Position numbers and translations under genes: made by a program. Positions 1 to 64,000 of a stretch of DNA of 64,000 nucleotides are shown here, in pieces. How positions within the stretch are numbered: position 1 is the stretch's first letter; every line of letters starts with the position of its first letter. Source of the stretch: Streptomyces akebiae (lineage in GTDB: Bacteria; Actinomycetota; Actinomycetes; Streptomycetales; Streptomycetaceae); assembly GCF_019599145.1 (NCBI RefSeq), contig NZ_CP080647.1:496001-560000 (forward strand). The letters are read 5' to 3'. Under the pieces are notes generated by a model. It did not search any database. It saw only the letters and a list, made by a program, of their open reading frames with translations, and was not told the origin of the DNA.

Positions 1-376
1 GGGGCTCGCGGTACTGGCCCTGGGCTTCCTCGTCGCCGCGGCCTCCGCCGGACTCACCGCGGCGGCCACGGTCCTGGACCGGCGCCGGGTCTACGCGCTG
101 CTGCGGCTGGCCGGTACGCCGCTGAAGGTGCTGGACCGGGCGCGGATACGGGAGACCGCGCTGCCGCTGGTGGTCCTCGCCGGAGGTACGACGGCGACCG
201 GGATCTACGGCGGCATCAAGGTGAGCGAGATGTTCCACCTGGAGCCGGACGCGTCGGGGGCCGTACGCCTCGCCTTCTGTGTCGCCCTCGGCACGGCCAC
301 CATGTTCGCGGCGCTCGCCGGGAGCCGACCGCTGCTGCGGAAGGTGACGGCGGAGCGGGCGCAGGAAGCCGACTGA
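1..376 (+). CDS. FtsX-like ABC permease, C-terminal fragment
   Basis: The reading frame is open from the left edge (first full codon at base 2) and ends with TGA, so only the last 124 residues are present. They contain a hydrophobic helix, a cytoplasmic stretch rich in Arg with an 'LLRLAGTP' segment, and two more hydrophobic helices (LPLVVLAGGTTATG and AVRLAFCVALGTATMFAAL) before a charged tail. This order (helix, 'R..R..ALLRLAGT' loop, two helices) is that of the last FtsX domain of Streptomyces macrolide-export/FtsX-type permeases. Those proteins usually pair with a separate ATPase, which would lie upstream outside the window. The family call rests on this short fragment; the substrate is unknown. 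Confidence 0.7.
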   Translation, partial: GLAVLALGFLVAAASAGLTAAATVLDRRRVYALLRLAGTPLKVLDRARIRETALPLVVLAGGTTATGIYGGIKVSEMFHLEPDASGAVRLAFCVALGTATMFAALAGSRPLLRKVTAERAQEAD

Positions 377-540
377 CACACCCTCGTCGAGCCGTCCGCC
401 GTCGACGCCCAGGCGCTCGACCCGCGGCCTCCCGCCCGCAGGCCCCCCATCCACGGTCTCTCCCCCAGGCCGGTGCACCCGCGGGCCCTTCGCCCACAGG
501 CTCCGCACCCGCGTACTTCTCCTTCAGGCATGATGCGCCC

Positions 541-1224
541 ATGAACGACCGCAGCCCGATCCGGGTCCTGATCGCCGACGACCAGGACATGGTCCGCACC
601 GGCTTCCGTTTCTTCCTCGACGCGCAGCCCGACATCACCGTGGTCGCCGAGGCCGCCGACGGCGAGACGGCCGTGCGGCTGGCCCGTGAGGTGCGGCCGG
701 ACGTGTGTCTGCTGGACATCCGGATGCCGAAGCTGGACGGCCTGGAGGCGACCCGGCTGCTGGCCGGTCCGGGTGTGGTCGATCCGCTGCGGGTGGTCGT
801 GGTGACCACGTTCGACCTGGACGAGTACGTCTACGGGGCCTTGCGCGGCGGCGCCTGCGGTTTTCTGCTGAAGGACTCGGGGCCGACCCTGCTGGCCGAG
901 GCCGTTCGCGCGGCGGCGGTGGGCGACGCGCTGGTGTCGCCGTCGGTGACGGTCCGGCTCCTCAAGCACGTGACGGCGGAGAAGGAGGGCCGGCCCGGTC
1001 CCGAAGTCCCGGGCCCCCAGGAGGCGTTGACCGAACGGGAACGGGACGTCGTCCGCCTGGTCGCGCTGGGGCACACCAACGCGGAGATCGCCGCCTCGAT
1101 GTTCGTGTCCCTCTCCACGGTCAAGACCCACCTCGGCAGCATCCAGCTCAAGCTCGCGGCGCGGAACCGGGTGGAGATCGCGGCGTGGGCGTGGCGGACG
1201 GGGCACGCGGGTGACGGCGTGTGA
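541..1224 (+). CDS. NarL/LuxR-family response regulator
   Basis: This is a 227-residue two-component response regulator. The N-terminal receiver has the acidic pair (IADDQD), the phospho-acceptor Asp in 'VCLLDIRMP' (about residue 60) and the conserved Lys in 'FLLKDSG' (about residue 110). The C-terminal helix-turn-helix is a LuxR type ('LTERERDVVRLVALGHTNAEIA...STVKTHL', residues about 160-215). No histidine kinase gene adjoins it in the window. The partner may lie upstream, or the regulator may be orphan. The ATG at 541 has no convincing ribosome-binding site. Fold and role are certain, the regulon is unknown. Confidence 0.93.
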   Translation: MNDRSPIRVLIADDQDMVRTGFRFFLDAQPDITVVAEAADGETAVRLAREVRPDVCLLDIRMPKLDGLEATRLLAGPGVVDPLRVVVVTTFDLDEYVYGALRGGACGFLLKDSGPTLLAEAVRAAAVGDALVSPSVTVRLLKHVTAEKEGRPGPEVPGPQEALTERERDVVRLVALGHTNAEIAASMFVSLSTVKTHLGSIQLKLAARNRVEIAAWAWRTGHAGDGV

Positions 1225-1227
1225 GGT

Positions 1228-1617
1228 TCACTGCGAGAGGGTGATCCGGAGGCCGACCGTGCCGTCGGCGCCCCGGCGCAGTCGGCTGCCGAGCAGGGTG
1301 AGGCGGCCGAGGACGCCGTACTTGCGGGCGATGAGCCGGCGGTAGGCGGCGGAGCCGGCCGTGTCGAGGATCTCCGCGTGGGCGGGGACGGAGTCGCCGG
1401 TGGGGTTGCCGCGCAGGTCGCAGGGGCCGACGAGGACGTCGGCGCGGTTCCGGATGCGCTTGACCTTCCAGGAGTCGGCGACCGTCCAGACGCCGAGCGC
1501 GTCGCCGTCCCGCACCACCCACACCGGTGTCGGCACGGTGGTGCCGTTCTTGCGGTAGGTGGTGACCAGCAGGTATTTACCCGCGCCGAGCGCGTCGAGC
1601 GTGGTTTCGTCAGCCAT
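1228..1617 (-). CDS. PPOX-class, probably F420-dependent, oxidoreductase
   Basis: This is a 129-residue split-barrel protein of the pyridoxamine 5'-phosphate oxidase-like superfamily. It starts with the usual 'LGAGKYLLVTTYRKNGTTVPTPVWVV' barrel strand, followed by 'KVKRIRNRADVLVGPCDLRG' and a C-terminal 'ARKYGVLGRL' helix. This arrangement is seen in small actinobacterial F420H2-binding PPOX proteins. It is convergent with the response regulator, three bases away. Cofactor choice (F420 rather than FMN) is inferred from the subfamily pattern and the organism; the substrate is unknown. Confidence 0.8.
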   Translation of the reverse strand: MADETTLDALGAGKYLLVTTYRKNGTTVPTPVWVVRDGDALGVWTVADSWKVKRIRNRADVLVGPCDLRGNPTGDSVPAHAEILDTAGSAAYRRLIARKYGVLGRLTLLGSRLRRGADGTVGLRITLSQ

Positions 1618-1694
1618 GGCCGGAGTCTAGGCGCACGGCCGCCGGCGAAGAGACCGTGACGGCCGTGCCCCGAGGAACGAACGGTGGAGCGGCG

Positions 1695-2330
1695 TCAGTC
1701 CAGCAGTCCGTCGTAGTCGGGCAGCTTGAAGGTGCGCTCGGCGTGGCCGCCGACGAGGTCGGTGGTGTTGTTGCCGACGTTGGCGACGATCGTGTAGCCG
1801 TCGGACTCGATGTCCGCGCGTGAGGCGGTCTTGTAGGCGGCGACCTCGGCGAACAGGTCGGGCAGGTCGCGCACGTAGAGGCCGTCGACGGGGTAGCCGA
1901 CGTTCTCCAGGTTCCACTCGGTGAGCGACTCGATGATGCCCGGGCGGGCGGTGACGAAGAAGACGTCGACCCCACGGGACTTGGCGTACTTGGCCAGCGC
2001 CAGGGAGGGCTTCATGGCCGGGGTCGGCAACTGGTACCAGGGCGTGTAGTGCGTCTCCAGCGTCGTGTTGTCGATGTCGAAGACGATGGCGAGCTTCTGC
2101 CCCGAGGAGTTCGCGGTGCGCTGCTGTATGTAGGGCGTGGCCGTGTCGATGACGGCCTTCACGTCCTTCTGCCAGGTCGCGTAGTCCACCTCGGCGGCCG
2201 TGGCCGCGACGACCGCGGCCGTGCTCGGCGCCGCGGCGGCCGGCACGGCCGCGGTCATCGAAGCGCCCAGGCCCAGTACGGCCACCGTGGCGACCGTGGT
2301 GATGCGGCGTCCCACACCGCTTGCTGTCAT
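1695..2330 (-). CDS. Secreted HAD-superfamily acid phosphatase
   Basis: The 211-residue precursor begins with a clear signal peptide (Arg-containing n-region, hydrophobic 'VATVAVLGLGASMTAAVPAAAA' stretch, Ala-rich cleavage region near residue 35). The mature part carries the HAD nucleophile motif in 'VFDIDNTTL' (DxDxT) and a later 'VFFVTARPG' segment matching motif II (T), as in plant-acid-phosphatase/class B type enzymes. It should act outside the membrane as a phosphomonoesterase. An AAGGGGA ribosome-binding site lies six bases before the ATG. It is monocistronic, divergent from the methyltransferase gene. Confidence 0.88.
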   Translation of the reverse strand: MTASGVGRRITTVATVAVLGLGASMTAAVPAAAAPSTAAVVAATAAEVDYATWQKDVKAVIDTATPYIQQRTANSSGQKLAIVFDIDNTTLETHYTPWYQLPTPAMKPSLALAKYAKSRGVDVFFVTARPGIIESLTEWNLENVGYPVDGLYVRDLPDLFAEVAAYKTASRADIESDGYTIVANVGNNTTDLVGGHAERTFKLPDYDGLLD

Positions 2331-2598
2331 GTTCGTCCCCTTTTTCTCATGTCAAAGCGGCGAGGTCGTCGGAACCTTCGCCGCACTGGTCATGGTCATG
2401 CCCATCAGTGGCCGGGAGACTACCTAAGAGTTACTGATTAGTAGAGAGGTCCCGACGAACCTTCTTCGGCCGGACGACGGCCGGGGAGCGGGCTGCGGGG
2501 GCTGTGAAGATCGCCGAACTGTCGGCAAACACCAACCGGCGGGTCTACATTGCCCGTTGGACGAAAGCACCTTCACAGAAGATCCAGGAGTTGATGCC

Positions 2599-3435
2599 GT
2601 GACGGACAACCCGGCAGCCTCGGACTTCCCCTCCTCGTCGCTGAACCGGCGCATCGTCACCACGCGGCCGAGCGCGGCACGGATCTGGAACTACTGGCTC
2701 GGTGGCAGGGACTACTACGAGGTCGACCGCAAGGCCGGGGACGAGATACGCCGACTGCATCCCAGCATCCACGACTACGCCCGCGCGGACCGGCGTTTCC
2801 TGCGCCGGGCGGTGCGCCATCTGGCCGCCGAGGTGGGGATCCGCCAGTTCCTGGACATCGGCGCCGGGCTGCCGACGGCGGAGAACACCCACGAGGTCGC
2901 CCAACGCGTCCTCCCGGACGCGCGGATCGTCTACGTCGACAACGACCCACTGGTCCTGGTGCACGCCCGGGCCCTGCTGACGAGCGCGCCCGAGGGGCGT
3001 ACCGACCACGTGGACGAGGACGTGCGCAACGTCGACTCGATCCTCGAACACGCCGCGCGGACCCTGGACCTGACCCGGCCGGTCGCGCTGATGCTGCTCG
3101 ACGTGCTGGCCTTCGTCACCGACGACGAGGACCCGCACGGCATCGTGCGCCGCCTCATGGCCGCCCTGCCCGCCGGCAGCCATCTGATGCTCTCGCACAC
3201 CGTCACCGACCCGCGGTGGCCCGACGTGGACATCGCGGCGGCCTGGTGGAACGAGCACGGCACCCCGCGACTGAACCAGCGCACCCCCGCGACGGTGGCC
3301 CGCTTCTTCGACGGACTGGACCTCCTCGAACCGGGCGTCGTCTCGTGCTCGCGCTGGCGCCCGGAGCCCACCGACGAGGACACCGGCGAGCCGGCGGAAG
3401 TGGCCATGTACTGCGGAGTGGGAGGCAAGCGCTGA
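2599..3435 (+). CDS. SAM-dependent methyltransferase (DUF574 type)
   Basis: The 278-residue product has the hallmark start of this actinobacterial family ('SAARIWNYWLGGRDYYEVDRKAGDE'), a SAM-binding motif 'FLDIGAGLPTAENTHEVAQ' and the acidic 'IVYVDNDPLVL' strand that binds the ribose. The target is unknown; related proteins are often near transcriptional regulators. I chose GTG 2599 because AGGAG (2586-2590) lies eight bases upstream. A longer in-frame TTG at 2557 has no such site. The stop codon overlaps the start of the next gene, so the two are probably translationally coupled. Confidence 0.85.
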   Translation: MTDNPAASDFPSSSLNRRIVTTRPSAARIWNYWLGGRDYYEVDRKAGDEIRRLHPSIHDYARADRRFLRRAVRHLAAEVGIRQFLDIGAGLPTAENTHEVAQRVLPDARIVYVDNDPLVLVHARALLTSAPEGRTDHVDEDVRNVDSILEHAARTLDLTRPVALMLLDVLAFVTDDEDPHGIVRRLMAALPAGSHLMLSHTVTDPRWPDVDIAAAWWNEHGTPRLNQRTPATVARFFDGLDLLEPGVVSCSRWRPEPTDEDTGEPAEVAMYCGVGGKR

Positions 3436-3956
3436 TGACGACCGACCCGGTCCGGCTCCAACTGGACGTCGACGACTTCGACCTGGCACGTTTCCAGCCG
3501 TACGTCGACAAGTGCCGGACCTCCGGCATCCGGCTGACGACGCTCTCCGAACTCGGCGACACCCCGGAGCACCGCCGGGCGTTGTACGAACTCAACAAGG
3601 AGTGCTCGGCCGACATCCCCGAGCGCGGCGCCTTCTTCACGTACGACGAGTACCACCGGCTCCGCTTCGAGGTGCCCTCCTACGATCCGCGCGGTGTCGT
3701 GCTGGCCCTCGACGGCGACCGGTGGATCGGCATGGCTGCCACCTCGGACCGGCGCGGTTCGGGGTTCGTGTTCAACGAGATGACCGGAGTGCGGGTCGGG
3801 CATCGCGGCCGGGGCATCTCGGTGGCCATGAAGACCTTCGGCATCGGGTTCGCCGGGATCTGCGGGGTGAGCACCGTCCGGACGGTCCACCACCCGGCCA
3901 ACGACCGTGCGATCGCCATGAACCGGACGTTGGGATACGTCGACGCGGACTGGTGA
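3435..3956 (+). CDS. GNAT-family N-acetyltransferase
   Basis: The 173-residue protein has the GNAT core. A substrate half is followed by 'GVVLALDGDRWIGMAATSD', the acetyl-CoA loop 'GVRVGHRGRGISVAMK' (R/Q-x-x-G-x-G/A motif) and a C-terminal 'NRTLGYVDADW' strand. Its ATG overlaps the TGA of the methyltransferase gene (TGATG), so it is co-translated with it. Longer upstream starts would overlap that gene heavily and are rejected. The acetyl acceptor is unknown. Being coupled to a methyltransferase suggests a common substrate or regulation, which is inference only. Confidence 0.82.
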   Translation: MTTDPVRLQLDVDDFDLARFQPYVDKCRTSGIRLTTLSELGDTPEHRRALYELNKECSADIPERGAFFTYDEYHRLRFEVPSYDPRGVVLALDGDRWIGMAATSDRRGSGFVFNEMTGVRVGHRGRGISVAMKTFGIGFAGICGVSTVRTVHHPANDRAIAMNRTLGYVDADW

Positions 3957-4054
3957 ACATGTGCCGACCACCGCACGTATGAAAGGAGGGCGCTCAAGGA
4001 CCGGACGCCCTGGCGGTGTTGACACCGTGTCGGACGGGGTTCGGGAGCCAGGCG

Positions 4055-5431
4055 ATGAGGCACGCACGACGACGAGTCGTGAAGCGGGTGGTGCGGCTGA
4101 CGGCCGCCGGTGGAGTGATCTGCGGAGCCCTGATGGTCACGCAGGCGGCGATGGCGACCGAACCCGCCGTCACCCCGCCCGCGACCCCGAGCGCGGTGCT
4201 GTCCGCGTCCGGCACCGGAAACGGTCTGCTGACCGAACTCGGCTCCGAGCGGACCGCGGGCACCTGGATCGCCGAGGACGGCAGCCCGGTCGTCGCCGTC
4301 ACCGACGAGAAGGCCGCCGCCGAGGTGGAGCAGGCGGGCGCCCGCCCGAAAATGGTCGAGTACAGCGGCGAGGACCTGAAGTCCGCCACGGAGGCGCTGC
4401 GTTCGGCACCCCGGGTGCCGGGCACCTCCTGGTCGATCGACCCCGCCTCCAACGAGGTGGTGGTGCGCGCCGACAGCACCGTCTCCAAGAAGGACTGGTC
4501 GAGCCTGACCGACCTCGCCGAGGAGATCGGCGGCTCCGTACGGATGGAGCGCACCGAAGGCGCGTACACGATGCGGCTCAACGGCGCGCAGCCGATCTTC
4601 GGGACCGGCGGGCGTTGTTCGATCGGCTTCAACGTGACCGACGGCGAGAACGACTTCATGCTGACCGCCGGGCACTGCGGCCCCGAGGGTTCCGTCTGGT
4701 TCTCGGACGACCAGGGCCGGCAGGAGATCGGCCGGACCACCGAGACCAACTTCCCCGGCGCCGACTACTCGCTCGTCCAGTACCTCCAGGACGCGCCGAG
4801 CAACAAGACCAACGTCGTCTCCGTCGGCGACGGCCGCGGCGTGCGCATCACCTCCGTCGGTGACGCGGCGGTCGGCCAGCGGGTCTTCCGCAGCGGCAGC
4901 ACCAGCGGCTTCCGCAACGGCGAGGTGACCGGCCTCGACGCCACGGTCAACTACCCCGAGGGCACGGTCACCGGTCTCATCGAGACCACGGTCTGCGCCG
5001 AACCGGGCGACAGTGGAGGCCCGCTCTTCTCGGAAGGAGTGGCGCTGGGGGTGACCTCGGGCGGCAACGGCGACTGCGACGCGGGCGGTACGACGTTCTT
5101 CCAGCCGCTGTCGGACGCCCTCGACGACCTCGGCGTCCAGCTGAACGGTCTGCCGCAGTCCGCCGCCCAACCGACCGCCGCGGCCGACGGCTCCGAGGAC
5201 GACTCCCAGGGTGCCGCCGCCCCGGGCTCCGCCGAACCGGGTGCCGTGGAATCCGTCGAGTCCATCGAGGCCGCCTCCGACCTCCTCGACCGTCTCGCCG
5301 ACCCCCGCAACGTCGGCCCCGGCCTGCTGGTGATCGCCGGAAGCATGGTCGCCCTGGCGGCCACCCGCTTCATCCGCACGGAACAGGACCGCCAGGCATA
5401 CCGCCGCCAGTACTCACAGAGCTGGGGCTAG
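4055..5431 (+). CDS. S1 (streptogrisin-like) protease with C-terminal membrane anchor
   Basis: The 458-residue precursor has an Arg-rich signal peptide (MRHARRRVVKRVVRL, cleavage after about residue 35), a pro-region of about 150 residues, then a chymotrypsin-fold domain. The triad is visible as 'MLTAGHCG' (His), 'GADYSLVQY' (Asp) and 'EPGDSGGPLF' (Ser). After a Glu/Ser/Ala-rich linker, the end carries a hydrophobic helix 'GLLVIAGSMVALAATRFI' and a basic tail, so the mature protease is probably membrane-tethered. ATG 4055 has GGGAG seven bases upstream. GTG 4016 is an alternative and AAAGGAGG lies at 3982-3989. A similar protease is encoded at 55278-56666. Confidence 0.9.
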   Translation: MRHARRRVVKRVVRLTAAGGVICGALMVTQAAMATEPAVTPPATPSAVLSASGTGNGLLTELGSERTAGTWIAEDGSPVVAVTDEKAAAEVEQAGARPKMVEYSGEDLKSATEALRSAPRVPGTSWSIDPASNEVVVRADSTVSKKDWSSLTDLAEEIGGSVRMERTEGAYTMRLNGAQPIFGTGGRCSIGFNVTDGENDFMLTAGHCGPEGSVWFSDDQGRQEIGRTTETNFPGADYSLVQYLQDAPSNKTNVVSVGDGRGVRITSVGDAAVGQRVFRSGSTSGFRNGEVTGLDATVNYPEGTVTGLIETTVCAEPGDSGGPLFSEGVALGVTSGGNGDCDAGGTTFFQPLSDALDDLGVQLNGLPQSAAQPTAAADGSEDDSQGAAAPGSAEPGAVESVESIEAASDLLDRLADPRNVGPGLLVIAGSMVALAATRFIRTEQDRQAYRRQYSQSWG

Positions 5432-5440
5432 ATCCGGGTC

Positions 5441-5467
5441 GGGCGCGCCCTTTCGAAGGGCGCGCCC
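5441..5467 (+). terminator. Hairpin terminator after the S1 protease gene
   Basis: A perfect inverted repeat with 12-base arms (GGGCGCGCCCTT and AAGGGCGCGCCC) surrounds a three-base loop, 10 bases after the protease stop codon. No U-run follows, as is usual in Streptomyces. It fits the 3' end of the plus-strand transcript. Confidence 0.7.
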
Positions 5468-5471
5468 CGAA

Positions 5472-5500
5472 GGGGCGCGGGGAACTGCGCGACCAGCCCC
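5472..5500. repeat. Dispersed 29-base repeat, copy 1
   Basis: A 29-base GC-rich element begins GGGGCGCGGGGAACTGCGCG and ends GCCCC. It recurs at 33998-34026 with two differences, and a truncated reverse relative lies at 25501-25513. The ends are complementary (GGGGC/GCCCC), so it can fold. It lies just after a gene end, as such elements commonly do in Streptomyces. Confidence 0.6.
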
Positions 5501-5521
5501 CACCGGCCCGCGGCCGACGAC

Positions 5522-5704
5522 CTACGAGGCGGCCGCCCACTCGAGGACCAGACGCTCGTACTCGCTCCGCTGCTCCCTGTTCAACGTCCCACCGCTCCGG
5601 AACCAGAGCGCCCGGATCTCCTCGTTGACCTCGGCGGCCGTTCGCGCCGGTACTTCCGCTCTTTCCAGGACGACATCAGGGGTAGTGGACATGGTGTAAA
5701 CCAT
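5522..5704 (-). CDS. Small conserved-type hypothetical protein
   Basis: A 60-residue, mostly helical and charged protein ('TAAEVNEEIRALWF...LNREQRSEYERLVLEWAAA'), without signal peptide, cysteine or recognised domain. Codon third positions are mostly G or C, and GAGGA precedes the ATG at 5704. A second in-frame ATG at 5692 would give 56 residues. It lies 78 bases downstream of the ROK regulator on the same strand and might be its operon partner. Function unknown. Confidence 0.6.
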   Translation of the reverse strand: MVYTMSTTPDVVLERAEVPARTAAEVNEEIRALWFRSGGTLNREQRSEYERLVLEWAAAS

Positions 5705-5782
5705 ATGTCCTCGAACGTGAAGCCGATGTGAGTAAAGGTGCCACTTCAGACATTACGGACCGTGAAGCTGATCACTCTGCGT

Positions 5783-6943
5783 TTACGGCTCCGTCGTTCC
5801 GAGCACGAGGACCTGAATGGCCAGCACGGCCGCCCCCCGCGCCCAGTCGTGGAAGTCGGACACCTTCGTCTCCAGGGGCACGGGCGCGGCCAGCGGATGC
5901 CGATGAGCGCGGACGGCCTCGTGCACGGCCTCCCCCGCCACCGCCATCAGCCCCACTCCCTCCCCCGCGAGCAGGATCTTCTGCGGCATCACGAAGTTCG
6001 CGATCTGGGCCACCAGGATTCCCAGCGCCCGCCCCGCCTCGCCGACGACCCGCGCGCACATCGGTTCCCCCTCGGCCGCGCCGTCCAGGATCTCCTCGTA
6101 CGTCACCTCACGCCCGGTCGCCGCCCGCACCTGGTACCGAATGCTGGGGATGCTCAGTAGCGAGACGGCGCTGCCGCGCTCCCCGTCGGGGGTGAGCGGT
6201 CCGGAGGGGTCCACGATCCAGTGGCGGCCGAACCCCCGGTCCTCCTCGGCATAGGGCACGCGCCTGCCACCCAGGACGAGCCCGTATCCGATGCCCGCAC
6301 CGATGGTGAGGACGACGAACCGGTCCAGCCCGCGCCCCGCGCCGAACCAGGTCTCGGCCTCCACGAGCGCGGCGACGTCGTTCTCGACGACCACCGGCAG
6401 CCCGGTGCGCTCCTCGACGAGTGCCGCCAACGGCACGTCGCGCCACGCCAGGAAGGGCGACTCCCCGACCACCGCGCGACGCCGGACGAGCCCGCCGACC
6501 CCGATGCCGATACCGGCGAGCGAGGGGTGCGCGCGGACGAGTTCGGCGGTCATCTCGGCGAGCAGGTCGGCGACCCGCTCCGGCTCGCGCGTGGGCAGCG
6601 GACGGTCGTGGCGGGCGACGATCTCGCTCCGGAGCGTGGTGACCACGGCGTACACCATGTCGTCGGTGATCTTGAAGCCGACGAAGGTGCGTGACTCGGC
6701 GACGATGTCCAGCGGCTGCGAGGGGCGCCCCTGCCGGACCTCGGGGAGCGCGGCCCCCTCGGCGGTCTCGACCAGCAGCCCCGACTCGATCAGCGGTTTG
6801 GTCAGCCGGGTGAGGCTTCCGGCGGACAGGCCGAGGCGCCGGGCGAGTTCCGTGCGCGAGAGCGGGCCGTGCACGAGCACCTCGATCGCCACCGCGCGTT
6901 CTCCGGGACTGAGCGGCAGCCAGCTGGCAGCGAGTGCGGTCAT
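5783..6943 (-). CDS. ROK-family transcriptional repressor of the sugar operon
   Basis: The 386-residue protein has an N-terminal winged helix ('LSRTELARRLGLSAGSLTRLTKPLIESGLL') followed by a ROK sugar-kinase fold with 'VVLTIGAGIGYGLVLGG'. The CxCGxxGCxE zinc motif of many ROK proteins is not visible; the equivalent region reads 'PDGERGSAVSLLSIPS'. It is therefore more likely a sugar-sensing repressor than a kinase. It is divergent from the ABC importer starting at 7115 and very probably represses it. Operator-like sites lie in the intergenic region. A TAGGGT -10-like hexamer on the minus strand (6995-7000) could be its own promoter. Confidence 0.88.
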   Translation of the reverse strand: MTALAASWLPLSPGERAVAIEVLVHGPLSRTELARRLGLSAGSLTRLTKPLIESGLLVETAEGAALPEVRQGRPSQPLDIVAESRTFVGFKITDDMVYAVVTTLRSEIVARHDRPLPTREPERVADLLAEMTAELVRAHPSLAGIGIGVGGLVRRRAVVGESPFLAWRDVPLAALVEERTGLPVVVENDVAALVEAETWFGAGRGLDRFVVLTIGAGIGYGLVLGGRRVPYAEEDRGFGRHWIVDPSGPLTPDGERGSAVSLLSIPSIRYQVRAATGREVTYEEILDGAAEGEPMCARVVGEAGRALGILVAQIANFVMPQKILLAGEGVGLMAVAGEAVHEAVRAHRHPLAAPVPLETKVSDFHDWARGAAVLAIQVLVLGTTEP

Positions 6944-6963
6944 GAGGGTCAGACTCCCACACC

Positions 6964-6987
6964 TTGTTTCTTTCGTGACGGAAACAA
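6964..6987. promoter_or_regulatory. ROK operator candidate 1
   Basis: Inverted repeat with arms TTGTTTC (6964-6970) and GAAACAA (6981-6987), 20 bases before the repressor start codon. The middle TTCTTTCGTGAC segment recurs as TTCTTTCGCGAC in site 2 at 7052-7072. The pair fits binding by the divergent ROK protein. Confidence 0.55.
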
Positions 6988-7040
6988 CAGGCCCACCCTA
7001 GTCCAGCGCAAGCCCCTTCCAAAAGATGCTGACCCACCTC

Positions 7041-7072
7041 TTGACGCCATAATTCTTTCGCGACAAAAGTAA
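7041..7072 (+). promoter_or_regulatory. Importer promoter region with ROK operator candidate 2
   Basis: TTGACG (7041-7046) is a good -35 element for the importer operon. The sequence from 7052 to 7072 (ATTCTTTCGCGACAAAAGTAA with its flank) resembles operator candidate 1 and would overlap the -10 position, as expected for a repressor site. The -10 hexamer itself is not clear. Confidence 0.45.
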
Positions 7073-7114
7073 GTGGCCTGAGTCTGAGGCAACGCCGCCG
7101 ATGAGGGAGCACCG

Positions 7115-8014
7115 ATGACCATCGCCTCCAGCAGTCCACCGATCCGCAAACGGGGCGACGGCCTCCTGGCCGCCGTCTTCATCGCCCCGGCGATGCTCGG
7201 CTTCCTGGTCTTCCTGCTCTGGCCGACCCTGCGCGGCATCTACCTGAGCTTCACCCGCTTCAACCTGCTCACCCCGGCAGAGTGGGTGGGCCTGGACAAC
7301 TACGTCCGGATGGTCAACGACCCGATCTTCTGGGACTCGCTGGCCGTCACGGTCGAGTACGTGGTGCTCAACATCGGTGTGCAGACGGTCGCCGCGCTCG
7401 CCATCGCCGTACTGCTCCAGCGGCTGACCCAGTCGGCGCTGCTGCGCGGCATCGTGCTCACGCCGTATCTGATGTCCAACGTGGTGGCCGGTCTGGTCTG
7501 GCTGTGGATCCTCGACACCCAGCTGGGTATCGGCAACGAGATCATCGGCGCGCTCGGCGCGGACCGCATCCCGTTCCTCGCCGACGAGACCTGGGCGATC
7601 CCCACGATCGCCCTGATCAATGTGTGGCGGCACGTCGGCTACACCGCGCTGCTCCTGTTCGCCGGGCTCCAGGCGATCCCGAACGACGTGTACGAGGCGG
7701 CCAGGGTGGACGGCGCGAGCGAGTGGCGGATGTTCTGGCGGGTCACCATGCCGCTGCTGCGACCGGTGCTGGCGGTGGTGCTGATCATGACGGTGATCGG
7801 TTCGTTCCAGGTGTTCGACACCGTGGCGGTGACCACGGCCGGTGGCCCCGCGAACGCCACGAACGTCCTGCAGTACTACATCTACGGCTCCGCCTTCGGC
7901 CGCTTCCAGTTCGGCTACGCCTCGGCGATGTCCGTCGCCCTGCTGGTCGTGCTCAGCGCCATCACCGTCCTGCAGTACCGGCTCACCAGGGCCGGACAGA
8001 GCAACCTCGGCTGA
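7115..8014 (+). CDS. Sugar ABC transporter permease (MalF type)
   Basis: A 299-residue CUT1-family inner-membrane permease with about six transmembrane helices, starting 'GLLAAVFIAPAMLGFLVFLLWPTLRG'. The cytoplasmic EAA loop, which docks the ATPase, is 'EAARVDGASEWRMFWRVTMPLLRPV' (about residues 192-216). It is first in an operon with a second permease, a binding lipoprotein and a dehydrogenase. GAGGGAG precedes the ATG. No ATPase gene is present, so, as known for many Streptomyces sugar importers, a shared ATPase such as MsiK is the likely energiser (inference). Confidence 0.93.
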   Translation: MTIASSSPPIRKRGDGLLAAVFIAPAMLGFLVFLLWPTLRGIYLSFTRFNLLTPAEWVGLDNYVRMVNDPIFWDSLAVTVEYVVLNIGVQTVAALAIAVLLQRLTQSALLRGIVLTPYLMSNVVAGLVWLWILDTQLGIGNEIIGALGADRIPFLADETWAIPTIALINVWRHVGYTALLLFAGLQAIPNDVYEAARVDGASEWRMFWRVTMPLLRPVLAVVLIMTVIGSFQVFDTVAVTTAGGPANATNVLQYYIYGSAFGRFQFGYASAMSVALLVVLSAITVLQYRLTRAGQSNLG

Positions 8015-8032
8015 CGGAAGGGAGACACCCGC

Positions 8033-8980
8033 ATGGCCACCATGACCACACCGGCGACACCTGCCGCGCCCCCGACGACGCGGCCGACCGTACGTCCGGC
8101 GAAGCGCCGGCTCTCCGTCGGACGGGCCGCCGCCTGGACCGTGATGGGCCTGATCGTGCTCATCACCCTGCTGCCCTTCTACTGGATCCTGCGCACGGCG
8201 CTCTCCACCAACGCCGGACTGAACGCGGACCCCGCGAACCCGCTGCCCGTCGATCTCACCGGCAGCGGCTTCGAGCGGGCCCTCGGCCTGCAGTCCGCCG
8301 AGGAGGCGATCGCCCAGGGCGGGGCCGGCGGCGGACTCGACTTCTGGCGGTACCTGCTCAACTCGGTGATCGTGTCGACCCTGATCACCGGCTGCCAGAT
8401 CCTCTTCTCCGCGATGGCCGCCTACGCCTTCGCACGGCTGCGCTGGCGGGGCCGTGACCAGGTGTTCGGGCTGTTCCTGGCCGGGCTGATGGTGCCGACC
8501 ATCTTCACCCTGCTGCCGAACTTCGTGCTCATCAAGCAACTGCACCTGGTGGACTCGCTCCTCGGCATCGCGTTGCCCAGCCTCTTCATGACACCGTTCG
8601 CGGTCTTCTTCCTGCGGCAGTTCTTCATGAACATCCCCCACGAGGTCGAGGAGGCGGCGCTGCTGGACGGCGCCGGGAAGATCAGGATCTTCTTCCGGGT
8701 GATCCTGCCGATGGCGGCCACCCCGATCCTCACCCTGTCCGTGCTGACGTACATCACCTCCTGGAACGACTACTTCTGGCCGCTGATGGTCAGTTACAGC
8801 GACGACTCGCGGGTGCTGACGGTGGCACTGGCGATCTTCCGGGCGCAGACCCCGGCGACCGGCGTGGACTGGTCGGGGCTCACGGCGGCGACGCTGATCG
8901 CCGCGCTGCCGATGCTGGTGCTCTTCGCCGCCTCCGCCCGCCGCATCGTCAGCTCCATCGGCTTCACCGGGATCAAGTGA
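8033..8980 (+). CDS. Sugar ABC transporter permease (MalG type)
   Basis: A 315-residue second permease of the same importer. It has an N-terminal cytoplasmic segment, about six transmembrane helices and the EAA loop 'EEAALLDGAGKIRIFFRVILPMAATP' (about residues 204-230). An insertion rich in Gly/Ala (about residues 60-100) lies in the first periplasmic loop, slightly longer than usual for the family. GGGAG lies eight bases before the ATG. It should pair with the upstream permease to form the membrane channel. Confidence 0.93.
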   Translation: MATMTTPATPAAPPTTRPTVRPAKRRLSVGRAAAWTVMGLIVLITLLPFYWILRTALSTNAGLNADPANPLPVDLTGSGFERALGLQSAEEAIAQGGAGGGLDFWRYLLNSVIVSTLITGCQILFSAMAAYAFARLRWRGRDQVFGLFLAGLMVPTIFTLLPNFVLIKQLHLVDSLLGIALPSLFMTPFAVFFLRQFFMNIPHEVEEAALLDGAGKIRIFFRVILPMAATPILTLSVLTYITSWNDYFWPLMVSYSDDSRVLTVALAIFRAQTPATGVDWSGLTAATLIAALPMLVLFAASARRIVSSIGFTGIK

Positions 8981-8991
8981 GGGAACCGAAG

Positions 8992-10335
8992 ATGCGACTT
9001 CGTACGCTGACCGCATGGGCCGGGGCGCTGACGCTGTCCCTGGTGACCGGCTGCGCCCAGGGCGACGGCACGGGGGCGTCCTCGAACACGGTGACGTACT
9101 GGCTGTGGGACGCCAACCAGCTGCCCGCCTACCAGGCCTGCGCCAAGGACTTCGAGAAGGAGAACCCCGGACTGCGGGTGAAGATCAGCCAGTTGGGGTG
9201 GAGCGACTACTGGACCAAGCTCACCGCCGGGTTCATCGCGGGCACCCAGCCGGACGTTTTCACCGACCACATCCAGAAGTTCGGCCAGTTCGCCGATCTG
9301 GAGGTGCTGGAACCGCTCGACGACCTGGGCATCGAGGACTCCGACTACCAGCCGGGCCTCGCCGCCAACTGGATCGGCCAGGACGGCCGGCGCTACGGCT
9401 CCCCGAAGGACTGGGACACCGTCGCGCTCTATTACAACAAGGAGTTGGCGAAGGACGCCGGCCTCACCGCCGACGAGCTGAACGACCTCTCCTGGAACCC
9501 CGAGGACGGCGGCACCTTCGAGAAGGCCGTCGCCCGCCTCACCGTCGACGGCAAGGGCAGGCGGGGCGACGAACCGGGCTTCGACAAGAACGACGTCAAG
9601 GTCTACGGCCTGGCGAGCAACGGCGGCGGTTACGCCGACGGACAGACCCAGTGGAGCCCCTTCACCGGATCGACCGGATGGAGTTACACGGACAAGGCCC
9701 GCTGGGGCACGAAGTACCGCTACGACAGCGAGACCTTCCAGTCCGTGATCTCGTGGTACTTCGGGCTGGCGGAGAAGGGCTACATGGTGCCCTTCTCCGA
9801 CTACAACGTCCAGTCCAACCAGGCCAACACCCAGGTGGCGGCCGGCAAGGCGGCGGCCACCTTCGACGGCGCCTGGATGATCTCCACCTATGCGGGCTTC
9901 AAGGGCATGGACATCGGCACGGCCCTCACCCCGGCCGGCCCCACCGGCAAGCGCGCCACCATGATGAACGGCCTCGCCGACTCCATCACCAAGGCTTCCA
10001 AGAACAAGGCGGGGGCCCGGAAATGGGTGGCGTACCTGGCCTCCGACGCCTGCCAGAGCACGGTCGGCCGGTACGGCGTCGTCTTCCCCGCCACCCCGGC
10101 CGGCACCGAGGCCGCCGTCGCGGCGTACGAGAAGAAGGGCCTCGACGTCTCCGCCTTCACCGAACCGGTGGCGGACAAGCAGGACTTCCGGACCTTCTCC
10201 TATCCGATCACCAACTACGCGGCGGACGTCACCGCGCTCATGCAGCCCGCGATGGAGGACATCTACGGCAACGGGGCGCCCGTGAGCGGACTCGACGAGA
10301 CCAACGACCAGATCAACCTGATTCTCGACCAGTGA
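8992..10335 (+). CDS. Sugar-binding lipoprotein of the ABC importer
   Basis: A family 1 extracellular solute-binding protein of 447 residues. The signal peptide ends in a lipobox (LVTGC), so the mature protein is anchored to the membrane by a lipid on Cys. The body shows the expected pattern ('VTYWLWDANQLPAYQACAKDFEKENPG', 'GTQPDVFTDHIQKFGQF', 'AAGKAAATFDGAWMI'). I chose ATG 8992, which has GAGGGA at 8979-8984; GTG 8977 overlaps the permease stop and is less likely. The ligand cannot be named. The ROK regulator and Gfo/Idh partner suggest a mono- or oligosaccharide. Confidence 0.92.
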   Translation: MRLRTLTAWAGALTLSLVTGCAQGDGTGASSNTVTYWLWDANQLPAYQACAKDFEKENPGLRVKISQLGWSDYWTKLTAGFIAGTQPDVFTDHIQKFGQFADLEVLEPLDDLGIEDSDYQPGLAANWIGQDGRRYGSPKDWDTVALYYNKELAKDAGLTADELNDLSWNPEDGGTFEKAVARLTVDGKGRRGDEPGFDKNDVKVYGLASNGGGYADGQTQWSPFTGSTGWSYTDKARWGTKYRYDSETFQSVISWYFGLAEKGYMVPFSDYNVQSNQANTQVAAGKAAATFDGAWMISTYAGFKGMDIGTALTPAGPTGKRATMMNGLADSITKASKNKAGARKWVAYLASDACQSTVGRYGVVFPATPAGTEAAVAAYEKKGLDVSAFTEPVADKQDFRTFSYPITNYAADVTALMQPAMEDIYGNGAPVSGLDETNDQINLILDQ

Positions 10336-10349
10336 AGGACATTCCTCAG

Positions 10350-11552
10350 ATGACGTTCTCCCTCGGCATCGTGGGCGCCGGCCAGTTCTCCGGCCAGTTC
10401 GCCACGCTGTTCCAGGCGCACCCCGGCGTCGGCGACGTCTACGTCACCGATCTGCTGCCCGAGCGGGCCGAAGCCCTCGTGACCGCCCAGGGACTGGCCG
10501 GAGCCTTCCCCTCGTACGAGGCGATGCTGGAGTCGAAGGCGGTCGACGCCGTCGCGATCTTCACCCAGCGCTGGACGCACGGGCCGCTGGTGCTGCAGGG
10601 CCTGAACGCCGGCAAGCACGTCTACTCCGCGGTCCCCATGGCGATCACCGCCGACGAGATCGCGGCGATCATCGACACTGTCCGGGCGACCGGGCTGACG
10701 TACATGATGGGTGAGACGAGCCAGTACAACCCGGCGACCGTGCACGCCCGCAACCGGATCGCGGAGGGGGCGTTCGGGCGGCTCTTCTACGCCGAGGGCG
10801 ACTACGTCCACGACATGGATCTGGGGTTCTACGAGGCGTACCAGTACAGCGGCGGCGAGGACTGGAAGCGGACCGCCAGCTATCCGCCGCTGCTGTACCC
10901 GACGCACTCGGTGGGCGGGGTGCTCGGGGCCTGGCGGACGCACGCGGTCAGCGTCTCCGCGATCGGCGTCGTGGACGGGCGCGGTGACGGGGTGTTCGAC
11001 AAGGAGGTCAGCCAGTTCGGCAACGACTTCTCCAACGCGACCGCGCTGTTCGAGGTGGCGGGCGGAGGTTCGTTCCGTACGAACGAGTTCCGGCGGGTCG
11101 GCTACCCCTCGCAGATACGGGAGTCGCGTTTCCGGTTCTTCGGCACGGACGCCAGCATGGAGCAGCTCGCGACGGTGGCGTTCTGGCAGGACAAGAAGGG
11201 CGTCGAGGACATCAGTGAACTCCTGGAGCCCAAGCCCACCCTGTCCCCCGACGACCCCTCGCTCCAGCACATCGCGCCGGATCTGCGGGCCGCCTTCACC
11301 TCCGGTTCGGCGCCGGTGCACGACCGGTCGCGGCTGCCGAGGGAGTTCGACCATCTGCACAACGGGCACGAGGGCAGCCACCACTTCCTGGTGGACGACT
11401 TCGTGACCGCCGTCAACACCCGCACCCTGCCGTCGGTGAACGCCTGGGTCGCGGCCCGCTACACCCTGCCGGGGATCGTCGCGCACGAGTCCGCGCGGCA
11501 GGGTGGGGTACGGCTGGAGATCCCGGACTTCGGGGACGCCCCCGAGGCGTGA
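10350..11552 (+). CDS. Gfo/Idh/MocA-family sugar dehydrogenase
   Basis: A 400-residue NAD(P)-dependent oxidoreductase. The N-terminal Rossmann fold has 'LGIVGAGQFSGQFATLFQAHPG', then 'AVAIFTQRWTHGPLVLQGLNAGKHVYSAVPMA' around the cofactor site. The catalytic 'EKP' triad of the family appears as 'SAVPMA', so the usual Lys is absent. It therefore may be an atypical member. It is the last gene of the importer operon, 14 bases after the binding protein, with GAAGGA ten bases before the ATG. It probably begins catabolism of the imported sugar. Confidence 0.87.
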   Translation: MTFSLGIVGAGQFSGQFATLFQAHPGVGDVYVTDLLPERAEALVTAQGLAGAFPSYEAMLESKAVDAVAIFTQRWTHGPLVLQGLNAGKHVYSAVPMAITADEIAAIIDTVRATGLTYMMGETSQYNPATVHARNRIAEGAFGRLFYAEGDYVHDMDLGFYEAYQYSGGEDWKRTASYPPLLYPTHSVGGVLGAWRTHAVSVSAIGVVDGRGDGVFDKEVSQFGNDFSNATALFEVAGGGSFRTNEFRRVGYPSQIRESRFRFFGTDASMEQLATVAFWQDKKGVEDISELLEPKPTLSPDDPSLQHIAPDLRAAFTSGSAPVHDRSRLPREFDHLHNGHEGSHHFLVDDFVTAVNTRTLPSVNAWVAARYTLPGIVAHESARQGGVRLEIPDFGDAPEA

Positions 11553-11591
11553 CGTTCCGCCTCCGTCGCCGGCCGGGCTCCTGGCGATCTG

Positions 11592-12287
11592 TCAGGTGCC
11601 CGGCTTGCGGCCGTACACATAGACGTCGTCGCCCTTCTTCAGCAGCGACCAGTACTTCTTGGCGTCGGTCTTCGTCATGTTGGTGCAGCCGTGGGAGCCG
11701 GGCGGGTTCCACATGCTGACGCCCACGGAGTGGAAGGCCTGGCCGCCGTCGAAGAACTGGGCGTAGGGCATGGGCACGTGGTAGATCGACGAGACGTGGT
11801 CGATGTTGCGCCAGTAGATCTTCTTCAGTCCGGTGCGGGTCTCGTAGCCGTCGCGGCCGGTGCGGACCGGGACGGGGCCGTAGACGAGCTTCTTGCCGTC
11901 CTGGATCCAGCTGAGCTGGAGGGTGAGGTTCACACAGGCGATGCGGCCCTTGTTGGTCGGGCACTTGCCGGCCTTGTTGGGGTTCTTGCCCACGGCCTTC
12001 TGCTTGTTCATGAGGTCCATCACGCCCCAGGTGACGGATCCCGCGTAGCCGATGTTCGGGGTGATGCCGTGCTTGGTCTGGAAGGCCTTGATCGCCTTGC
12101 AGTCGGCGGCGGACTGCTTGCCGTCGACCGGCCGGCCGAGGAACTTCTCGACCTGCTTCTGGTACGGCCCCGTCGACGTCGTACAACTCGCCGCCTGCGC
12201 GGGCGCGGTGCCCAGCGCGAGCGTGAGCGGTGTCAGCAGTCCGGTGATCGTGAGCGCGACGGCGCCTCTTCTGCCTATGTCCCCCAT
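11592..12287 (-). CDS. Secreted L,D-transpeptidase with peptidoglycan-binding domain
   Basis: A 231-residue precursor. It has a signal peptide (GAVALTITGLLTPLTLALGTAPAQAA), a peptidoglycan-binding type 1 domain ('FLGRPVDGKQSAADCKAIKAFQTKHGI', about residues 48-75), then a YkuD catalytic domain ending in 'NPPGSHGCTNMTKTDAKKYW' with the HGC-N active-site motif (Cys near residue 198). It forms or modifies 3-3 cross-links in the cell wall outside the membrane. It is convergent with the dehydrogenase gene, 39 bases away, and monocistronic. Confidence 0.92.
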   Translation of the reverse strand: MGDIGRRGAVALTITGLLTPLTLALGTAPAQAASCTTSTGPYQKQVEKFLGRPVDGKQSAADCKAIKAFQTKHGITPNIGYAGSVTWGVMDLMNKQKAVGKNPNKAGKCPTNKGRIACVNLTLQLSWIQDGKKLVYGPVPVRTGRDGYETRTGLKKIYWRNIDHVSSIYHVPMPYAQFFDGGQAFHSVGVSMWNPPGSHGCTNMTKTDAKKYWSLLKKGDDVYVYGRKPGT

Positions 12288-12385
12288 GACGGCCCTTTCC
12301 CTTTCGAGTGTTTTGTAGGTCCTGCCTGCCTAGACAGGCGACCGGCGGCGACGGTTGTGGGAGAGCCCACGCTGAGACGAAACAG

Positions 12386-12414
12386 TTACACAGCCGGGAA
12401 TTCGGATATAGGGT
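12386..12414 (+). promoter_or_regulatory. Promoter for a probably leaderless transcript
   Basis: TTACAC (12386-12391), a 17-base spacer and TAGGGT (12409-12414, a match to the Streptomyces TAGRRT -10) lie directly before the ATG at 12422. Transcription would start at or next to the start codon, and no Shine-Dalgarno sequence is present. Confidence 0.5.
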
Positions 12415-12421
12415 TACCCCC

Positions 12422-12907
12422 ATGAGCAACAGCGAATCCATAACTCGCGTGGCACTGAAGAAAATTACCCCCGATGCCTCCGGGGCGATGGGCTCCCTGC
12501 ACGGTGCCGCCGTTTCCGCGGCCCGGGACGCGAAGGTCGAGCCCGAGATCCTCGAACTGATCAGAATTCGCGCCTCGCAGATCAACGGCTGCGCGTTCTG
12601 TCTGGACATGCACACCAAGGACGCCCGTGCGCAGGGCGAGACCGAGCAGCGGATCTACGCGCTCAGCGCCTGGCGCGAGACCCCGTTCTTCACCGCCCGC
12701 GAACGCGCCGCCCTGGCGCTGACCGAGGCCGTGACACTGGTCCACGACGGCCAGGTCCCCGACGAGGTCTACGCCGAGGCCGCCGAGGTGTTCGACGAGG
12801 AGCAGGTCGCGGCGCTGATCTGGGCGGCGACCGTGATCAACGCGTACAACCGGATCGCCATCGCCACGCGGATGGTGCCGGGGGCCTACCAGCCCGTCCA
12901 GAAGTAG
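12422..12907 (+). CDS. Carboxymuconolactone decarboxylase/AhpD-like protein
   Basis: A 161-residue all-helical protein with the AhpD redox motif 'INGCAFCLDMHTKDAR' (CxxC plus His, residues about 58-72) and the family pattern 'FTARERAALALTEAVT'. Members reduce disulfides or peroxides using the two cysteines. The start is set by the ATG at 12422, which follows a -10 hexamer by seven bases. It stands alone, divergent from the L,D-transpeptidase and followed by a terminator. Confidence 0.9.
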   Translation: MSNSESITRVALKKITPDASGAMGSLHGAAVSAARDAKVEPEILELIRIRASQINGCAFCLDMHTKDARAQGETEQRIYALSAWRETPFFTARERAALALTEAVTLVHDGQVPDEVYAEAAEVFDEEQVAALIWAATVINAYNRIAIATRMVPGAYQPVQK

Positions 12908-12917
12908 TCGCGGAGTC

Positions 12918-12943
12918 CCGGAGTCCGGCATTCCGGACTCCGG
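12918..12943. terminator. Hairpin terminator
   Basis: Perfect 11-base arms CCGGAGTCCGG and CCGGACTCCGG with loop CATT, ten bases after the AhpD-like gene. Confidence 0.75.
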
Positions 12944-12987
12944 GGGAAGGCTCTCGAAGATTCATCCACAATTCAGTGAACGCCGTC

Positions 12988-13020
12988 AGCGCCGGGCCGA
13001 ATTCCTTTCGGCCCGGCGCT
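12988..13020. terminator. Second, stronger hairpin between convergent genes
   Basis: Perfect 14-base arms AGCGCCGGGCCGAA and TTCGGCCCGGCGCT with a five-base loop (TTCCT). It lies 27 bases beyond the minus-strand aminotransferase gene end and can end transcription from both sides; the TTCC/TTTC around the loop gives short U stretches. Confidence 0.75.
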
Positions 13021-13047
13021 TCTCCGCGCCCGTATATCGCTGTGAAT

Positions 13048-13842
13048 TCAGAGTTCCGGCAGTGGCTGCATGAGCCCGTCCAGCCATCGTCGCCATTTCG
13101 GTGCCTGGACCGCCCGGCCGGGTGTCATCGGCCGGCCGGTCCAGGCCGCGACCGGGCGGATGCCGTGCAGGGCGTTGACGAGCCACACCTCGCGGCCGTC
13201 CAGCTCGGCCAGGGAGCGTTCGCGGTGGGCGACGCGGACTCCGGTGCGGGCTGCGTGTTCCAGGAGGAGGGCCGTGGTGACGCCGGCGAGCAGGGGCAGC
13301 CGGGGCGGCGGCAGACAGAGGGTGTCCTCCTCCCACCACAGCAGACTGGAGTTGGCGGCCTCCAGCACCAGACCGGACGGCGCGATCAGCACGGCCTCGT
13401 CGGCGTCGGCGCCGGAGGCCCGTCTGCGCACGCGGGCCAGGGCGTCCAGGTCCGGCCCCTTGCGGCGGGGCACGGTGCGCGGGTCGGGCTGCCCCGCCGC
13501 CCACACCCGGATCTCGGCCGTGCGGGGCGGGGCGTGCCGGAGCAGCAGCCTCAACTCCAGTGACCCGGAGGCGAGTTCCACCCGGGGGAACCACTCCCCC
13601 GTGCGCGGCAGGGCGCGGGTCATGTCCTGCCAGAAGTCGACGACCCGCGTCAGGGGCGGCGCGCCGCACTCGCCGCAGGACCGCACGAACCGTTCGCGGT
13701 GCCGGTCGAAGCCGCGCACCCGTCCGTCGCGCAGCAGCCACGAGTCCGCTACGAGGAGGCGTCCGCCCTGTGCCTGGCCGGGGACGAGGCCGTGTTCGGG
13801 TGACCAGGTCAGCAGACCTTCCGCGATGGCGGGTTGTGTCAC
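13048..13842 (-). CDS. pabC: Aminotransferase class IV, aminodeoxychorismate lyase-like
   Basis: A 264-residue PLP fold-type IV enzyme. 'VRGFDRHRERFVRSC' near the N-terminus and 'RRKGPDLDALARVRRRA' (the probable PLP Lys) followed by 'DEAVLIAPSGLVLEAANSSLLWW' match the actinobacterial PabC-like pattern. PabC splits 4-amino-4-deoxychorismate into p-aminobenzoate and pyruvate. The fused PabAB gene at the head of the same operon makes that substrate, so this assignment is strongly supported by context. GTG 13842 has AGGAG seven bases upstream; an ATG at 13872 would add ten residues. Last gene of the operon, followed by strong hairpins. Confidence 0.8.
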   Translation of the reverse strand: MTQPAIAEGLLTWSPEHGLVPGQAQGGRLLVADSWLLRDGRVRGFDRHRERFVRSCGECGAPPLTRVVDFWQDMTRALPRTGEWFPRVELASGSLELRLLLRHAPPRTAEIRVWAAGQPDPRTVPRRKGPDLDALARVRRRASGADADEAVLIAPSGLVLEAANSSLLWWEEDTLCLPPPRLPLLAGVTTALLLEHAARTGVRVAHRERSLAELDGREVWLVNALHGIRPVAAWTGRPMTPGRAVQAPKWRRWLDGLMQPLPEL

Positions 13843-13938
13843 TCGGTGCTCCTGTCGGTCTTTCGGTTCCATGTTCCACGGCCGTGCGAGTCCCGCGGGT
13901 GGTGCGAGTCGCTCGCCGGTTCGGTGCTCGCGACCGGT

Positions 13939-15120
13939 TCAGTACTTGCGGCCGGCGCCGACCGGGGGGCCGTGCCGGGGGCCGTAGGGTGCGTGCTCCA
14001 GCCAGGCTCCGCAGCGGGGCACCATCGGGGCGAGGGCCGCCGCCGCCCGCTGCTTGACACGGACGATACGGCGCCGGGGCCGCAGATGGTCCAGGGCGGT
14101 GCCGGCGGCGGCGCTGTTGAACAGACCCGCCTCGCGCCGGACGCCGGCGAAGGAGCCGACCGCGTCGGGGGTGCCCTCCGCGATCGCGCGGGCCGCGGCG
14201 ACCGCGTCCGCGATGCCGCTGTTCATGCCGCGTGCCCCGAAGGGCGGGAAGAGGTGCGCGGCCTCGCCGGCCAGCAGCACCCGGCGGTGCGGGTCGGTGA
14301 AGTCGGCGGCGACCTTGCGCAGGAAGCGGTAGGTGGACACCCACAGGATCCGCTCGCCGTAGCCGTCGCCGACGACCTCGGGCAGCCAGCGGCGTACGGC
14401 CTCCCGGGTGCCGTACTCCTGCGTCGCGTCGTCGTCGCGGCACTGGAGGTCGAGTTGGAAGCCGCCGGTGAACGGCACCCGCATGACGCTCCGACCGCCG
14501 AGCGCCGGGTGTTCGTAGTGGAAGACCCGTTCCAGCGGCAGTTCGGCCCCGGGTATGTCGGCGACGTCCACGACGACGTGGAAGCCTTCTCCGTGGGTGC
14601 CCTCCAGCGGAATGCCCAACTCGCGGCGTACCGCCGAGCGGGCGCCGTCGGCGGCGACCGCGTGGGGGCCCGTCCAGGTCCGGCCGTCCTCGCCGGTGAG
14701 CGTCACCCCCTCCGGGCCGGTCCGTACGGCGGTGATCCGGGCGTCCCACACGAACTCCACCCCGGCCTCCCGGCAGGCGGCGAGCAGGAAACGCTCGGTG
14801 TCGACCTGGCGGAGGCTGGTGAAGGGCGGGGTGCCGGTGGGCGGCGGGAAGGTGCGGGCGTAGACCTCACGGCCCCGGTAGAGGGTGCGTCTGGTGTGCC
14901 AGGTCCGCCCGTAGGCGGCGATCTCGACCGCGAGCCCGGGATGGATCTCCTCCAGCAGTTGCAGGGTCTCGCGGTGCACGAACAGGGCGCGGCTGCCGGG
15001 GCGTTCACGGCCCTCGGGGTCGGCTTCCAGCAGGGTGACGGGGAGGTCGTGGGCGCGCAGGGCGAGGGCGGCGGAGAGACCCACGGGCCCCGCGCCCACG
15101 ACGAGGACGGGGGGCGTCAT
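13939..15120 (-). CDS. FAD-dependent aromatic monooxygenase
   Basis: A 393-residue class A flavoprotein hydroxylase. It shows the dinucleotide motif 'VLVVGAGPVGLSAALALRAH', the DG motif 'AVAADGARSAVRRELGI' and the FAD-ribityl motif 'VLLAGEAAHLFPPFGARGMNSGIADA' (GE in place of GD). These enzymes use NAD(P)H and O2 to hydroxylate activated aromatic rings. Its ATG overlaps the stop of the upstream AMP ligase (ATGA). In an operon that makes and activates p-aminobenzoate, a plausible substrate is p-aminobenzoate or its CoA ester. Resemblance is to the MhpA/UbiH-type group; the exact reaction is inferred. Confidence 0.85.
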   Translation of the reverse strand: MTPPVLVVGAGPVGLSAALALRAHDLPVTLLEADPEGRERPGSRALFVHRETLQLLEEIHPGLAVEIAAYGRTWHTRRTLYRGREVYARTFPPPTGTPPFTSLRQVDTERFLLAACREAGVEFVWDARITAVRTGPEGVTLTGEDGRTWTGPHAVAADGARSAVRRELGIPLEGTHGEGFHVVVDVADIPGAELPLERVFHYEHPALGGRSVMRVPFTGGFQLDLQCRDDDATQEYGTREAVRRWLPEVVGDGYGERILWVSTYRFLRKVAADFTDPHRRVLLAGEAAHLFPPFGARGMNSGIADAVAAARAIAEGTPDAVGSFAGVRREAGLFNSAAAGTALDHLRPRRRIVRVKQRAAAALAPMVPRCGAWLEHAPYGPRHGPPVGAGRKY

Positions 15121-16739
15121 GCGCGGGTGCTCTCGGCGAGCATGCGGGTGATCTCGACGCGTTTGACCTTCCAGGTGGAGGTCATCGGCAGTTCGTCGAA
15201 CCGCCACTGCCTCGGCGCCGCCATGGTGGGCAGATCGGCCGTGGCCTCGTGCCAGCGCCGCAGATCCAGGGGCCGTTCGCCGCGTACGCAGACCACGGGA
15301 ACGGGTTCGCGGTCGGCGCCGGGGACGATGACGACCTCGCGCAGCTCCTCCAGGCGGGACATCAGCGTGTCCTCGACCTCCAGGTTGCTGTGCACGGAGT
15401 CGATCTGGTCGATCTCGCGGTCGATGAGGTAGAGGGCACCCCAGCGGCTCTGGTAGCCCATGTCGCCCATCTGCCACCAGCCGCCGTCGAGTTGGCGCAG
15501 ATAGCGCTCCCGGGCGCCGAGATAGGTGAGGATGCGGCCGCGGGTGCGGGCCTCGATCCGGCCGGCGGTGCCGGGGGCGACCCGCCGCCCGGCGTCGTCG
15601 GCCACCCGGACACGGGTGAAGCCGGGGATGCCGATGCCGACCCGGCGGCCGTCGGCGCGTGCGGCGCTCCTGCGGGTGAACCACTGGAAGGCGACCGGGC
15701 CCGTCTCGCTCTGCCCGTACAGCTGGATGAGCCAGGGCGAGCGCCGCTGCGAGGCGCCGAGGAGCCGCTGCACGGTCCGGGGATGGATGGCGTCGAAGGT
15801 GGAGCCGTAGGAGCGGACGCGGGACAGCGGGGCGCCGGGCGCGTCGGCCAACTCCTCCCACAGGACGAAGGTGTTGGGGTGGGTCTCGACGATGCCGGGG
15901 CGGTGGCGGGCCAGCAGCGGGCCGACGTTCGACGGTTCCGGGTCGACGATCAGGAGCAGCGGGCTGCCGAAGTGCAGCAGCACGCCCAGCAGATGGTAGA
16001 AGCGCGAGTGCACGAACGACATGTGCAGGGCGGCGGTCTCGCCCCGGGTGGGCCAGCCCATGGCCTTCTGCGGGACGAGCCGGTTCCACATGGTGTTCGG
16101 GCAGTGCACGGCCAGCTTGGGCAGGCCGGTGGTGCCCGAGCTGTGGGTGATGAGGGAGGCGTCGCGGGGGTGCAGGCGGACCGCGGCCGGGGTCGGGGCG
16201 CCCACGTACTTCCGCAGCGGTTCGGCGCCCGGGGCGTCGTCGACGCCGAGTGTGCGCCGGACCAGGCCGGTGAGGTCGACGTCCTTCAGGGGGCCTTCGA
16301 GTTTGGCCCGGTCGGTGATCAGCCAGGGGTTGTGCAGGCGTTCGAGGAGCTGTCCGACCACCGGGCCGGCGAGGCCGGGCGAGAGCAGGACGGGGACGGC
16401 GCCGATCCGGGAGACCGCGCAGGTCAGCAGGACGATGTCGACGTTGTCGGTCTTGTGGACGACCACCTCCTCGGAGGGGCGCACGCCCGCTTCCCACAGG
16501 CGCCCGGAGAGTTCGTCGACGAGGTCGGCGAGGGCGGTGTAGGAGAGGTCGGTCCCGCTGTCGGGGTCGACGTCGAGGGGCCGGTCCAGCGTGACGAAGA
16601 CGGGGCCGTGGCGGTCGGCGGCCTCTCTGAACATCGAGCCCAGGTAGAAGCCGCGGCCGGAGAGGGCGGGCTGCCGGTCGGTGTGGAGCCGGTCGCGCAT
16701 GGCGGCGGACCTTTCTGCGGGGACGAGGGTGCCGGCCAT
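15117..16739 (-). CDS. AMP-forming acyl-CoA ligase-like enzyme (divergent)
   Basis: A 540-residue adenylating enzyme. The P-loop reads 'ITHSSGTTGLPKLAVH' and the A5-like motif 'IQLYGQSETGPVAF'. The hinge region 'LYLIDREIDQIDSVHSNLEVEDTL' departs from the usual GR.KD..., but a C-terminal Lys is kept in 'MTSTWKVKRVEI'. It is three bases downstream of the benzoate-CoA-ligase-like gene, with AGGAG about 11 bases before the ATG, and overlaps the monooxygenase start. Two AMP ligases side by side suggest two acids are activated, or that one enzyme is a transferase-like variant. The substrate is unknown. Confidence 0.82.
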   Translation of the reverse strand: MAGTLVPAERSAAMRDRLHTDRQPALSGRGFYLGSMFREAADRHGPVFVTLDRPLDVDPDSGTDLSYTALADLVDELSGRLWEAGVRPSEEVVVHKTDNVDIVLLTCAVSRIGAVPVLLSPGLAGPVVGQLLERLHNPWLITDRAKLEGPLKDVDLTGLVRRTLGVDDAPGAEPLRKYVGAPTPAAVRLHPRDASLITHSSGTTGLPKLAVHCPNTMWNRLVPQKAMGWPTRGETAALHMSFVHSRFYHLLGVLLHFGSPLLLIVDPEPSNVGPLLARHRPGIVETHPNTFVLWEELADAPGAPLSRVRSYGSTFDAIHPRTVQRLLGASQRRSPWLIQLYGQSETGPVAFQWFTRRSAARADGRRVGIGIPGFTRVRVADDAGRRVAPGTAGRIEARTRGRILTYLGARERYLRQLDGGWWQMGDMGYQSRWGALYLIDREIDQIDSVHSNLEVEDTLMSRLEELREVVIVPGADREPVPVVCVRGERPLDLRRWHEATADLPTMAAPRQWRFDELPMTSTWKVKRVEITRMLAESTRA

Positions 16740-16742
16740 GGC

Positions 16743-18371
16743 TCACCACGCTCCTTGGCGGACGAGGTGGCGGCGGAGCTTGCCGGTCGCGGTGCGGGGC
16801 AGCGTGGGCACGAAGCTGACGCTGCGGGGGACCTTGAAGGCGGCGAGCCGGTCGCGGGCCATGCAGATCAGTTCGGCCTCCAGGCCCACGCCGATGGGCG
16901 GGACCGGGACGACGAAGGCCCGGAGCCTGCTGGCGCCGCGTTCGTCGGTGACGGCGGCGACGGCGACGTCCCGGACACCGGGGTGGGTGCGCAGCAGCGC
17001 CTCCACCTCCAGCGGGGAGACGGTGATGCCGCCGACCATCTCCATGTCGTCGGCGCGGCCGAGGTGGCGGTAGGTGCCGTCGGGTTCGCGGACGGCCCGG
17101 TCCCGTGTGGCCAGCCAGCCGCCGACGAGGGTGCGCTCGGTCTCCTCGGGCCGGTTGAGGTAGCCGGGCGTCACCGTCGGTCCGCGTACCCAGAGTTCGC
17201 CCGCCTCGCCCTCCGGCACCGGATGGCCGGCGCGGTCGCGGAGTTCCACCTCGAAGCCGGGGACGGGGCGGCCGACCGTACCGGGGTGGTTGTGGTCGAA
17301 GCTGTTGGCGCAGAAGGCGTGGCCGGCCTCGGTGGAGCCGATCTGTTCGAGGACGGGGGCGCCGAGCAGTTCGGTGACCTGCTTGCCGAGTCCGGCGGGC
17401 ATGCCCTCGCCGGCCGACACCGCCGCGCGCACCGAGGCGAAGCAGTCCTGGTGGCCGTCGGCCCGGTCGGTGACGAGGGCGGCGTACGCCGAGGGCACCG
17501 AGTACAGGAGGGTCACCCGGTGCCGGGCGACGAGTTCGTCGACCGCCGCGGGGGTGGGACGGCGGTCGGCGAGGACGGCGGAGGAGCCGGAGAAGAGCGG
17601 GAAGACCAGGGCGTTGCCGAAGCCGTAGGCGAAGTACAGCCGGGAGACGGAGAGGGTGACGTCGTCCGGGGTGATGCGCAGGAGCCGGCGGCCGATGAGG
17701 TCGTGGTACGTCTTGGGGTCGCCGTGGACGTGGACGACGCCCTTGGGGTGGCCGGTGGTTCCGGAGGTGTACTGGATGTAGAGGGGGGTGTGGGCGTCGA
17801 CGGGGTGGGCGCGGGTGGTGGGGGCGGCTGTCGCACTCAGGGCGGTCAGCTGGTCGGCACCGAGGCGCCGCGCCGGCTCGGACATGTTCCCGGTGCGGGT
17901 CGTCGGTGGCTGGTCCCGCCCGCGCTGCGGAGCCGCAGGGGTCGCGGTCCAATGCGCCGTTCGGGGCGAGGGGATGTAACCGTCGACCCCTGGCCCCGTC
18001 ACCCAGAGGGCCGCCCTTGTGTCCTCTGCCATGAACTGCAGTTCGGGCGGGGTGAGTTCGGGGTTGACCAGGACCGCCACCGCGCCCAGGCGGGCCAGGG
18101 CGAGGAACGTGGTGACCCAGGTGACGGAGTCCGGGAGGGCGAGCAGCACGCGGTCGCCGGGGCGGACGCCGTGATCGGTGAGGACGGTGGCGGTGCGGGC
18201 CGCGAGGTCGTGGATCTCTCCGTGGGACCAGGCCCGGTGGCCCTGGTGGAAGGCCGGGCGGTCGGCCCAGCCGCGTCGCTCGACGAGGGCGGCGAGATGG
18301 GCCGCGAGGTTGCCGGGGGCGCCCGCGTCGGCGGACTGCCGGGTGGGCCGGGACGTCGTCGTGATCGTCAT
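16743..18371 (-). CDS. Benzoate-CoA ligase-family enzyme (likely aminobenzoate)
   Basis: A 542-residue AMP-forming ligase. Motifs seen are 'IQYTSGTTGHPKGVVHVH', 'EQIGSTEAGHAF', 'LGRADDMEMVGGITVSPLEVE' and the catalytic C-terminal Lys in 'LPRTATGKLRRH'. The stretch 'LYFAYGFGNALVFPLFSGSSAVL' is characteristic of benzoate/hydroxybenzoate-CoA ligases. An unusual low-complexity insert ('TATPAAPQRGRDQPPTTRT', about residues 142-160) interrupts the N-domain. Its ATG overlaps the PabAB stop (ATGA), so it very likely uses the product of that pathway, p-aminobenzoate, forming p-aminobenzoyl-CoA or an adenylate. The substrate is inferred from context. Confidence 0.85.
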   Translation of the reverse strand: MTITTTSRPTRQSADAGAPGNLAAHLAALVERRGWADRPAFHQGHRAWSHGEIHDLAARTATVLTDHGVRPGDRVLLALPDSVTWVTTFLALARLGAVAVLVNPELTPPELQFMAEDTRAALWVTGPGVDGYIPSPRTAHWTATPAAPQRGRDQPPTTRTGNMSEPARRLGADQLTALSATAAPTTRAHPVDAHTPLYIQYTSGTTGHPKGVVHVHGDPKTYHDLIGRRLLRITPDDVTLSVSRLYFAYGFGNALVFPLFSGSSAVLADRRPTPAAVDELVARHRVTLLYSVPSAYAALVTDRADGHQDCFASVRAAVSAGEGMPAGLGKQVTELLGAPVLEQIGSTEAGHAFCANSFDHNHPGTVGRPVPGFEVELRDRAGHPVPEGEAGELWVRGPTVTPGYLNRPEETERTLVGGWLATRDRAVREPDGTYRHLGRADDMEMVGGITVSPLEVEALLRTHPGVRDVAVAAVTDERGASRLRAFVVPVPPIGVGLEAELICMARDRLAAFKVPRSVSFVPTLPRTATGKLRRHLVRQGAW

Positions 18372-20521
18372 CGCGTCGGCTCCTCGGTGACGGCGGGGGC
18401 GGAGGCGTGCTCCCGGTGGGCCCGCATCAGTGCCGCCGTCTTCAGCAGCATCTCGTCGTACTCGGCGGCGGGATCGGAGTCGAGGACGATCGCGCCGCCC
18501 GCGCCCAGATGCATACGGCCGCCCTGGAACACGGCGGTACGGATGACGATGTTGAGGTCCGCGCCGCCGCTGCACCCGAGGTAGCCGAGGGCTCCCGAGT
18601 ACACGCCCCGCGCCTCGGTCTCCAGCGCGTCGATGATCTCCATGGTGCGCAGCTTGGGTGCTCCGGTCATCGAGCCGCCGGGGAAGCAGGCCCGGACGCA
18701 GTCGACGGCGTCGGTGCCCTCGCGCAGCCTGCCCTCCACCGTGGAGACCAGCTGGTGCACGGTGGCGTAGGTCTCGGTGGCCATCAGGCGGGTGACCTTC
18801 ACGGAGCCGGTCCGGGAGACGCGGCCGAGGTCGTTGCGGAGCAGGTCGACGATCATCAGGTTCTCGGCGCGGGTCTTGGCGTCGGCGGCCAGTTCGTCGC
18901 GGAGCCGGTCGTCCTCGTGCGGATCGGCGCCCCGGGGTGCGGTGCCCTTGATGGGCTTGGCCTCGGCGATGCCGTCGCGGGTGATGCGCAGGAACCGCTC
19001 GGGCGACGAGCCCGCGATGTCGAGGTCGCCGAACCTGAGGAAGGCTGCGTACGGGGCGGGGTTGACGCGGCGCAGCACCCGGTAGAAGTCGTACGGGTCG
19101 TAGGGAGCGGGTAACCGGGCCGCGTTGGTCAGACAGACCTCGTAGCTGGTGCCCGCGTTCAGCTCCGCCTTGCAGGCCTCGATGTCGGCGAGGTAGGTGG
19201 CGCGGTCGCGGACCAGCCAGGGTTCGGCGGCGCGCGGGTAGGGCGCGGTGGCGGCCCTCAGGGGGACCGTGGGGTCCGAGCCGACGAAGGTCAGCTGGGC
19301 CAGCGCGGTGTCGAGCCAGTCGCCGGCCTCGCGGGACGCCGCCGGGGTGTCCTCGGAGAGGCAGACCGCGTAGGTGTGCCCCTCCTGGTGGTCCACGGCG
19401 ATCAGCCGGTCCGCGAACAGCCAGGCCGCATCCGGGGTCTCGGCCTTGTGCCGGTTCTCGGAGCCGGTGTCGGCCTTGAGTTCGTAGCCGAAGTAGCCGA
19501 CGTAGCCGCCGGTGAAGTCGAAGGGCAGACCCGTCGCGTCGACCTTGCGGCTGGCCAGCTGCCGCTTGAGATAGTCGAAGACGCTCGCCTGGACCCTGCG
19601 GGTGGGCCGGCCCTCCCGTTCGATCTCGCAACTGCCGCTGTCGACGTCGTAGCGGACGACCTCGGCGAGGGGGCCACTGCCGTCGCCGAAGAACGAGAAC
19701 CGCGCCAGGCCCGGCTCGACGCGGGAGCTGTCCAGCCAGAAGGCGTGCGGCGCGTCGGCGTACATCCGGGTGAAGGCGGCCTCGGCGTCGACGGCTCCGG
19801 CGATGCGACGGGTGTGCAGTCGGTACCCGGCGCCCGGCGCCCGGCGGGGGCGGGGGATCGCGCCCGCGAGGGAGGTGAGCGCGGTGTGGTGCGTGTTCGT
19901 GACGGGTGCGACGGCCGTGTTCTTGGTGCGAGGGCTGCCGGCCCGTTCCGCCGTGAGGTTGCGGAAGTTCACCAGCAGCCGGTGACCGTGGTCGGTGAGG
20001 ATCGACTCGGGGTGGAACTGGACGCCCCACAGCGGCCGTTCGCGATGACGCAGACCCATGAGGACGCCGTCCTCGGACCAGGCGGTCGCCTCCAGGGCCG
20101 GCGGCAACGGCTCGCGCACGGACAACGAGTGGTAGCGGACGACCGTGAAGTTCTGCGGGAGGCCCCGGAACAGGTCGCGGCCGTCGTGCCGGACCGTGGA
20201 CAGGTGCCCGTGGCGGGGCCACGGGGCGGGCTCGACATCGGCGTGTTCCCCCACCGCGATGCCCTGGTGGCCCAGACAGACGCCCAGCACGGGGATCTCG
20301 GCCTCGGATATCAGCCGGGCGGCGATTCCGAAGTCACGCCGTTCCGCGGGGTGGCCGGGTCCCGGCGACACCACCACGTTGTCGAATTCTCCCAGATCCG
20401 GAATGTCGTCGGCCGAAGCGTCGTTGAGCACGACCACCGGCTCCTCGCCGTTGACCTCGGCGATCAGCTGGAACAGGTTGTACGTGTACGAGTCGTAATT
20501 GTCGATGAGCAGGGTCTTCAC
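18368..20521 (-). CDS. pabAB: Fused aminodeoxychorismate synthase (PabA-PabB)
   Basis: A 717-residue two-domain enzyme. Residues 1-190 are a glutamine amidotransferase with the Cys82 nucleophile in 'GVCLGHQG', the oxyanion motif 'SPGPGHP' and His170/Glu172 in 'FHPES'. Residues about 240-700 are the chorismate-binding synthase. The diagnostic PIKGT (Lys525) marks aminodeoxychorismate synthase rather than anthranilate synthase, which has Ala there. 'FPGGSMTGAPK' and 'YSGALGYLG' complete the active site. It turns chorismate plus glutamine into aminodeoxychorismate. Fused PabAB genes in Streptomyces are typical of antibiotic clusters (candicidin, chloramphenicol) rather than folate synthesis. Confidence 0.94.
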   Translation of the reverse strand: MKTLLIDNYDSYTYNLFQLIAEVNGEEPVVVLNDASADDIPDLGEFDNVVVSPGPGHPAERRDFGIAARLISEAEIPVLGVCLGHQGIAVGEHADVEPAPWPRHGHLSTVRHDGRDLFRGLPQNFTVVRYHSLSVREPLPPALEATAWSEDGVLMGLRHRERPLWGVQFHPESILTDHGHRLLVNFRNLTAERAGSPRTKNTAVAPVTNTHHTALTSLAGAIPRPRRAPGAGYRLHTRRIAGAVDAEAAFTRMYADAPHAFWLDSSRVEPGLARFSFFGDGSGPLAEVVRYDVDSGSCEIEREGRPTRRVQASVFDYLKRQLASRKVDATGLPFDFTGGYVGYFGYELKADTGSENRHKAETPDAAWLFADRLIAVDHQEGHTYAVCLSEDTPAASREAGDWLDTALAQLTFVGSDPTVPLRAATAPYPRAAEPWLVRDRATYLADIEACKAELNAGTSYEVCLTNAARLPAPYDPYDFYRVLRRVNPAPYAAFLRFGDLDIAGSSPERFLRITRDGIAEAKPIKGTAPRGADPHEDDRLRDELAADAKTRAENLMIVDLLRNDLGRVSRTGSVKVTRLMATETYATVHQLVSTVEGRLREGTDAVDCVRACFPGGSMTGAPKLRTMEIIDALETEARGVYSGALGYLGCSGGADLNIVIRTAVFQGGRMHLGAGGAIVLDSDPAAEYDEMLLKTAALMRAHREHASAPAVTEEPTR

Positions 20522-20549
20522 CCGCCCACCCCCCTCTTCGTTCTCGGAC

Positions 20550-21176
20550 CTAGGCGGTCCGTCGTTTGTGCCGGCCGCGCAACGCCTGCAACGGCGGGTA
20601 CAGCCATTTCTTCAAGAATCTCTGGAGTCTCGGCATGAGAATCCAGGTGACGATGGCTGCCACGGTCAGACACAGCAGAAGTGTACGGAAAAGCGGATTC
20701 AGGTCGTTGAGATAGGGAAGTATCGCCTGGTTGAACAAGAACACGGGCGGGAAGACCGCACCGGAATTCACCAACCACAGTTTCCATTTCGGGGGTGGCC
20801 CCGGAGGGCCGGCCGGCGTCGGGGCCCGGGCGGTCTGGGAGTCGAACCAGGCCCGGGAACCCACGATGCTCCGACGGCCGGTCTCCTGTGCCAGTCCGTC
20901 GGCGCGGGCCGACCACTGAGCCCAGACCACGGAATTCTCCCAGGTCCGGGCCGAGTTCTCGCTGTCGAAGCGGTAGACCACATGCCACTCAGCCTCTCCG
21001 TCGACGAGTACGCCACCCCCCAGAAAACCCGGCTGCTGCGCACTTGTACGCAGCGCGGCCCACCCCCATGAGTGGAAGTCGGCCTCGCGCCCCGGCACCA
21101 CCTGGTACGCGACGGTGACGGTAACGGGATTCCTGCTCACGCCGTCGAATACGCGAAGAACGCGGGCGCCGTTCAA
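20550..21176 (-). CDS. ABM-domain protein with two C-terminal membrane helices
   Basis: A 208-residue protein with a soluble N-terminal half that resembles the antibiotic biosynthesis monooxygenase dimeric barrel ('PVTVTVAYQVVPGREADFHSWGWAAL...GFLGGGVL...EWHVVYRFDS'). A Pro-rich linker follows, then two hydrophobic helices ('VFPPVFLFNQAILPYL', 'LFRTLLLCLTVAAIVTWILM') and a basic tail. Such ABM-membrane proteins are known in actinobacteria but uncharacterised. It is 28 bases upstream of pabAB on the same strand and probably the first gene of that operon. The start is uncertain: TTG 21176 has GAGG close by, while GTG 21140 would remove 12 residues. Confidence 0.75.
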   Translation of the reverse strand: MNGARVLRVFDGVSRNPVTVTVAYQVVPGREADFHSWGWAALRTSAQQPGFLGGGVLVDGEAEWHVVYRFDSENSARTWENSVVWAQWSARADGLAQETGRRSIVGSRAWFDSQTARAPTPAGPPGPPPKWKLWLVNSGAVFPPVFLFNQAILPYLNDLNPLFRTLLLCLTVAAIVTWILMPRLQRFLKKWLYPPLQALRGRHKRRTA

Positions 21177-21493
21177 GCCTCAACGAAGTTTTTCGACGCT
21201 GTCCGGATCGTGCACTTATGGCAGCCTTTCAGACACCTTGACGCTTTCTGCCACAAGGGTACGCCGGAGTAACTTCCGGTAATTCCCGGAAGCGCTTGCC
21301 CGGAGGGTCGGAATAGGCGCACCATTCGCCATCGACCCCTCGGGGAATTACAGGAATGCGAAGGAGAGCCATGCCGTCCCGTGCCCGGTCGCCCGTCCGC
21401 CGTCAGCCCGTCCCACCCGTCCGCCCGTCGACAGGGCCAGTTCTCCGCAGGTGGACCGGGACCACGGTCGACTCCCGCCCTACGCTGCCGATC

Positions 21494-22906
21494 ATGGACT
21501 CCGTACTCGCCGACGATCTCTCCCGGCTTCCCGAACTGTTGCAGGCCGCCCGTGACTTCGCCGCAGAGGAGGTGGCGGGTCTCGCGGAGCGGTCCGTCGC
21601 CCGGCTCGACGGGCCGCCCGGGACCGTGCCGCTCCCCGTCGAGGGCGTCGGCGCGGAAGGAGCCCTGGCGGAGTTCGCCGAGCGCTGGGCCGGCGGATTC
21701 TCCGGCTCGGCCGGGCCCCGCTACCTCGGCTTCGTCACCGGCGGGGCCACCCCGGCGGCCGTCGCCGGGGACTGGCTGACCAGTGCCTACGACCAGAACG
21801 TCTCCGGTGACCAGGACTCCTCCGCGAGCGCTCTGGAACGGCAGACCCTCGGGTGGCTGCGGGAGTTGTTCGGACTGGGCGGGGAGTACGGCGGTGCCTT
21901 CGTGACCGGTGCGACCGTCTCCAACACCGTGGGGCTCGCCGTCGCCCGCGAGTGGCTCGGCGAACGGCTGGGCGTGGACGTGTCCCAAGAGGGCGTCGCC
22001 GCTCTCGGTCCCGTCGACGTGTTGTCCGGCAGCCCCCACTCCAGCATCGCCAAGGCGCTCTCCGTGCTCGGCGTCGGCCGCGACCGGCTGCGTGCCGTCC
22101 CCCTGCTGTCCGGGGGCCGTGAGGCCGTGGACGTGGAGGCCCTCGCCGCCGCCCTGGAGGCGCTGGACGGGCGGCCGGCGATCGTGGTGGCCAACGCCGG
22201 GACCGTCAACTCGGTCGACTTCGACGATCTGCGCGCCATCGCCGCACTCAAGGAACGCCACGACTTCTGGCTCCACGTGGACGCCGCGTTCGGCGGCTTC
22301 GCCGCGCTGTCGCCGTCGTACGCGCATCTCGTCGACGGCCTCGACACCGCCGACTCGATCTGCGTGGACCTCCACAAGTGGCTGAACGTTCCCTACGACG
22401 CCGCCGTCCAGTTCACCCGCCGCCGGGACCTCCAGGTGCGTGTCTTCCGCAACGACTCCCCGTACCTCGGCCTCCCCACCGGCGAGCCCGACTTCCTGCA
22501 CCTCACTCCGGAGAACTCCCGTCGGCTGCGCGCCCTCCCGGCCTGGTTCTCCCTCATGGCGTACGGCCGGGCGGGGCACCGCGAGATCGTCGAGCGCAAC
22601 GTCACGCTGGCCCGCGCCCTCGGGGAACGCCTCGCACAGGCGCCGGGGTTGACCCTCGTCGCACCGGTCCGGCTGAACGTCGTCTGCTTCACCCTCGCCG
22701 AACGGCCCACCCGGGAACGGGTCCAGGCCCTGGCCCGGGCGATCGCCGTCTCCGGCGAGGCCTTCGTGACCCCGACCGTCCTCGGTGGGACGCACGCGCT
22801 GCGAGCCGCGTTCAGCAACTGGCGCACGACGACGGCGGACACGGAACGGGTTCTCGAAACGGTGGTCACGGCCGCGGAGGCCGTGACCACCGCCGCGAGG
22901 CCGTGA
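21494..22906 (+). CDS. PLP-dependent group II decarboxylase-like enzyme
   Basis: A 470-residue fold-type I PLP enzyme of the aromatic-L-amino-acid/glutamate decarboxylase superfamily. The cofactor aspartate lies in 'WLHVDAAFGGFAAL' and the Schiff-base Lys in 'VDLHKWLNVPYDAAV'. The N-terminal 'PRYLGFVTGGATPAAVAGDWLTSAYDQN' also matches. Typical reaction: removal of the alpha-carboxylate of an amino acid; the substrate is not readable. I chose ATG 21494, because residues encoded upstream look non-coding (Arg/Pro-rich). It is divergent from the aminobenzoate operon, and a link to it is possible but unproven. Confidence 0.85.
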   Translation: MDSVLADDLSRLPELLQAARDFAAEEVAGLAERSVARLDGPPGTVPLPVEGVGAEGALAEFAERWAGGFSGSAGPRYLGFVTGGATPAAVAGDWLTSAYDQNVSGDQDSSASALERQTLGWLRELFGLGGEYGGAFVTGATVSNTVGLAVAREWLGERLGVDVSQEGVAALGPVDVLSGSPHSSIAKALSVLGVGRDRLRAVPLLSGGREAVDVEALAAALEALDGRPAIVVANAGTVNSVDFDDLRAIAALKERHDFWLHVDAAFGGFAALSPSYAHLVDGLDTADSICVDLHKWLNVPYDAAVQFTRRRDLQVRVFRNDSPYLGLPTGEPDFLHLTPENSRRLRALPAWFSLMAYGRAGHREIVERNVTLARALGERLAQAPGLTLVAPVRLNVVCFTLAERPTRERVQALARAIAVSGEAFVTPTVLGGTHALRAAFSNWRTTTADTERVLETVVTAAEAVTTAARP

Positions 22907-22980
22907 CCGCCGTCGCCGGGTCTGATCGCCGTCGGGGAGCCGTGACCGCCGTCGCGGGCCTGATCACCGTCGCGGAGCCG
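22900..22980. repeat. Direct repeat of about 38-39 bases at the decarboxylase gene end
   Basis: Two imperfect copies start at 22900 and 22939, each beginning GCCGTGACCGCCGTCGC, with a third partial start (GCCGTG) at 22977. The first copy includes the end and stop of the decarboxylase gene; the rest fills the space to the convergent SDR gene. Confidence 0.55.
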
Positions 22981-22992
22981 TGCCCCGAAGGC

Positions 22993-23799
22993 TTACGCCC
23001 GCTCCTCGTCCCGCCAGGCCCGCGCCGCCCGGGCGAACGCCGTGTTGATGGCGAGCAGGCCACCGTCCACGGGCAGGGTGGTGCCCGTGATCCACGCCGC
23101 GTCCCGGGAGGCGAGGAAGGCCACGGCCGCCGCGATGTCGGCCGGCTCGCCGACACGGCCCAGGGGATAGATCTCGGCGAGGTCGTCCAAGTGGGCCTCG
23201 CGGCCCGCCCAGCCGGGGGTGCGGACCGTGCCGGGGGCCACCAGGTTGACGCGGACGCCACGGGGCGCGGCGTCACCGGCGAGGGTACGGGTGAGCGAGC
23301 CGAGACCGGCCTTGGCGGCGCTGTAGGCGTGGCTGCCGAAGTGCTGGAGGCCGTTGACGGAGCCGATGTTGACGATGGCGCCGCGTCCCGAGGCCACCAG
23401 GTGCGGCAGGGCCGCGCGGGCGCAGCGGAACGCGCCGGTCAGGGTGAGGTCCAGGTCGCGGGCCCAGGTCTCGTCGGGGGTGTCCTCGAAGAGCGGCGCG
23501 TCCGGGCTGCAGCCGAAGGCGTTGTTGACCAGGACGTCGAGCGAACCGAGGGCCGTCACCGCGTACGCGACGGCCGCCTCGACGGACTCCCGGTCCCCGA
23601 CGTCGCACCGGTACGCCTCGACGGCCTGCCCGCGCTGCCGCAACTCCGTCACGGTCCGCTCGGCCGCCTCCGCGTCCACGTCGGTGACGAGTACCTTCGC
23701 CCCTTCCTCGGCCAGCCGCCGGGCCGTGGCCGCGCCGATCCCGCGCGCCGCGCCCGTGATGAGAACCCCGTAACCCTCGAAGCGTCCCGTCGCATGCAT
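22993..23799 (-). CDS. Short-chain dehydrogenase/reductase
   Basis: A 268-residue classical SDR. It has the cofactor motif 'VLITGAARGIGAATARRLAEEG', 'VLVNNAFG' (the NNAG position), the catalytic Ser in 'IVNIGSVNGLQHFG', Tyr-x-x-x-Lys in 'AYSAAKAGLGSLTRTLAGD' and a C-terminal 'VAFLASRDAAWITGTTLPVDGG' typical of glucose/3-oxoacyl-ACP reductase-like members. Asp in 'LVTDVDAEAAE' after the second strand suggests NAD preference. ATG 23799 has no clear ribosome-binding site. Substrate unknown. Confidence 0.9.
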   Translation of the reverse strand: MHATGRFEGYGVLITGAARGIGAATARRLAEEGAKVLVTDVDAEAAERTVTELRQRGQAVEAYRCDVGDRESVEAAVAYAVTALGSLDVLVNNAFGCSPDAPLFEDTPDETWARDLDLTLTGAFRCARAALPHLVASGRGAIVNIGSVNGLQHFGSHAYSAAKAGLGSLTRTLAGDAAPRGVRVNLVAPGTVRTPGWAGREAHLDDLAEIYPLGRVGEPADIAAAVAFLASRDAAWITGTTLPVDGGLLAINTAFARAARAWRDEERA

Positions 23800-23874
23800 A
23801 CGGCAGAAACTACTCGGCGCCACCCGTCACCGGGACGGATGCGACGCGATCTTCGTCCCGGTTACCGTCTGATC

Positions 23875-24456
23875 ATGTCAACTTTCATCCAGCAACTCCC
23901 GGCCCTGCTCGGTGTGGTGATCGGCGCGCTCGGCTCGTATCTGGTGGTGATGCGGGGCGAGCAGGTGCGGTTCCGGCAGGAGCGGGCGACCCGTTGGGAG
24001 GAGCGACGGCTCACGGTGTACGCCGACTGGGCGCGGGCTCTGAAGCAGTCCATCACCCTGGCCTACCGGGTCGCCTCCCATCTCGGCAACGACCCGCATC
24101 CCCACCCCCTCTCACCGGAGGAGGCCGCGCCCCTCATGGCGGAGGCGACGGACGCCCGGGACCCCTCCGGCGAGGCACTGCTGCTCCTCGGCAGCCCCGA
24201 GGTGGTGGAGAAGGCCCGCGCCTGGGTCGTCACGGTGATGAGGATGGAGGAGTTCCTGCGCGCCGGGACCCGTGATCCCCGGGCCTGGCAGGAGCTGCTG
24301 GAGCGGCAGCGCGCCGGGCGGGAGGCCTATTACGTCGCCGTGCGGGAGGACTTGGCGCTCCCGCCCGGCCACTCTGCACGATGGCAGCTGCAGGCACCGC
24401 CACCGCATCACGGTGACGGTGGCCCGCTCAACCGCGGTGAGGGTGCTCAGCGGTAG
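23875..24456 (+). CDS. Hypothetical protein with one N-terminal membrane helix
   Basis: A 193-residue protein. It starts with a single hydrophobic segment ('LPALLGVVIGALGSYLVVM') followed by a long charged helical region ('RFRQERATRWEERRLTVYADWARALKQS') and a soluble C-terminal part. This topology (short N-out anchor, cytoplasmic helical domain) is common in uncharacterised Streptomyces proteins. No enzyme motif is visible. Its 3' end overlaps the convergent SDR gene by ten bases. Confidence 0.78.
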   Translation: MSTFIQQLPALLGVVIGALGSYLVVMRGEQVRFRQERATRWEERRLTVYADWARALKQSITLAYRVASHLGNDPHPHPLSPEEAAPLMAEATDARDPSGEALLLLGSPEVVEKARAWVVTVMRMEEFLRAGTRDPRAWQELLERQRAGREAYYVAVREDLALPPGHSARWQLQAPPPHHGDGGPLNRGEGAQR

Positions 24457-25361
24457 CCGGTCGTGTCCGCCGGCTTGCCCGCGTCCTGGACCTCGACGAT
24501 ATAGCGCCAGGCGTCCGGCCGGCTGCCGTCGAGGTCGGTGAAGCCGTAGGTCCGGGCGAGGGAGCCGCCGGAGAGGGACTGCCCGTTGAAGCGGGCGACC
24601 TCCGGGTCGGCGGCGAGCGCGGCGACGGCCCGGCCGACGAAGCGGGGGGTCTCGGAGATGGCGAAGTGGGGGACGCGTTCGAGGGCGTCCCGCCAGTTCT
24701 CCTCGGTGACCCCGAACTCGTCGAGCATCATCTCCGAGCGGAGCCATCCGGGGGTGAGGGCCACGGCGGTGGCGCCCCGCGGCCCCAGCTCGTGGCTGAG
24801 GGCGAACGCCATGCGCAGGACGGCGGACTTGGCGAGGTCGTAGAAGAAGGAGTTGCGGTAGTTGGCCCCGTTGTACTCGGCCGTGCCGTCGGTCATCTCC
24901 ACGACCAGGCCGCCGGGGTGGCGCAGCAGCAGCGGCAGGGCAAAGTGGCTGGTGATGGCATGGGTCTCGACGGCGAGGCGCAGCAGCCGCAGCCCGTTGT
25001 CGAGATCGTGCTCCCAGACCGGACTCTCCCATGCGAAGAGCTTCTCGCCGCCCCAGACGTCGTTGACGAGGACGTCGAGCCGGCCCTGCTCCTCGGCGAT
25101 CCGGTCGACGAGGGTCCGCACCTGTGCCGGTTCGAGATGGTCGGTGGGTACGGCGATGCCGTGGCCGCCCGCCTCGGTGACCAGGTCGGCGGTGTCCTCC
25201 ACGGTCTCCGGGCGGTCGTACTCGGAGCGCCGCTCCCGCGTGGAACGCCCTGTCACGTAGACCGTGGCTCCGGCCGCCCCCAGCTCCACGGCGATCCCCC
25301 GGCCCGCTCCGCGCGTGGCTCCTGCGACCAGTGCGATCCTGCCGTCCAGCGGCTTCGACAT
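24447..25361 (-). CDS. SDR-family oxidoreductase
   Basis: A 304-residue SDR of the longer subgroup. The cofactor loop is 'ALVAGATRGAGRGIAVELGAAG' and Arg-rich 'VTGRSTRERRSEYDRPE' suggests NADP binding. The active-site Ser region reads 'LVVEMTDGTAEYNG' and Tyr-x-x-x-Lys is 'FFYDLAKSAVLRM'. Substrate unknown. The ATG at 25361 has GGAGGTC seven bases upstream. A longer in-frame start exists but lacks such a site. Confidence 0.9.
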   Translation of the reverse strand: MSKPLDGRIALVAGATRGAGRGIAVELGAAGATVYVTGRSTRERRSEYDRPETVEDTADLVTEAGGHGIAVPTDHLEPAQVRTLVDRIAEEQGRLDVLVNDVWGGEKLFAWESPVWEHDLDNGLRLLRLAVETHAITSHFALPLLLRHPGGLVVEMTDGTAEYNGANYRNSFFYDLAKSAVLRMAFALSHELGPRGATAVALTPGWLRSEMMLDEFGVTEENWRDALERVPHFAISETPRFVGRAVAALAADPEVARFNGQSLSGGSLARTYGFTDLDGSRPDAWRYIVEVQDAGKPADTTGYR

Positions 25362-25503
25362 CTTCGACCTCCATTGCGTACGGGTGTCACCTTGCCGACG
25401 CCGTGGATGTTCCGGCGTCGTCGACACGAGGATGTCGTGGAAGCCGGACATCTTCTGTCGGGTTTTCGGTGGCGACGCCCGGGAGCCGGATGTGTCGCGC
25501 GTT

Positions 25504-25527
25504 CCCGCGCCCCTGCGGGGGCGCGGG
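25504..25527. terminator. Hairpin after the MBL hydrolase gene
   Basis: Perfect ten-base arms CCCGCGCCCC and GGGGCGCGGG with loop TGCG, 18 bases beyond the minus-strand MBL gene. The left part is a truncated, reversed relative of the dispersed repeats at 5472 and 33998. Confidence 0.6.
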
Positions 25528-25545
25528 GCGCGGCGAGCGGGCCTC

Positions 25546-26175
25546 TCAGTGGCCCCGGTCGATCCACTCCTGAAGGTGCGGGGCCTCCGCTCCGATCGTC
25601 GTCGTGTCGCCGTGGCCGGTGCGGACGACCGTGTCCGGCGGGAGGGCGAGCAGGCGGTCGCGGATGGAGTCGATGATCGTCGGGAAGTGGGAGTAGGAAC
25701 GGCCGGTGGCGCCGGGGCCGCCGGAGAAGAGCGTGTCTCCGGTGAAGACGGTGCCGAGACCGGGGTCGTGGAGGCAGACGGCGCCCGGGGCGTGGCCGGG
25801 GGTGTGCAGGACGGTCAGGTCGGCGCCGGCGGCCTCGATGACCTGGCCGTCGGCCAGCCAGTGGTCGGGCAGCCGGTCGGGGTGGGTCTGCTTCCACAGC
25901 GGCAGGTCGTCCGGGTGGAGCCAGATCGGCGCGCCGGTGCGTTCGGCGAGGGCGGGGGCGGCGTCGATGTGGTCGTTGTGGGCGTGGGTGCAGACGATGG
26001 CCACGAGCCTGCGGTCCCCCACGGCCTCGGCGATGGCGTCGGCGTCGTGGGCGGCGTCGATGACGAGGACCTCGTGGTCGTCGCCGACGAGCCAGACGTT
26101 GTTGTCGACGTCCCAGGTGCCGCCGTCGAGGCTGAACTGGCCCGAGGTGACGAGGTGTTCGATGCGGGCGGCCAT
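25546..26175 (-). CDS. MBL-fold metallo-hydrolase
   Basis: A 209-residue glyoxalase II-like metallo-beta-lactamase-fold enzyme with the metal motif 'VCTHAHNDHIDAAPAL' (HxHxDH), a second His in 'LHTPGHAPGAVCL', Asp in 'VFTGDTLFSGG' and His in 'VRTGHGDTTTIG'. It overlaps the stop of the mycothiol-dependent formaldehyde dehydrogenase gene by one base. This gene pair is conserved in actinobacteria. The likely role is hydrolysis of the S-formylmycothiol made by the dehydrogenase, inferred from pairing. Confidence 0.88.
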   Translation of the reverse strand: MAARIEHLVTSGQFSLDGGTWDVDNNVWLVGDDHEVLVIDAAHDADAIAEAVGDRRLVAIVCTHAHNDHIDAAPALAERTGAPIWLHPDDLPLWKQTHPDRLPDHWLADGQVIEAAGADLTVLHTPGHAPGAVCLHDPGLGTVFTGDTLFSGGPGATGRSYSHFPTIIDSIRDRLLALPPDTVVRTGHGDTTTIGAEAPHLQEWIDRGH

Positions 26176-27263
26176 CAGAGGGTCACCACCGATCGCAGGA
26201 CGTCGCCGCCGTGCATCCGCTCGAAGGCCTTCTCCACGTCGTCGAGTCCGATGGTCTCGGTGACGAACGCCTCCAGATCCAGGCGGCCCTGGAGGTAGAG
26301 GTTGATCAGCATGGGGAAGTCGCGGTCGGGCAGGCAGTCGCCGTACCAGGAGGACTTCAGGGCGCCGCCGCGGCCGAAGACGTCGAGGAGGGGGAGTTCG
26401 AGTTTCATCTCCGGGGTGGGGACGCCGACGAGGACGACCGTGCCGGCCAGGTCGCGGGCGTAGAAGGCCTGCTTGTAGGTCTCGGGGCGGCCGACCGCCT
26501 CGATGACGACGTCGGCACCGAAGCCGCCGGTCAGCTCACGGATCGCCTCGACCGGGTCGGTGTCCTTGGAGTTGACCGTGTGGGTGGCGCCGATGCTCTT
26601 GGCGGTGGTCAGTTTCCGGTCGTCGATGTCGACGGCGATGATCTTCTCGGCGCCGGCCAGCCGGGAACCGGCGATGGCCGCGTCCCCGACGCCGCCGCAG
26701 CCGATGACGGCGACGCTGTCGCCGCGCCCCACGTTCCCGGTGTTGATCGCGGCGCCGATGCCGGCCATCACCCCGCAGCCCAGCAGTCCGGCGACCGCCG
26801 GGGCGGCGGCCGGGTCGACCTTGGTGCACTGGCCGGCGGCGACGAGGGTCTTCTCCGCGAAGGCGCCGATGCCGAGAGCGGGTGACAGCTCCTGACCGGT
26901 CGAGGCGAGCGTCATCTTCTGCTTCGCGTTGTGGGTGGCGAAGCAGTACCAGGGGCGACCACGTCGACATGCCCGGCAACTACCGCACACCGCACGCCAG
27001 TTGAGGATGACGAAGTCGCCCGGGGCGACATCCGTGACGCCCGCTCCGACGGACTCGACCACACCGGCGGCCTCATGGCCGAGCAGGAAGGGGAAGTCGT
27101 CGCTGATGCCGCCCTGCTTGTAGTGCAGGTCGGTGTGGCACACCCCGCACGCCTGCACCTTCACCACGGCCTCCCCCGGTCCCGGGTCGGGCACCACGAT
27201 CGTCTCGATCCGCACCGGCTCGTTCTTGCCCGGTGCGATCACGCCGCGTACTTCCTGCGCCAT
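26175..27263 (-). CDS. S-(hydroxymethyl)mycothiol dehydrogenase
   Basis: A 362-residue zinc alcohol dehydrogenase of the class III-like group. Catalytic zinc ligands are in '[11 protein letters not shown]' and '[10 protein letters not shown]'; the structural zinc loop is '[15 protein letters not shown]'; the NAD-binding motif is '[16 protein letters not shown]' followed by 'AVDIDDRK'. Sequence and length match mycothiol-dependent formaldehyde dehydrogenases (MscR/AdhE2 type), which oxidise the spontaneous formaldehyde-mycothiol adduct. The partner MBL hydrolase follows and a CsoR/FrmR-family regulator lies upstream on the same strand, together forming a formaldehyde or electrophile detoxification unit. 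Confidence 0.92.
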
Positions 27264-27472
27264 GGTGAACCTTTCCGTTCGATCCGAGAAACGGCGGTCG
27301 CCCGCCCATGGTCACCCTACGGACTGACCAGCGAGTAGGGCCTCCCGTGCCGAGGGAGCCATGGCCGAAAAGGTTGTGCGGTCGGGTGACCGGGGCCACG
27401 GCCCTGCGGGGCGTGCCGGTCGGGCACGCCTGGAGCTCGCCCGCATCGCCGCGGCCCCGCGCCCGCACGTGC

Positions 27473-27766
<294 letters not shown>

Positions 27767-27778
27767 TCACTCCTCTAT

Positions 27779-27794
27779 ATACCCTTGGGGGTAT
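27779..27794. promoter_or_regulatory. CsoR-family operator
   Basis: Inverted repeat ATACCC-TTGG-GGGTAT, the classical G-tract palindrome of the CsoR/CstR family. It is 13 bases upstream of the repressor start codon, in the early leader or over the promoter, and indicates autoregulation. Confidence 0.75.
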
Positions 27795-27985
27795 TTTACC
27801 GCCTCCCGCAGGAAAGGACCGCAGGCCACCACCGTCCACCGAACGTACCCCCGCACACCCCGCTCGCCCCGGACCGGGCCCTCCTGCCGGGCGGTCGAAA
27901 GTCGTTCCCGGCGCTCCTCACCCCCGACGTAGGCTGAAGCTCCGCGCCCGGTCCCCACTCCCCGACCGACCTGCCGAGGAGCCTC

Positions 27986-29746
27986 GTGAGCACCCCTGAG
28001 ACCACCGCCGAGCGGCAGCCACCCACCTGGCGGCTGCTGCTCGGCTATGTACGGCCCCACCGTGGGGCACTGCTGCTGGGCGCGCTGCTGTCCCTCGTCA
28101 CCGGGGCCACCGGCCTCGCCCTGCCGCTGGTGGCCCGGGAGCTGATCGACGACCTGTCGCACGACCGGACGATCACCTGGGCGCTGCTCCTGATGTCCGC
28201 GCTGGTGGTGGGCAACGCGGCGGTGGGCGCGGTGGGTTCGTACGTCCTGCGGCGCACCGCCGAGTCGGTGGTGCTCGGCGCGCGCCGCGCCCTGTCGTCG
28301 TATCTGCTGCGGCTGCGGATCACGGCGGTGGACCGCAGCGAACCGGGCGACCTGATGGCACGGATCACCTCCGACACCACCCTGTTGCGCGAGGTCACCA
28401 CCGACACCCTGGTGGGCCTCGGCACCGGTGGGCTCACCCTGGTGGCGACGGTGGTGCTGATGGGTCTGGTGGATCCGGTACTGCTGCTCGTGACCCTGGG
28501 CGTGATCGTGGGCGCGGGCGTGGTGTTCGGGGTGATCGTGCCGCGCATCAACCGGGCGAGCAGGGCCGCGCAGGACGCGGTCGGCGCGATGGGGGCCTCG
28601 CTGGAGCGGATCCTCGGCGCGCTGCGCACGGTCAAGGCGTCCGGTGCCGAGCACCGTGAGGAGGAGACGATCCACGCGGCGGCGGAGGAGTCGTGGCGGC
28701 AGAGCGTGCGGGCCGCCAAGTGGTCGGCCGCCGCCGGGAACACGGCCGGACTCGCCATGCAGATCGCTTTCATCACCGTGCTGGCGGTGGGCGGCGCGAG
28801 GGTCGCGACCGGCGCGATCGACGTGGGCACGCTGGTGGCGTTCCTGCTGTACGTCTTCTATCTGATGTCGCCGATACAGCAGGTCGTGGGCGCGATCACG
28901 CAGTACCAGACCGGTGCCGCCGCCCTCGCCCGCATCCAGGAGGCGCTGCGGCTGCCCGCCGAACCGCCCGCCCGTCCGGCCCCGCTGCCGTCCTCCGACG
29001 CGGCGCCCGCCGCGCTCGCCTTCGACGAGGTCCGTTTCCGGTACGCCGACGATCTGCCGTACGTCCACCACGGGGTGACCTTCGAGGTCCCGGCACGGGG
29101 CATGACGGCGTTCGTGGGCCCCTCGGGTGCCGGCAAGACCACGGTCTTCTCGCTGATCGAGCGGTTCTACGACCCCGAGGCGGGGCTCATCACGGTCGAC
29201 GGCCGCGATGTCGCCGAGTGGGACCTGTCCCGGCTGCGGTCCGCGATCGGGTACGTCGAACAGGACGCGCCCGTGCTGTCCGGGACGCTGCGGGACAACC
29301 TGCTCCTGGGCAACCCGCGGGCCGACGAGGCCGAGGTCGGCCGTGTGCTGAAGACGACCCGCCTGGACGGACTGGTCGCCAGGCTCCCGCAGGGCCTGGA
29401 GACCCTGGTCGGCCACCGGGGCACCAAGCTCTCCGGCGGTGAGCGTCAGCGGGTCGCCATCGCGCGGGCCCTGCTCCGCCGGCCCCGGCTGCTGCTGCTC
29501 GACGAGGCGACGAGCCAGCTCGACGCGGTGAACGAGGCGGCGCTGCGCGACACGGTCGCCGATGTGGCCCGTACGACGACGGTGCTGGTCGTGGCGCACC
29601 GGCTGTCCACGGTGACGATGGCCGACCGCATCGTCGTCATGGACGCCGGCCGGGTCCGCGCGGTCGGCACCCACCGTGAACTGGTGGCCGCCGACCCGCT
29701 GTACGCGGAGCTGGCGGCCACGCAGTTCCTCGCGACGGCCGGGTGA
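27986..29746 (+). CDS. ABC exporter, fused membrane and ATPase domains
   Basis: A 586-residue half-transporter of the MsbA/LmrA multidrug type. About six membrane helices occupy residues 20-320. The ATPase has Walker A 'GPSGAGKTT', signature 'LSGGERQR', Walker B '[12 protein letters not shown]' and the H-loop 'VVAHRLSTV', so it is complete and should work as a homodimer. GTG 27986 has GAGGAG five bases upstream. The gene is divergent from the CsoR-family repressor, but the operator is about 190 bases away. Substrate unknown. Confidence 0.92.
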
Positions 29747-29776
29747 TCCCGGCCGTCGGGAAGGACCGGTAGGCGG

Positions 29777-31237
29777 TCAGAAGGGGAAGTGCGACTGCTG
29801 GCCGGCGATGGTCACCCAGCGGGTGTTGGAGAACGCCTCGATGCCCCAACGGCCGCCGAAGCGCCCGTAGCCGGAGGCCTTCACCCCGCCGAAGGGGGCC
29901 ATCGGCTCGTCCGCCACCGACTGGTCGTTCACGTGCACGATGCCGGTACGGATCCGGCGCGCGACGGCCAGTCCGTGGGTGGCGTTCTCGGTGATGACGC
30001 CGCAGCTCAGGCCGTTGTCGGTGTCGTTGGCGGCGGCCACGGCCGTGGCGTCGTCGGCGAACGACTGCAGGACGCACACCGGTCCGAAGGACTCCTGGTA
30101 GTAGAGGTCGGCGTCCTCGGGGACGTCGGTGAGCACGGTCGCCGGGTGCACCGCGCCCTCCGGCTGCCCGCCCCCGGTGAGCACCGTGGCGCCCTTGGCG
30201 ACGGCGTCCTTGACCAGCGCGGCGATCCGCTGGGCGGCGTCGGCGCTGACCAGCGGGCCGACCACCGTGTGCGGGTGGTTCGGGTCGCCGGCCTGGAGCG
30301 TGGCGACCTTGGCGGTGAACTTCTGAGCGAACTCCGCCGCCAGCGACTCGTGGACGAGGATGCGGTCGCCGGACATGCAGATCTGCCCGGCGTTCATGAA
30401 GACGCTGAAGGTGACGGCGTCGACGGCGTAGTCCACGTCGGCGTCATCGAGCACGATCACGGCGTTCTTGCCGCCCAACTCCAGTACGGCGGGCTTGAGA
30501 TGACGGGCCGCGTGCTCGCCGATGATCCGGCCGACGCCGGTGGAGCCGGTGAAGTTCACCGCGCGCACCCGCGCGTCGGAGATCAGCGCCTCGGCGATCT
30601 CCGCCGCGTCCTCGGGGGCGTTGGTGACGACGTTGAGCACGCCGTCGGGGAGGCCCGCCTCCCGGAACACGTCCGCGACCAGCAGTCCGCAGGCGATCGG
30701 GGCGTCCTCACTGGGCTTGACGACGACGGTGTTGCCGGCGGCCAGCGGCGCCGCCACGGCCCGCACACCGAGGATGACGGGCGCGTTCCAGGGGGCGAAC
30801 GCGGCCACCACGCCGAGGGGTTCGCGTACCGCGAGGCCGAGCGCGCCCTCCTTCTGGCTGCTGAGGACTTCGCCGCGCGGCGCGGTGATCGCGGCCGCCG
30901 CCTCGCGCAGGATGTTCGCCGCGAGCGCCACGTTGAAGTACGCCCACGGCCGGGTGCCGCCCGCCTCGCGGGCCATGATGTCGGCGACCTGGTCGCCCCG
31001 GCCCTCCAGCAGGTCGGCGGCCTTGAAGAAGATCGCCCGCCGGGCGAAGGGGGTGAGCGCGGCCCACTCCTCGAAAGCCGCGTCGGCGGCGTCCACGGCC
31101 CGCCGGACGTCCTCCGGCCCGGCCGCCGCGACCGTCGCGTACACCTCCCCCGTGTACGGGTCGAGGTCCTCGGCGGTGCGGCCGGACGTGGCGGGCACGT
31201 CCTTGCCGCCGATCAGAAGGTCACGGGTGATGGCCAT
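29777..31237 (-). CDS. Aromatic-type aldehyde dehydrogenase
   Basis: A 486-residue NAD(P)-dependent aldehyde dehydrogenase. The general base Glu is in 'AVLELGGKNAVIV', the catalytic Cys in 'FMNAGQICMSGDRILV', the cofactor motif is 'FTGSTGVGRIIGEHAA' and the C-terminal oligomerisation segment ends the protein. The pattern 'GQICMSGDRILV' and 'GYGRFGG' resembles benzaldehyde/vanillin/salicylaldehyde dehydrogenases. Upstream is an AT-richer promoter region with a CGCTC-TT-GAGCG palindrome at 31290-31301. It is convergent with the ABC exporter. The substrate is inferred only to class. Confidence 0.9.
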   Translation of the reverse strand: MAITRDLLIGGKDVPATSGRTAEDLDPYTGEVYATVAAAGPEDVRRAVDAADAAFEEWAALTPFARRAIFFKAADLLEGRGDQVADIMAREAGGTRPWAYFNVALAANILREAAAAITAPRGEVLSSQKEGALGLAVREPLGVVAAFAPWNAPVILGVRAVAAPLAAGNTVVVKPSEDAPIACGLLVADVFREAGLPDGVLNVVTNAPEDAAEIAEALISDARVRAVNFTGSTGVGRIIGEHAARHLKPAVLELGGKNAVIVLDDADVDYAVDAVTFSVFMNAGQICMSGDRILVHESLAAEFAQKFTAKVATLQAGDPNHPHTVVGPLVSADAAQRIAALVKDAVAKGATVLTGGGQPEGAVHPATVLTDVPEDADLYYQESFGPVCVLQSFADDATAVAAANDTDNGLSCGVITENATHGLAVARRIRTGIVHVNDQSVADEPMAPFGGVKASGYGRFGGRWGIEAFSNTRWVTIAGQQSHFPF

Positions 31238-31367
31238 GATGCGGCTTCCTCGGGTTACGTATCGACGACGGTACGCGATCGAGCATGATCGCTCTTGAGC
31301 GTTCTTAGTGCGAAATTCAATTACGTTACTGTTCCGTGATGCTCTGCCCGGCCCCCGCGCATGTCAA

Positions 31368-31398
31368 GAGCCCCACCACGACGCGCGTGGCGGGGCTC
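31368..31398. terminator. Hairpin terminator
   Basis: Thirteen-base arms GAGCCCCACCACG and CGTGGCGGGGCTC with one mismatch and a five-base loop, 23 bases past the stop of the minus-strand small secreted protein gene. Confidence 0.7.
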
Positions 31399-31420
31399 CC
31401 GTCGTGTGCGACCGGCTCCG

Positions 31421-31717
31421 CTACTCGATGGCGCCCAGCAGGCCGAGGGCGGGAGCGGCCATGTCGGTGACCTGGTGCAACTCGTTGAGGCGGTTCAGTT
31501 CGTGGACCTGGTCGAGGCTCTTGAGCTGCTGCGAGGGGCGCGACAGGGCGGCCCTGTGCTCCTCGGGGAGGTCACTGGCGGCGAGCGAGTCCAGCGTGGT
31601 CATCGGGTTGAGCTGCGTCGTTTCCGCGACGGCGTCCGCGTTCGCCATCGGTGCGGCCAGCCCCGTGACACCGACGGCGAGACCCACGGCGGCGACGATA
31701 CGTCGAGTTGAGATCAT
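31421..31717 (-). CDS. Small secreted protein of unknown function
   Basis: A 98-residue precursor with a good signal peptide (MISTRRIVAAVGLAVGVTGLAAPMANA, cleavage before DAVAE). The mature 70-residue part has a helical 'LDQVHELNRLNELHQVTDMAAPALGLLGAIE' end. It lacks cysteines and has no recognised domain. Similar tiny exported helical proteins are frequent in Streptomyces. The ATG at 31717 follows GAGGGC closely; longer starts only add an Arg/Gly-rich stretch. Confidence 0.72.
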   Translation of the reverse strand: MISTRRIVAAVGLAVGVTGLAAPMANADAVAETTQLNPMTTLDSLAASDLPEEHRAALSRPSQQLKSLDQVHELNRLNELHQVTDMAAPALGLLGAIE

Positions 31718-31922
31718 GCCCTCAGCAACGGTTCCCGGCCCCCGACGGTCACGGCCGCTCACCCGGGAGGCGCATACCCGAACGCGGGACCGCGTGCCCC
31801 ACCGCGCGGCGCCTGTCGCGCTTGCGCTTGCCGTGTCCCGTCCGGCGGAGGAGCCTCGAGGGAGAGGCCGTTCGCGGCCCGTTCACCCATGCCGGGCCAC
31901 GGCCTTTCGAAGGAGGCCATCC

Positions 31923-32288
31923 ATGGGCACCTCGACCAGCCCCGCCTTCGACGTCGAAGCGCTGCGCAGGGGCACGGAAGAAGCCGACGCGGCCACACTG
32001 ACGTCGCTCTACGCGGACGACGCAGAACTGCGCGTCGTGGACCGCAACACCCAGCCCAGCCACCCCAAGGTCCTGCACGGCCGGTCCGAGATCGGCGCGA
32101 TGTTCGACGACGTCTGCAGCCGGGAGATGACCCACAAGGTCGAGCAGTGTCTGGTCCAGGGTGACCAGGTCGCGTTCACCGAATCCTGTGAATACCCCGA
32201 CGGGGTAAAGGTCCTGGCGAGCTCGATGATCTCCCTCAAGGACGGGAAGATCGTCGACCACACCATGATCCAGGCCTGGGACGAGTGA
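31923..32288 (+). CDS. SnoaL-like/NTF2-fold protein
   Basis: A 121-residue protein with the cone-shaped NTF2 pattern: a first helix ('FDVEALRRGTEEADAATLTSLYADDAEL'), then 'KVLHGRSEIGAMFDDV', and beta strands ending 'ASSMISLKDGKIVDHTMIQAWDE'. These small proteins act as cyclases, isomerases or ligand binders; no catalytic assignment is possible here. An almost ideal AAGGAGG (31909-31916) sits upstream of the ATG, suggesting good translation. Confidence 0.85.
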   Translation: MGTSTSPAFDVEALRRGTEEADAATLTSLYADDAELRVVDRNTQPSHPKVLHGRSEIGAMFDDVCSREMTHKVEQCLVQGDQVAFTESCEYPDGVKVLASSMISLKDGKIVDHTMIQAWDE

Positions 32289-32675
32289 CCGCGGAGGGCG
32301 TGCGGAGGGACGTCCGGTGCGGATCGGCCTCTCCTCCCGGCCGAACTGGACCTTCTCTGCCCGGGTGACGCTCGGGCGGTCCGGGGCGCCGCGCCGTCCC
32401 GGACGCTCACGGCGGCGGGCCGACGGCTGTCCACGGCCCTGGTCGGCTCGGCGCTGCGCGCGGCGGGCCCCGACGGCAGTTGCCGCACCCGGCGTCCGCG
32501 CAACGCGGGGCCCGCCTTCGTGGCCGTCGCTGACCGGTCCTCGACGGTCGGTGCGACCTTCCCGAGGTAGTCGGCCGACCCGAGGCGCGGCGCGCTTTCG
32601 GACAGGGGGCATTTTCGGGTCATCGCCGTGCGGGCCCCCCTGACGGGGCGTGGCCGCGACGCCATACTGGCGGGC
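32289..32675. other. Gap between genes; nothing recognised
   Basis: These 387 bases hold no frame with a convincing start, ribosome-binding site and codon bias. The composition is high-GC and some frames are open but Arg/Ser/Pro-rich. It may be a degraded gene or a long leader for the glycosyltransferase. I can support neither. Confidence 0.4.
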
Positions 32676-33920
32676 GTGCGTGTAGCGATCATGACGGCGG
32701 GTTCCCGGGGTGACGTCGCGCCGTACACCGGGCTCGGACACGGGCTGGTGCGGGCGGGGCACCAGGTCACGCTGGTGACCCACGGCCGGTTCGAACCGCT
32801 GGTGGCGGGCTCGGGGGTCGTCTTCCACGCTCTGCCCGTGGATCCGCGGGCGGAGCTGGAGTCGGAGCGCGGTCAGGGACTGCACCGGAGTTCCACCGGC
32901 GCCGGGAAGCTGTACCGGGCGATGGAGATGGCCCGGAGTCTGGTGGGCCGGATGGCCGACGATCTGGTGGCCGCCGCCCGCGCCAGTGACGCCCTGCTGC
33001 TGGCGGGCACCCTGGCACCTCTTGGCCACACCATCGGCCAGGGACTCTCGATCCCGAGCCTGGGCGTCAACCTCCAACCGCTGGCGCCGACAGGTGAGTT
33101 CGCGCCTCCGATGACCGGGGTGCGCTCCTGGGGTCCGGTCGTCAACCGGGCGGCAGGGCACGCGGTGAACACGGCCGTCGAGTGGATCTTCACGGAGGAG
33201 GTGCGCCGACTGCGCGCGGAGTACGGGCTCGCGCCCACCGGCCGGGTGGCCGCGCGGCGGGCCCGGGAGCGGCTGGGCTGGCCGGTGTTCCACGGCTTCA
33301 GCCCCCGGGTGGTGCCACGGCCCGGGGACTGGCGCGCCGGGCTGGACGTCACCGGCTACTGGTGGCCGTACGACCGCGAGGACCGCCTGCCGGCCCCGCT
33401 GCTGGACTTCCTCGACGCCGGTCCGCCCCCGGTCTTCGTGGGCCTGGGCAGCGCCACCGTGCCCGCTCCCGAACGGATGAGCGGCGAGATCGTACGGGCC
33501 CTGCGGGCGGCCGGGCTGCGCGGGGTGATCCAGCAGGGCTGGGGCGAACTGCGGGGCGAGGGCGACGACATGTTCACCGTGGGCGAGGTGCCGCACTCCC
33601 TGCTCTTCCCGAGGACGGCGGCCGTCGTCCACCACGCGGGCGCGGGCACGACGGGGGCGGGCCTGCGCGCCGGGGTCCCGGCCGTTCCGGTACCCGTGCA
33701 GTTCGACGAGGGTTTCTGGGCGGCCCGTCTGGTCGCCCTCGGGGTGTCCCCGGGTGCCGTCCCGCTGCGCGGCTTCACGGCCACCGCCCTGACGGCCGCT
33801 CTGCGAAGGGCGACCACCGACCCGTCGTACGGCCGTCGCGCCCGAGCGCTGGCCGAGGAACTGCGCGCGGAGGACGGAGTGGCCCCCGTCCTGTCCGCGG
33901 TGAACCGACTGGCGGGCTGA
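32676..33920 (+). CDS. UDP-glycosyltransferase family 1 (GT1)
   Basis: A 414-residue GT-B enzyme. The N-domain begins 'RVAIMTAGSRGDVAPYTGLGHGLVRAGHQVTLVTH' as in sterol/macrolide glycosyltransferases. The nucleotide-sugar motif near the C-terminus is 'AAVVHHAGAGTTGAGLRAGVPAVPVPVQFDEGFWA'. It transfers a sugar from an activated donor to a lipid, sterol or polyketide-like acceptor, or detoxifies an antibiotic; the acceptor is unknown. GTG 32676 marks the start of homology; no Shine-Dalgarno is seen, so the transcript may be leaderless. Confidence 0.9.
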   Translation: MRVAIMTAGSRGDVAPYTGLGHGLVRAGHQVTLVTHGRFEPLVAGSGVVFHALPVDPRAELESERGQGLHRSSTGAGKLYRAMEMARSLVGRMADDLVAAARASDALLLAGTLAPLGHTIGQGLSIPSLGVNLQPLAPTGEFAPPMTGVRSWGPVVNRAAGHAVNTAVEWIFTEEVRRLRAEYGLAPTGRVAARRARERLGWPVFHGFSPRVVPRPGDWRAGLDVTGYWWPYDREDRLPAPLLDFLDAGPPPVFVGLGSATVPAPERMSGEIVRALRAAGLRGVIQQGWGELRGEGDDMFTVGEVPHSLLFPRTAAVVHHAGAGTTGAGLRAGVPAVPVPVQFDEGFWAARLVALGVSPGAVPLRGFTATALTAALRRATTDPSYGRRARALAEELRAEDGVAPVLSAVNRLAG

Positions 33921-33984
33921 GCGTGCGAGGACGCCCGCGGGACTGAAAGGCGACATCTCCGCGGCCTGAAAAGCCCGGGGCGCA

Positions 33985-34002
33985 GCCCCTGCTTTCAGGG
34001 GC
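33985..34002. terminator. Small hairpin
   Basis: Seven-base arms GCCCCTG and CAGGGGC with loop CTTT, between the convergent glycosyltransferase and TetR genes. It overlaps the start of the dispersed repeat copy 2. Confidence 0.55.
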
Positions 34003-34026
34003 GCGGGGAACTGCGCGAGAAGCCCC
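33998..34026. repeat. Dispersed 29-base repeat, copy 2
   Basis: Same element as 5472-5500 (starts GGGGCGCGGGGAACTGCGCG, ends GCCCC), differing at two internal positions. Again it lies just past gene ends. Confidence 0.6.
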
Positions 34027-34062
34027 CCACACCCGCACCCGCACAACCACCCCGCCGCCCCC

Positions 34063-34740
34063 CTACCGCTCCGCCCCTCCGCCCTCCTCCGGTCGCCAAC
34101 CCTCCGGTCGCAGTATCCCCAGCAGCAGTCGGACCAGTTCGTCGACCACCTCGTCGAGGGGGGCGTCGACCCAGCCGGCCTGCCAGTCGTGGAGGAGGCC
34201 GTTGACGCTGCCGATGAAGGCGGTGGCGGCGATGCGGTAGTCCCGGTGGACGGCCTCGCCGCGCTCCGCGGCCGCGGTGGCCTCGGCGCAGATGAAGTCG
34301 ATCCAGCGGGCGCGGCGTTCGAGGCGCTGGCGCTCCATACGGGGGCTGACGCCGACGATCTCGGTGAAGGTGATGCGCAGTCGGCGCGGGTCGCCGGTTA
34401 CATTGGCGGCGTAGGCGAGGAACGCGGCGGTGGCACGCTCGGCGATCGACTCCCCTTCCGCGGTGGCCAGTCCGGTGAGCGCGGCCTCCTCGGCCCAGTC
34501 GTTGACCCGCAGGTGCAGGGCGGCCAGCACGTCCTCCAGGGAGCGGAACTCCTCGTAGAACTGGCGCGTCGACAACCCTGCGGCCTCGCTCAGCGCCGCG
34601 ATCGTGGTCCCCCGGAAGCCGGGGCTGTCGCCGAAGAGTTGCAGACCCGCGTCGAGGAAGCGGTCCCGGCGCTCGGCCCGGCGCTCCGCCGCGGATCTGC
34701 CCCCGTAACGGCCGGTGGGCTGTTTGAGCCTGCCCGACAC
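34063..34740 (-). CDS. TetR-family repressor
   Basis: A 225-residue regulator. The N-terminal three-helix DNA-binding domain ('RDRFLDAGLQLFGDSPGFRGTTIAALSEAAGLSTRQFYEEFRSLEDVLAAL') is followed by a ligand-binding helical domain. GTG 34740 has GGGAGGAG five bases upstream; an ATG at 34764 would add eight residues. It is divergent from the secreted beta-propeller gene and two strong inverted repeats lie between them, so it most likely represses itself and that gene. The inducer is unknown. Confidence 0.9.
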   Translation of the reverse strand: MSGRLKQPTGRYGGRSAAERRAERRDRFLDAGLQLFGDSPGFRGTTIAALSEAAGLSTRQFYEEFRSLEDVLAALHLRVNDWAEEAALTGLATAEGESIAERATAAFLAYAANVTGDPRRLRITFTEIVGVSPRMERQRLERRARWIDFICAEATAAAERGEAVHRDYRIAATAFIGSVNGLLHDWQAGWVDAPLDEVVDELVRLLLGILRPEGWRPEEGGGAER

Positions 34741-34834
34741 GTTTCTCCTCCCGACGAACCCCACGTAGGACGGCCGATGGGGCCGTCGCTCGATTTTGTC
34801 GTGTCCCTGGTCTTGTGGTGAAGCCGGACCGTTC

Positions 34835-34850
34835 CTTACTTTCCAGTAAG
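34835..34850. promoter_or_regulatory. TetR operator candidate 1
   Basis: Perfect inverted repeat CTTACT-TTCC-AGTAAG between the divergent TetR and beta-propeller genes; the TACT-N4-AGTA core is typical of TetR-family operators. Confidence 0.6.
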
Positions 34851-34855
34851 TCTGC

Positions 34856-34877
34856 TCTGAACACAGGTGTGTTCAGA
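34856..34877. promoter_or_regulatory. Perfect palindrome, operator candidate 2
   Basis: Arms TCTGAACAC and GTGTTCAGA flank AGGT, six bases after operator candidate 1 and 25 bases before the beta-propeller start codon. It could be a second repressor site or a leader hairpin. Confidence 0.55.
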
Positions 34878-34902
34878 CTCCGCCCGCGCAGGAGGATCCG
34901 AC

Positions 34903-36168
34903 ATGCCCCTCTCCCCCACCCGCCGCAGCCGCAGGAACCGGCATCTCGGTGCCGTCGGCGTCGCCCTCGCGCTGACCGCCTCCGCCGCGGCGACCGCGAC
35001 CCCGGCGAACGCCGCTGCCGACCTGCGGGAGGTGATGTTCGTGGGCAACAACTGGGAGGGCACCGCGGACGTCATCAAGTCCTCCGGCGACTTCGCGAAG
35101 ATCGGCCGGGTCAACGTCATCCCCGACAAGGACGCGCGGATGGCGGAGATCAACGCCGATCCGATCCGCTGGATCGCGTTCATGACGATCCGCAACAGCG
35201 TGGGCGAGGGCCACGACCAGTTCGTGGACGACATGTACTCCACACCGGACGGCTCGTCGATGGTGGTCTCCCGGCCGAGCTTCGCCGACGTGGTCTCCAT
35301 CGACGTCAGGACCGGCGCCATCAACTGGCGCTTCGCGGTGTCGGGTTACCGCGCCGACCACATGGCGGTCTCCCCCGACGGCAAGCGCGTGGCGGTGTCC
35401 GCGTCGACCGGCAACACCGTGCACGTCCTGGACATCGTCACCGGCAAGCAGGTCGGTTCGTTCAAGACCGGCGACAAGCCGCACGAGAACATCTTCACCA
35501 AGGACGGCAAGTACATCTGGAACATGGCGATCGGTGATGTGAACACCCAGACCGACGCGCCCTGGCTGGACTGGACGAAGGGTGACCGGAAGATCACCGT
35601 CGCCGACGCGAACACCTTCCAGCAGGTCAAGGTGATCGACATGCGGGAGCGGCTCAACGCGATCGGGCTGAGCGACTACTCGGACGCGGTCCGTCCCGCC
35701 GCGTTCTCGCCCGACGAGACGAAGCTGTACTTCCAGGTGTCGTTCTTCAACGGCTTCTTCGAGTACGACATCGCCACCGACAAGATCACCCGCACCAAGA
35801 CCCTGCCGAAGTCCCCCGGGGTCAGCGACGACCGCACCACCTTCGTCAACGACTCCCGCCACCACGGTCTGACCATGAAGCCGGACGGCACCAAGCTGTG
35901 CATCGCGGGCACGATGGACGACTACGCGACCGTCGTGGACCGCGCGACCCTCCAGGAGGGCCCGCTCGTCCCCGTCTCCAAGCCGTACTGGTCGACCGTC
36001 AGCGGTGACGGCAAGTCCTGTGTGGTCTCCGAGAGCGGCGCCGACCAGGTCACCGCGATCGACTTCGCCACCGGGAAGAAGACCGTGTCCGTCGCAGTCG
36101 GCGACCACCCCCAGCGGGTGCGGGTGGCGAAGGTGCCCGCCGACTGGACCGGACCCTCGGCTAACTGA
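34903..36168 (+). CDS. Secreted YVTN-type beta-propeller protein
   Basis: A 421-residue precursor with a signal peptide (RRNRHLGAVGVALALTASAAATATPANAA) and repeated propeller blades. Typical blade ends are 'DDMYSTPDGSSMVVSRPSFADVVSIDVRTG', 'HMAVSPDGKRVAVSASTGNTVHVLDIVTG' and 'SGDGKSCVVSESGADQVTAIDFATG'. Such proteins bind ligands or partners outside the cell; no catalytic residues stand out. GGAGGA lies six bases before the ATG. It is divergent from a TetR gene, with palindromes in the promoter region, and so is probably inducible. The 3' end overlaps the convergent GH5 gene by eight bases. Confidence 0.86.
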   Translation: MPLSPTRRSRRNRHLGAVGVALALTASAAATATPANAAADLREVMFVGNNWEGTADVIKSSGDFAKIGRVNVIPDKDARMAEINADPIRWIAFMTIRNSVGEGHDQFVDDMYSTPDGSSMVVSRPSFADVVSIDVRTGAINWRFAVSGYRADHMAVSPDGKRVAVSASTGNTVHVLDIVTGKQVGSFKTGDKPHENIFTKDGKYIWNMAIGDVNTQTDAPWLDWTKGDRKITVADANTFQQVKVIDMRERLNAIGLSDYSDAVRPAAFSPDETKLYFQVSFFNGFFEYDIATDKITRTKTLPKSPGVSDDRTTFVNDSRHHGLTMKPDGTKLCIAGTMDDYATVVDRATLQEGPLVPVSKPYWSTVSGDGKSCVVSESGADQVTAIDFATGKKTVSVAVGDHPQRVRVAKVPADWTGPSAN

Positions 36169-38026
36169 ACCTGGTGGTCAGCCAGTTGGACAGCTCCGTC
36201 CGTGCCGCGCTCAGCTGCGTGGCGGACGGGGCTGTCGCGCCGTTGGTGACCAGGGCGTAGTGCAGCTTGCCCGTGTCGGCGGCGGTGAGGAGCAGGCGAC
36301 GGCTGCCGGTGCCGCCCGGTTCCTTGGCGGCGGCGACCGGCGTGGACGTGGTGTACGCCGGCGGTGCGGCCGTCACCCCGAGGTCGGACACCACCGTGGT
36401 GGACGCGGTGGGGAAGGACGCCGGGAGGTGCAGCTCGGTCGGTTCGGTGCTGCCGTCCGAGCGCCAGACCAACAGGGAGTACTGGCCGGAGCCGACCAAC
36501 GAGGAGACGTTCGGCAGGGAGCTGGGCACCGGGTTCCAGGTCAGCGTCGTGGAGCCGTCGCGCGAGCGGTCCTCGTAGGTGAAGGCGACCGTCCGGCCCG
36601 CGGTGGCGCTCGGGTAGATCCGGTCCAGCATCCGGGCGTCCTGCCGGAGCACGGCCGTTCCGGAGTCGTCGAGCCGTACGGCGGAGAGATCCTCGTCGTT
36701 CCAGGCGTCGCCCTCGACCTGCACCTTGTCGGGGTTGTCGTTCATCAGCTCGTGGTGGCGGCCCCAGTAGATGTCCCACTGCCACTGGGAGCCGGAGAGG
36801 ACCGGGCCGGAGGCGGTCGGGTTCGACCACCAGTCGACGCCCTTCACCCGGGAGTCGAGCGCCTGGTACATGGCCTTGTAGACCGTGGGCGCCTTGTCGG
36901 AGACCGAGCCGCTGAGCGGGTGTCCGAACTCGCTGACGATGGCCGTCGTGCCGCCGGCGGTGGCCCGGTCACGGACGGTACCGAAGTCGTTCACGTACTG
37001 GCCGTTCTCCGCCTTGCCCCACATGAAGACGCCGGAGATCGCCTTCTGGTCGTAGAAGTGGGTGTTGAAGACGTAGCGCGGTCCGATGGTGCCCGCGTCG
37101 AGGAGTCCGCCCTCCTGCTTCTGGAAGTCGATGTTGGCGTTCCAGAAGAGGTTCGGCTCGACGAACGCCGGCTTGGACTGCCAGCCCGCCGCGTCCATCC
37201 GGGCACGGAACTTGACGTAGAACGGCCACAGGACGTTCTTCTCCCACGTCCTGCTGGTCTGCCCGGAGTCGAGGGTCCCGGGGTGCGGCTCGTTCCACGG
37301 GTCGAAGCCCACGAGGCCCTGGAACTGGGCGGTCGTGAGATTCGCCTTCAGATACGTCATCGTCTTCTGCGCGGTGTCCAGGAAGGAGTCCTGGAGCCCG
37401 TAGGTGTTGTGCCAGAAGTCGTACGTCGCCTCCGTCACGGCCGCGTTGGAGGTGATGTTCTGGCCCCAGAACGGGCAGATGCCGCAGTACTCGTCGGGGT
37501 AGTCGCCGAGGTCGACGGCCCACTTGGGGGCGCCGTCGCCGGTGTACCAGCTGTCGGAGTCGAACAGCCAGCGGGAGTACAGGTCCTGGTGGAAGTCGGG
37601 GTAGACCTTGATCCCGGCGTCCAGGAACGCGCCCATCTGGGCGGTGGCCGCCGCGAGGTAGGAGGTGCTCACCTGCCCGCGCACCGGTTCCGCGTACGCC
37701 CAGGAGAGCAGGAAGCGGACGGAGTTGCCGCCGCCGAGCGCCCTGAGCGCGGTCGCCGACTTCTTCGCGTCGGCGACCGACGCGAAGGGCAGACCGTTGT
37801 TCTCCTTGAGTTTCGTCTCACCCGAGACGTTGTAGCCGCGCAGGACGACCTCGCGGCCGAGGCCGTCCTTGAAGGTTCCGCCGTCGACCGTGAGGGTGGC
37901 CGCGGCCTGGGCGTCGAACCAGAGTTCGTCAGTGAGAGCGGAGGCGGGCTGGGTGGAGCCCGCCGTGGTCAGGAAGCCGGTGAGGAGTACCAGAACACCG
38001 AGCAGACGAGTGCGCAATCTTGACAT
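36161..38026 (-). CDS. Secreted glycoside hydrolase family 5 enzyme
   Basis: A 621-residue precursor with a signal peptide (MSRLRTRLLGVLVLLTGFLTTAGSTQPASA), a GH5 TIM barrel and a C-terminal beta domain of about 170 residues. The acid/base Glu is in 'VGFDPWNEPHPG' and the nucleophile Glu in 'AIVSEFGHPLSG'. 'VLRGYNVSGETKLKEN' and 'RFLLSWAYAEP' resemble endoglycoceramidase-like GH5 members, so a glycolipid or beta-glucoside is a likely substrate (inference). An ATG at 38044 would add six residues. Confidence 0.9.
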   Translation of the reverse strand: MSRLRTRLLGVLVLLTGFLTTAGSTQPASALTDELWFDAQAAATLTVDGGTFKDGLGREVVLRGYNVSGETKLKENNGLPFASVADAKKSATALRALGGGNSVRFLLSWAYAEPVRGQVSTSYLAAATAQMGAFLDAGIKVYPDFHQDLYSRWLFDSDSWYTGDGAPKWAVDLGDYPDEYCGICPFWGQNITSNAAVTEATYDFWHNTYGLQDSFLDTAQKTMTYLKANLTTAQFQGLVGFDPWNEPHPGTLDSGQTSRTWEKNVLWPFYVKFRARMDAAGWQSKPAFVEPNLFWNANIDFQKQEGGLLDAGTIGPRYVFNTHFYDQKAISGVFMWGKAENGQYVNDFGTVRDRATAGGTTAIVSEFGHPLSGSVSDKAPTVYKAMYQALDSRVKGVDWWSNPTASGPVLSGSQWQWDIYWGRHHELMNDNPDKVQVEGDAWNDEDLSAVRLDDSGTAVLRQDARMLDRIYPSATAGRTVAFTYEDRSRDGSTTLTWNPVPSSLPNVSSLVGSGQYSLLVWRSDGSTEPTELHLPASFPTASTTVVSDLGVTAAPPAYTTSTPVAAAKEPGGTGSRRLLLTAADTGKLHYALVTNGATAPSATQLSAARTELSNWLTTRFS

Positions 38027-38360
38027 GTCCGCCACATTCGACATGTGCACTACCGTCCCAATGGGCAGGCGAGCCGTCAATAGCAACTGACGCACGAGTA
38101 AGTACCCATTTTCGCAAGACAGTTCACTTTTCACGGCCGATTCTTTGCCCTCGCGCGACCACGCCGGGGCTCGCCGCCGACCGCCGGGGCGACCGGGCCG
38201 CACGGGGGACGCCGCCGACCGCGGCCCTGCGGAATTCAGCCGATGTTCACCCGAACGTCACCACGAAGGGCCCTGCCGACGGAACCGGCCTATGGTTGAG
38301 CGCAGTTTGAGCCGATTTGTTCCGTACTCCGTCCGGCACACCTGAAAGGCGGTACGAGCG
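38027..38360. other. Divergent promoter region of the GH5 gene
   Basis: About 330 bases lie between the GH5 gene and the next small gene. The part next to GH5 is clearly less GC-rich (around 38075-38145), as expected of promoter DNA. No clear operator or hairpin was found. Confidence 0.4.
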
Positions 38361-38600
38361 GTGGACAGCTCTTTTCGCGGGCTCCGCGAACACAAGCCAG
38401 GCACTCGTGACTTCGACCCGAGGAGCGCCCTGCCCCGTCTCGACCGCCTCGGGGCACCGGACGGGGAGAAGCGCTCGGATTCGCGGAACGAGCGCTGCGC
38501 GTCGTTGTACGACGCGATACGGGACATGGGCAGGTACGAGGCGGCGGTGGAGGCGGAGAGACGCCGGACGGGCGGTGACGACCTCCTGCCCGGCCCGTGA
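38361..38600 (+). CDS. Small hypothetical protein
   Basis: A 79-residue, highly charged protein ('RDFDPRSALPRLDRLGAPDGEKR...RDMGRYEAAVEAERRRTGGDD') with one Cys and no signal peptide. Codon third positions are mostly G/C and AAAGGCGG lies about ten bases upstream of the GTG, so it is probably real. The composition resembles small cytoplasmic proteins of unknown function. No partner is evident. Confidence 0.5.
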   Translation: MDSSFRGLREHKPGTRDFDPRSALPRLDRLGAPDGEKRSDSRNERCASLYDAIRDMGRYEAAVEAERRRTGGDDLLPGP

Positions 38601-38671
38601 CGAAGTGACGCGAAAGGCCGAGCCGCGTGTGAGGGGCTCGGCGTGACTGACCACCATCGGGCTGGGCTTGC

Positions 38672-39235
38672 ATGGGCACAGAACCGCGGACCGACACTGG
38701 CTCGTCCCCCGAGGAGCCCCCGGGACGCACCACGGGGAACAAGTACTTCAAGGAGTTCATGAGGCTTGTGCACGTGAGCCTGCGGAGCTGGTGGTGGGGG
38801 GAACCGCTGGCGGCGACGTTCGGCGGTCTCGGGGGCGCCTGGATCGGGCACGACGACGACCTGCCGATGGACGAGGTGCTGGGCGTCGCCGTCTCCATGG
38901 TGGGTGTCATCATCGGGTCCGTGTTCGCCGTCCTGGCGATGATCACCCGCGCCTGCGACAACACCTTTCTGCGCAAGGCGAGAAAGGCCCGGCTCCTCCC
39001 CATCGTCAACTATCTGTGGCCGTTCTTCACCATCATCGCCATGGGGATCCTGTCCATCGTGTTCCTGCTGCTGATGGCGGGAATCTCCGAGGACGCGCCC
39101 ACACTGCTGCTCATGACGGTCAGTGCGTCGGCGGGCTTCTGCGTCCTGTGGACACTGGCCGGTCTGCTGCCCGCTCTGGGGGCGCTCATCGTGTTCACCC
39201 GCCTCATCGAGAAGACCTCGGGCGTGAACGACTGA
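38672..39235 (+). CDS. Hypothetical membrane protein, four helices
   Basis: A 187-residue integral membrane protein. A hydrophilic N-terminus of about 40 residues is followed by hydrophobic segments around 'AATFGGLGGAWIG', 'VLGVAVSMVGVIIGSVFAVLAM', 'LWPFFTIIAMGILSIVFLLLMAG' and 'FCVLWTLAGLLPALGALIVF'. No family motif is recognised. It stands between unrelated genes. Confidence 0.75.
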   Translation: MGTEPRTDTGSSPEEPPGRTTGNKYFKEFMRLVHVSLRSWWWGEPLAATFGGLGGAWIGHDDDLPMDEVLGVAVSMVGVIIGSVFAVLAMITRACDNTFLRKARKARLLPIVNYLWPFFTIIAMGILSIVFLLLMAGISEDAPTLLLMTVSASAGFCVLWTLAGLLPALGALIVFTRLIEKTSGVND

Positions 39236-39306
39236 GGACGGCCCGGACGGCACCGGTGCGGGGACGCGCGCATCACGTCTCCCGCACCGGTGGGGTCAGC
39301 CTCGCG

Positions 39307-39810
39307 TCACTCGTCGACGTTCAGCACGATGTGGGTCCGGTGACCGTCCAGCGTGATGTAGCCGTCTCCGTAGGCGGAGCGGTAATGCCCGGTGCCGCCG
39401 ACGATGGCCGTCTTGGCCGTGACCGGCTGCAGCGGCCGGTAGTCGACCATGTCGCTGAGGGTCAGCGTGCCCTTCTTCAGGCGCAGCACGCGGGTGCACT
39501 GCGCGGTGACCGCCTGGGCCCGGCTCTGCACCACGTCGCACTCCGACTCGCCGTCACCGGCGTGGCGCAGCTCCGTCTTCCCGGTCTTCTTGACCTTGTG
39601 CTTGGTGTACAGGTCCAGCGGGGTGGTCCAGGTACCGCCCACCACACCGTCCAGGGACGGCCAGGTGGCGACCCGGTTGACGCCGACGAGCTCGACCTTC
39701 TCGATGTCGTTGTCCTGGTCCTTCTGCTCGGCCTGCGCCGACGTCGGAAGAAGGGCGAGGGTGGTGCCTAGGGCGGTCACGACCACCCTGCGGACAGCCG
39801 ATGTGATCAC
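39307..39810 (-). CDS. Secreted AOC-like barrel protein, paralogue A
   Basis: A 167-residue precursor with a signal peptide (AVRRVVVTALGTTLALLPTSAQA). The mature part ends with 'TAKTAIVGGTGHYRSAYGDGYITLDG', the Gly-rich turn of allene-oxide-cyclase/dirigent-like beta-barrels. It aligns along most of its length with the protein encoded just upstream (39883-40356), sharing 'TAQCTRVLRLK' and 'PVTAK'. GTG 39810 has GGAGG six bases upstream. These bacterial barrels have no established reaction; the conserved Cys pair may form a disulfide outside the cell. Confidence 0.75.
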   Translation of the reverse strand: MITSAVRRVVVTALGTTLALLPTSAQAEQKDQDNDIEKVELVGVNRVATWPSLDGVVGGTWTTPLDLYTKHKVKKTGKTELRHAGDGESECDVVQSRAQAVTAQCTRVLRLKKGTLTLSDMVDYRPLQPVTAKTAIVGGTGHYRSAYGDGYITLDGHRTHIVLNVDE

Positions 39811-39882
39811 AGAACCTCCAGTTCGGACGGGGTGCACTCGGACGGCGGAACGGCCGACGTGCCGTCGGCGCGTGTGTGCCGG

Positions 39883-40356
39883 TCAGTCATCGACGTAGAG
39901 GTCGAAGACGATGCGCTTGCGCTCCAAGGTGATGTAGCCCTCGCCCTCGGCGTCGTTGTAGATGCCCGTGCCGCCCGCGATGGAGGTCTTGGCGGTGACG
40001 GGCTTGTGACCCGTGCGGCTGATCATGTCGTGGAGGGTGATCTCCCCGCCCTTGAGGCGCAGCACCCGCGTGCACTGGGCGGTGAACCGGTGGTGGTCCG
40101 CTTCGACGACGGTGCAGCGCGAGCCGCCGTCGCCGACGTACTTGCCCTTCGGGTCGTGCAGGTGCAGGTACGTGGTCCAGCTGTCGCCCGGCGCGGTGTG
40201 TTCCGGGGCGGTGTCGTACGCGGCATGACCGACGAGCTTGACCCGCACGACGTCCTCGTCCCCGACGTCCGCCGCGGCCGGCGCGGCGAGCGACATGGTG
40301 AGAGCTGCGGCCAGGGTGCCGAGGGTCACGGCGCCGCGGGCAGTGGCTGAGGGCAT
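39883..40356 (-). CDS. Secreted AOC-like barrel protein, paralogue B
   Basis: A 157-residue precursor with a signal peptide (AVTLGTLAAALTMSLAAPAAA). It shares the order of motifs with the downstream paralogue: 'VKLVGHAAY', 'GSRCTVVEADHHRFTAQCTRVLRLKGG', 'PVTAKTSIAGGTGIYNDAEGEGYITL'. The two genes form a tandem pair 72 bases apart, probably one transcript, and look like a local duplication. Function unknown; an exported small-molecule-binding or protein-stabilising barrel is possible. Confidence 0.75.
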   Translation of the reverse strand: MPSATARGAVTLGTLAAALTMSLAAPAAADVGDEDVVRVKLVGHAAYDTAPEHTAPGDSWTTYLHLHDPKGKYVGDGGSRCTVVEADHHRFTAQCTRVLRLKGGEITLHDMISRTGHKPVTAKTSIAGGTGIYNDAEGEGYITLERKRIVFDLYVDD

Positions 40357-40681
40357 GCATCCTCCCAGGTGGGTGACTGTGGGTGTTCGGAATCAGGAAC
40401 ATGGTCATTTCATGTACCGGGGGCCCGCATGGCAACGCGCCTTGCGCGGCGGGCGGCGCAGGCCACCCGAACAGGGGCGCGGACGGTCGTCCTCCTGGGC
40501 GTCCGGGCACCCGATCGGCCCCCTTCACGCGTGTGCACGTCGGCAGGGGGCGACCCGTCGGTGTGCCGTACCCCGGCCCTCGTACTTGGATGGAGGGGGA
40601 GCCCCCCGGGGCCGCGGTCCCCGGCACATCCACGGTCCGGCCCGCTCGGGCGTCCGGCGGTGGTGGCGAGAGGAGCGGACG
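40357..40681. other. Intergenic region, divergent promoters
   Basis: These 325 bases separate the AOC-like pair from the XdhC-like gene. I found no coding frame with proper bias, no tRNA-like fold and no strong inverted repeat. It should hold the two divergent promoters, but I cannot place them. Confidence 0.35.
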
Positions 40682-41791
40682 ATGCGTGAGATCCTCCCGG
40701 CGCTCGGCGAGTGGTACGCGGCGGGCTCCCCCTTCGGCCTCGCCACCGTCGTCGCGGTCAGCCGGAGCGCGCCGCGCGGGCCGGGGGCGGCCATGGCGGT
40801 CGGGCCCGGGGACGAGGTCGTGGGCAGCGTCTCCGGCGGCTGTGTGGAGGGCGCGGTGTTCGAGCTGGCCCAGGAGGTCGTGGCGTCCGGCGAGGCACGG
40901 TCGGCGACCTTCGGCTACAGCGACGACGACGCGTTCGCGGTGGGGCTGAGCTGCGGCGGGGAGATCACGCTCCTGGTGCGCCGGGTGACGGCGACCGAGG
41001 ATCCGTCGTTCGGGCAGGTCGTCGAGACGGTGGGCGCCGGGCTTCCGGTGACGGTGGCGACCGTGGTCGACGGCCCCGGACGGCGCGGTGCCACGCTGGC
41101 GGTGTGGCCGGACCGGACCCGCGGCTCCCTCGGTACGGAGGGCCTGGACGCCGCGGTCGCGGCCGACGCGCGCGGGGAGCTGGCCCAGGGGGTCACCGGA
41201 GCGCGGCACTACGGCCCGCACGGCGAGCGGCGCGAGGACTCGGTCACCGTCTTCCTGCACTCCTTCGCGCCGCCGCCCCGCATGCTGGTCTTCGGCGCGA
41301 TCGACTACGCGGCGGCGGTGGCCCGTATCGGCGACTTCCTCGGGTACCGGGTCACCGTGTGTGACGCCCGCCCGGTCTTCGCCACCCCGAAACGTTTTCC
41401 CCCCACCGTCGAGGTGGTCGTCGACTGGCCGCACCGCTATCTGCGCGGCACCGCCACCGACGAGCGCACCGTCGTCTGCGTCCTCACCCACGACCCCAAG
41501 TTCGACGTGCCGCTCCTGGAGGAGGCGTTGCGCCGGCCGGCGGCGTACGTCGGGGCTATGGGGAGCCGCCGGACGCACGAGGACCGCACCCGGCGGCTGC
41601 GGGAGGCCGGGCTCGGCCCGGGCGAACTGTCCCGGCTGCGCTCTCCCGTCGGCCTGGACCTCGGTGCCCGTACACCGGAGGAGGTGGCCGTGTCCGTCGC
41701 GGCGGAGATCGTCGCGCTGAGGTGGGGCGGCAGCGGGGTGCCGCTGACCGCGACGACCGGGCTGATCCATCCGCCGACCCCGCCCCGGTGA
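40682..41791 (+). CDS. XdhC/CoxF-family molybdoenzyme maturation protein
   Basis: A 369-residue protein with both family domains. The N-terminal XdhC-CoxI domain ('LATVVAVSRSAPRGPGAAMAV', 'GSVSGGCVEGAVFELA') is followed by the C-terminal Rossmann domain ('YVGAMGSRRTHEDRTRRL...RLRSPVGLDLGARTPEEVAVSVAAEI'). XdhC binds molybdenum cofactor, aids its sulfuration and inserts it in xanthine dehydrogenase-type enzymes. GAGGAG lies seven bases before the ATG. No xdhA/xdhB-like genes are in the window, so its client is elsewhere. Confidence 0.9.
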   Translation: MREILPALGEWYAAGSPFGLATVVAVSRSAPRGPGAAMAVGPGDEVVGSVSGGCVEGAVFELAQEVVASGEARSATFGYSDDDAFAVGLSCGGEITLLVRRVTATEDPSFGQVVETVGAGLPVTVATVVDGPGRRGATLAVWPDRTRGSLGTEGLDAAVAADARGELAQGVTGARHYGPHGERREDSVTVFLHSFAPPPRMLVFGAIDYAAAVARIGDFLGYRVTVCDARPVFATPKRFPPTVEVVVDWPHRYLRGTATDERTVVCVLTHDPKFDVPLLEEALRRPAAYVGAMGSRRTHEDRTRRLREAGLGPGELSRLRSPVGLDLGARTPEEVAVSVAAEIVALRWGGSGVPLTATTGLIHPPTPPR

Positions 41792-41815
41792 GCGGGGCGG
41801 CGGCGCGTCCCCCGC

Positions 41816-42319
41816 TCAGGTCCTGGGCGGCAGTCGGTGCAGGTGGACCTCCGTCAGCACGCCGTCCGCGACCGTCGCCGTCATGTAGGTGCAGTGGGGC
41901 CGGCGGCGGCGGTCGGTCGGGGAGCCGGGGTTGAGCAGGCGCAGGCCGGTGGACGTGGTCGTGTCCCACGGGATGTGGCTGTGGCCGAAGACCAGGACGT
42001 CGGTGTCGGGGAAGCGGGCGGCGCAGCGGGATTCGCGGCCCTGGGCGGGGCCGGTCTCGTGGACGACGGCCAGGCGCAGCCCGCCCGGTTCGGCACGGGC
42101 CACCTCGGGCAGACGGGCGCGCAGCCCGGGGCCGTCGTTGTTGCCGTACACGGCGATCAGCCGCCGTGAGCGGGCCTGGAGGAGGTCGAGGGTGGCCTCG
42201 TCCACCCAGTCGCCGGCGTGCACGACCACGTCGGCGTGCGGCAGTTCCGCGAGGAGCGGCGCGGGCAGTGCTTTGGCGCGCTTGGGCAGGTGGGTGTCGG
42301 AGAGGAGCAACAGGCGCAC
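41816..42319 (-). CDS. YfcE/MJ0936-type metallophosphoesterase
   Basis: A 167-residue calcineurin-like phosphoesterase. Metal ligands are visible in order: 'LLLSDTHLPK' (DxH), 'VVVHAGDWVDE' (GDxxD-like), 'VYGNNDGPG' (GNND), 'VVHETG' and 'VLVFGHSHIPWD' (GHSH). Small members of this group cleave phosphodiesters such as bis-pNPP; the natural substrate is unknown. It is convergent with XdhC and 12 bases downstream of the SpoIIE phosphatase gene on the same strand. Start GTG 42319. Confidence 0.9.
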   Translation of the reverse strand: MRLLLLSDTHLPKRAKALPAPLLAELPHADVVVHAGDWVDEATLDLLQARSRRLIAVYGNNDGPGLRARLPEVARAEPGGLRLAVVHETGPAQGRESRCAARFPDTDVLVFGHSHIPWDTTTSTGLRLLNPGSPTDRRRRPHCTYMTATVADGVLTEVHLHRLPPRT

Positions 42320-42331
42320 CCGGCCAGCGTG

Positions 42332-44878
42332 TCACTCGATGGGGATCTCCGCCCACACCTGCTTCCCGCCGCTGACCGGGACCGTGCCCCACGCGGAGGA
42401 CATGGCCTCGACGAGCAGGATGCCGCGGCCGCCGGTGGCCTCCCAGCCGATGACGGTGGGTTTCACCGGGGTGCGTGGGGAGGAGTCGGCGACGGAGACA
42501 CGCAGGCGGTCGGCGAGCAGGGTGAGGTCGAGGCGGACCCGGCCGTCGGTGTGCACGAGGGCGTTGGTGACCAGCTCGGACACCACGAGGAGCACGCTGT
42601 CGGACACGGAGTCGGCGCCCCAGCGGCGCAGGACGCGCCGGGTGTAGCGGCGGGCCTGCCCGACCGCCTGGGGGACGCGCCACACGCTCCAGTTCTCGCG
42701 CTGGGGGCGCAGCGCCATGCCGTCGTAGCGGATGAGGAGCAGGGCCACGTCGTCGTCACGGTTGGCGCCGCCGAGCAGGGTGTCGGCGACCACGCCGAGG
42801 TGCGCGGGGTCGGCGGCGGACAGTTCGGCGGCGAGTTGGTCGAGCCCGTCCTCGACGTCGATGTCCGCGGACTCCACCAGGCCGTCGGTGGTGAGGGCCA
42901 GCACGGTGCCGGGGGTCAGTCGCAGGGGGCTCATCGGGAAGTCGGCCTGCATCACGACGCCGAGCGGCGGGCCGCCCTCGGACTCGCTGATCTCGGTGCT
43001 GCCGTTCGGGTGACGCAGCACGGGAGGGATGTGGCCGGCGCGGACGTACCAGGCGGAGCCCTCCTCCATGTCGATGTCGACATAGCAGCAGGTGGCGAAG
43101 AGGTCGGTCTCCATGTCCATGAGGAGCCGGTTGGCGTGCGAGACGACGACGTCCGGGGGGTGCCCCTCCACGGCGTACGCACGCAGCGCGGTGCGCATCT
43201 GACCCATCAGGGTGGCGGCTCCGGCGTTGTGGCCCTGGACGTCGCCGATGACGAGGGCCACGTGGTTGTCGGGCAGCGGGATCACGTCGTACCAGTCGCC
43301 GCCGACCTCCAGACCGGCGGTGGTGGGCAGATAGCGGGCCACGGCGACCGCGCCGGGCAGCTGGGGCAGCCGCCGCGGGAGCAGGGTGCGCTGGAGCATG
43401 CCCACGAGTTCGTGCTCGGCGTCGAAGGCGTGGGCCCGCATCAGCGCCTGCCCGGCCAGGCCCGAGGCGGCGGTGAGCAGGGCACGTTCCTCGGGACCGA
43501 AGTCGTGGGGGCTGTCCCAGCCGATCAGGCACGCCCCCGCCATGCGGCCGCCGGCGGGCAGCGGGAGGACGGCGAGGCCGCCGGGGCCGACGTCGGCCAG
43601 GGCCGGCTCCAGATGGGCTCCGGCGGGCCAGATCCCGGCGCGTCCCTCGCGCAGGGCGGTGGCGAGGGTCGGCATGGTGCGCACCGGCGCGTCCGGCCAC
43701 TCGGAGCGCCATTCGGAGCGCCACACCTCGGGCCAGACCTCCGGCTGCGGCGGATCGAGGACGGTGACGACCAGGCGGTCGCCCTCCAGCTCGGCGAGGG
43801 CGATCCGGTCGGCCCGCAGCGGTTTGCGCAGGGCGGTCACCACGGCCTGGCTGACGTCCCGGACGGTGCCGGCGGTGGCCAGGGCGGCGGCGAGGCGCTG
43901 GATGCGGGCCACGTCGCCGCGACCGGTGCGCAGGGTGGAGGCGTCGGCGACGGTGCCGACGAGACGGGCGGGCCGGTTCTCCCCGCCGGGCAGGATCCGG
44001 CCGCGCAGCCGGAGCCACCTCTGCTCGCCGGACGGCTGCAGGATGCGGAACTCCAGCTCCCGGTCGCCGATGGACATGTGGTCCGCCTCCACGACGGACA
44101 TCAGCGCCGGCAGGTCCTCGGGCACGGTCAGCGCGATCAGCGTCTCGACCCGGCCGTCGAAGTCGTCCTGGCCGATGCCGAACAGCTCCAGCAGCGCGTC
44201 GTCGACCTCGACCCGCCCGGAGTCCATGGCGAGGTCGAACGAGGCTCCGAACCCGGCGGGCGGGGCGGGGGCGGCACCGGCGGCCGCCTCGGCGAGCAGG
44301 TCGAGGCAGTGCCGGTCCTCGGCGTCGAAGGCGTCCGTACCGTCGCCGACGGCCACGAGACAGCCGCGCTCGCGCAGCGGCAGCACGCCCAGGGAGAAGC
44401 TTTCGGCCCGGACACGGCGGATGTCGGCGTCCTCGGGGGGACCGGCGCCCTCCTGGACGTCGCCGACAGGGTGGTCGGCGGCGACCGGGTGGGCGTCTGC
44501 GCCAGGGTGGGCGTCTGCGCCAGGGTGGTCGGCGGCGACCGGGTGGGCGTCTGCGTCCTCGTGCAGGTCGGTGGAGACGAGCCAGCTCGGTCGGCCCGAA
44601 CGGCACGTCTCGGCCACGGGAGCGGTGCCCGCGGCCGGGTAGCTGTCGGAGAGCCCGTACAGGTTCCTCGGCACGCCGGCGGACGCGGTGAGGGACAGCG
44701 CCTGCCCCTCACCGTCCGGGAGGTACACGGCCGCGACGGTCGCACTGGTGAACACGAGCACCTGTTCGAGGATGGCGTGCAGCCGCTCGTACGGATCGAG
44801 ATCGCCGCCGAGCGTCTTGAGCGCGAGTTCGGCGCGCAGCGTCCTCGTTCCTGGTTCCGCAGCGCCCTCACTGACCAC
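42332..44878 (-). CDS. SpoIIE-type PP2C phosphatase with GAF/PAS and HATPase domains
   Basis: An 848-residue regulatory phosphatase. In order: a GAF-like N-terminus, a PAS-like domain ('FDLAMDSGRVEVDDALLELFGI'), a second GAF, the PP2C/SpoIIE domain ('VGGDWYDVIPLPDNHVALVIGDVQGHNA') and a C-terminal serine-kinase-like ATPase ('VVSELVTNALVHT', 'GGRGILLVEAM'). Such Streptomyces proteins control anti-sigma factor antagonists. An Ala/His/Pro/Asp-rich repeat (about residues 103-137) lies in the first GAF region. The start is uncertain; I used GTG 44878, upstream of which coding bias fades. Divergent from the lanthipeptide synthetase. Confidence 0.88.
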   Translation of the reverse strand: MVSEGAAEPGTRTLRAELALKTLGGDLDPYERLHAILEQVLVFTSATVAAVYLPDGEGQALSLTASAGVPRNLYGLSDSYPAAGTAPVAETCRSGRPSWLVSTDLHEDADAHPVAADHPGADAHPGADAHPVAADHPVGDVQEGAGPPEDADIRRVRAESFSLGVLPLRERGCLVAVGDGTDAFDAEDRHCLDLLAEAAAGAAPAPPAGFGASFDLAMDSGRVEVDDALLELFGIGQDDFDGRVETLIALTVPEDLPALMSVVEADHMSIGDRELEFRILQPSGEQRWLRLRGRILPGGENRPARLVGTVADASTLRTGRGDVARIQRLAAALATAGTVRDVSQAVVTALRKPLRADRIALAELEGDRLVVTVLDPPQPEVWPEVWRSEWRSEWPDAPVRTMPTLATALREGRAGIWPAGAHLEPALADVGPGGLAVLPLPAGGRMAGACLIGWDSPHDFGPEERALLTAASGLAGQALMRAHAFDAEHELVGMLQRTLLPRRLPQLPGAVAVARYLPTTAGLEVGGDWYDVIPLPDNHVALVIGDVQGHNAGAATLMGQMRTALRAYAVEGHPPDVVVSHANRLLMDMETDLFATCCYVDIDMEEGSAWYVRAGHIPPVLRHPNGSTEISESEGGPPLGVVMQADFPMSPLRLTPGTVLALTTDGLVESADIDVEDGLDQLAAELSAADPAHLGVVADTLLGGANRDDDVALLLIRYDGMALRPQRENWSVWRVPQAVGQARRYTRRVLRRWGADSVSDSVLLVVSELVTNALVHTDGRVRLDLTLLADRLRVSVADSSPRTPVKPTVIGWEATGGRGILLVEAMSSAWGTVPVSGGKQVWAEIPIE
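44467..44555. repeat. 35-base direct repeat within the phosphatase gene
   Basis: A 35-base unit (beginning CAGGGTGGTCGGCGGCGACC) occurs identically at 44467-44501 and 44521-44555. A related 18-base piece (CAGGGTGGGCGTCTGCGC, 44503-44520) lies between. The period is 54 bases (18 codons), so copy-number change keeps the frame; it encodes the AHPVAADHP-like repeat. Confidence 0.7.
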
Positions 44879-45016
44879 GTCCGCAATTACAGCGCTTCCG
44901 GCACGCTCGCGCAGCCCCTGGGACCGTTCCGCGAGGCCGGGGCCCTGCCGCGGGGAGCCGCAGGACTCGAAAAAGACCGAACAGATCTTTACGCGTGCGT
45001 TCCGCACGGTGGTCGC

Positions 45017-45053
45017 GTGACAGCCGTGACGGGTCAGTGGTGACAGCCGTGAC
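45017..45053. promoter_or_regulatory. 14-base direct repeats upstream of LanKC
   Basis: GTGACAGCCGTGAC occurs perfectly at 45017-45030 and 45040-45053, 23 bases apart (about two helix turns), 88-124 bases before the synthetase start. Direct repeats in the ramC promoter are known targets of RamR, so these are candidates for the cognate regulator encoded at 52084-52686. Confidence 0.5.
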
Positions 45054-45140
45054 TGTCGGGCCCCGGGGCGGGCTGGAAGGCTCGTCCTCACCCGGCCCAG
45101 GGGGCGACGGCGGTGACGGCACACGACCCGGGGGACGCGC

Positions 45141-47918
45141 ATGGACAAGCGGTACGAGGCTTACGCGCTGGCCGACCGACACTTCTACGAGACACCGGAC
45201 CTATTGGCCGGTGACGGCGCCGACGCGGCGTCGCCGGGCTACGAGACGGCCGGGCGCGCGGTCCCCGGGGGCTGGCGGTCCGCCCGGATCGGGGACTGGC
45301 TGACGCTGACCCCGGTCGACGACGGCGGGCGGCCCCGTCCCGGACCCACCCAGGGATGGAAAGTGCACGCCTCGGCCACCCGGGCGAACGCGGACCGCGT
45401 CGCGGCGATCGTGTGGGACTACTGCGTGCCCCGGCGGATCCCGTTCAAGTTCGTGCCGGGCCCGCACCTGCTCCATCTGCGCAACGCGAAGTACGCGGCA
45501 CGTGACACCAGCGGCAAGTTCGTGACGGTCTACCCGGCCGACGAGGAGCAGCTGCACCTCGTCCTGCGCGAGCTGGGAGCGCTCCTGGAGGGCTTCGACG
45601 GGCCGTACATCCTCACCGACCTGCGCTGGAACGACGGGCCGCTGTACGTCCGCTACGGCGCCTTCGCCCGCTCCTTCGTCGTCGACGAGCGCGGCACGCT
45701 CGTCCCGGCCGTCCGCGACGGCGCCGGCACCCTGGTGCCGGACCAGCGCAGGCCCACCTTCCATGTGCCCGACTGGGTGACCCTGCCCGCCTTCCTGGAG
45801 CCGCAGCTGGCGGCACGCAACACGACCACGGTCGGCGAGCTGCCGTACCGCATCGAGAAGGCGCTGCACTTCTCCAACGGCGGCGGGGTGTACGTCGGCA
45901 CCGACACCCGCGACGGCCGCCGGGTGGTGCTCAAGGAGGGGCGCCCGCACGCGGGGCTGGCCGCCGACGGGGCCGACGCGGTCACCCGGCTGGAGCGGGA
46001 GAAGGCCGCGCTCGAGCGGCTCGCCGGCCTGGGGGTGGTGCCCGAGGTGCGTGACTGGTTCACCCTGGGCGACCACCGCTTCCTGGTCATGGACTTCGTC
46101 GAGGGCCGCCCGCTCAACTCGTACGTCGCCGAGCGGCACCCGCTGCTCGCCCCGGACCCCGGACCGGACGCGGTCGCCGCGTACACGGCCTGGGCGTTGC
46201 ACGTCCACCGGGCCGTCGAGGAGGCGGTCGAGGCGGTGCACTCGCGCGGGATCGTCTTCAACGACCTGCACGTCTTCAACATCATGGTCGCGCCGGACGA
46301 GCGCTCGGTGTCGCTGCTGGACTTCGAGGCGGCGGCGCCCGCCGAGGAGAACGGCCGTCAGGTCGTCGCCCACCCCGGCTTCCTCGCGCCCTGGGACCGC
46401 ACCGGCCGCGACGTCGACCGCTACGCCCTCGCGTGTCTGCGCCTCGCACTGTTCCTGCCGGTCACCTCGCTGCTGGTGGTGGAACGGGAGAAGGCCGCAC
46501 ATCTGGCGGCGGTGATCGCGGAGCAGTTCCCGCAGGTGCCGCCCGCGTTCCTGGACGAGGCGGTGGCCGAGATCTCCCGCAGCGGCGGGGGCGCGGAGCG
46601 GGCAACGGACGACGGGGCCCAGGAGCGGGCACCCGCACGAGTGGCGCGGACCCGGGCACCCGCGGCCGGGGCGGGTGTCGTGGAGGCCGGCTGGTCCCTC
46701 GCCGAGCCCGGCGACTGGCCCTACAGCCGTGACTCCATGGTCAAGGCGATCCTGGCCTCCGCGACGCCGGAGCGCGACGACCGGCTCTTCCCCGGCGACG
46801 TCGCCCAGTTCTCCGACGGTGGTGGCCTCGGGCTCGCGCACGGCGCGGCGGGGGTCCTGTACGCGCTCGCGGAGGTCGGCGCCGAACGCTACGAGGAGGG
46901 CGAGCGCTGGCTGCTCGACCACACCGCCCCGGTGCCGATCGGCACGCCGCTCGGTCTGTACGACGGTCTCGCGGGCGTCGCCCACACCCTGGACCGGCTG
47001 GGGCACCGGCAGCGGGCCCTGGACCTGGTCGAGCAGCTCCTCGGCGAGAAGTGGCACAAGCTGTCCTCCGACCTGCGCGGCGGGCTCGCCGGGCTCGGAC
47101 TGGTCTTCGACGAGCTGGCGCGGACCACCGGTGAGGCCGCGCTGCGCGACCACGCGGCACAGGCGGCCGAGCTCCTCGTGTCCCGTCTCGCCGAGCCCCG
47201 CCCGGCACCACCCCGCCGCCGTGCCGGCCTGCTGCGGGGCGCGAGCGGGCCCGCGCTGTTCCTGCTGCGCCGGTACGAGGCGACGGGCGACCGCGCGCTG
47301 CTCGACGCGGCGGGCGAGGCGCTGCGGCAGGACCTGGAGTGTCTCGTCGAGCAGAGGAACGGCGGGCTGGCCGTCGACGAGGGGTGGCGCACGATGCCGT
47401 ACCTCGGCGACGGGAGCGTGGGCGTCGCGATGGTGCTCGACGACCACTTGGCGGCGACCGGAACCACCGCCACCGGCACGGACGGCGGAAGCGACACCGC
47501 CACCGCCACCGGCACCGCCACCGCCACCGGCACCGGCACCGGCACCGGCACCGGCCAACTCGCCCCGGGCACGGACGAGTTCGCCCGGGTCCGCGCAGGC
47601 GTCCTGACCGCCGCGACCTACCGCTTCTACGCGCAGCCGGGGCTGTTCGAGGGCCGCGCCGGGATGATCCTGCACCTCGCCCGGACGGGTGCCCCGCGCG
47701 AGCGGCTGACGGAACAGATCGCCGCCCTCGGCTGGCACTCCATGCCCTACCAGGGACAACTGGCCTTCCCCGGCAACCACTTGATGCGGCTCTCCATGGA
47801 CCTCGGTACCGGAACGGCCGGGTGCCTGCTGGCACTCGGCGCGGCCCACGCCGCCGCCGACGACGACACCACGGCGCACCTTCCGCTCCTGCCGCCGCCG
47901 CGACGGCGGCCCCATTGA
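45141..47918 (+). CDS. Class III lanthipeptide synthetase (LanKC, RamC/AmfT type)
   Basis: A 925-residue membrane-associated or cytosolic enzyme. It has an N-terminal lyase-like region (residues 1 to about 230), a Ser/Thr kinase domain ('GIVFNDLHVFNIMVA' with catalytic Asp/Asn near residue 370, and 'LLDFEAA' as the DFG counterpart) and a C-terminal LanC-like cyclase ('GLAHGAAGVLYAL', 'WGLYDGLAGV'-like 'GLYDGLAGVAHTL'). It phosphorylates and eliminates Ser in the precursor, then couples dehydroalanines to Cys. The zinc-ligand pattern of true LanC is not evident, as in RamC. A Thr-Gly/Ala repeat (about residues 773-806) is inserted in the cyclase. The precursor gene follows 89 bases later. Confidence 0.93.
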   Translation: MDKRYEAYALADRHFYETPDLLAGDGADAASPGYETAGRAVPGGWRSARIGDWLTLTPVDDGGRPRPGPTQGWKVHASATRANADRVAAIVWDYCVPRRIPFKFVPGPHLLHLRNAKYAARDTSGKFVTVYPADEEQLHLVLRELGALLEGFDGPYILTDLRWNDGPLYVRYGAFARSFVVDERGTLVPAVRDGAGTLVPDQRRPTFHVPDWVTLPAFLEPQLAARNTTTVGELPYRIEKALHFSNGGGVYVGTDTRDGRRVVLKEGRPHAGLAADGADAVTRLEREKAALERLAGLGVVPEVRDWFTLGDHRFLVMDFVEGRPLNSYVAERHPLLAPDPGPDAVAAYTAWALHVHRAVEEAVEAVHSRGIVFNDLHVFNIMVAPDERSVSLLDFEAAAPAEENGRQVVAHPGFLAPWDRTGRDVDRYALACLRLALFLPVTSLLVVEREKAAHLAAVIAEQFPQVPPAFLDEAVAEISRSGGGAERATDDGAQERAPARVARTRAPAAGAGVVEAGWSLAEPGDWPYSRDSMVKAILASATPERDDRLFPGDVAQFSDGGGLGLAHGAAGVLYALAEVGAERYEEGERWLLDHTAPVPIGTPLGLYDGLAGVAHTLDRLGHRQRALDLVEQLLGEKWHKLSSDLRGGLAGLGLVFDELARTTGEAALRDHAAQAAELLVSRLAEPRPAPPRRRAGLLRGASGPALFLLRRYEATGDRALLDAAGEALRQDLECLVEQRNGGLAVDEGWRTMPYLGDGSVGVAMVLDDHLAATGTTATGTDGGSDTATATGTATATGTGTGTGTGQLAPGTDEFARVRAGVLTAATYRFYAQPGLFEGRAGMILHLARTGAPRERLTEQIAALGWHSMPYQGQLAFPGNHLMRLSMDLGTGTAGCLLALGAAHAAADDDTTAHLPLLPPPRRRPH
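47464..47553 (+). repeat. ACCGGC/ACCGCC microsatellite in LanKC
   Basis: Near-perfect six-base repeats (ACCGGCACC, ACCGCCACC) encode TATATGTATATGTGTGTGTG. The frame is kept by unit gain or loss. The insert lies between two LanC-like helices, so it is probably a surface loop. Confidence 0.75.
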
Positions 47919-48007
47919 CGCGGCTGCGCCGCCCGGCGCCAGTCGTGACGCAACACTCCCGTCCCCACCAGGGCCCTTGAGCGGGCCACCGATCGAAAGG
48001 AAGCGAT

Positions 48008-48124
48008 ATGGCACTTCTCGACCTGCAGACGATGGAAGCCGACGAGACCACCGGCACCGGCGGCCCCAGCTCCCTGAGCGTGCTGTCCTGTGTGAGCGCG
48101 GCCAGCATCACGCTCTGCCTCTGA
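48008..48124 (+). CDS. SapB/AmfS-type lanthipeptide precursor
   Basis: A 38-residue class III precursor, too short for ordinary gene finding. The leader begins MALLDLQTME, with the conserved LLDLQ motif recognised by LanKC. The core has two SxxSxxxC motifs: Ser21-Ser24-Cys28 and Ser30-Ser33-Cys37, each able to form a lanthionine or labionin ring. Known family members (SapB, AmfS) are surface-active peptides that help aerial hyphae rise. AAAGGAAG lies before the ATG. The gene sits between LanKC and the two exporters, in the known ram/amf order, and a strong hairpin follows it. Confidence 0.93.
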   Translation: MALLDLQTMEADETTGTGGPSSLSVLSCVSAASITLCL

Positions 48125-48196
48125 CCCGAGCGGGGCGTCCCGGCCACCCGGGACGCCCGTCGGACCCGCACGGCGGCTGAGTCGCGCCGACGGCTC

Positions 48197-48235
48197 CGGA
48201 CGGTTCCTCTCCCCTGTCCGGGGAGGGGCCGTCCG
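48197..48235 (+). terminator. Strong hairpin downstream of the lanthipeptide precursor gene
   Basis: Stem made of CGGACGG-tt-CCTCTCCCC and GGGGAGGGG-CCGTCCG around loop TGTCC, 72 bases after the precursor stop. It should cut read-through into the exporter genes and raise the precursor:transporter ratio. Confidence 0.7.
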
Positions 48236-48320
48236 GGGCTCATCCATCTGGCCACCCGGCCGCCCCGCTCGACGGCCGTTCGTCCACCTTCACCGGGCCC
48301 CATCGAGCCCAGCGGGCCCC

Positions 48321-48452
48321 TCCGGTCATTCGTCCGGCCGTTCATCCGGCCGTTCATCCGGCCGTTCATCCGGCCGTTCATCCGGCCGTTCATCCGGCCG
48401 TTCATCCGGCCGTTCGTCCGGTCCTTCATCCGGCCGTTCATCCGGTCGTCCC
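48321..48452. repeat. 12-base tandem repeat array
   Basis: Eleven units of TCCGGCCGTTCA, most identical (48333-48404 gives six perfect copies), with degenerate units at both ends (48321, 48405, 48417, 48441). It ends 14 bases before the exporter start codon and lies between the precursor terminator and the first exporter gene. Confidence 0.9.
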
Positions 48453-48466
48453 ACGTCAGGACGGGT

Positions 48467-50266
48467 ATGACGACCCTCACCGAAGGCGCTGCCCACTGCC
48501 CGGCGGCAGTCTCCGACCCCCTGCTGCGCGCCACCGTCCGCCACTCCGGCCCCCGCTGCACGGCCCTGGCGCTCGTATCCATGGCCTCGACGGGGGCGAA
48601 CCTGTCGCTGCCGGTCGCGCTGGGCCGGGCCCTCGACCTGCTGCTGGCCCGCGACCCGGACGGCTCGCGCTGGGTGCTGTGGTGCGCGGCGCTGGTCCTC
48701 GCGGTGGCCGTCCTCGACGCGGTCGAGACCGTGCTCGGCGGCACCACGAACGCCCGGGCCACCGCTTGGCTGCGCCACCGTCTGGTCCGGCATGCCCTGG
48801 CCGTGGGGCCACGCGCCCTCACCCGGTTCGGCCCGGGAGACCTGGTGGCCCGGCTCGTCGGGAACGCGGCCCAGGCGGGAACGGCCCCCGCGACCGCCGC
48901 CGCGCTGCTCGCCGCGCTCGCCGGGCCCCTGGGCGCGGTGGCGGCCCTCGCGTTGATCGACCCGCGGCTCGCGGCGGTCTTCCTGATCGGTGCCCCGCTG
49001 CTCGCCCTCGTGCTGCGCGCCCTCGCGCGGGACTCCTCCGACTGCGTGACGCGCTACCAGCGCGCCCAGGGCCGTATCGCGGGCGGCCTGGCCGAGGCCG
49101 TCGCCGGGCACCGCACGATCGTGGCCGCCGGCACGGCGGACCGCACCGTCGCCCGCGTCCTGCGTCCCCTGGCCGAACTCTCGGACCAGGGGCACCGCAT
49201 GTGGCACGTCCAGGGCCGCGCCGCCGCCCGAGCCGCCACCGTGGCCCCGCTCCTGCAACTCGCCGTCGTGGCCACCGCCGGCGTCCTGCTCGCCCGACAG
49301 CACCTGTCCGTGGGCGAGTTGCTGGCCGCGTCCCGCTACGCCGTACTGGCCGCGGGCGTCGGCGTCCTGGTCGGGCAGCTCTCGGGCCTGGTCCGCGCGC
49401 GGACGGCGGCAGAGCGCCTGGACGAGGTACGGAGCGAGCCCCCGACCACGTACGGCGAACGTGCCCTGCCGCCCGCCGGGACGGGCCGACTGGAGCTGCG
49501 CTCCGTGACCGTCCGCCGGGGCGGGCGCACCGTGTTGGACCGCGTCGATCTGGTGGTCCCGGCCGGCGCCACGGTCGCCGTCGTGGGCCGGTCGGGCGCG
49601 GGCAAGTCGCTGCTCGCGGCCGTGGCCGGGCGGTTGACGGATCCCGACGACGGAGAGGTACGGCTCGACGGGGTGCCCCTGCCCGAGCTGGACCGCCGGG
49701 AGCTGCGCCGGGCGATCGTCCACGCCTTCGAACGCCCGGCCCTGCTGGGTGGGTCGGTGGAGGACACCATCGCCTTCGGCGTCGTCCGCCCCTCCCCCGC
49801 CCGCATCCGGGAGGCGGCCCGAGCCGCGCACGCCGACGGCTTCGTCCGCCGCCTCCCCGACGGTTACGCCACTCCCTGCGCCGACGCTCCTCTGTCCGGT
49901 GGTGAGGCGCAACGCCTGGGCCTGGCCCGCGCGTTCGCCCGCGACAGTCGTCTCCTGGTGCTCGACGACGCCCTCTCCAGCCTCGACACCCTCACCGAGC
50001 ACGACATCACCGACGCCCTCCTGCGCCCCACCACCGGTGGCAGCCGCCTGCTCATCGCCCACCGCGTCACCACGGCCGCCCGCGCGGACACGGTGGTGTG
50101 GCTGGAGAAGGGGAGGGTGCGGGCGGTGGGGCCGCATACAGAGCTGTGGCGGACGGCGGATTACCGGGAGTTGTTCGGGTCGTGGGCCCCGGTCGGCACG
50201 GGCCGGGCGGACGCCGCCCGCGACGGCACCGCGTCGCGGGGCGTGCCGGGCGGAGAGGGCCGATGA
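48467..50266 (+). CDS. Lanthipeptide ABC exporter subunit A (RamA/AmfB type)
   Basis: A 599-residue half-transporter with about six membrane helices (residues 30-310) and a C-terminal ATPase. Walker A is 'GRSGAGKSL' (about residue 375) and the signature is 'LSGGEAQR'. Walker B is 'LLVLDDALSSLD': the catalytic Glu is replaced by Asp, so this ATP site is probably weak or inactive. That pattern is typical of heterodimeric exporters, where only one site is competent. It should pair with the next gene, whose start overlaps its stop (ATGA). AGGAC precedes the ATG. Confidence 0.9.
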   Translation: MTTLTEGAAHCPAAVSDPLLRATVRHSGPRCTALALVSMASTGANLSLPVALGRALDLLLARDPDGSRWVLWCAALVLAVAVLDAVETVLGGTTNARATAWLRHRLVRHALAVGPRALTRFGPGDLVARLVGNAAQAGTAPATAAALLAALAGPLGAVAALALIDPRLAAVFLIGAPLLALVLRALARDSSDCVTRYQRAQGRIAGGLAEAVAGHRTIVAAGTADRTVARVLRPLAELSDQGHRMWHVQGRAAARAATVAPLLQLAVVATAGVLLARQHLSVGELLAASRYAVLAAGVGVLVGQLSGLVRARTAAERLDEVRSEPPTTYGERALPPAGTGRLELRSVTVRRGGRTVLDRVDLVVPAGATVAVVGRSGAGKSLLAAVAGRLTDPDDGEVRLDGVPLPELDRRELRRAIVHAFERPALLGGSVEDTIAFGVVRPSPARIREAARAAHADGFVRRLPDGYATPCADAPLSGGEAQRLGLARAFARDSRLLVLDDALSSLDTLTEHDITDALLRPTTGGSRLLIAHRVTTAARADTVVWLEKGRVRAVGPHTELWRTADYRELFGSWAPVGTGRADAARDGTASRGVPGGEGR

Positions 50267-52245
50267 AGGGCGGCCGGGGAGGACGACGGCGTGCCGGGGG
50301 CGGCCTCCGCCCGCCCGGCCTCCTCCGTCGGGGCCTGCGCTTTCTTCGCGGGCGGGCGCGGGTCGTCGCACGGCTGGTTCTGTGGTCCGTGGTGGAGACG
50401 GGACAGACCTTTCTGATGGGGTACGCCCTCGCGCGGGCCCTCGACGACGGGTTCCTCGTGGGGCGGGCCGGGGTCGGGCTGGGGTGGCTCGGGGCCGGTG
50501 CGGGGGCGGTGGTGCTGGGGGCGCTGGGCACGTGGCGGGTGTACGGGTGCGTGGCGGGGCTCGTGGAGCCGTTGCGGGACCGGCTGGTGCGCGGGGTGGT
50601 CGAACGGGGGGTCCGGGAGGCGGACGGCGGGGCGCTGTCCGGGCTGACCCAGCAGGTGGAGATCGCCCGGGACACCTTCGCCGGACTCGTCATGGTGTCC
50701 CGCTCGTTCCTGTTCACCTCCGCCGGGGCGCTCGTCGGACTCTTCTCGCTGGCCCCGCCCCTGCTGCTGGTCGTCGGGCCCCCGCTGCTCGTCGGCGTCG
50801 CCCTCTTCCTGGTGACGCTCAGGCCCCTGGCCCGCCGCCAGGAGGGCTTCCTCGTCGCCGACGAGGCCCTCGCCGACCGGCTCGGGGCCGTCTGTCCGGG
50901 CTTGCGGGACATCACGGCGGCCGGCGCGGAGGACACGGTCGCCGCCGACACCGGCCGGTGCGTCGACGCCGAACTGCGGGCCGCTCGCTCCCTGGCCCGC
51001 TGGGGCGTCGCACGGGTCGCCTCCCTCGCGATCGGTGGCCAACTGCCCGTCGTGCTGCTCCTGGTCACCGCCCCTTGGCTTTTGGACCACGGGGTCACGG
51101 CGGGCGCCCTGGTCGGCGCCCTCGCCTACGTCACCCAGTCCCTCCTCCCCGCCCTGCAGAACCTGGTCCACGGCCTGGGCACCAGCGGCTCCCGCCTCGC
51201 GGTGGTCCTCCGCCGGCTGGCCCCGGTGCCCGCCCCACCGCCCCCGAAGGACGCCCCCCGGCCCTCGACGCCGACCCCGTCGCCGGCGGATCCCGGCGTC
51301 CCAGGCGAGGCCGATGTCCGCGACGCCCTCCCCCGCGCGGCGGCCTCGCACGACGCTCTCCGCCTCGCCTCCGTCACCTTCGCCTACGGTTCCCGCGGCA
51401 CCCCCGTCCTCGACGGGCTCGACCTGCGCATCCCCCACGGCACGCACCTGGCCGTCGTCGGTCCCAGCGGCGTCGGCAAGTCCACTCTCACCGGGGTCGT
51501 CGCGGGTCTCCTGCGCCCCCGGCACGGCACCGTCCACTTGTGTGGCCGCCCGGTACCCGGCGTCACATCCCGCGCACACCGGGTGCTCATCCCGCAGGAG
51601 GCGTACGTCTTCGGGGGATCCCTCGAAGAAAACCTCGGCGAGCTACGGCCGAAACCCGTGCCCGAGGACGAGCTGTGGGCCGCCGCGGAGGCCGTGGGGC
51701 TCACCGAGGTGATGGTCCGGCTGGGCGGCCCGGCCGCCGAGGTCGACCCGCGCGCGCTGTCCGCCGGGGAACGGCAACTCGTCGCGTTGGGGCGCGCGTA
51801 TCTGTCGTACGCGTCGGTCGTGATCCTCGACGAGGCGACCTGTCACCTGGACGCGGAGGCGGAGGAACGCGCGGAGCGGGCCTTCGCCCGTCGGCCGGGC
51901 ACGACCCTCGTGGTCGTCGCGCACCGCGTCAGCTCGGCCCGCCGCGCGGACCGGGTGCTGCTCATGGACGGACGGTCCGCCGCGTACGGGGACCACGACG
52001 ACCTCATGGCCCGCTCACCGCTCTACCGGGACCTGGTCGGCGCCTGGTCCCCGGTTCCCGTACCGGTCCGCTCCCCCGGCGCCTCAGAGCCATCCCTCCC
52101 CCTGCGAGATCCTGATGGCGTCGATCCTGTTGCGCGCCCCCGTCTTACGGGTGATCGCGGCCATGTAGTTGCGCACGGTTCCGTGGGAGAGGTGCAGGCT
52201 GCCGGCGATCTCCGCGACGGAGGCTCCCTCGGCAGCCAGGGATAA
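50263..52245 (+). CDS. Lanthipeptide ABC exporter subunit B (RamB/AmfA type)
   Basis: A 660-residue half-transporter. It has an Arg-rich start, membrane helices, a Pro-rich linker (about residues 325-350) and an ATPase with Walker A 'GPSGVGKST' (about residue 400), signature 'LSAGERQ' and an intact Walker B 'VVILDEATCHLD'. With subunit A it should form a heterodimer exporting the modified peptide. The conserved domain ends near 'LYRDLVGAWSP' (base 52050); about 65 extra residues run on, and the last 54 codons are antisense to the convergent regulator gene. The tail looks non-conserved. Confidence 0.88.
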   Translation: MKGGRGGRRRAGGGLRPPGLLRRGLRFLRGRARVVARLVLWSVVETGQTFLMGYALARALDDGFLVGRAGVGLGWLGAGAGAVVLGALGTWRVYGCVAGLVEPLRDRLVRGVVERGVREADGGALSGLTQQVEIARDTFAGLVMVSRSFLFTSAGALVGLFSLAPPLLLVVGPPLLVGVALFLVTLRPLARRQEGFLVADEALADRLGAVCPGLRDITAAGAEDTVAADTGRCVDAELRAARSLARWGVARVASLAIGGQLPVVLLLVTAPWLLDHGVTAGALVGALAYVTQSLLPALQNLVHGLGTSGSRLAVVLRRLAPVPAPPPPKDAPRPSTPTPSPADPGVPGEADVRDALPRAAASHDALRLASVTFAYGSRGTPVLDGLDLRIPHGTHLAVVGPSGVGKSTLTGVVAGLLRPRHGTVHLCGRPVPGVTSRAHRVLIPQEAYVFGGSLEENLGELRPKPVPEDELWAAAEAVGLTEVMVRLGGPAAEVDPRALSAGERQLVALGRAYLSYASVVILDEATCHLDAEAEERAERAFARRPGTTLVVVAHRVSSARRADRVLLMDGRSAAYGDHDDLMARSPLYRDLVGAWSPVPVPVRSPGASEPSLPLRDPDGVDPVARPRLTGDRGHVVAHGSVGEVQAAGDLRDGGSLGSQG

Positions 52246-52686
52246 CACGCTCAACTCCCGCCGGGTCAGCGGCATCTCGGCGGCCTTGAGGAAGCCGAAG
52301 CCGAGGGAGTCGTCGATGAAACGTCTCCCTCGGGCGACCTCCCGGATCGCGGACACCAGCCGCTGCGGGGAGCCCTCCTTGTCCACGTAGCCGAGGGCAC
52401 CCGCCTCCGCCGCCCGCTTGAGGAGGCCGGGTCTGCCGGCGTGGGCGAGGACCAGCAGGCCGGGGGCGGGGCCGCCCGTGCCGCGCAGATCGGCGAGCGG
52501 CGGGATGCCGACCGCGTCCGCGCAGTCCAGGTCCGCCGCGCAGACCTCGGGCCGCAAGGTCCGCACCCGCCCCGGCGCGACGCGCCAGGACGCGTCGAAC
52601 ACCGCCAGGTCGGGTTCCCGGCAGAGCCACTCCGCCAGCACCGATCTGACCAGACATTCGTCGTGCACGAGAAGTACCCGGATCAC
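52084..52686 (-). CDS. RamR/AmfR-type response regulator
   Basis: A 200-residue regulator of the size of RamR. It has an N-terminal receiver ('IRVLLVHDECLVRSVLAEW', Asp in 'VCAADLDCAD', Lys in 'GYVDKEG') that is short of one acidic residue, and a LuxR helix-turn-helix ('LTRRELSVLSLAAEGASVAEIAGSLHLSHGTVRNYM'). Such proteins activate the lanthipeptide operon and aerial development. GTG 52686 has GGAGG about seven bases upstream. No cognate kinase is adjacent, as is usual for RamR. It converges on and overlaps the second exporter gene. Confidence 0.9.
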   Translation of the reverse strand: MIRVLLVHDECLVRSVLAEWLCREPDLAVFDASWRVAPGRVRTLRPEVCAADLDCADAVGIPPLADLRGTGGPAPGLLVLAHAGRPGLLKRAAEAGALGYVDKEGSPQRLVSAIREVARGRRFIDDSLGFGFLKAAEMPLTRRELSVLSLAAEGASVAEIAGSLHLSHGTVRNYMAAITRKTGARNRIDAIRISQGEGWL

Positions 52687-52968
52687 GTTCGCCCCTCCGC
52701 CTGCCGGCCACCGATGTCCTCCGCTCAGCGCGTGCCCATTGTTGGCGTCCCCGACCATGCCCGGGCGCGAAGAACCAGCCATCGGGGTGCGTGGGGGCGC
52801 ACTCGCGGCGCCCGTGCGCGCTGCCGCGCATCATCGCGGGGGCATGGCGGGGTCGACAGGGGGTACAGCGGTGTGTCCGCGGCGCGGCTCTCGCCGTGCG
52901 CGGTCGGCCCCCAGGGGGGAGCCTTGACCCTGGGGTCTGTCGCACGGTCGTGCGAGGAGGTGGTCGGC

Positions 52969-55113
52969 ATGTCCGACGTCCACGTGTCCGGAGCGCGGAC
53001 GACCGTCGAGACGGGCCGCGTCGGCCATCCTCTGCTGTCGCTGGCGCTGGCCGCGATGATGGACGACGTCCAGGCCCACTCCGGCGCGGTGTATCTGCTG
53101 ACACCGGACGAGCCGGTGCTGGAGATGGCGGTCATGGCGGGGCTGCCGAGGTCGTTCGCCGCGCCCTGGGAACGGGTGGGACTGAACTCGCCGATACCGG
53201 TCTCCGAGGCCGTGCGGGGGCGGCGCCTGGTGTGGGTCAACGGCGAGGAGCAGATGGCTCGCCGCTATCCCCGGATCGCCGTGGTCCTGCCCTACCCGTT
53301 CGCCCTGGCCGCGCTGCCGGTGGCGACCCGCGACACCATCTACGGCGCCGTCTTCCTGACCTGGCCCGGCTCCCACCCGCCGGAGCTCAGCGAGCGCGAA
53401 CGGGACCAGCTGACCTCGGCCTGCGACCGGCTCGCGATGCGGCTGCGGCGCGCCGAGGACGAGGGCCGTCCGGTGCTGCCGGAACCGGACCTGTCGGCGC
53501 CCTCGACGACCACGGTCGCGGGCACGCTCGGCACGGTGGAGGCCGCGCGGATGGTGGCGCGGCTGCCGTACGGGATGTGCGCGCTCGATCTGCACGGGCG
53601 GATCACCTTCGCCAACGCGGCCACGGCCGAACTGCTCGGCATCCCGGTGAGCGGTCTGCTGGGCACCCAGCTGTGGGTGTCCGTGCCGTGGCTCAACGAT
53701 CCCGCGTACGAGGACCGGTACCGGGCGGCCCTGATGAGCCAGCACGTGACCTCGTTCGTGGCGCTGAGACCGCCGAGCGACTGGCTGTCCTTCCGGCTGT
53801 ACCCGGGGAGCAACGGCCTGAGCGTACGGATCTCCCGGGCCCGCGCGGTCGCCGAGGCCGAGCACGCGTCGCGGGAGGAGGACCACGGGCCGGGCCGTCT
53901 GGTCACCATCCACCACGTGCTGGCGCTGGCGAGCGCGCTCACCGAGGCGGTCGGGGTGCAGGACGTGGTGGACCTGGTCGCCGACGAGATCGCCCCGGCC
54001 ATCGGCAGCCAGGCCCTGGTGATGCTCGGCTCCCGCGCGGGGCGCCTGCATGTGCTCGGGCACCGCGGCTACGCCGACCCGCACCTCGTGGAACGCTTCG
54101 ACGGGATGCCGCTCACCGCGGCGATGCCCGGGGCGCACGCGCTGACCACCGGGGTACCCGCGTTCTTCGAGTCCCGGCAGCAGCTGGAGCACCTCTATCC
54201 GCTGCGCCAGGAGACCCCGGACGGGCTGGGCGCCTGGGCGTACATCCCGCTGATCGCCTCGGGGCGGCCGGTGGGCACCTGGGTGCTGGGGTACGCGGAG
54301 CCGCATCCGTTCCCGGCCGAGGAGCGCGCGGTGCTGACCAGCCTCAGCGGCCTCATCGCCCAGGCGCTGGAGCGGGCGCTGCTGTACGACGCCAAGCACC
54401 AGGTGGCACACGGGCTCCAGAAGGCGCTGCTGCCGCACTCGCTGCCCTCCATCCCGGGCATCGAGTCCGCCTCGCGCTATCTGCCCGCCACCCGTGGCAT
54501 GGACATCGGCGGCGACTTCTTCGACCTGGTCCTCTCCCACGGGAGGGCCTCGGCCGTCATCGGCGACGTGCAGGGGCACAACGTGACGGCGGCGGGGCTG
54601 ATGGGGCAGATCCGTACGGCGGTGCGCGCGTACACGACCGTCGGGCAGACGCCGGAGGAGGTGATGAGCAGTACCAACCGGCTGCTGATCGACCTGGGTT
54701 CGGAACTGTTCGCCAGCTGTCTGTATCTGCGGCTGGACCCGGAGCACGGGACGGCCGTCATGGCGCGGGCCGGGCATCCGCCGCCGTTGCTGCGCCGGCC
54801 GGACGGGAAGGTGCGGGTGCTCGACCTCGCGGGTGGTCCGCTGCTGGGGATCGACGCGGCGGCGACGTACCCGACGACGGAGGTGGCGCTGACGGAGGGT
54901 TCGGTGCTGGTCCTGTACACGGACGGGCTGATCGAGTCGCCGGGTGTCGACATCGAGGACGCGCTGGCGGATCTCGGGGAGCGATTGTCGTCGGCCGGGG
55001 AGCGGCCGCTGGACGCGCTGGCCGACAGTCTGGTGAGGGAGACCGAGGCGGCGGAGGAACGGGCGGACGACGTGGCGCTGCTGCTGCTCCGGGCCACCGG
55101 TTCCGCGGGCTGA
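52969..55113 (+). CDS. SpoIIE-type PP2C phosphatase with GAF and PAS domains
   Basis: A 714-residue regulatory phosphatase. In order: GAF (residues about 20-155), PAS ('YGMCALDLHGRITFANAATAELLGIPVSG', about 200-300), second GAF (about 325-470) and SpoIIE PP2C ('GGDFFDLVLSHGRASAVIGDVQGHNVTAAGLMGQIRTA', then 'LYTDGLIESPG'). Unlike the phosphatase at 42332-44878 it lacks a C-terminal ATPase domain. It likely dephosphorylates an anti-anti-sigma factor in response to a bound small molecule. GAGGAGG lies eight bases before the ATG at 52969. Confidence 0.9.
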   Translation: MSDVHVSGARTTVETGRVGHPLLSLALAAMMDDVQAHSGAVYLLTPDEPVLEMAVMAGLPRSFAAPWERVGLNSPIPVSEAVRGRRLVWVNGEEQMARRYPRIAVVLPYPFALAALPVATRDTIYGAVFLTWPGSHPPELSERERDQLTSACDRLAMRLRRAEDEGRPVLPEPDLSAPSTTTVAGTLGTVEAARMVARLPYGMCALDLHGRITFANAATAELLGIPVSGLLGTQLWVSVPWLNDPAYEDRYRAALMSQHVTSFVALRPPSDWLSFRLYPGSNGLSVRISRARAVAEAEHASREEDHGPGRLVTIHHVLALASALTEAVGVQDVVDLVADEIAPAIGSQALVMLGSRAGRLHVLGHRGYADPHLVERFDGMPLTAAMPGAHALTTGVPAFFESRQQLEHLYPLRQETPDGLGAWAYIPLIASGRPVGTWVLGYAEPHPFPAEERAVLTSLSGLIAQALERALLYDAKHQVAHGLQKALLPHSLPSIPGIESASRYLPATRGMDIGGDFFDLVLSHGRASAVIGDVQGHNVTAAGLMGQIRTAVRAYTTVGQTPEEVMSSTNRLLIDLGSELFASCLYLRLDPEHGTAVMARAGHPPPLLRRPDGKVRVLDLAGGPLLGIDAAATYPTTEVALTEGSVLVLYTDGLIESPGVDIEDALADLGERLSSAGERPLDALADSLVRETEAAEERADDVALLLLRATGSAG

Positions 55114-55277
55114 CACCGCCACACGCACATGGGTCCGGCCCTCCCGCCGGAGGGCCGGACCGTGCCACCTGTCGGCCGGAACCGCTGTGGTGGGGCCGAC
55201 GGGTGGGTCGTGGGGCGACGGCCGGGGTCAGTGGCCGCTGATCCCCGGCCGTCGTCCACGTACTCGGTGGCGTTCGC

Positions 55278-56666
55278 CTACTGCTGGACGCCCTGCTCCT
55301 CGACGCCCTGCTCCTCGACGCCCTGCTCATGCTCCTGGCCCGCTTCACCGGCACCGGCGGCGGCACCCGCGTCACCGGCACCCTCGTCGCCCGCGCCGGC
55401 CACGGCACCCTCGTCGCCGGCGCCCGCGGCTGCGGCGCCCTCTTCCTCACCCGCGCCCGCGGCTGCGGCGCCCCCTTCCTCACCGGCACCGGCGGCGGCA
55501 CCGCCGTCGGCCTCCTCGCCGGCGCCCGCGCCGGCGTCGCCGAGGGTGGCACCCGTGGCCGCGAGGGCGGTGGTGACCGGCTGGAAGAAGGTCTCGCCGC
55601 CGACGGTGCAGTCGCCGCTGCCGCCGGAGGTCAGACCGATGGCCTGGCCGTCCTCGGTGAACAGCGAGCCGCCGCTGTCGCCGGGCTCGGCGCAGACGTT
55701 GGTCTGGATGAGTCCGGTGACCGTGCCCTCGGGGTAGTTCACCGTGGCTTCGAGGCCGGTGACCTGGCCGTCGGCGAGACCGGTGGTGCTGCCCATGCGG
55801 AAGACCTGGAGGCCGACCGCCGCCTCGCCGGCCGCGGTGATGTCGACCGTCTGGCCGTTGCCGAGGTCGACCGTGCTGGCCGCCTGCGTCGCCGGGTCGT
55901 TGTAGTCGACCAGGGCGAAGTCGCCGGCGCCCGGGAACGTGGCGGTCGCGGCGTCGACGGTGCCGATCGGCGCGCCGCCCTCCTCCTCGGACCACTCGGC
56001 CTCCGCGACACCGCAGTGACCGGCGGTCAGGAAGGCCGGGGCGCCCTCGGCGTTGACGACGTTGAAGCCGGCCGAGCAGCGGGCGCCGCCACCGAAGATG
56101 GCGTCGCCGCCCTCCAGGAAGGGCTTGAAGGTACCGGCGGACTTCTTGATGGTCGCCATGTCCGCGCCGAGCGACTTGACCGTCGACTCGATGGTGTCCC
56201 AGTTCTCGCCCGTGACCGTGGAGTCGGCGGTGACCTGGAGCTTGTTCGTGCGGGGGTCGATCGCCCAGGCGGTGCCGGGGACGGTGGCCTCCTCCTTCAG
56301 CGTGGCCGCGCCCTTCAGCAGTTCGGACCAGCTGTTCTCGACCTCACGGACCTCCGCGCCGGCCTCCTGGGCCTGGATGATCACGTTGTTGTCGTCGCCC
56401 TCGATCTGAAGGCCGTCGATGACGTTGATGATGAGGCGCTGTTCGCCCGAGTCGTAGTACGCGCCTGCGAACGCGTCACCGAGCAAGTCCTGCAGCTGGG
56501 AGGCGAGATCCGAGGCGTCACTCGCGGCGAGCGTCTTCGGGGCGGCGCCCTTGGCGTCCGTCTGCGACGCCATCGCGTTCGGCAGGATGAGGGCTGCCGC
56601 GCCGAGCGCCGCCACGCCGCCTGCGGCTATGAACGCCTTGCGCTTGGTGGCTCGTTTGTGACTCAA
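55278..56666 (-). CDS. Secreted S1 (streptogrisin-like) protease with Gly/Ala/Glu repeat tail
   Basis: A 462-residue precursor: signal peptide (KAFIAAGGVAALGAAALILPNAMA), pro-region and chymotrypsin-fold domain with His in 'LTAGHCGVAE', Asp in 'DFALVDYND' and Ser in 'AEPGDSGGSLF'. After residue about 380 comes a low-complexity tail of GAGEE/AAAGAGDEG units, ending with EQGVEEQGVQQ repeats. No membrane anchor is present, unlike the paralogue at 4055-5431. It starts with TTG at 56666, supported by AGGAGG eight bases upstream. It is divergent from the double-glycine peptide locus. Confidence 0.9.
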   Translation of the reverse strand: MSHKRATKRKAFIAAGGVAALGAAALILPNAMASQTDAKGAAPKTLAASDASDLASQLQDLLGDAFAGAYYDSGEQRLIINVIDGLQIEGDDNNVIIQAQEAGAEVREVENSWSELLKGAATLKEEATVPGTAWAIDPRTNKLQVTADSTVTGENWDTIESTVKSLGADMATIKKSAGTFKPFLEGGDAIFGGGARCSAGFNVVNAEGAPAFLTAGHCGVAEAEWSEEEGGAPIGTVDAATATFPGAGDFALVDYNDPATQAASTVDLGNGQTVDITAAGEAAVGLQVFRMGSTTGLADGQVTGLEATVNYPEGTVTGLIQTNVCAEPGDSGGSLFTEDGQAIGLTSGGSGDCTVGGETFFQPVTTALAATGATLGDAGAGAGEEADGGAAAGAGEEGGAAAAGAGEEEGAAAAGAGDEGAVAGAGDEGAGDAGAAAGAGEAGQEHEQGVEEQGVEEQGVQQ

Positions 56667-57374
56667 CTCTTGACCTCCTGGGGACGGGGTCCGTACCGCC
56701 GTCCGGCGGGTGAACTGGGGGCGCCTGGTTGCCAGTTGGTACGGATGGTTCCGATGGGGTGTTCAACGCCCCGCGAAAAGATTCCGATCTTCCACTTCGC
56801 AAAGCGCGCTACGCCCCCCGTTGGCCTGCCATTTCACGACTTCCCGTCGGCGCGCCCGGTGGGAACCCCGTGACACCGGCGCCCCACCCCCCGCCTCGCC
56901 ACACTCGGCTACCGCCCGGTGGCGGTCTGTCGACTCCGATGATCGGGAAACCGGCTTCAGGGAATCTCCACACCGAATGCCCAGCGGGGTCACGGTCGCG
57001 GGGAGTTCTGCACAGGGGCGAATCGCGCGTCGCGCCTTTGAGGCGGGACTGTCCAATTCGTTTTCACGCAGGCAATCAAGCGCGTATGACGATGCCGCGA
57101 TCCATGTGAAGAAGCTGGCCCCAAGCCGTGCGCAAGCCTGCACCAATGAACCGTCATGGTCACCAAGTGCGCTGGTGAGAGGCCATGTTGATTGGATGTG
57201 CGCGGCGGCGATCTGCTTATATCCATCGCACCGCGGGGGCCGCCGAGCTCTCGGAGACGGGAGCAGCCAGCTCTCCGGATCGAGAAGTGGGCACCCACGT
57301 GCGCGGCCGTCGTTCTGTCCCCAGAAGGGGGCCGCTCCCCCCTTGTGAATAGCTATATGAAGGGAAGTTCCAAC
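56667..57374. other. 708-base divergent intergenic region before the peptide gene
   Basis: This is the longest gene-free stretch. The middle (about 57040-57225) is noticeably less GC-rich than the surroundings. A weak promoter candidate is TTGGAT (57192-57197), 19 bases, TTATAT (57217-57222), which would give a leader of about 140 bases for the peptide mRNA. I found no credible second peptide gene, although short frames are open. Confidence 0.4.
57325..57344 (+). promoter_or_regulatory. Leader hairpin upstream of the peptide gene
   Basis: Perfect seven-base arms AAGGGGG and CCCCCTT with loop CCGCTC, ending 30 bases before the start codon. It could stabilise the mRNA or modulate translation. 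Confidence 0.45.
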
Positions 57375-57590
57375 ATGAACTCCACCCCCCAGGTTGAGAC
57401 CGCCGAGATCTCGGACGCCGCCCTCGACGCCGTCTCCGGTGGCCTCTCGGTCAACGCCGTTGGCACCGTCACCGGCCTGGTGGACGGCATCGCCCCGGTC
57501 TCCGGCCTGGTCAACACGGCCGTCGGCACCGTCGAGGGTGTGACCGGCCTGAACACCGCCCCGGTCACGAGCCTGGTCGCCGGTCTCTGA
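57375..57590 (+). CDS. Double-glycine-leader peptide precursor, NHLM-exported
   Basis: A 71-residue peptide. Leader residues 1-23 ('ETAEISDAALDAVSGG') match the acidic double-glycine leaders cut by C39 peptidases, with cleavage after Gly23. The 48-residue core has no Cys, aromatic or basic residue, is rich in Val, Gly, Thr and Leu, and is internally duplicated: residues 27-46 (NAVGTVTGLVDGIAPVSGLV) align with 47-68. Just downstream are HlyD, C39-ABC and NHLM-ABC genes. ATG 57375 has AAGGGAA about nine bases upstream; ATG 57357 is less likely. Bacteriocin, signal or surface peptide: function not known. Confidence 0.85.
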   Translation: MNSTPQVETAEISDAALDAVSGGLSVNAVGTVTGLVDGIAPVSGLVNTAVGTVEGVTGLNTAPVTSLVAGL

Positions 57591-57608
57591 TCGAGCCCTG
57601 ACGCCGCT

Positions 57609-57642
57609 GAGTCCCGGAACCACCTGACAGGTTCCGGGACTC
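57609..57642 (+). terminator. Strong hairpin after the peptide gene
   Basis: Perfect 13-base arms GAGTCCCGGAACC and GGTTCCGGGACTC with an eight-base loop, 18 bases past the stop. It separates the peptide from its export genes, so the peptide mRNA can be far more abundant, a usual layout for precursor peptides. Confidence 0.8.
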
Positions 57643-57736
57643 TCGGGGTGCCCCGGAAGTCCTCGGCTCCTGTGCCGACCGGCCTTCCGCCATCCAGTCT
57701 TCTGTCGTCTCCTGTCACGCAGGTGAGGGAAGTCCC

Positions 57737-58543
57737 GTGCAGTTCCGCCAACAGGCCCTCGCCAAGCTCCAGTCACCGGAGGAACTCGACCTCCCCGTGC
57801 GCTTCGCCCGCCCCCAGGGCTGGCTGGTGCTGTCCGTGACGGTGATCGCGATGGCCGCCGCCTCCGTGTGGGCCGTCACGGGGTCCGTCGCCTCCACGGT
57901 CGGCGCGCCCGCCGTCCTCACCCACGGGCAGGGCAGTTACGTGCTGCAGAGCCCGGTCGCCGGCCAGGTCACCGCCGTCCTCGCGAAGCAGGGCGAGCGA
58001 CTGCCCGCCAAGGCCCCCGTCCTGAAGGTCGCCACCACCGACGGCGAGACCGTCGTACGGTCCGTCGCGGCCGGCCGGGTCTCCGCGCTCGCCGCCACGA
58101 TCGGCCAGATCATCCAGACCGGCGCGAACGTCGCGGCCGTCGAGAAGGTCGCCGACGCCGACGACCCGCTCTACGCGACGGTGTACGTCCCCGCCGAGAA
58201 CGCGGCCTCGATCCCGAAGGACGCCGAGGTGGACCTGACCGTGCAGTCGGCGCCCACCCAGCGCTACGGCGTGCTGCGCGGCCATGTGAAGAAGGTGGAC
58301 CGCACCGCGCAGACCCCGCAGTCCATCGGCGCGTTCCTCGGTGACACCCAGCTGGGCGAGCAGTTCACCAAGAAGGGCCGGCCGGTGGCCGTCACCGTAC
58401 GGCTGGACCGCGCGGCCTCGACCGAGTCGGGCTACAGGTGGTCCTCGCAGGACGGGCCGCCGTTCGAGCTGACCTCCATGACCATGGCCACGGCTTCGAT
58501 CCGGATGGCCGACGAGCGTCCGATCGATTGGCTGCTTCCGTGA
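57737..58543 (+). CDS. HlyD-like NHLM secretion adaptor
   Basis: A 268-residue membrane-fusion protein. It has a short cytoplasmic N-terminus, one membrane helix ('WLVLSVTVIAMAAASVWAVTG') and a periplasm-like part with the lipoyl/barrel segments 'GSYVLQSPVAGQVTAVLAKQGERLPAKAPVLKV' and 'AAGRVSALAATIGQIIQTGANVAAVE'. It is shorter than full HlyD proteins and lacks the long coiled coil, as in NHLM-type adaptors of Gram-positives. It links the two ABC proteins and guides the peptide outward. GAGGGAAG precedes GTG 57737. Its stop overlaps the next start (GTGA). Confidence 0.88.
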   Translation: MQFRQQALAKLQSPEELDLPVRFARPQGWLVLSVTVIAMAAASVWAVTGSVASTVGAPAVLTHGQGSYVLQSPVAGQVTAVLAKQGERLPAKAPVLKVATTDGETVVRSVAAGRVSALAATIGQIIQTGANVAAVEKVADADDPLYATVYVPAENAASIPKDAEVDLTVQSAPTQRYGVLRGHVKKVDRTAQTPQSIGAFLGDTQLGEQFTKKGRPVAVTVRLDRAASTESGYRWSSQDGPPFELTSMTMATASIRMADERPIDWLLP

Positions 58544-60777
58544 CCGCGTCCCAGGACACCGCCCAGCCGCCCACGCACGGCAGACGCAAGGCGGCCCCGT
58601 CGAAGCGCCCGGTGCCGAGGGGCAGGCAGAAGACCGTGCGCACGCCGACCGTCCTCCAGATGGAGGCCGTGGAGTGCGGCGCCGCGTCCCTCGCCATGGT
58701 GCTCGGCCACTACGGACGGCACATCCCGCTGGAGGAACTGCGCATCGCCTGCGGTGTCTCCCGGGACGGCTCGCGCGCCAGCAACCTGCTGAAGGCGGCC
58801 CGCAGTTACGGACTGACCGCCAAGGGCATGCAGATGGACGTGGCCGCCCTCGCCGAGGTGAAGGCACCGGCCGTCCTGTTCTGGGAGTTCAACCACTACG
58901 TCGTCTACGACGGCATGGGGCGCCGCTTCGGCCGGCGCGGCGTCCACATCAACGACCCCGGCAAGGGCCGCCGGTTCGTGCCCATGGAGGAGTTCGACTC
59001 CAGCTTCACCGGTGTCGTCCTCGTCATGGAGCCCGGCGCCGACTTCGCGAAGGGCGGTCGCAGGCCCGGTGTCCTCGGCGCCATGCCCGCCCGGATGCGC
59101 GGCACCGCCGGCACGCTGCCCGCCGCCGTCCTCGCCAGCCTCCTCCTGGTGGCGGTCGGCGCGGCCGTCCCCGCGCTGAGCCGTACCTACATCGACATGT
59201 TCCTGATCGGCGGCCAGACCTCCCTGCTGGGCGTGCTGTTCGCGTCGATGGGCGCGTGCGTGCTGCTGACCGTCCTGCTGACCTGGTTGCAGCAGGCCAA
59301 CCTGCTGCGCGGCCGGCTGATCTCCTCCACCCTCTCCAGCGCCCGCTTCCTGCGGCACCTCCTGCGCCTGCCGGTCACCTTCTTCTCCCAGCGCAGCCCC
59401 GCCGACCTCGTCCAGCGGCTGCAGTCCAACGACGCGGTCGCCGAGACCCTGGCCCGGGATCTCGCGGCGGCCGGTGTGGACGCGGTCGTGGTCGTCCTCT
59501 ACGCCGTGCTCCTCTACACGTACGACCCGCAGCTCACCTTCGTCGGCATCGCGGTGGCGCTGCTGAACGTGGTGGCGATGCGGGTGGTGATCCGGCTGCG
59601 CGCGACCCGTACGGCGAAGCTGCGCGCGGACAACGCGCGGCTCACCAACACGGCGTACACCGGACTGCAGCTGATCGAGACGATGAAGGCGACCGGCGGC
59701 GAGGAGGGCTACTTCCGCAAGTGGGCCGGGCAGCACGCCACCACGCTGGAGGAACAGCAGCGGCTGGGGGTGCCGAGCGCCTGGCTGGGGGTCGTCGCCC
59801 CGACCCTGGCCACGATCAACAGCGCGCTCATCCTGTGGATCGGCGGTATGCGGGCGGTCGAGGGCCATATATCCGTGGGTCTGCTGGTCGCGTTCCAGGC
59901 TCTGGTCACCCGGTTCACGGCGCCCCTCACCCGCCTCAACGGGGTGGCGGGCCGTATCCAGGACTTCGCGGCCGACGTGGCCCGGCTGAAGGACGTGGAG
60001 AACTTCCGGGCCGACCCGTTGTACGCCCGCCCGGACTCCGCCGAGTCCACGCGTCGGCTCAACGGCCATGTCGAGCTGGAGAACATCACCTTCGGCTACA
60101 GCCCTCTCGACAAGCCCCTGCTCACGGGCTTCGACCTCACCGTCGGGCCGGGGCAGCAGGTGGCGCTCGTCGGCGGCTCCGGCAGCGGCAAGTCGACGGT
60201 GTCGAGGCTGATCTCGGGCCTCTACACCCCGTGGGAGGGCGTGATCCGCATCGACGGCCGTCGCCTGGAGGACATCCCGAGGGGGGCGCTGGCCGCCTCC
60301 GTCTCCTTCGTCGACCAGGAGGTGTTCCTCTTCGAGGGCACCGTCCGCGACAACGTCGCCCTGTGGGATCCCTCGATCCCGGAGGAGGCCGTGGTGGAGG
60401 CGCTGCGGGACGCGGCCCTGTACGACGTGGTGACGCGTCGCCCGGGTGGCATCAACAGCAGGGTCGAGCAGGACGGACGCAACTTCTCCGGCGGGCAGCG
60501 CCAACGCCTGGAGATCGCGCGGGCGTTGGTCCGCAGGCCCAGCATCCTGGTCCTCGACGAGGTGACCAGCGCGCTGGACGCGGAGACCGAGCTGACCGTC
60601 ATGGACAACCTGCGCAAGCGCGGCTGCGCCTGTGTGGTGATCGCCCACCGGCTCAGCACGGTCCGCGACAGCGACGAGATCGTCGTCCTGCAGCACGGCA
60701 CGATCGTGGAGCGCGGCCGGCACGAGGAGCTGGTGGCCCGCGGCGGCGCGTACGCCCAACTCGTCAGGGAGCGATGA
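58540..60777 (+). CDS. NHLM-type ABC transporter with C39 peptidase domain
   Basis: A 745-residue bacteriocin-type exporter. The N-terminal C39 peptidase has Cys46 ('QMEAVECGAASLAMVLGHYG'), His119 ('FNHYVVYDG') and Asp139 ('HINDPGKGRR'), all expected catalytic residues, so it should cut the leader after Gly-Gly. The membrane domain (about residues 190-480) is followed by an ATPase with Walker A 'GGSGSGKST', signature 'FSGGQRQR' and Walker B 'ILVLDEVTSALD'. It is translationally coupled to the HlyD gene. Its dedicated substrate is almost certainly the peptide at 57375. Confidence 0.93.
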   Translation: MTASQDTAQPPTHGRRKAAPSKRPVPRGRQKTVRTPTVLQMEAVECGAASLAMVLGHYGRHIPLEELRIACGVSRDGSRASNLLKAARSYGLTAKGMQMDVAALAEVKAPAVLFWEFNHYVVYDGMGRRFGRRGVHINDPGKGRRFVPMEEFDSSFTGVVLVMEPGADFAKGGRRPGVLGAMPARMRGTAGTLPAAVLASLLLVAVGAAVPALSRTYIDMFLIGGQTSLLGVLFASMGACVLLTVLLTWLQQANLLRGRLISSTLSSARFLRHLLRLPVTFFSQRSPADLVQRLQSNDAVAETLARDLAAAGVDAVVVVLYAVLLYTYDPQLTFVGIAVALLNVVAMRVVIRLRATRTAKLRADNARLTNTAYTGLQLIETMKATGGEEGYFRKWAGQHATTLEEQQRLGVPSAWLGVVAPTLATINSALILWIGGMRAVEGHISVGLLVAFQALVTRFTAPLTRLNGVAGRIQDFAADVARLKDVENFRADPLYARPDSAESTRRLNGHVELENITFGYSPLDKPLLTGFDLTVGPGQQVALVGGSGSGKSTVSRLISGLYTPWEGVIRIDGRRLEDIPRGALAASVSFVDQEVFLFEGTVRDNVALWDPSIPEEAVVEALRDAALYDVVTRRPGGINSRVEQDGRNFSGGQRQRLEIARALVRRPSILVLDEVTSALDAETELTVMDNLRKRGCACVVIAHRLSTVRDSDEIVVLQHGTIVERGRHEELVARGGAYAQLVRER

Positions 60778-60778
60778 G

Positions 60779-63625
60779 ATGACCTCCGTGCACGAGGACC
60801 CGAGCGGTCAGGGCGGCTACGACGGCGACCTCGTCCTCGGCGCGCTCGGCGCGATGGGCACATCCCTCGACTGCGCCGGCCACACCCGCCTGGACCTCGA
60901 AGGCCCGCAGACGCTGTGGCTGGTGGCCTCCGGTGCCCTGGACCTGTTCGCGGTCGACGCCGTCCAGCAGGGCCACTGGCACCATCTGGGCCGCCTCGAA
61001 GCGGGTGCGCTGCTGCTCGGTCCGGTCGCCGGGCCCCAGCACACGCTGGTCGCCCGCCCGCTGCGCGACTGCGTGGTCCGGCGCATCGGCCTGCGTGAGC
61101 TGTACCAGCAAGGGGGCACCGAGACCTGGTCGTACGACGAGTGGGGCAACCCGCAGCTCGTACCCCCGCAGACGAGCCCTCTCGAATACGCCCTCGCGCT
61201 GGGCGTCGGCCGTGGCCTGTCCATCCTCTTCCAGGCGCCGATGGCCACCGAGCAGGCCGCCGCGCCCACCGACGACGACGTGTTCTGGATGCGGGTGCCG
61301 CCCGGCAGTGTCCAGTACGGCTCGCTGTACGGCGCGGAGGCGGCGGCCGATCTGCTGATGGACCCGGGGGTCTGGCAGAGCATGGTCGACCAGCAGTACC
61401 GGCTGCTGGCCACGCTGGACCGCTGGATCGAGCAGCTGGAGCGCACCCACGAGGACCGTACGGCCGCCGGGATCAAGGCCGGTGAGGCAGTACGCGCGCA
61501 GGCCGACCGCACCCTGCTCGCCTCCATCGGCAAGTCCTCGACGAACCGGCGTACGACGGCCGCCGACGCGGACGCCACGTACGCGGCCTGCGGGCTCGTC
61601 GCCCGGGCGGCGGGGATCTCGCTGTCGGAGCCGGCGCAGAGCGGCACCGAGAGCGACCGGCTCGACCCCGTGGAACGCATCGCGCTCGCCTCCCGGGTCC
61701 GCGTCCGTGCCGTACGCCTCGCCGGAAGCTGGTGGCGGGAGAACGTCGGGCCGTTGGTCGGGCACCGGGCGCTGTCCGGTGCGCCGGTGGCGCTGCTGTG
61801 GCGGCGCGGCGGCTATGTGGCCGTCCAGCCGTCGTCCGGCCGGGAGACACCGATCGAGAAGGCGAACGCGGCCGAGTTCGAGCCGCGTGCCGTGATGTTC
61901 TACCGCCCGCTGCCCGAACGGGTACTGAGTCCGCTGCGCCTGATGCGGTTCAGCCTCCACGGGACGAGCGGTGACATGACGGGCCTGCTGCTCAGCGGGC
62001 TGGTGACGGTCGTGCTCGGCTCGCTCGTGCCCGTCGCGACGGGCCGGATCCTGGGCGAGTACGTGCCGAAGGCCCAGGAGAACCTGATCGTGCAGGTCTG
62101 TCTGGCGATCATGCTCGCGAGTGTGGTGTCGGCGGCGTTCCTGCTGCTGCAGAACCTGACGATCCTCCGTCTGGAGGGCCGTATCGAGGCCACGCTGCAA
62201 CCGGCGGTCTGGGACCGTCTGTTGCGGCTGCCGACCAAGTTCTTCACCTCGCGTTCCACGGGCGAACTGGCCAGCGCGGCCATGGGCATCAGCGCGATCC
62301 GCCGCACCCTGGCAGGCGTCGGCCCGGTGGTCGCCCAGTCGGTGACCGTCGGAGCGGTGAACCTCGCCCTGCTGCTCTGGTACAGCGTCCCGATGGCTCT
62401 GGCGGCGATCGGCATGCTGGTCGTCGTGGCGGCGGTGTTCCTCGGCCTCGGTCTGTGGCAGGTCCGCTGGCAGCGCCGTCTGGTGGTGCTGGGCAACAAG
62501 CTGAACAACCAGGCCTTCCAGACCCTGCGGGGTCTGCCGAAGCTCCGGGTGGCTGCCGCCGAGAACTACGCCTACGCGGCCTGGGCCGGCGAGTTCGCGC
62601 GCAGCCGGGAGCTCCAGCAGAAGGTAGGTGGCATCAAGAACCTCAACACGGTGCTGGGCGCGGTGTATCTCCCCCTGTGCACCCTGCTGATGTTCATGCT
62701 GCTGGCGGGCCCGGCACGCGGTTCGATGTCGGCGGCCGAGTTCCTGACCTTCAACACCTCGGTGACGATGCTGCTGACGTCGGTCACCCAGCTGACGGGG
62801 GCCTTCGTGTCGGCGGTGGCCGTGCTGCCGCTGTTCGAGGAGATCAAGCCGGTGCTGGAGGCGACGCCGGAGGTCCGCACGGCGAGCACCCGGCCGGGCG
62901 TTCTGTCCGGAGCGCTGGAGGCCCGCCGGGTCTCCTTCCGCTATGCGGACGACGGACCGCTCGTGCTGGACGACGTGTCCTTCGCCGTCGAGCCCGGGGA
63001 GTTCGTGGCGATCGTCGGCCCGAGCGGCTGCGGGAAGTCGACCCTGCTGCGCCTGCTCATCGGTTTCGACAGGCCGGTCTCCGGGAGCGTCCTGTACGAC
63101 GGTCAGGACCTCGGCGCCCTGGACCAGTCCGCCGTACGCCGTCAGTGCGGTGTCGTGCTCCAGCACGCACAGCCGTTCACCGGCTCGATCCTGGACGTCA
63201 TCTGCGGCACCGAGCCGTTCACGCCCGAGGAGGCGATGGCGGCGGCCGCGATGGCGGGCCTGGCGGAGGACATCCAGCGCATGCCGATGGGCCTGCACAC
63301 CATCGTCCAGGGCAACGGCGCGATCTCGGGCGGGCAGCGGCAACGCCTGATGATCGCCCAGGCGTTGATCCGCCGTCCCCGCATCCTCTTCTTCGACGAG
63401 GCCACGAGCGCCCTCGACAACGAGACCCAGCGCACGGTCATCGAGAGCACGCGGGCCCTGAACGCCACACGGATCGTCATCGCCCACCGGCTGTCCACGG
63501 TGATGGACGCGGACCGGGTGGTGGTCATGGAGGACGGCAAGGTGGCGGAGGTGGGAGCGCCGGGCGAGCTGCTGGCGAACCCCGCCGGGCGGCTGCACGA
63601 GCTGGTGCGCCGCCAGATGGCCTGA
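60779..63625 (+). CDS. NHLM-type ABC transporter, second ATPase subunit
   Basis: A 948-residue protein. The N-terminal soluble part (about residues 1-380) contains a cyclic-nucleotide-binding-like beta region ('LWLVASGALDLFAVD...GALLLGPVAG') and a helical stretch. It is followed by membrane helices (about 395-660) and an ATPase with Walker A 'GPSGCGKST', signature 'ISGGQRQR', Walker B 'ILFFDEATSALD' and 'IVIAHRLSTVMDADRV'. No C39 domain is present. It matches the second ABC protein of NHLM systems, probably the non-peptidase half of a heterodimer. It begins one base after the C39 transporter stop. Confidence 0.92.
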   Translation: MTSVHEDPSGQGGYDGDLVLGALGAMGTSLDCAGHTRLDLEGPQTLWLVASGALDLFAVDAVQQGHWHHLGRLEAGALLLGPVAGPQHTLVARPLRDCVVRRIGLRELYQQGGTETWSYDEWGNPQLVPPQTSPLEYALALGVGRGLSILFQAPMATEQAAAPTDDDVFWMRVPPGSVQYGSLYGAEAAADLLMDPGVWQSMVDQQYRLLATLDRWIEQLERTHEDRTAAGIKAGEAVRAQADRTLLASIGKSSTNRRTTAADADATYAACGLVARAAGISLSEPAQSGTESDRLDPVERIALASRVRVRAVRLAGSWWRENVGPLVGHRALSGAPVALLWRRGGYVAVQPSSGRETPIEKANAAEFEPRAVMFYRPLPERVLSPLRLMRFSLHGTSGDMTGLLLSGLVTVVLGSLVPVATGRILGEYVPKAQENLIVQVCLAIMLASVVSAAFLLLQNLTILRLEGRIEATLQPAVWDRLLRLPTKFFTSRSTGELASAAMGISAIRRTLAGVGPVVAQSVTVGAVNLALLLWYSVPMALAAIGMLVVVAAVFLGLGLWQVRWQRRLVVLGNKLNNQAFQTLRGLPKLRVAAAENYAYAAWAGEFARSRELQQKVGGIKNLNTVLGAVYLPLCTLLMFMLLAGPARGSMSAAEFLTFNTSVTMLLTSVTQLTGAFVSAVAVLPLFEEIKPVLEATPEVRTASTRPGVLSGALEARRVSFRYADDGPLVLDDVSFAVEPGEFVAIVGPSGCGKSTLLRLLIGFDRPVSGSVLYDGQDLGALDQSAVRRQCGVVLQHAQPFTGSILDVICGTEPFTPEEAMAAAAMAGLAEDIQRMPMGLHTIVQGNGAISGGQRQRLMIAQALIRRPRILFFDEATSALDNETQRTVIESTRALNATRIVIAHRLSTVMDADRVVVMEDGKVAEVGAPGELLANPAGRLHELVRRQMA

Positions 63626-63670
63626 GCCGCGCTCGGTGGGTCTCGGAAGGGCTGTGCCGCGGTCCGGCTT

Positions 63671-64000
63671 TCAGTCTCCCGGGACGCCGTTCACGGGGAC
63701 CGCGGTGACCTCGATGAGCCGGATGTGCGCGCCGGGGATGACGACGTAGTCCGCTTCCGAGGGCCGCGGGCGGTCCTCGCCGGGGCTCCGGATCGAGATC
63801 GGGTGGTGCAGGGCGACGTCACGGTAGTAGGTGTCTCGCTCGTCGGAGACCATGTGTCCGCTGCCGCACACCAGCGTGCCGTCGTCCATCAGCACCTGAA
63901 CCGCGGGATCGGCCTCGCCACGGCCGGGCTTGAGGAGTTCGGCCCATACGGTGCCGGGCGCGGTGGACCAGCTGCTCGCGCCGCTGCGGCGGCCGCGCAG
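63671..64000 (-). CDS. C-terminal fragment of an uncharacterised protein
   Basis: The minus-strand frame is open from the right edge and ends with TGA at 63671-63673, giving the last 109 residues. They include 'WSTAPGTVWAELLKPGRGEADPAVQVLMDDGTLVCGSGHMV' and 'DYVVIPGAHIRLIEVTAVPVNG', a beta-rich pattern. I recognise no family. The start lies beyond the window. It is convergent with the NHLM transporter gene and probably unrelated. Confidence 0.6.
   Translation of the reverse strand: MRGRRSGASSWSTAPGTVWAELLKPGRGEADPAVQVLMDDGTLVCGSGHMVSDERDTYYRDVALHHPISIRSPGEDRPRPSEADYVVIPGAHIRLIEVTAVPVNGVPGD

Follow-up and report, generated by a model that had tools for sequence, protein, structure and literature searches.

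The window, a 64,000-nucleotide stretch of Streptomyces akebiae DNA, contains a four-gene cassette that encodes a short precursor peptide, a HlyD-like adaptor, and two ABC proteins (ABC1 and ABC2), and that appears from its sequence to match SCO0753–0756 of Streptomyces coelicolor. Because SCO0753–0756 was published in 2019 (PMC6629963), the basic finding is not new; new here are the co-occurrence of the peptide's leader with the HlyD-like gene, the existence of extra leader loci, and an upstream element common to the cassette and the remote genes. In many related genomes, similar peptides encoded at other sites probably use the cassette's exporter as well, and the cassette there resembles the center of a regulon of secreted peptides. 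With moderate confidence, we propose an undescribed Streptomyces regulon in which one NHLM-type exporter serves a resident hydrophobic peptide together with variable remote peptides that have differing cores, a common leader, and a bipartite element of near-fixed spacing; the products would constitute an unmodified extracellular repertoire tied to hyphal morphology.

Conservation of the cassette

The four-gene cassette is real. With 80 named and 21 diverged loci showing the same arrangement, its gene order is more than chance. The peptide, HlyD, and ABC1 genes occur together in all 80 named loci and ABC2 in 79; in the lone exception, L079, the contig stops before ABC2. All 21 diverged cassettes contain the HlyD, ABC1, and ABC2 genes. 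The earlier note, which read these genes as a self-contained export cassette for an unmodified double-glycine peptide, proposed a search for homologous precursors beside the same trio and named as its refutation a trio that accompanies another precursor while this peptide is not conserved. The peptide is instead conserved beside the same trio, so the reading passed this sequence-based test. In one other genome (locus L199), an NHLM trio at only 35–48% identity is instead accompanied by a SagB-family dehydrogenase and an ORF with weak likeness to NHLP; we take this as a distinct system.

Precursor peptide and exporter

The precursor gene (57375–57590, forward strand, as are the exporter genes, the upstream element, and the hairpin) encodes 71 amino acids, as the earlier note had it, and starts 7 bases 3′ of GAAGGGAAG. 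An alternative in-frame ATG at 57357 would yield a 77-amino acid precursor, the published length of SCO0753. The 23-residue leader (57375–57443; leader profile A1) ends in VSGG, and its double glycine is retained in 81 of 81 near cassettes. The 48-residue core (57444–57590, including the stop codon) is hydrophobic (GRAVY 1.07), has a net charge of −2, and lacks Cys, Lys, Arg, and aromatic residues altogether, which bears out the previous description of it as Cys-free; Ser and Thr account for 10 of its 48 residues, and its calculated average mass is 4462 Da. Lys and Arg are absent from the core in 80 of 81 near cassettes. Cys is absent from all 81 near cassette peptides and from each of the 19 peptides read in diverged cassettes, a set that leaves out L192 and L196. 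Raw pN/pS is 0.52 for the core and 0.31 for the leader, which indicates that the core is under weaker constraint. The precursor matched neither NHLP nor Nif11 leader models in NCBIfam at E ≤ 1; the sole match at that threshold was to an ATP-synthase model with 16.8 bits, far under the 554-bit cut-off.

The HlyD-like adaptor (57737–58543; 268 amino acids; PF13437) is much shorter than the TIGR03794 model, against which it scores 149.7 bits, narrowly under the cut-off of 156.2; the best stretch lies in the C-terminal part (252–417 of 421 model positions). ABC1 (58540–60777; 745 amino acids) consists of a C39 peptidase (PF03412), a permease, and an ATPase, and its GTG start at 58540 overlaps the stop codon of the HlyD-like gene. 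ABC2 (60779–63625) is the 948-residue, NHLM-type permease/ATPase without a peptidase that had been recognized before. Comparison with the NHLM families, the check originally suggested for all three proteins, placed ABC1 (TIGR03796, 1025.5 bits, cut-off 853.3) and ABC2 (TIGR03797, 891 bits, cut-off 709.4) within them, but not the adaptor. The C39 domain of ABC1 contains Q40, C46, H119, and D139, the last three of which the earlier note had singled out. All four are retained in 79 of 80 near loci. Of 24 other loci with an ABC1-like match, 23 retain them too; in the two loci that miss them, the alignment does not span the domain. Full-length relatives of ABC1 in the PDB include 4ry2, a bacteriocin transporter that we take to be PCAT1, and 8hf4 (ComA).

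Upstream element and hairpin

A bipartite element lies upstream of the precursor gene at 57106–57223 and comprises GTGAAG (57106), GATTGG (57190), and TGCTTATATC (to 57223). It is present in 81 of 81 near cassettes and is common to the cassette, the diverged cassettes, and the remote leader genes; 14 of 15 remote genes scored above all 1,500 control stretches. In 100 genomes, the exact pattern had 51 matches: 40 preceded leader genes at 38 loci by at most 400 bp, and the other 11 fell elsewhere; the backwards control gave 3 matches. The exact pattern is missing at 22 of 60 leader loci. The spacing takes mostly two values approximately 10 bp apart, with a few others, a weak hint of helical phasing. 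The element, which may act as DNA or as RNA, provides a direct way to look for the regulator.

An RNA hairpin with a perfect 13-bp stem and an 8-nt loop (57609–57642) sits between the peptide and exporter genes; it is conserved, and its stem covaries. Rfam models gave nothing at gathering scores over 55–64 kb, and scans of 56.6–58.6 kb for consensus sigma-70 promoters and T-tailed terminators found none. Separately, 57303–57308 may pair with 57330–57335 to form a candidate 5′ UTR stem.

Leader genes remote from the cassette

Among 199 sampled Streptomyces genomes, leader and HlyD coincide almost without exception: the leader is present in all 143 that have the HlyD gene (three weak HlyD matches having been dropped), and the single leader-only genome is 79% complete. 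After one locus per genome was assigned to the cassette itself, 79 extra leader loci remained in 63 of the 199 genomes, all 63 of which contain HlyD. The description of the cassette as self-contained holds for the window's genome but needs qualifying in view of these 63. No exporter of this kind was found within approximately 4 kb of the 16 extra leader loci fetched. The remote cores are widely divergent, and a single Cys is present in 4 of the 15 remote peptides, so "unmodified" may not fit all of them.

Proposed function

We consider it an even matter whether the cassette is a genus-level secretion module that trims an unmodified hydrophobic core and exports it to the hyphal surface, with the exporter also serving remote leader peptides; this is the explanation we favor. 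The double-glycine leader would dock on the C39 domain of ABC1, which would cut after Gly23, and ABC1 and ABC2 together with the short adaptor would pump out the unmodified 48-residue core. The hairpin, located 3′ of the peptide stop codon, may limit read-through or protect the peptide message, thereby yielding more peptide than exporter. Once exported, the core would most likely act on or coat the hyphal surface in a morphogenetic or surfactant-like manner. In many species, the same exporter would carry leader-sharing peptides that are encoded remotely and expressed under a shared upstream element. In S. coelicolor, the cassette genes are strongly induced in a dispersed-growth regulator mutant; SCO0753 is the top overexpressed gene (log2 6.3) in the dispersed-growth strain and is nearly silent in the regulator null mutant; expression depends on Sco5282/Sco5283; and the regulator of these genes alters mycelial aggregation (PMC6629963). 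Several observations temper the favored explanation. Constraint is weaker on the core than on the leader, whereas a fixed structural protein should be strictly conserved, and conservation of the cassette is also compatible with a signal. The adaptor's score under its model cut-off, the leader loci that lack the exact upstream pattern and the pattern matches that fall elsewhere, the Cys in some remote peptides, and the small methyltransferase gene near some loci count against it as well.

Class II bacteriocins leave the cell by means of a double-glycine leader and a C39 exporter, and the earlier note had offered a class II-like bacteriocin, a signal, or a surface peptide as possible functions. 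An unmodified core that permeabilizes competitor membranes would agree with its hydrophobic, small residues, with the PDB relatives of ABC1, and with the name "type A2 lantipeptide" that NCBI gives to many members of the precursor family. Class II bacteriocins are usually cationic, however, whereas the window core is negatively charged and nearly all related cores lack basic residues. Moreover, no immunity-type gene was recognized in the 25 neighbor families present in at least 8 of 80 loci (22 of them annotated, from ORFs of at least 80 amino acids), and the distribution among Streptomyces is wide for a weapon. We regard a bacteriocin as unlikely. A secreted pheromone that a two-component system detects in the producer or its neighbors seems rather improbable. 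ComA-type exporters carry pheromones, the remote siblings with their common leader and upstream element recall a quorum regulon, and expression in S. coelicolor requires Sco5282/Sco5283 as noted above; but neither a receptor nor a kinase gene is a constant neighbor among the 80 loci, a LuxR-type response regulator is nearby in just 10 of them, and the cores are long and, in the remote peptides, highly variable.

It is quite improbable, in our estimate, that the peptide is a RiPP modified in trans, for example on its Ser and Thr residues. The window does contain an apparent full class III lanthipeptide cluster at 45.1–52.2 kb, with its synthetase 9.5 kb upstream of the cassette. We rejected this cluster as the cassette's modifying machinery: with flanks limited to 10 kb, its first ABC gene accompanies 21 of 80 near loci, a complete or partial copy of its synthetase accompanies 15 of 80, and both are absent from 27 other loci. 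The cluster also carries its own ORF that we take to be RamS-like. No modifying enzyme was found at 55–64 kb, in agreement with the earlier note, and none that modifies RiPPs is a constant neighbor among the annotated widespread families of the 80 loci. A class II lanthipeptide would call for an adjoining LanM-type synthetase and core Cys; LanM is missing from those annotated neighbors and Cys from all near cores. What favors modification is the serine and threonine content of the core and the tie of NHLM trios to modified peptides (PMC2887384). Judged by gene content, the cassette core is apparently unmodified.

Most likely, then, the cassette peptide is an unmodified hyphal-surface peptide, the best fit among the three functions offered, and less likely a bacteriocin; overall, the earlier interpretation is partly supported. 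If a single C39 exporter indeed serves scattered, co-regulated, unmodified peptides, Streptomyces would be able to deliver surface or signal peptides by a path apart from those of chaplins and SapB, with relevance to pellet formation in fermentation. Genome-mining tools should in that case no longer file such loci as lanthipeptide clusters, a label that databases apply to many members despite the absent core Cys and synthetase.

Comparison with known systems

The class III lanthipeptide SapB and the chaplins, which are exported via Sec, are small, hydrophobic, and secreted, as the cassette peptide is predicted to be; unlike them, the cassette peptide pairs a double-glycine leader with a C39 exporter. 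In the pneumococcal com/blp regulon, one C39 exporter handles several double-glycine peptides with a common leader and promoter motif, an arrangement that the Streptomyces genes resemble. The com/blp systems belong to Firmicutes and have known pheromone receptor and immunity genes, whereas no such genes were seen as constant neighbors of the Streptomyces cassette.

Arroyo-Perez et al. (2019, PMC6629963) name SapB and chaplins as Streptomyces hyphal surface peptides and describe SCO0753–SCO0756 as a Cys-free, hydrophobic peptide of 77 amino acids with its own exporter (HlyD and two ABC components), a gene organization conserved in Streptomyces, and a suggested surface role. The window has the same four-gene order and a hydrophobic, Cys-free peptide (71 amino acids from the inner start); the likeness rests on that published description, the closest protein compared being P0054 (named for S. 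violaceoruber), which is 92% identical. We found no description of remote siblings, a common upstream element, or the hairpin in the sections and passages of that study consulted (PMC6629963). The TIGR03794/03796/03797 trio accompanies NHLP/Nif11 precursors and is tied to modified peptides (Haft et al. 2010, PMC2887384). Those systems also use several leader-sharing precursors, some of which lie away from the modification and export genes (PMC2887384). The cassette differs in its 23-residue leader without an NHLP/Nif11 match, in the lack of any modifying enzyme found at 55–64 kb, in its short HlyD-like adaptor, and in its Cys-free cores.

An exopolyphosphatase gene (SCO0757) lies 3′ of the S. 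coelicolor cassette (PMC6629963), and a Ppx/GppA family, identified from a scanned representative, occupies this position in 38 of 80 near loci; in the window, DUF6338 and CHAT genes lie there instead. A divergent alpha-lytic-type protease gene (55278–56666) was considered as a maturation partner. It is found near 76 of 80 loci but yielded one weak 34% match in the 21 diverged cassettes, and we count it as a neighbor rather than a part of the cassette. The same applies to a SpoIIE/PAS/GAF phosphatase (52441–55113), whose family is represented at 43 of 80 loci. In 24 of 80 near loci, a gene for a small methyltransferase is found approximately 9 kb downstream.

Organization and conservation of the export cassette

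The peptide gene (57375-57590, + strand) lies in a window (G000:C1:496001-560000) of a 10.5-Mb genome and encodes a 71-amino acid precursor (MNSTPQVETAEISDAALDAVSGG / LSVNAVGTVTGLVDGIAPVSGLVNTAVGTVEGVTGLNTAPVTSLVAGL), with a conserved ribosome-binding site preceding its start by seven bases. The genes for the HlyD-like protein (57737-58543), ABC1 (58540-60777), and ABC2 (60779-63625) follow on the same strand in that order. ABC1 begins at a GTG codon (58540) that overlaps the stop codon of HlyD, and numbering from this GTG places Cys46, His119, and Asp139 of the C39 peptidase exactly where the earlier note had them. Assignment of the exporter to the NHLM type holds for ABC1 and ABC2, both of which surpass the NHLM cut-offs, whereas HlyD falls slightly below the TIGR03794 cut-off. 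Full-length relatives of ABC1 in the PDB include 4ry2 (a bacteriocin transporter) and 8hf4 (ComA). The trio very likely processes and exports the cassette peptide.

Homologous precursors beside the same trio, which the earlier note had suggested seeking in other genomes, were indeed found: each of the 80 named loci retained (from at least 224 confirmed) encodes the peptide, HlyD, and ABC1, and 79 also have a true ABC2; in the remaining locus, L079, the contig stops before the ABC2 position. HlyD, ABC1, and ABC2 are likewise all present in 21 of 21 diverged cassettes, in which HlyD is 57-67% identical. Among the matches listed, the closest named relative by cassette locus is Streptomyces sp. 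MNU76 (peptide, 100%; HlyD, 98%); S. stelliscabiei and S. scabiei are also close.

The window core comprises 48 residues with a GRAVY of 1.07 and a net charge of -2. Absence of Cys from the core, noted originally for the window, extends to all 81 sequences (window plus 80 near loci) and to the 19 readable peptides of the 21 diverged cassettes. Across the same 81 sequences, no core contains an aromatic residue, one contains Lys or Arg, and all have GG. Raw pN/pS is lower in the leader (0.31) than in the core (0.52); the leader is thus more constrained than the core, which is not frozen. Stronger constraint on the leader is expected if recognition by the exporter dominates.

Clustering of predicted proteins around the 80 loci (ORFs shorter than 80 amino acids were ignored by the caller) revealed 25 neighbor families that occur in at least 8 loci. 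Annotated non-cassette families include a protease, two SpoIIE-type phosphatases, Ppx/GppA, haem-oxygenase-like, MFS, phosphoesterase, subtilisin inhibitor, thioesterase, epimerase, AHSA1, and beta-propeller proteins, and ArsR- and LuxR-type regulators. A small methyltransferase family appears in 24 of 80 loci about 9 kb downstream of the cassette, and two families belong to the class III cluster: its ABC gene, in 20 loci, and its LanKC end, recognized from its position, in 14. One of the 25 families was scanned without a match and three were not annotated. The protease family occurs in 73 of 80 loci by clustering, and every other annotated non-cassette family in at most 43. An alpha-lytic-type serine protease with a prodomain and an Ala/Gly/Glu-rich tail is encoded divergently from the peptide gene (55278-56666, - strand); tblastn detects it in 76 of 80 near loci, and it is not retained in the diverged cassettes. 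On the 3' side, DUF6338 and CHAT-domain genes adjoin the cassette (window 63671 onward; 1172-4932 in the fetched locus L142), a position occupied instead in 38 of 80 near loci by a family whose scanned member is Ppx/GppA.

Co-occurrence of leader and HlyD

Searches of 199 genomes of the genus identified the leader (profile A1) in 144 genomes (E <= 0.001) and the HlyD protein in 146 (E <= 1e-40). Three HlyD-only genomes (G028, G038, and G227; 35-45% identity) were left out, after which 143 of 143 HlyD-positive genomes carry the leader. The one leader-positive genome that lacks HlyD, G001, is 79% complete; 55 genomes, counting in the three left out, have neither. The significance of this co-occurrence is only indicative because species are not independent and some of the leaders used to train the profile came from a 100-genome search whose Streptomyces members fall largely within the 199.

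When one leader locus per genome is taken as the cassette's own, as a count rather than by placing each individually, 79 extra leader loci remain in 63 of 199 genomes, all HlyD-positive. We fetched 16 such remote siblings (L123-L138) from the 100-genome search with about 4 kb per side where the contig allowed, and none of the 16 has HlyD, ABC1, or ABC2 within these flanks. The 15 sibling peptides that were read have similar leaders and several kinds of core; 4 of the 15 contain one Cys. No lanthipeptide, YcaO, or radical-SAM enzyme or C39 exporter was found among 20 neighbor proteins of 11 sibling loci. The window's own genome yields no sibling at E <= 1. Similar acyltransferase-3 genes lie near two siblings of different genomes (L127, 2330-3448; L135, 4920-6035, the latter judged from sequence likeness only).

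Putative regulatory features

A conserved bipartite element lies upstream of the peptide gene (57106-57223). Weight matrices were trained on the 81 near cassettes, with siblings and diverged cassettes left out and the spacing range fixed after an earlier scan had been seen. Matrix matches to GTGAAG...TGCTTnnATCC, with near-fixed spacing and scores beyond the 99th percentile of 1,500 control stretches drawn from the same loci, precede 14 of the 15 siblings and 18 of the 19 diverged cassettes tested; scores of the 14 siblings surpass every control. An exact pattern, picked after the sibling and diverged matches were seen, occurs 51 times across 100 whole genomes (backwards control, 3 times). Of the 51 matches, 40, at 38 loci, precede a same-strand leader gene by no more than 400 bp, and the other 11 are located elsewhere; the pattern is missing from 22 of 60 leader loci. 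In the window genome, the window site is the sole match to GATTGG...TGCTT and one of two to GTGAAG...TGCTT. Co-occurrence, the leader, and regulation together make it likely that siblings are exported in trans.

Within the conserved 5' UTR (57295-57380), a putative GCGGCC/GGCCGC stem and a run of C residues precede the ribosome-binding site, which the stem might hide.

Between the peptide stop codon and HlyD, an RNA hairpin (57609-57642) has a perfect 13-bp stem. Stems of at least 9 pairs (G-T allowed) occur in 78 of 81 near loci, compared with 12% of shuffles, and of at least 11 pairs in 21 of 21 diverged cassettes. A covariation test on 40 sequences from the set of 81 showed pairing in 99.2% of cells, a level reached in 0 of 500 shuffles. 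Eighteen cells are altered on both sides (0 of 500 shuffles), and sliding the partner destroys pairing; 4 of 13 pairs show changes on both sides, which 38 of 500 shuffles attain. A consensus scan of 56.6-58.6 kb found no T-run terminator. The simplest reading is that the hairpin acts as a partial terminator or mRNA stabilizer that would hold the peptide above the exporter.

Known counterpart and other clusters

The cassette is already known: in S. coelicolor it corresponds to SCO0753-SCO0756. The protein compared in place of SCO0753 was P0054, which is named for S. violaceoruber and is 92% identical. A protein search with the peptide returned 617 relatives at E <= 0.01; among the best 120, many from Streptomyces are named "type A2 lantipeptide". 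In PMC6629963, the authors propose an altered hyphal surface in the context of the SCO0753 cassette, and PMC5733086 reports that SCO0753 is also raised by deletion of Aor1. Among the open-licence papers searched, we recognized none on the siblings, upstream element, or hairpin. Composition, breadth, and published regulation make a surface role our best single guess for the peptide.

The region at 45141-52245 appears to hold a complete class III (RamC/SapB-type) lanthipeptide cluster. Its LanKC scores 1118 bits against NF038151 (cut-off, 575). The cluster includes a RamS-like ORF of 38 amino acids (48008-48124) and two ABC-type genes; the first (48467-50266) recurs in 21 of 80 near loci, and the second ends at 52245.

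Another Streptomyces carries a diverged NHLM trio (35-48% identity) at 8486-18477 of L199 (G038:C1:377301-397300). Beside it lie instead an ORF with a weak NHLP match (24.1 bits, under the cut-off of 50.9) and a dehydrogenase of the SagB family, which scores 140 bits against a cut-off of 78.4; this setting suggests how a modifying version of the trio looks. A separate 98-amino acid ORF in L199 contains LSGG.
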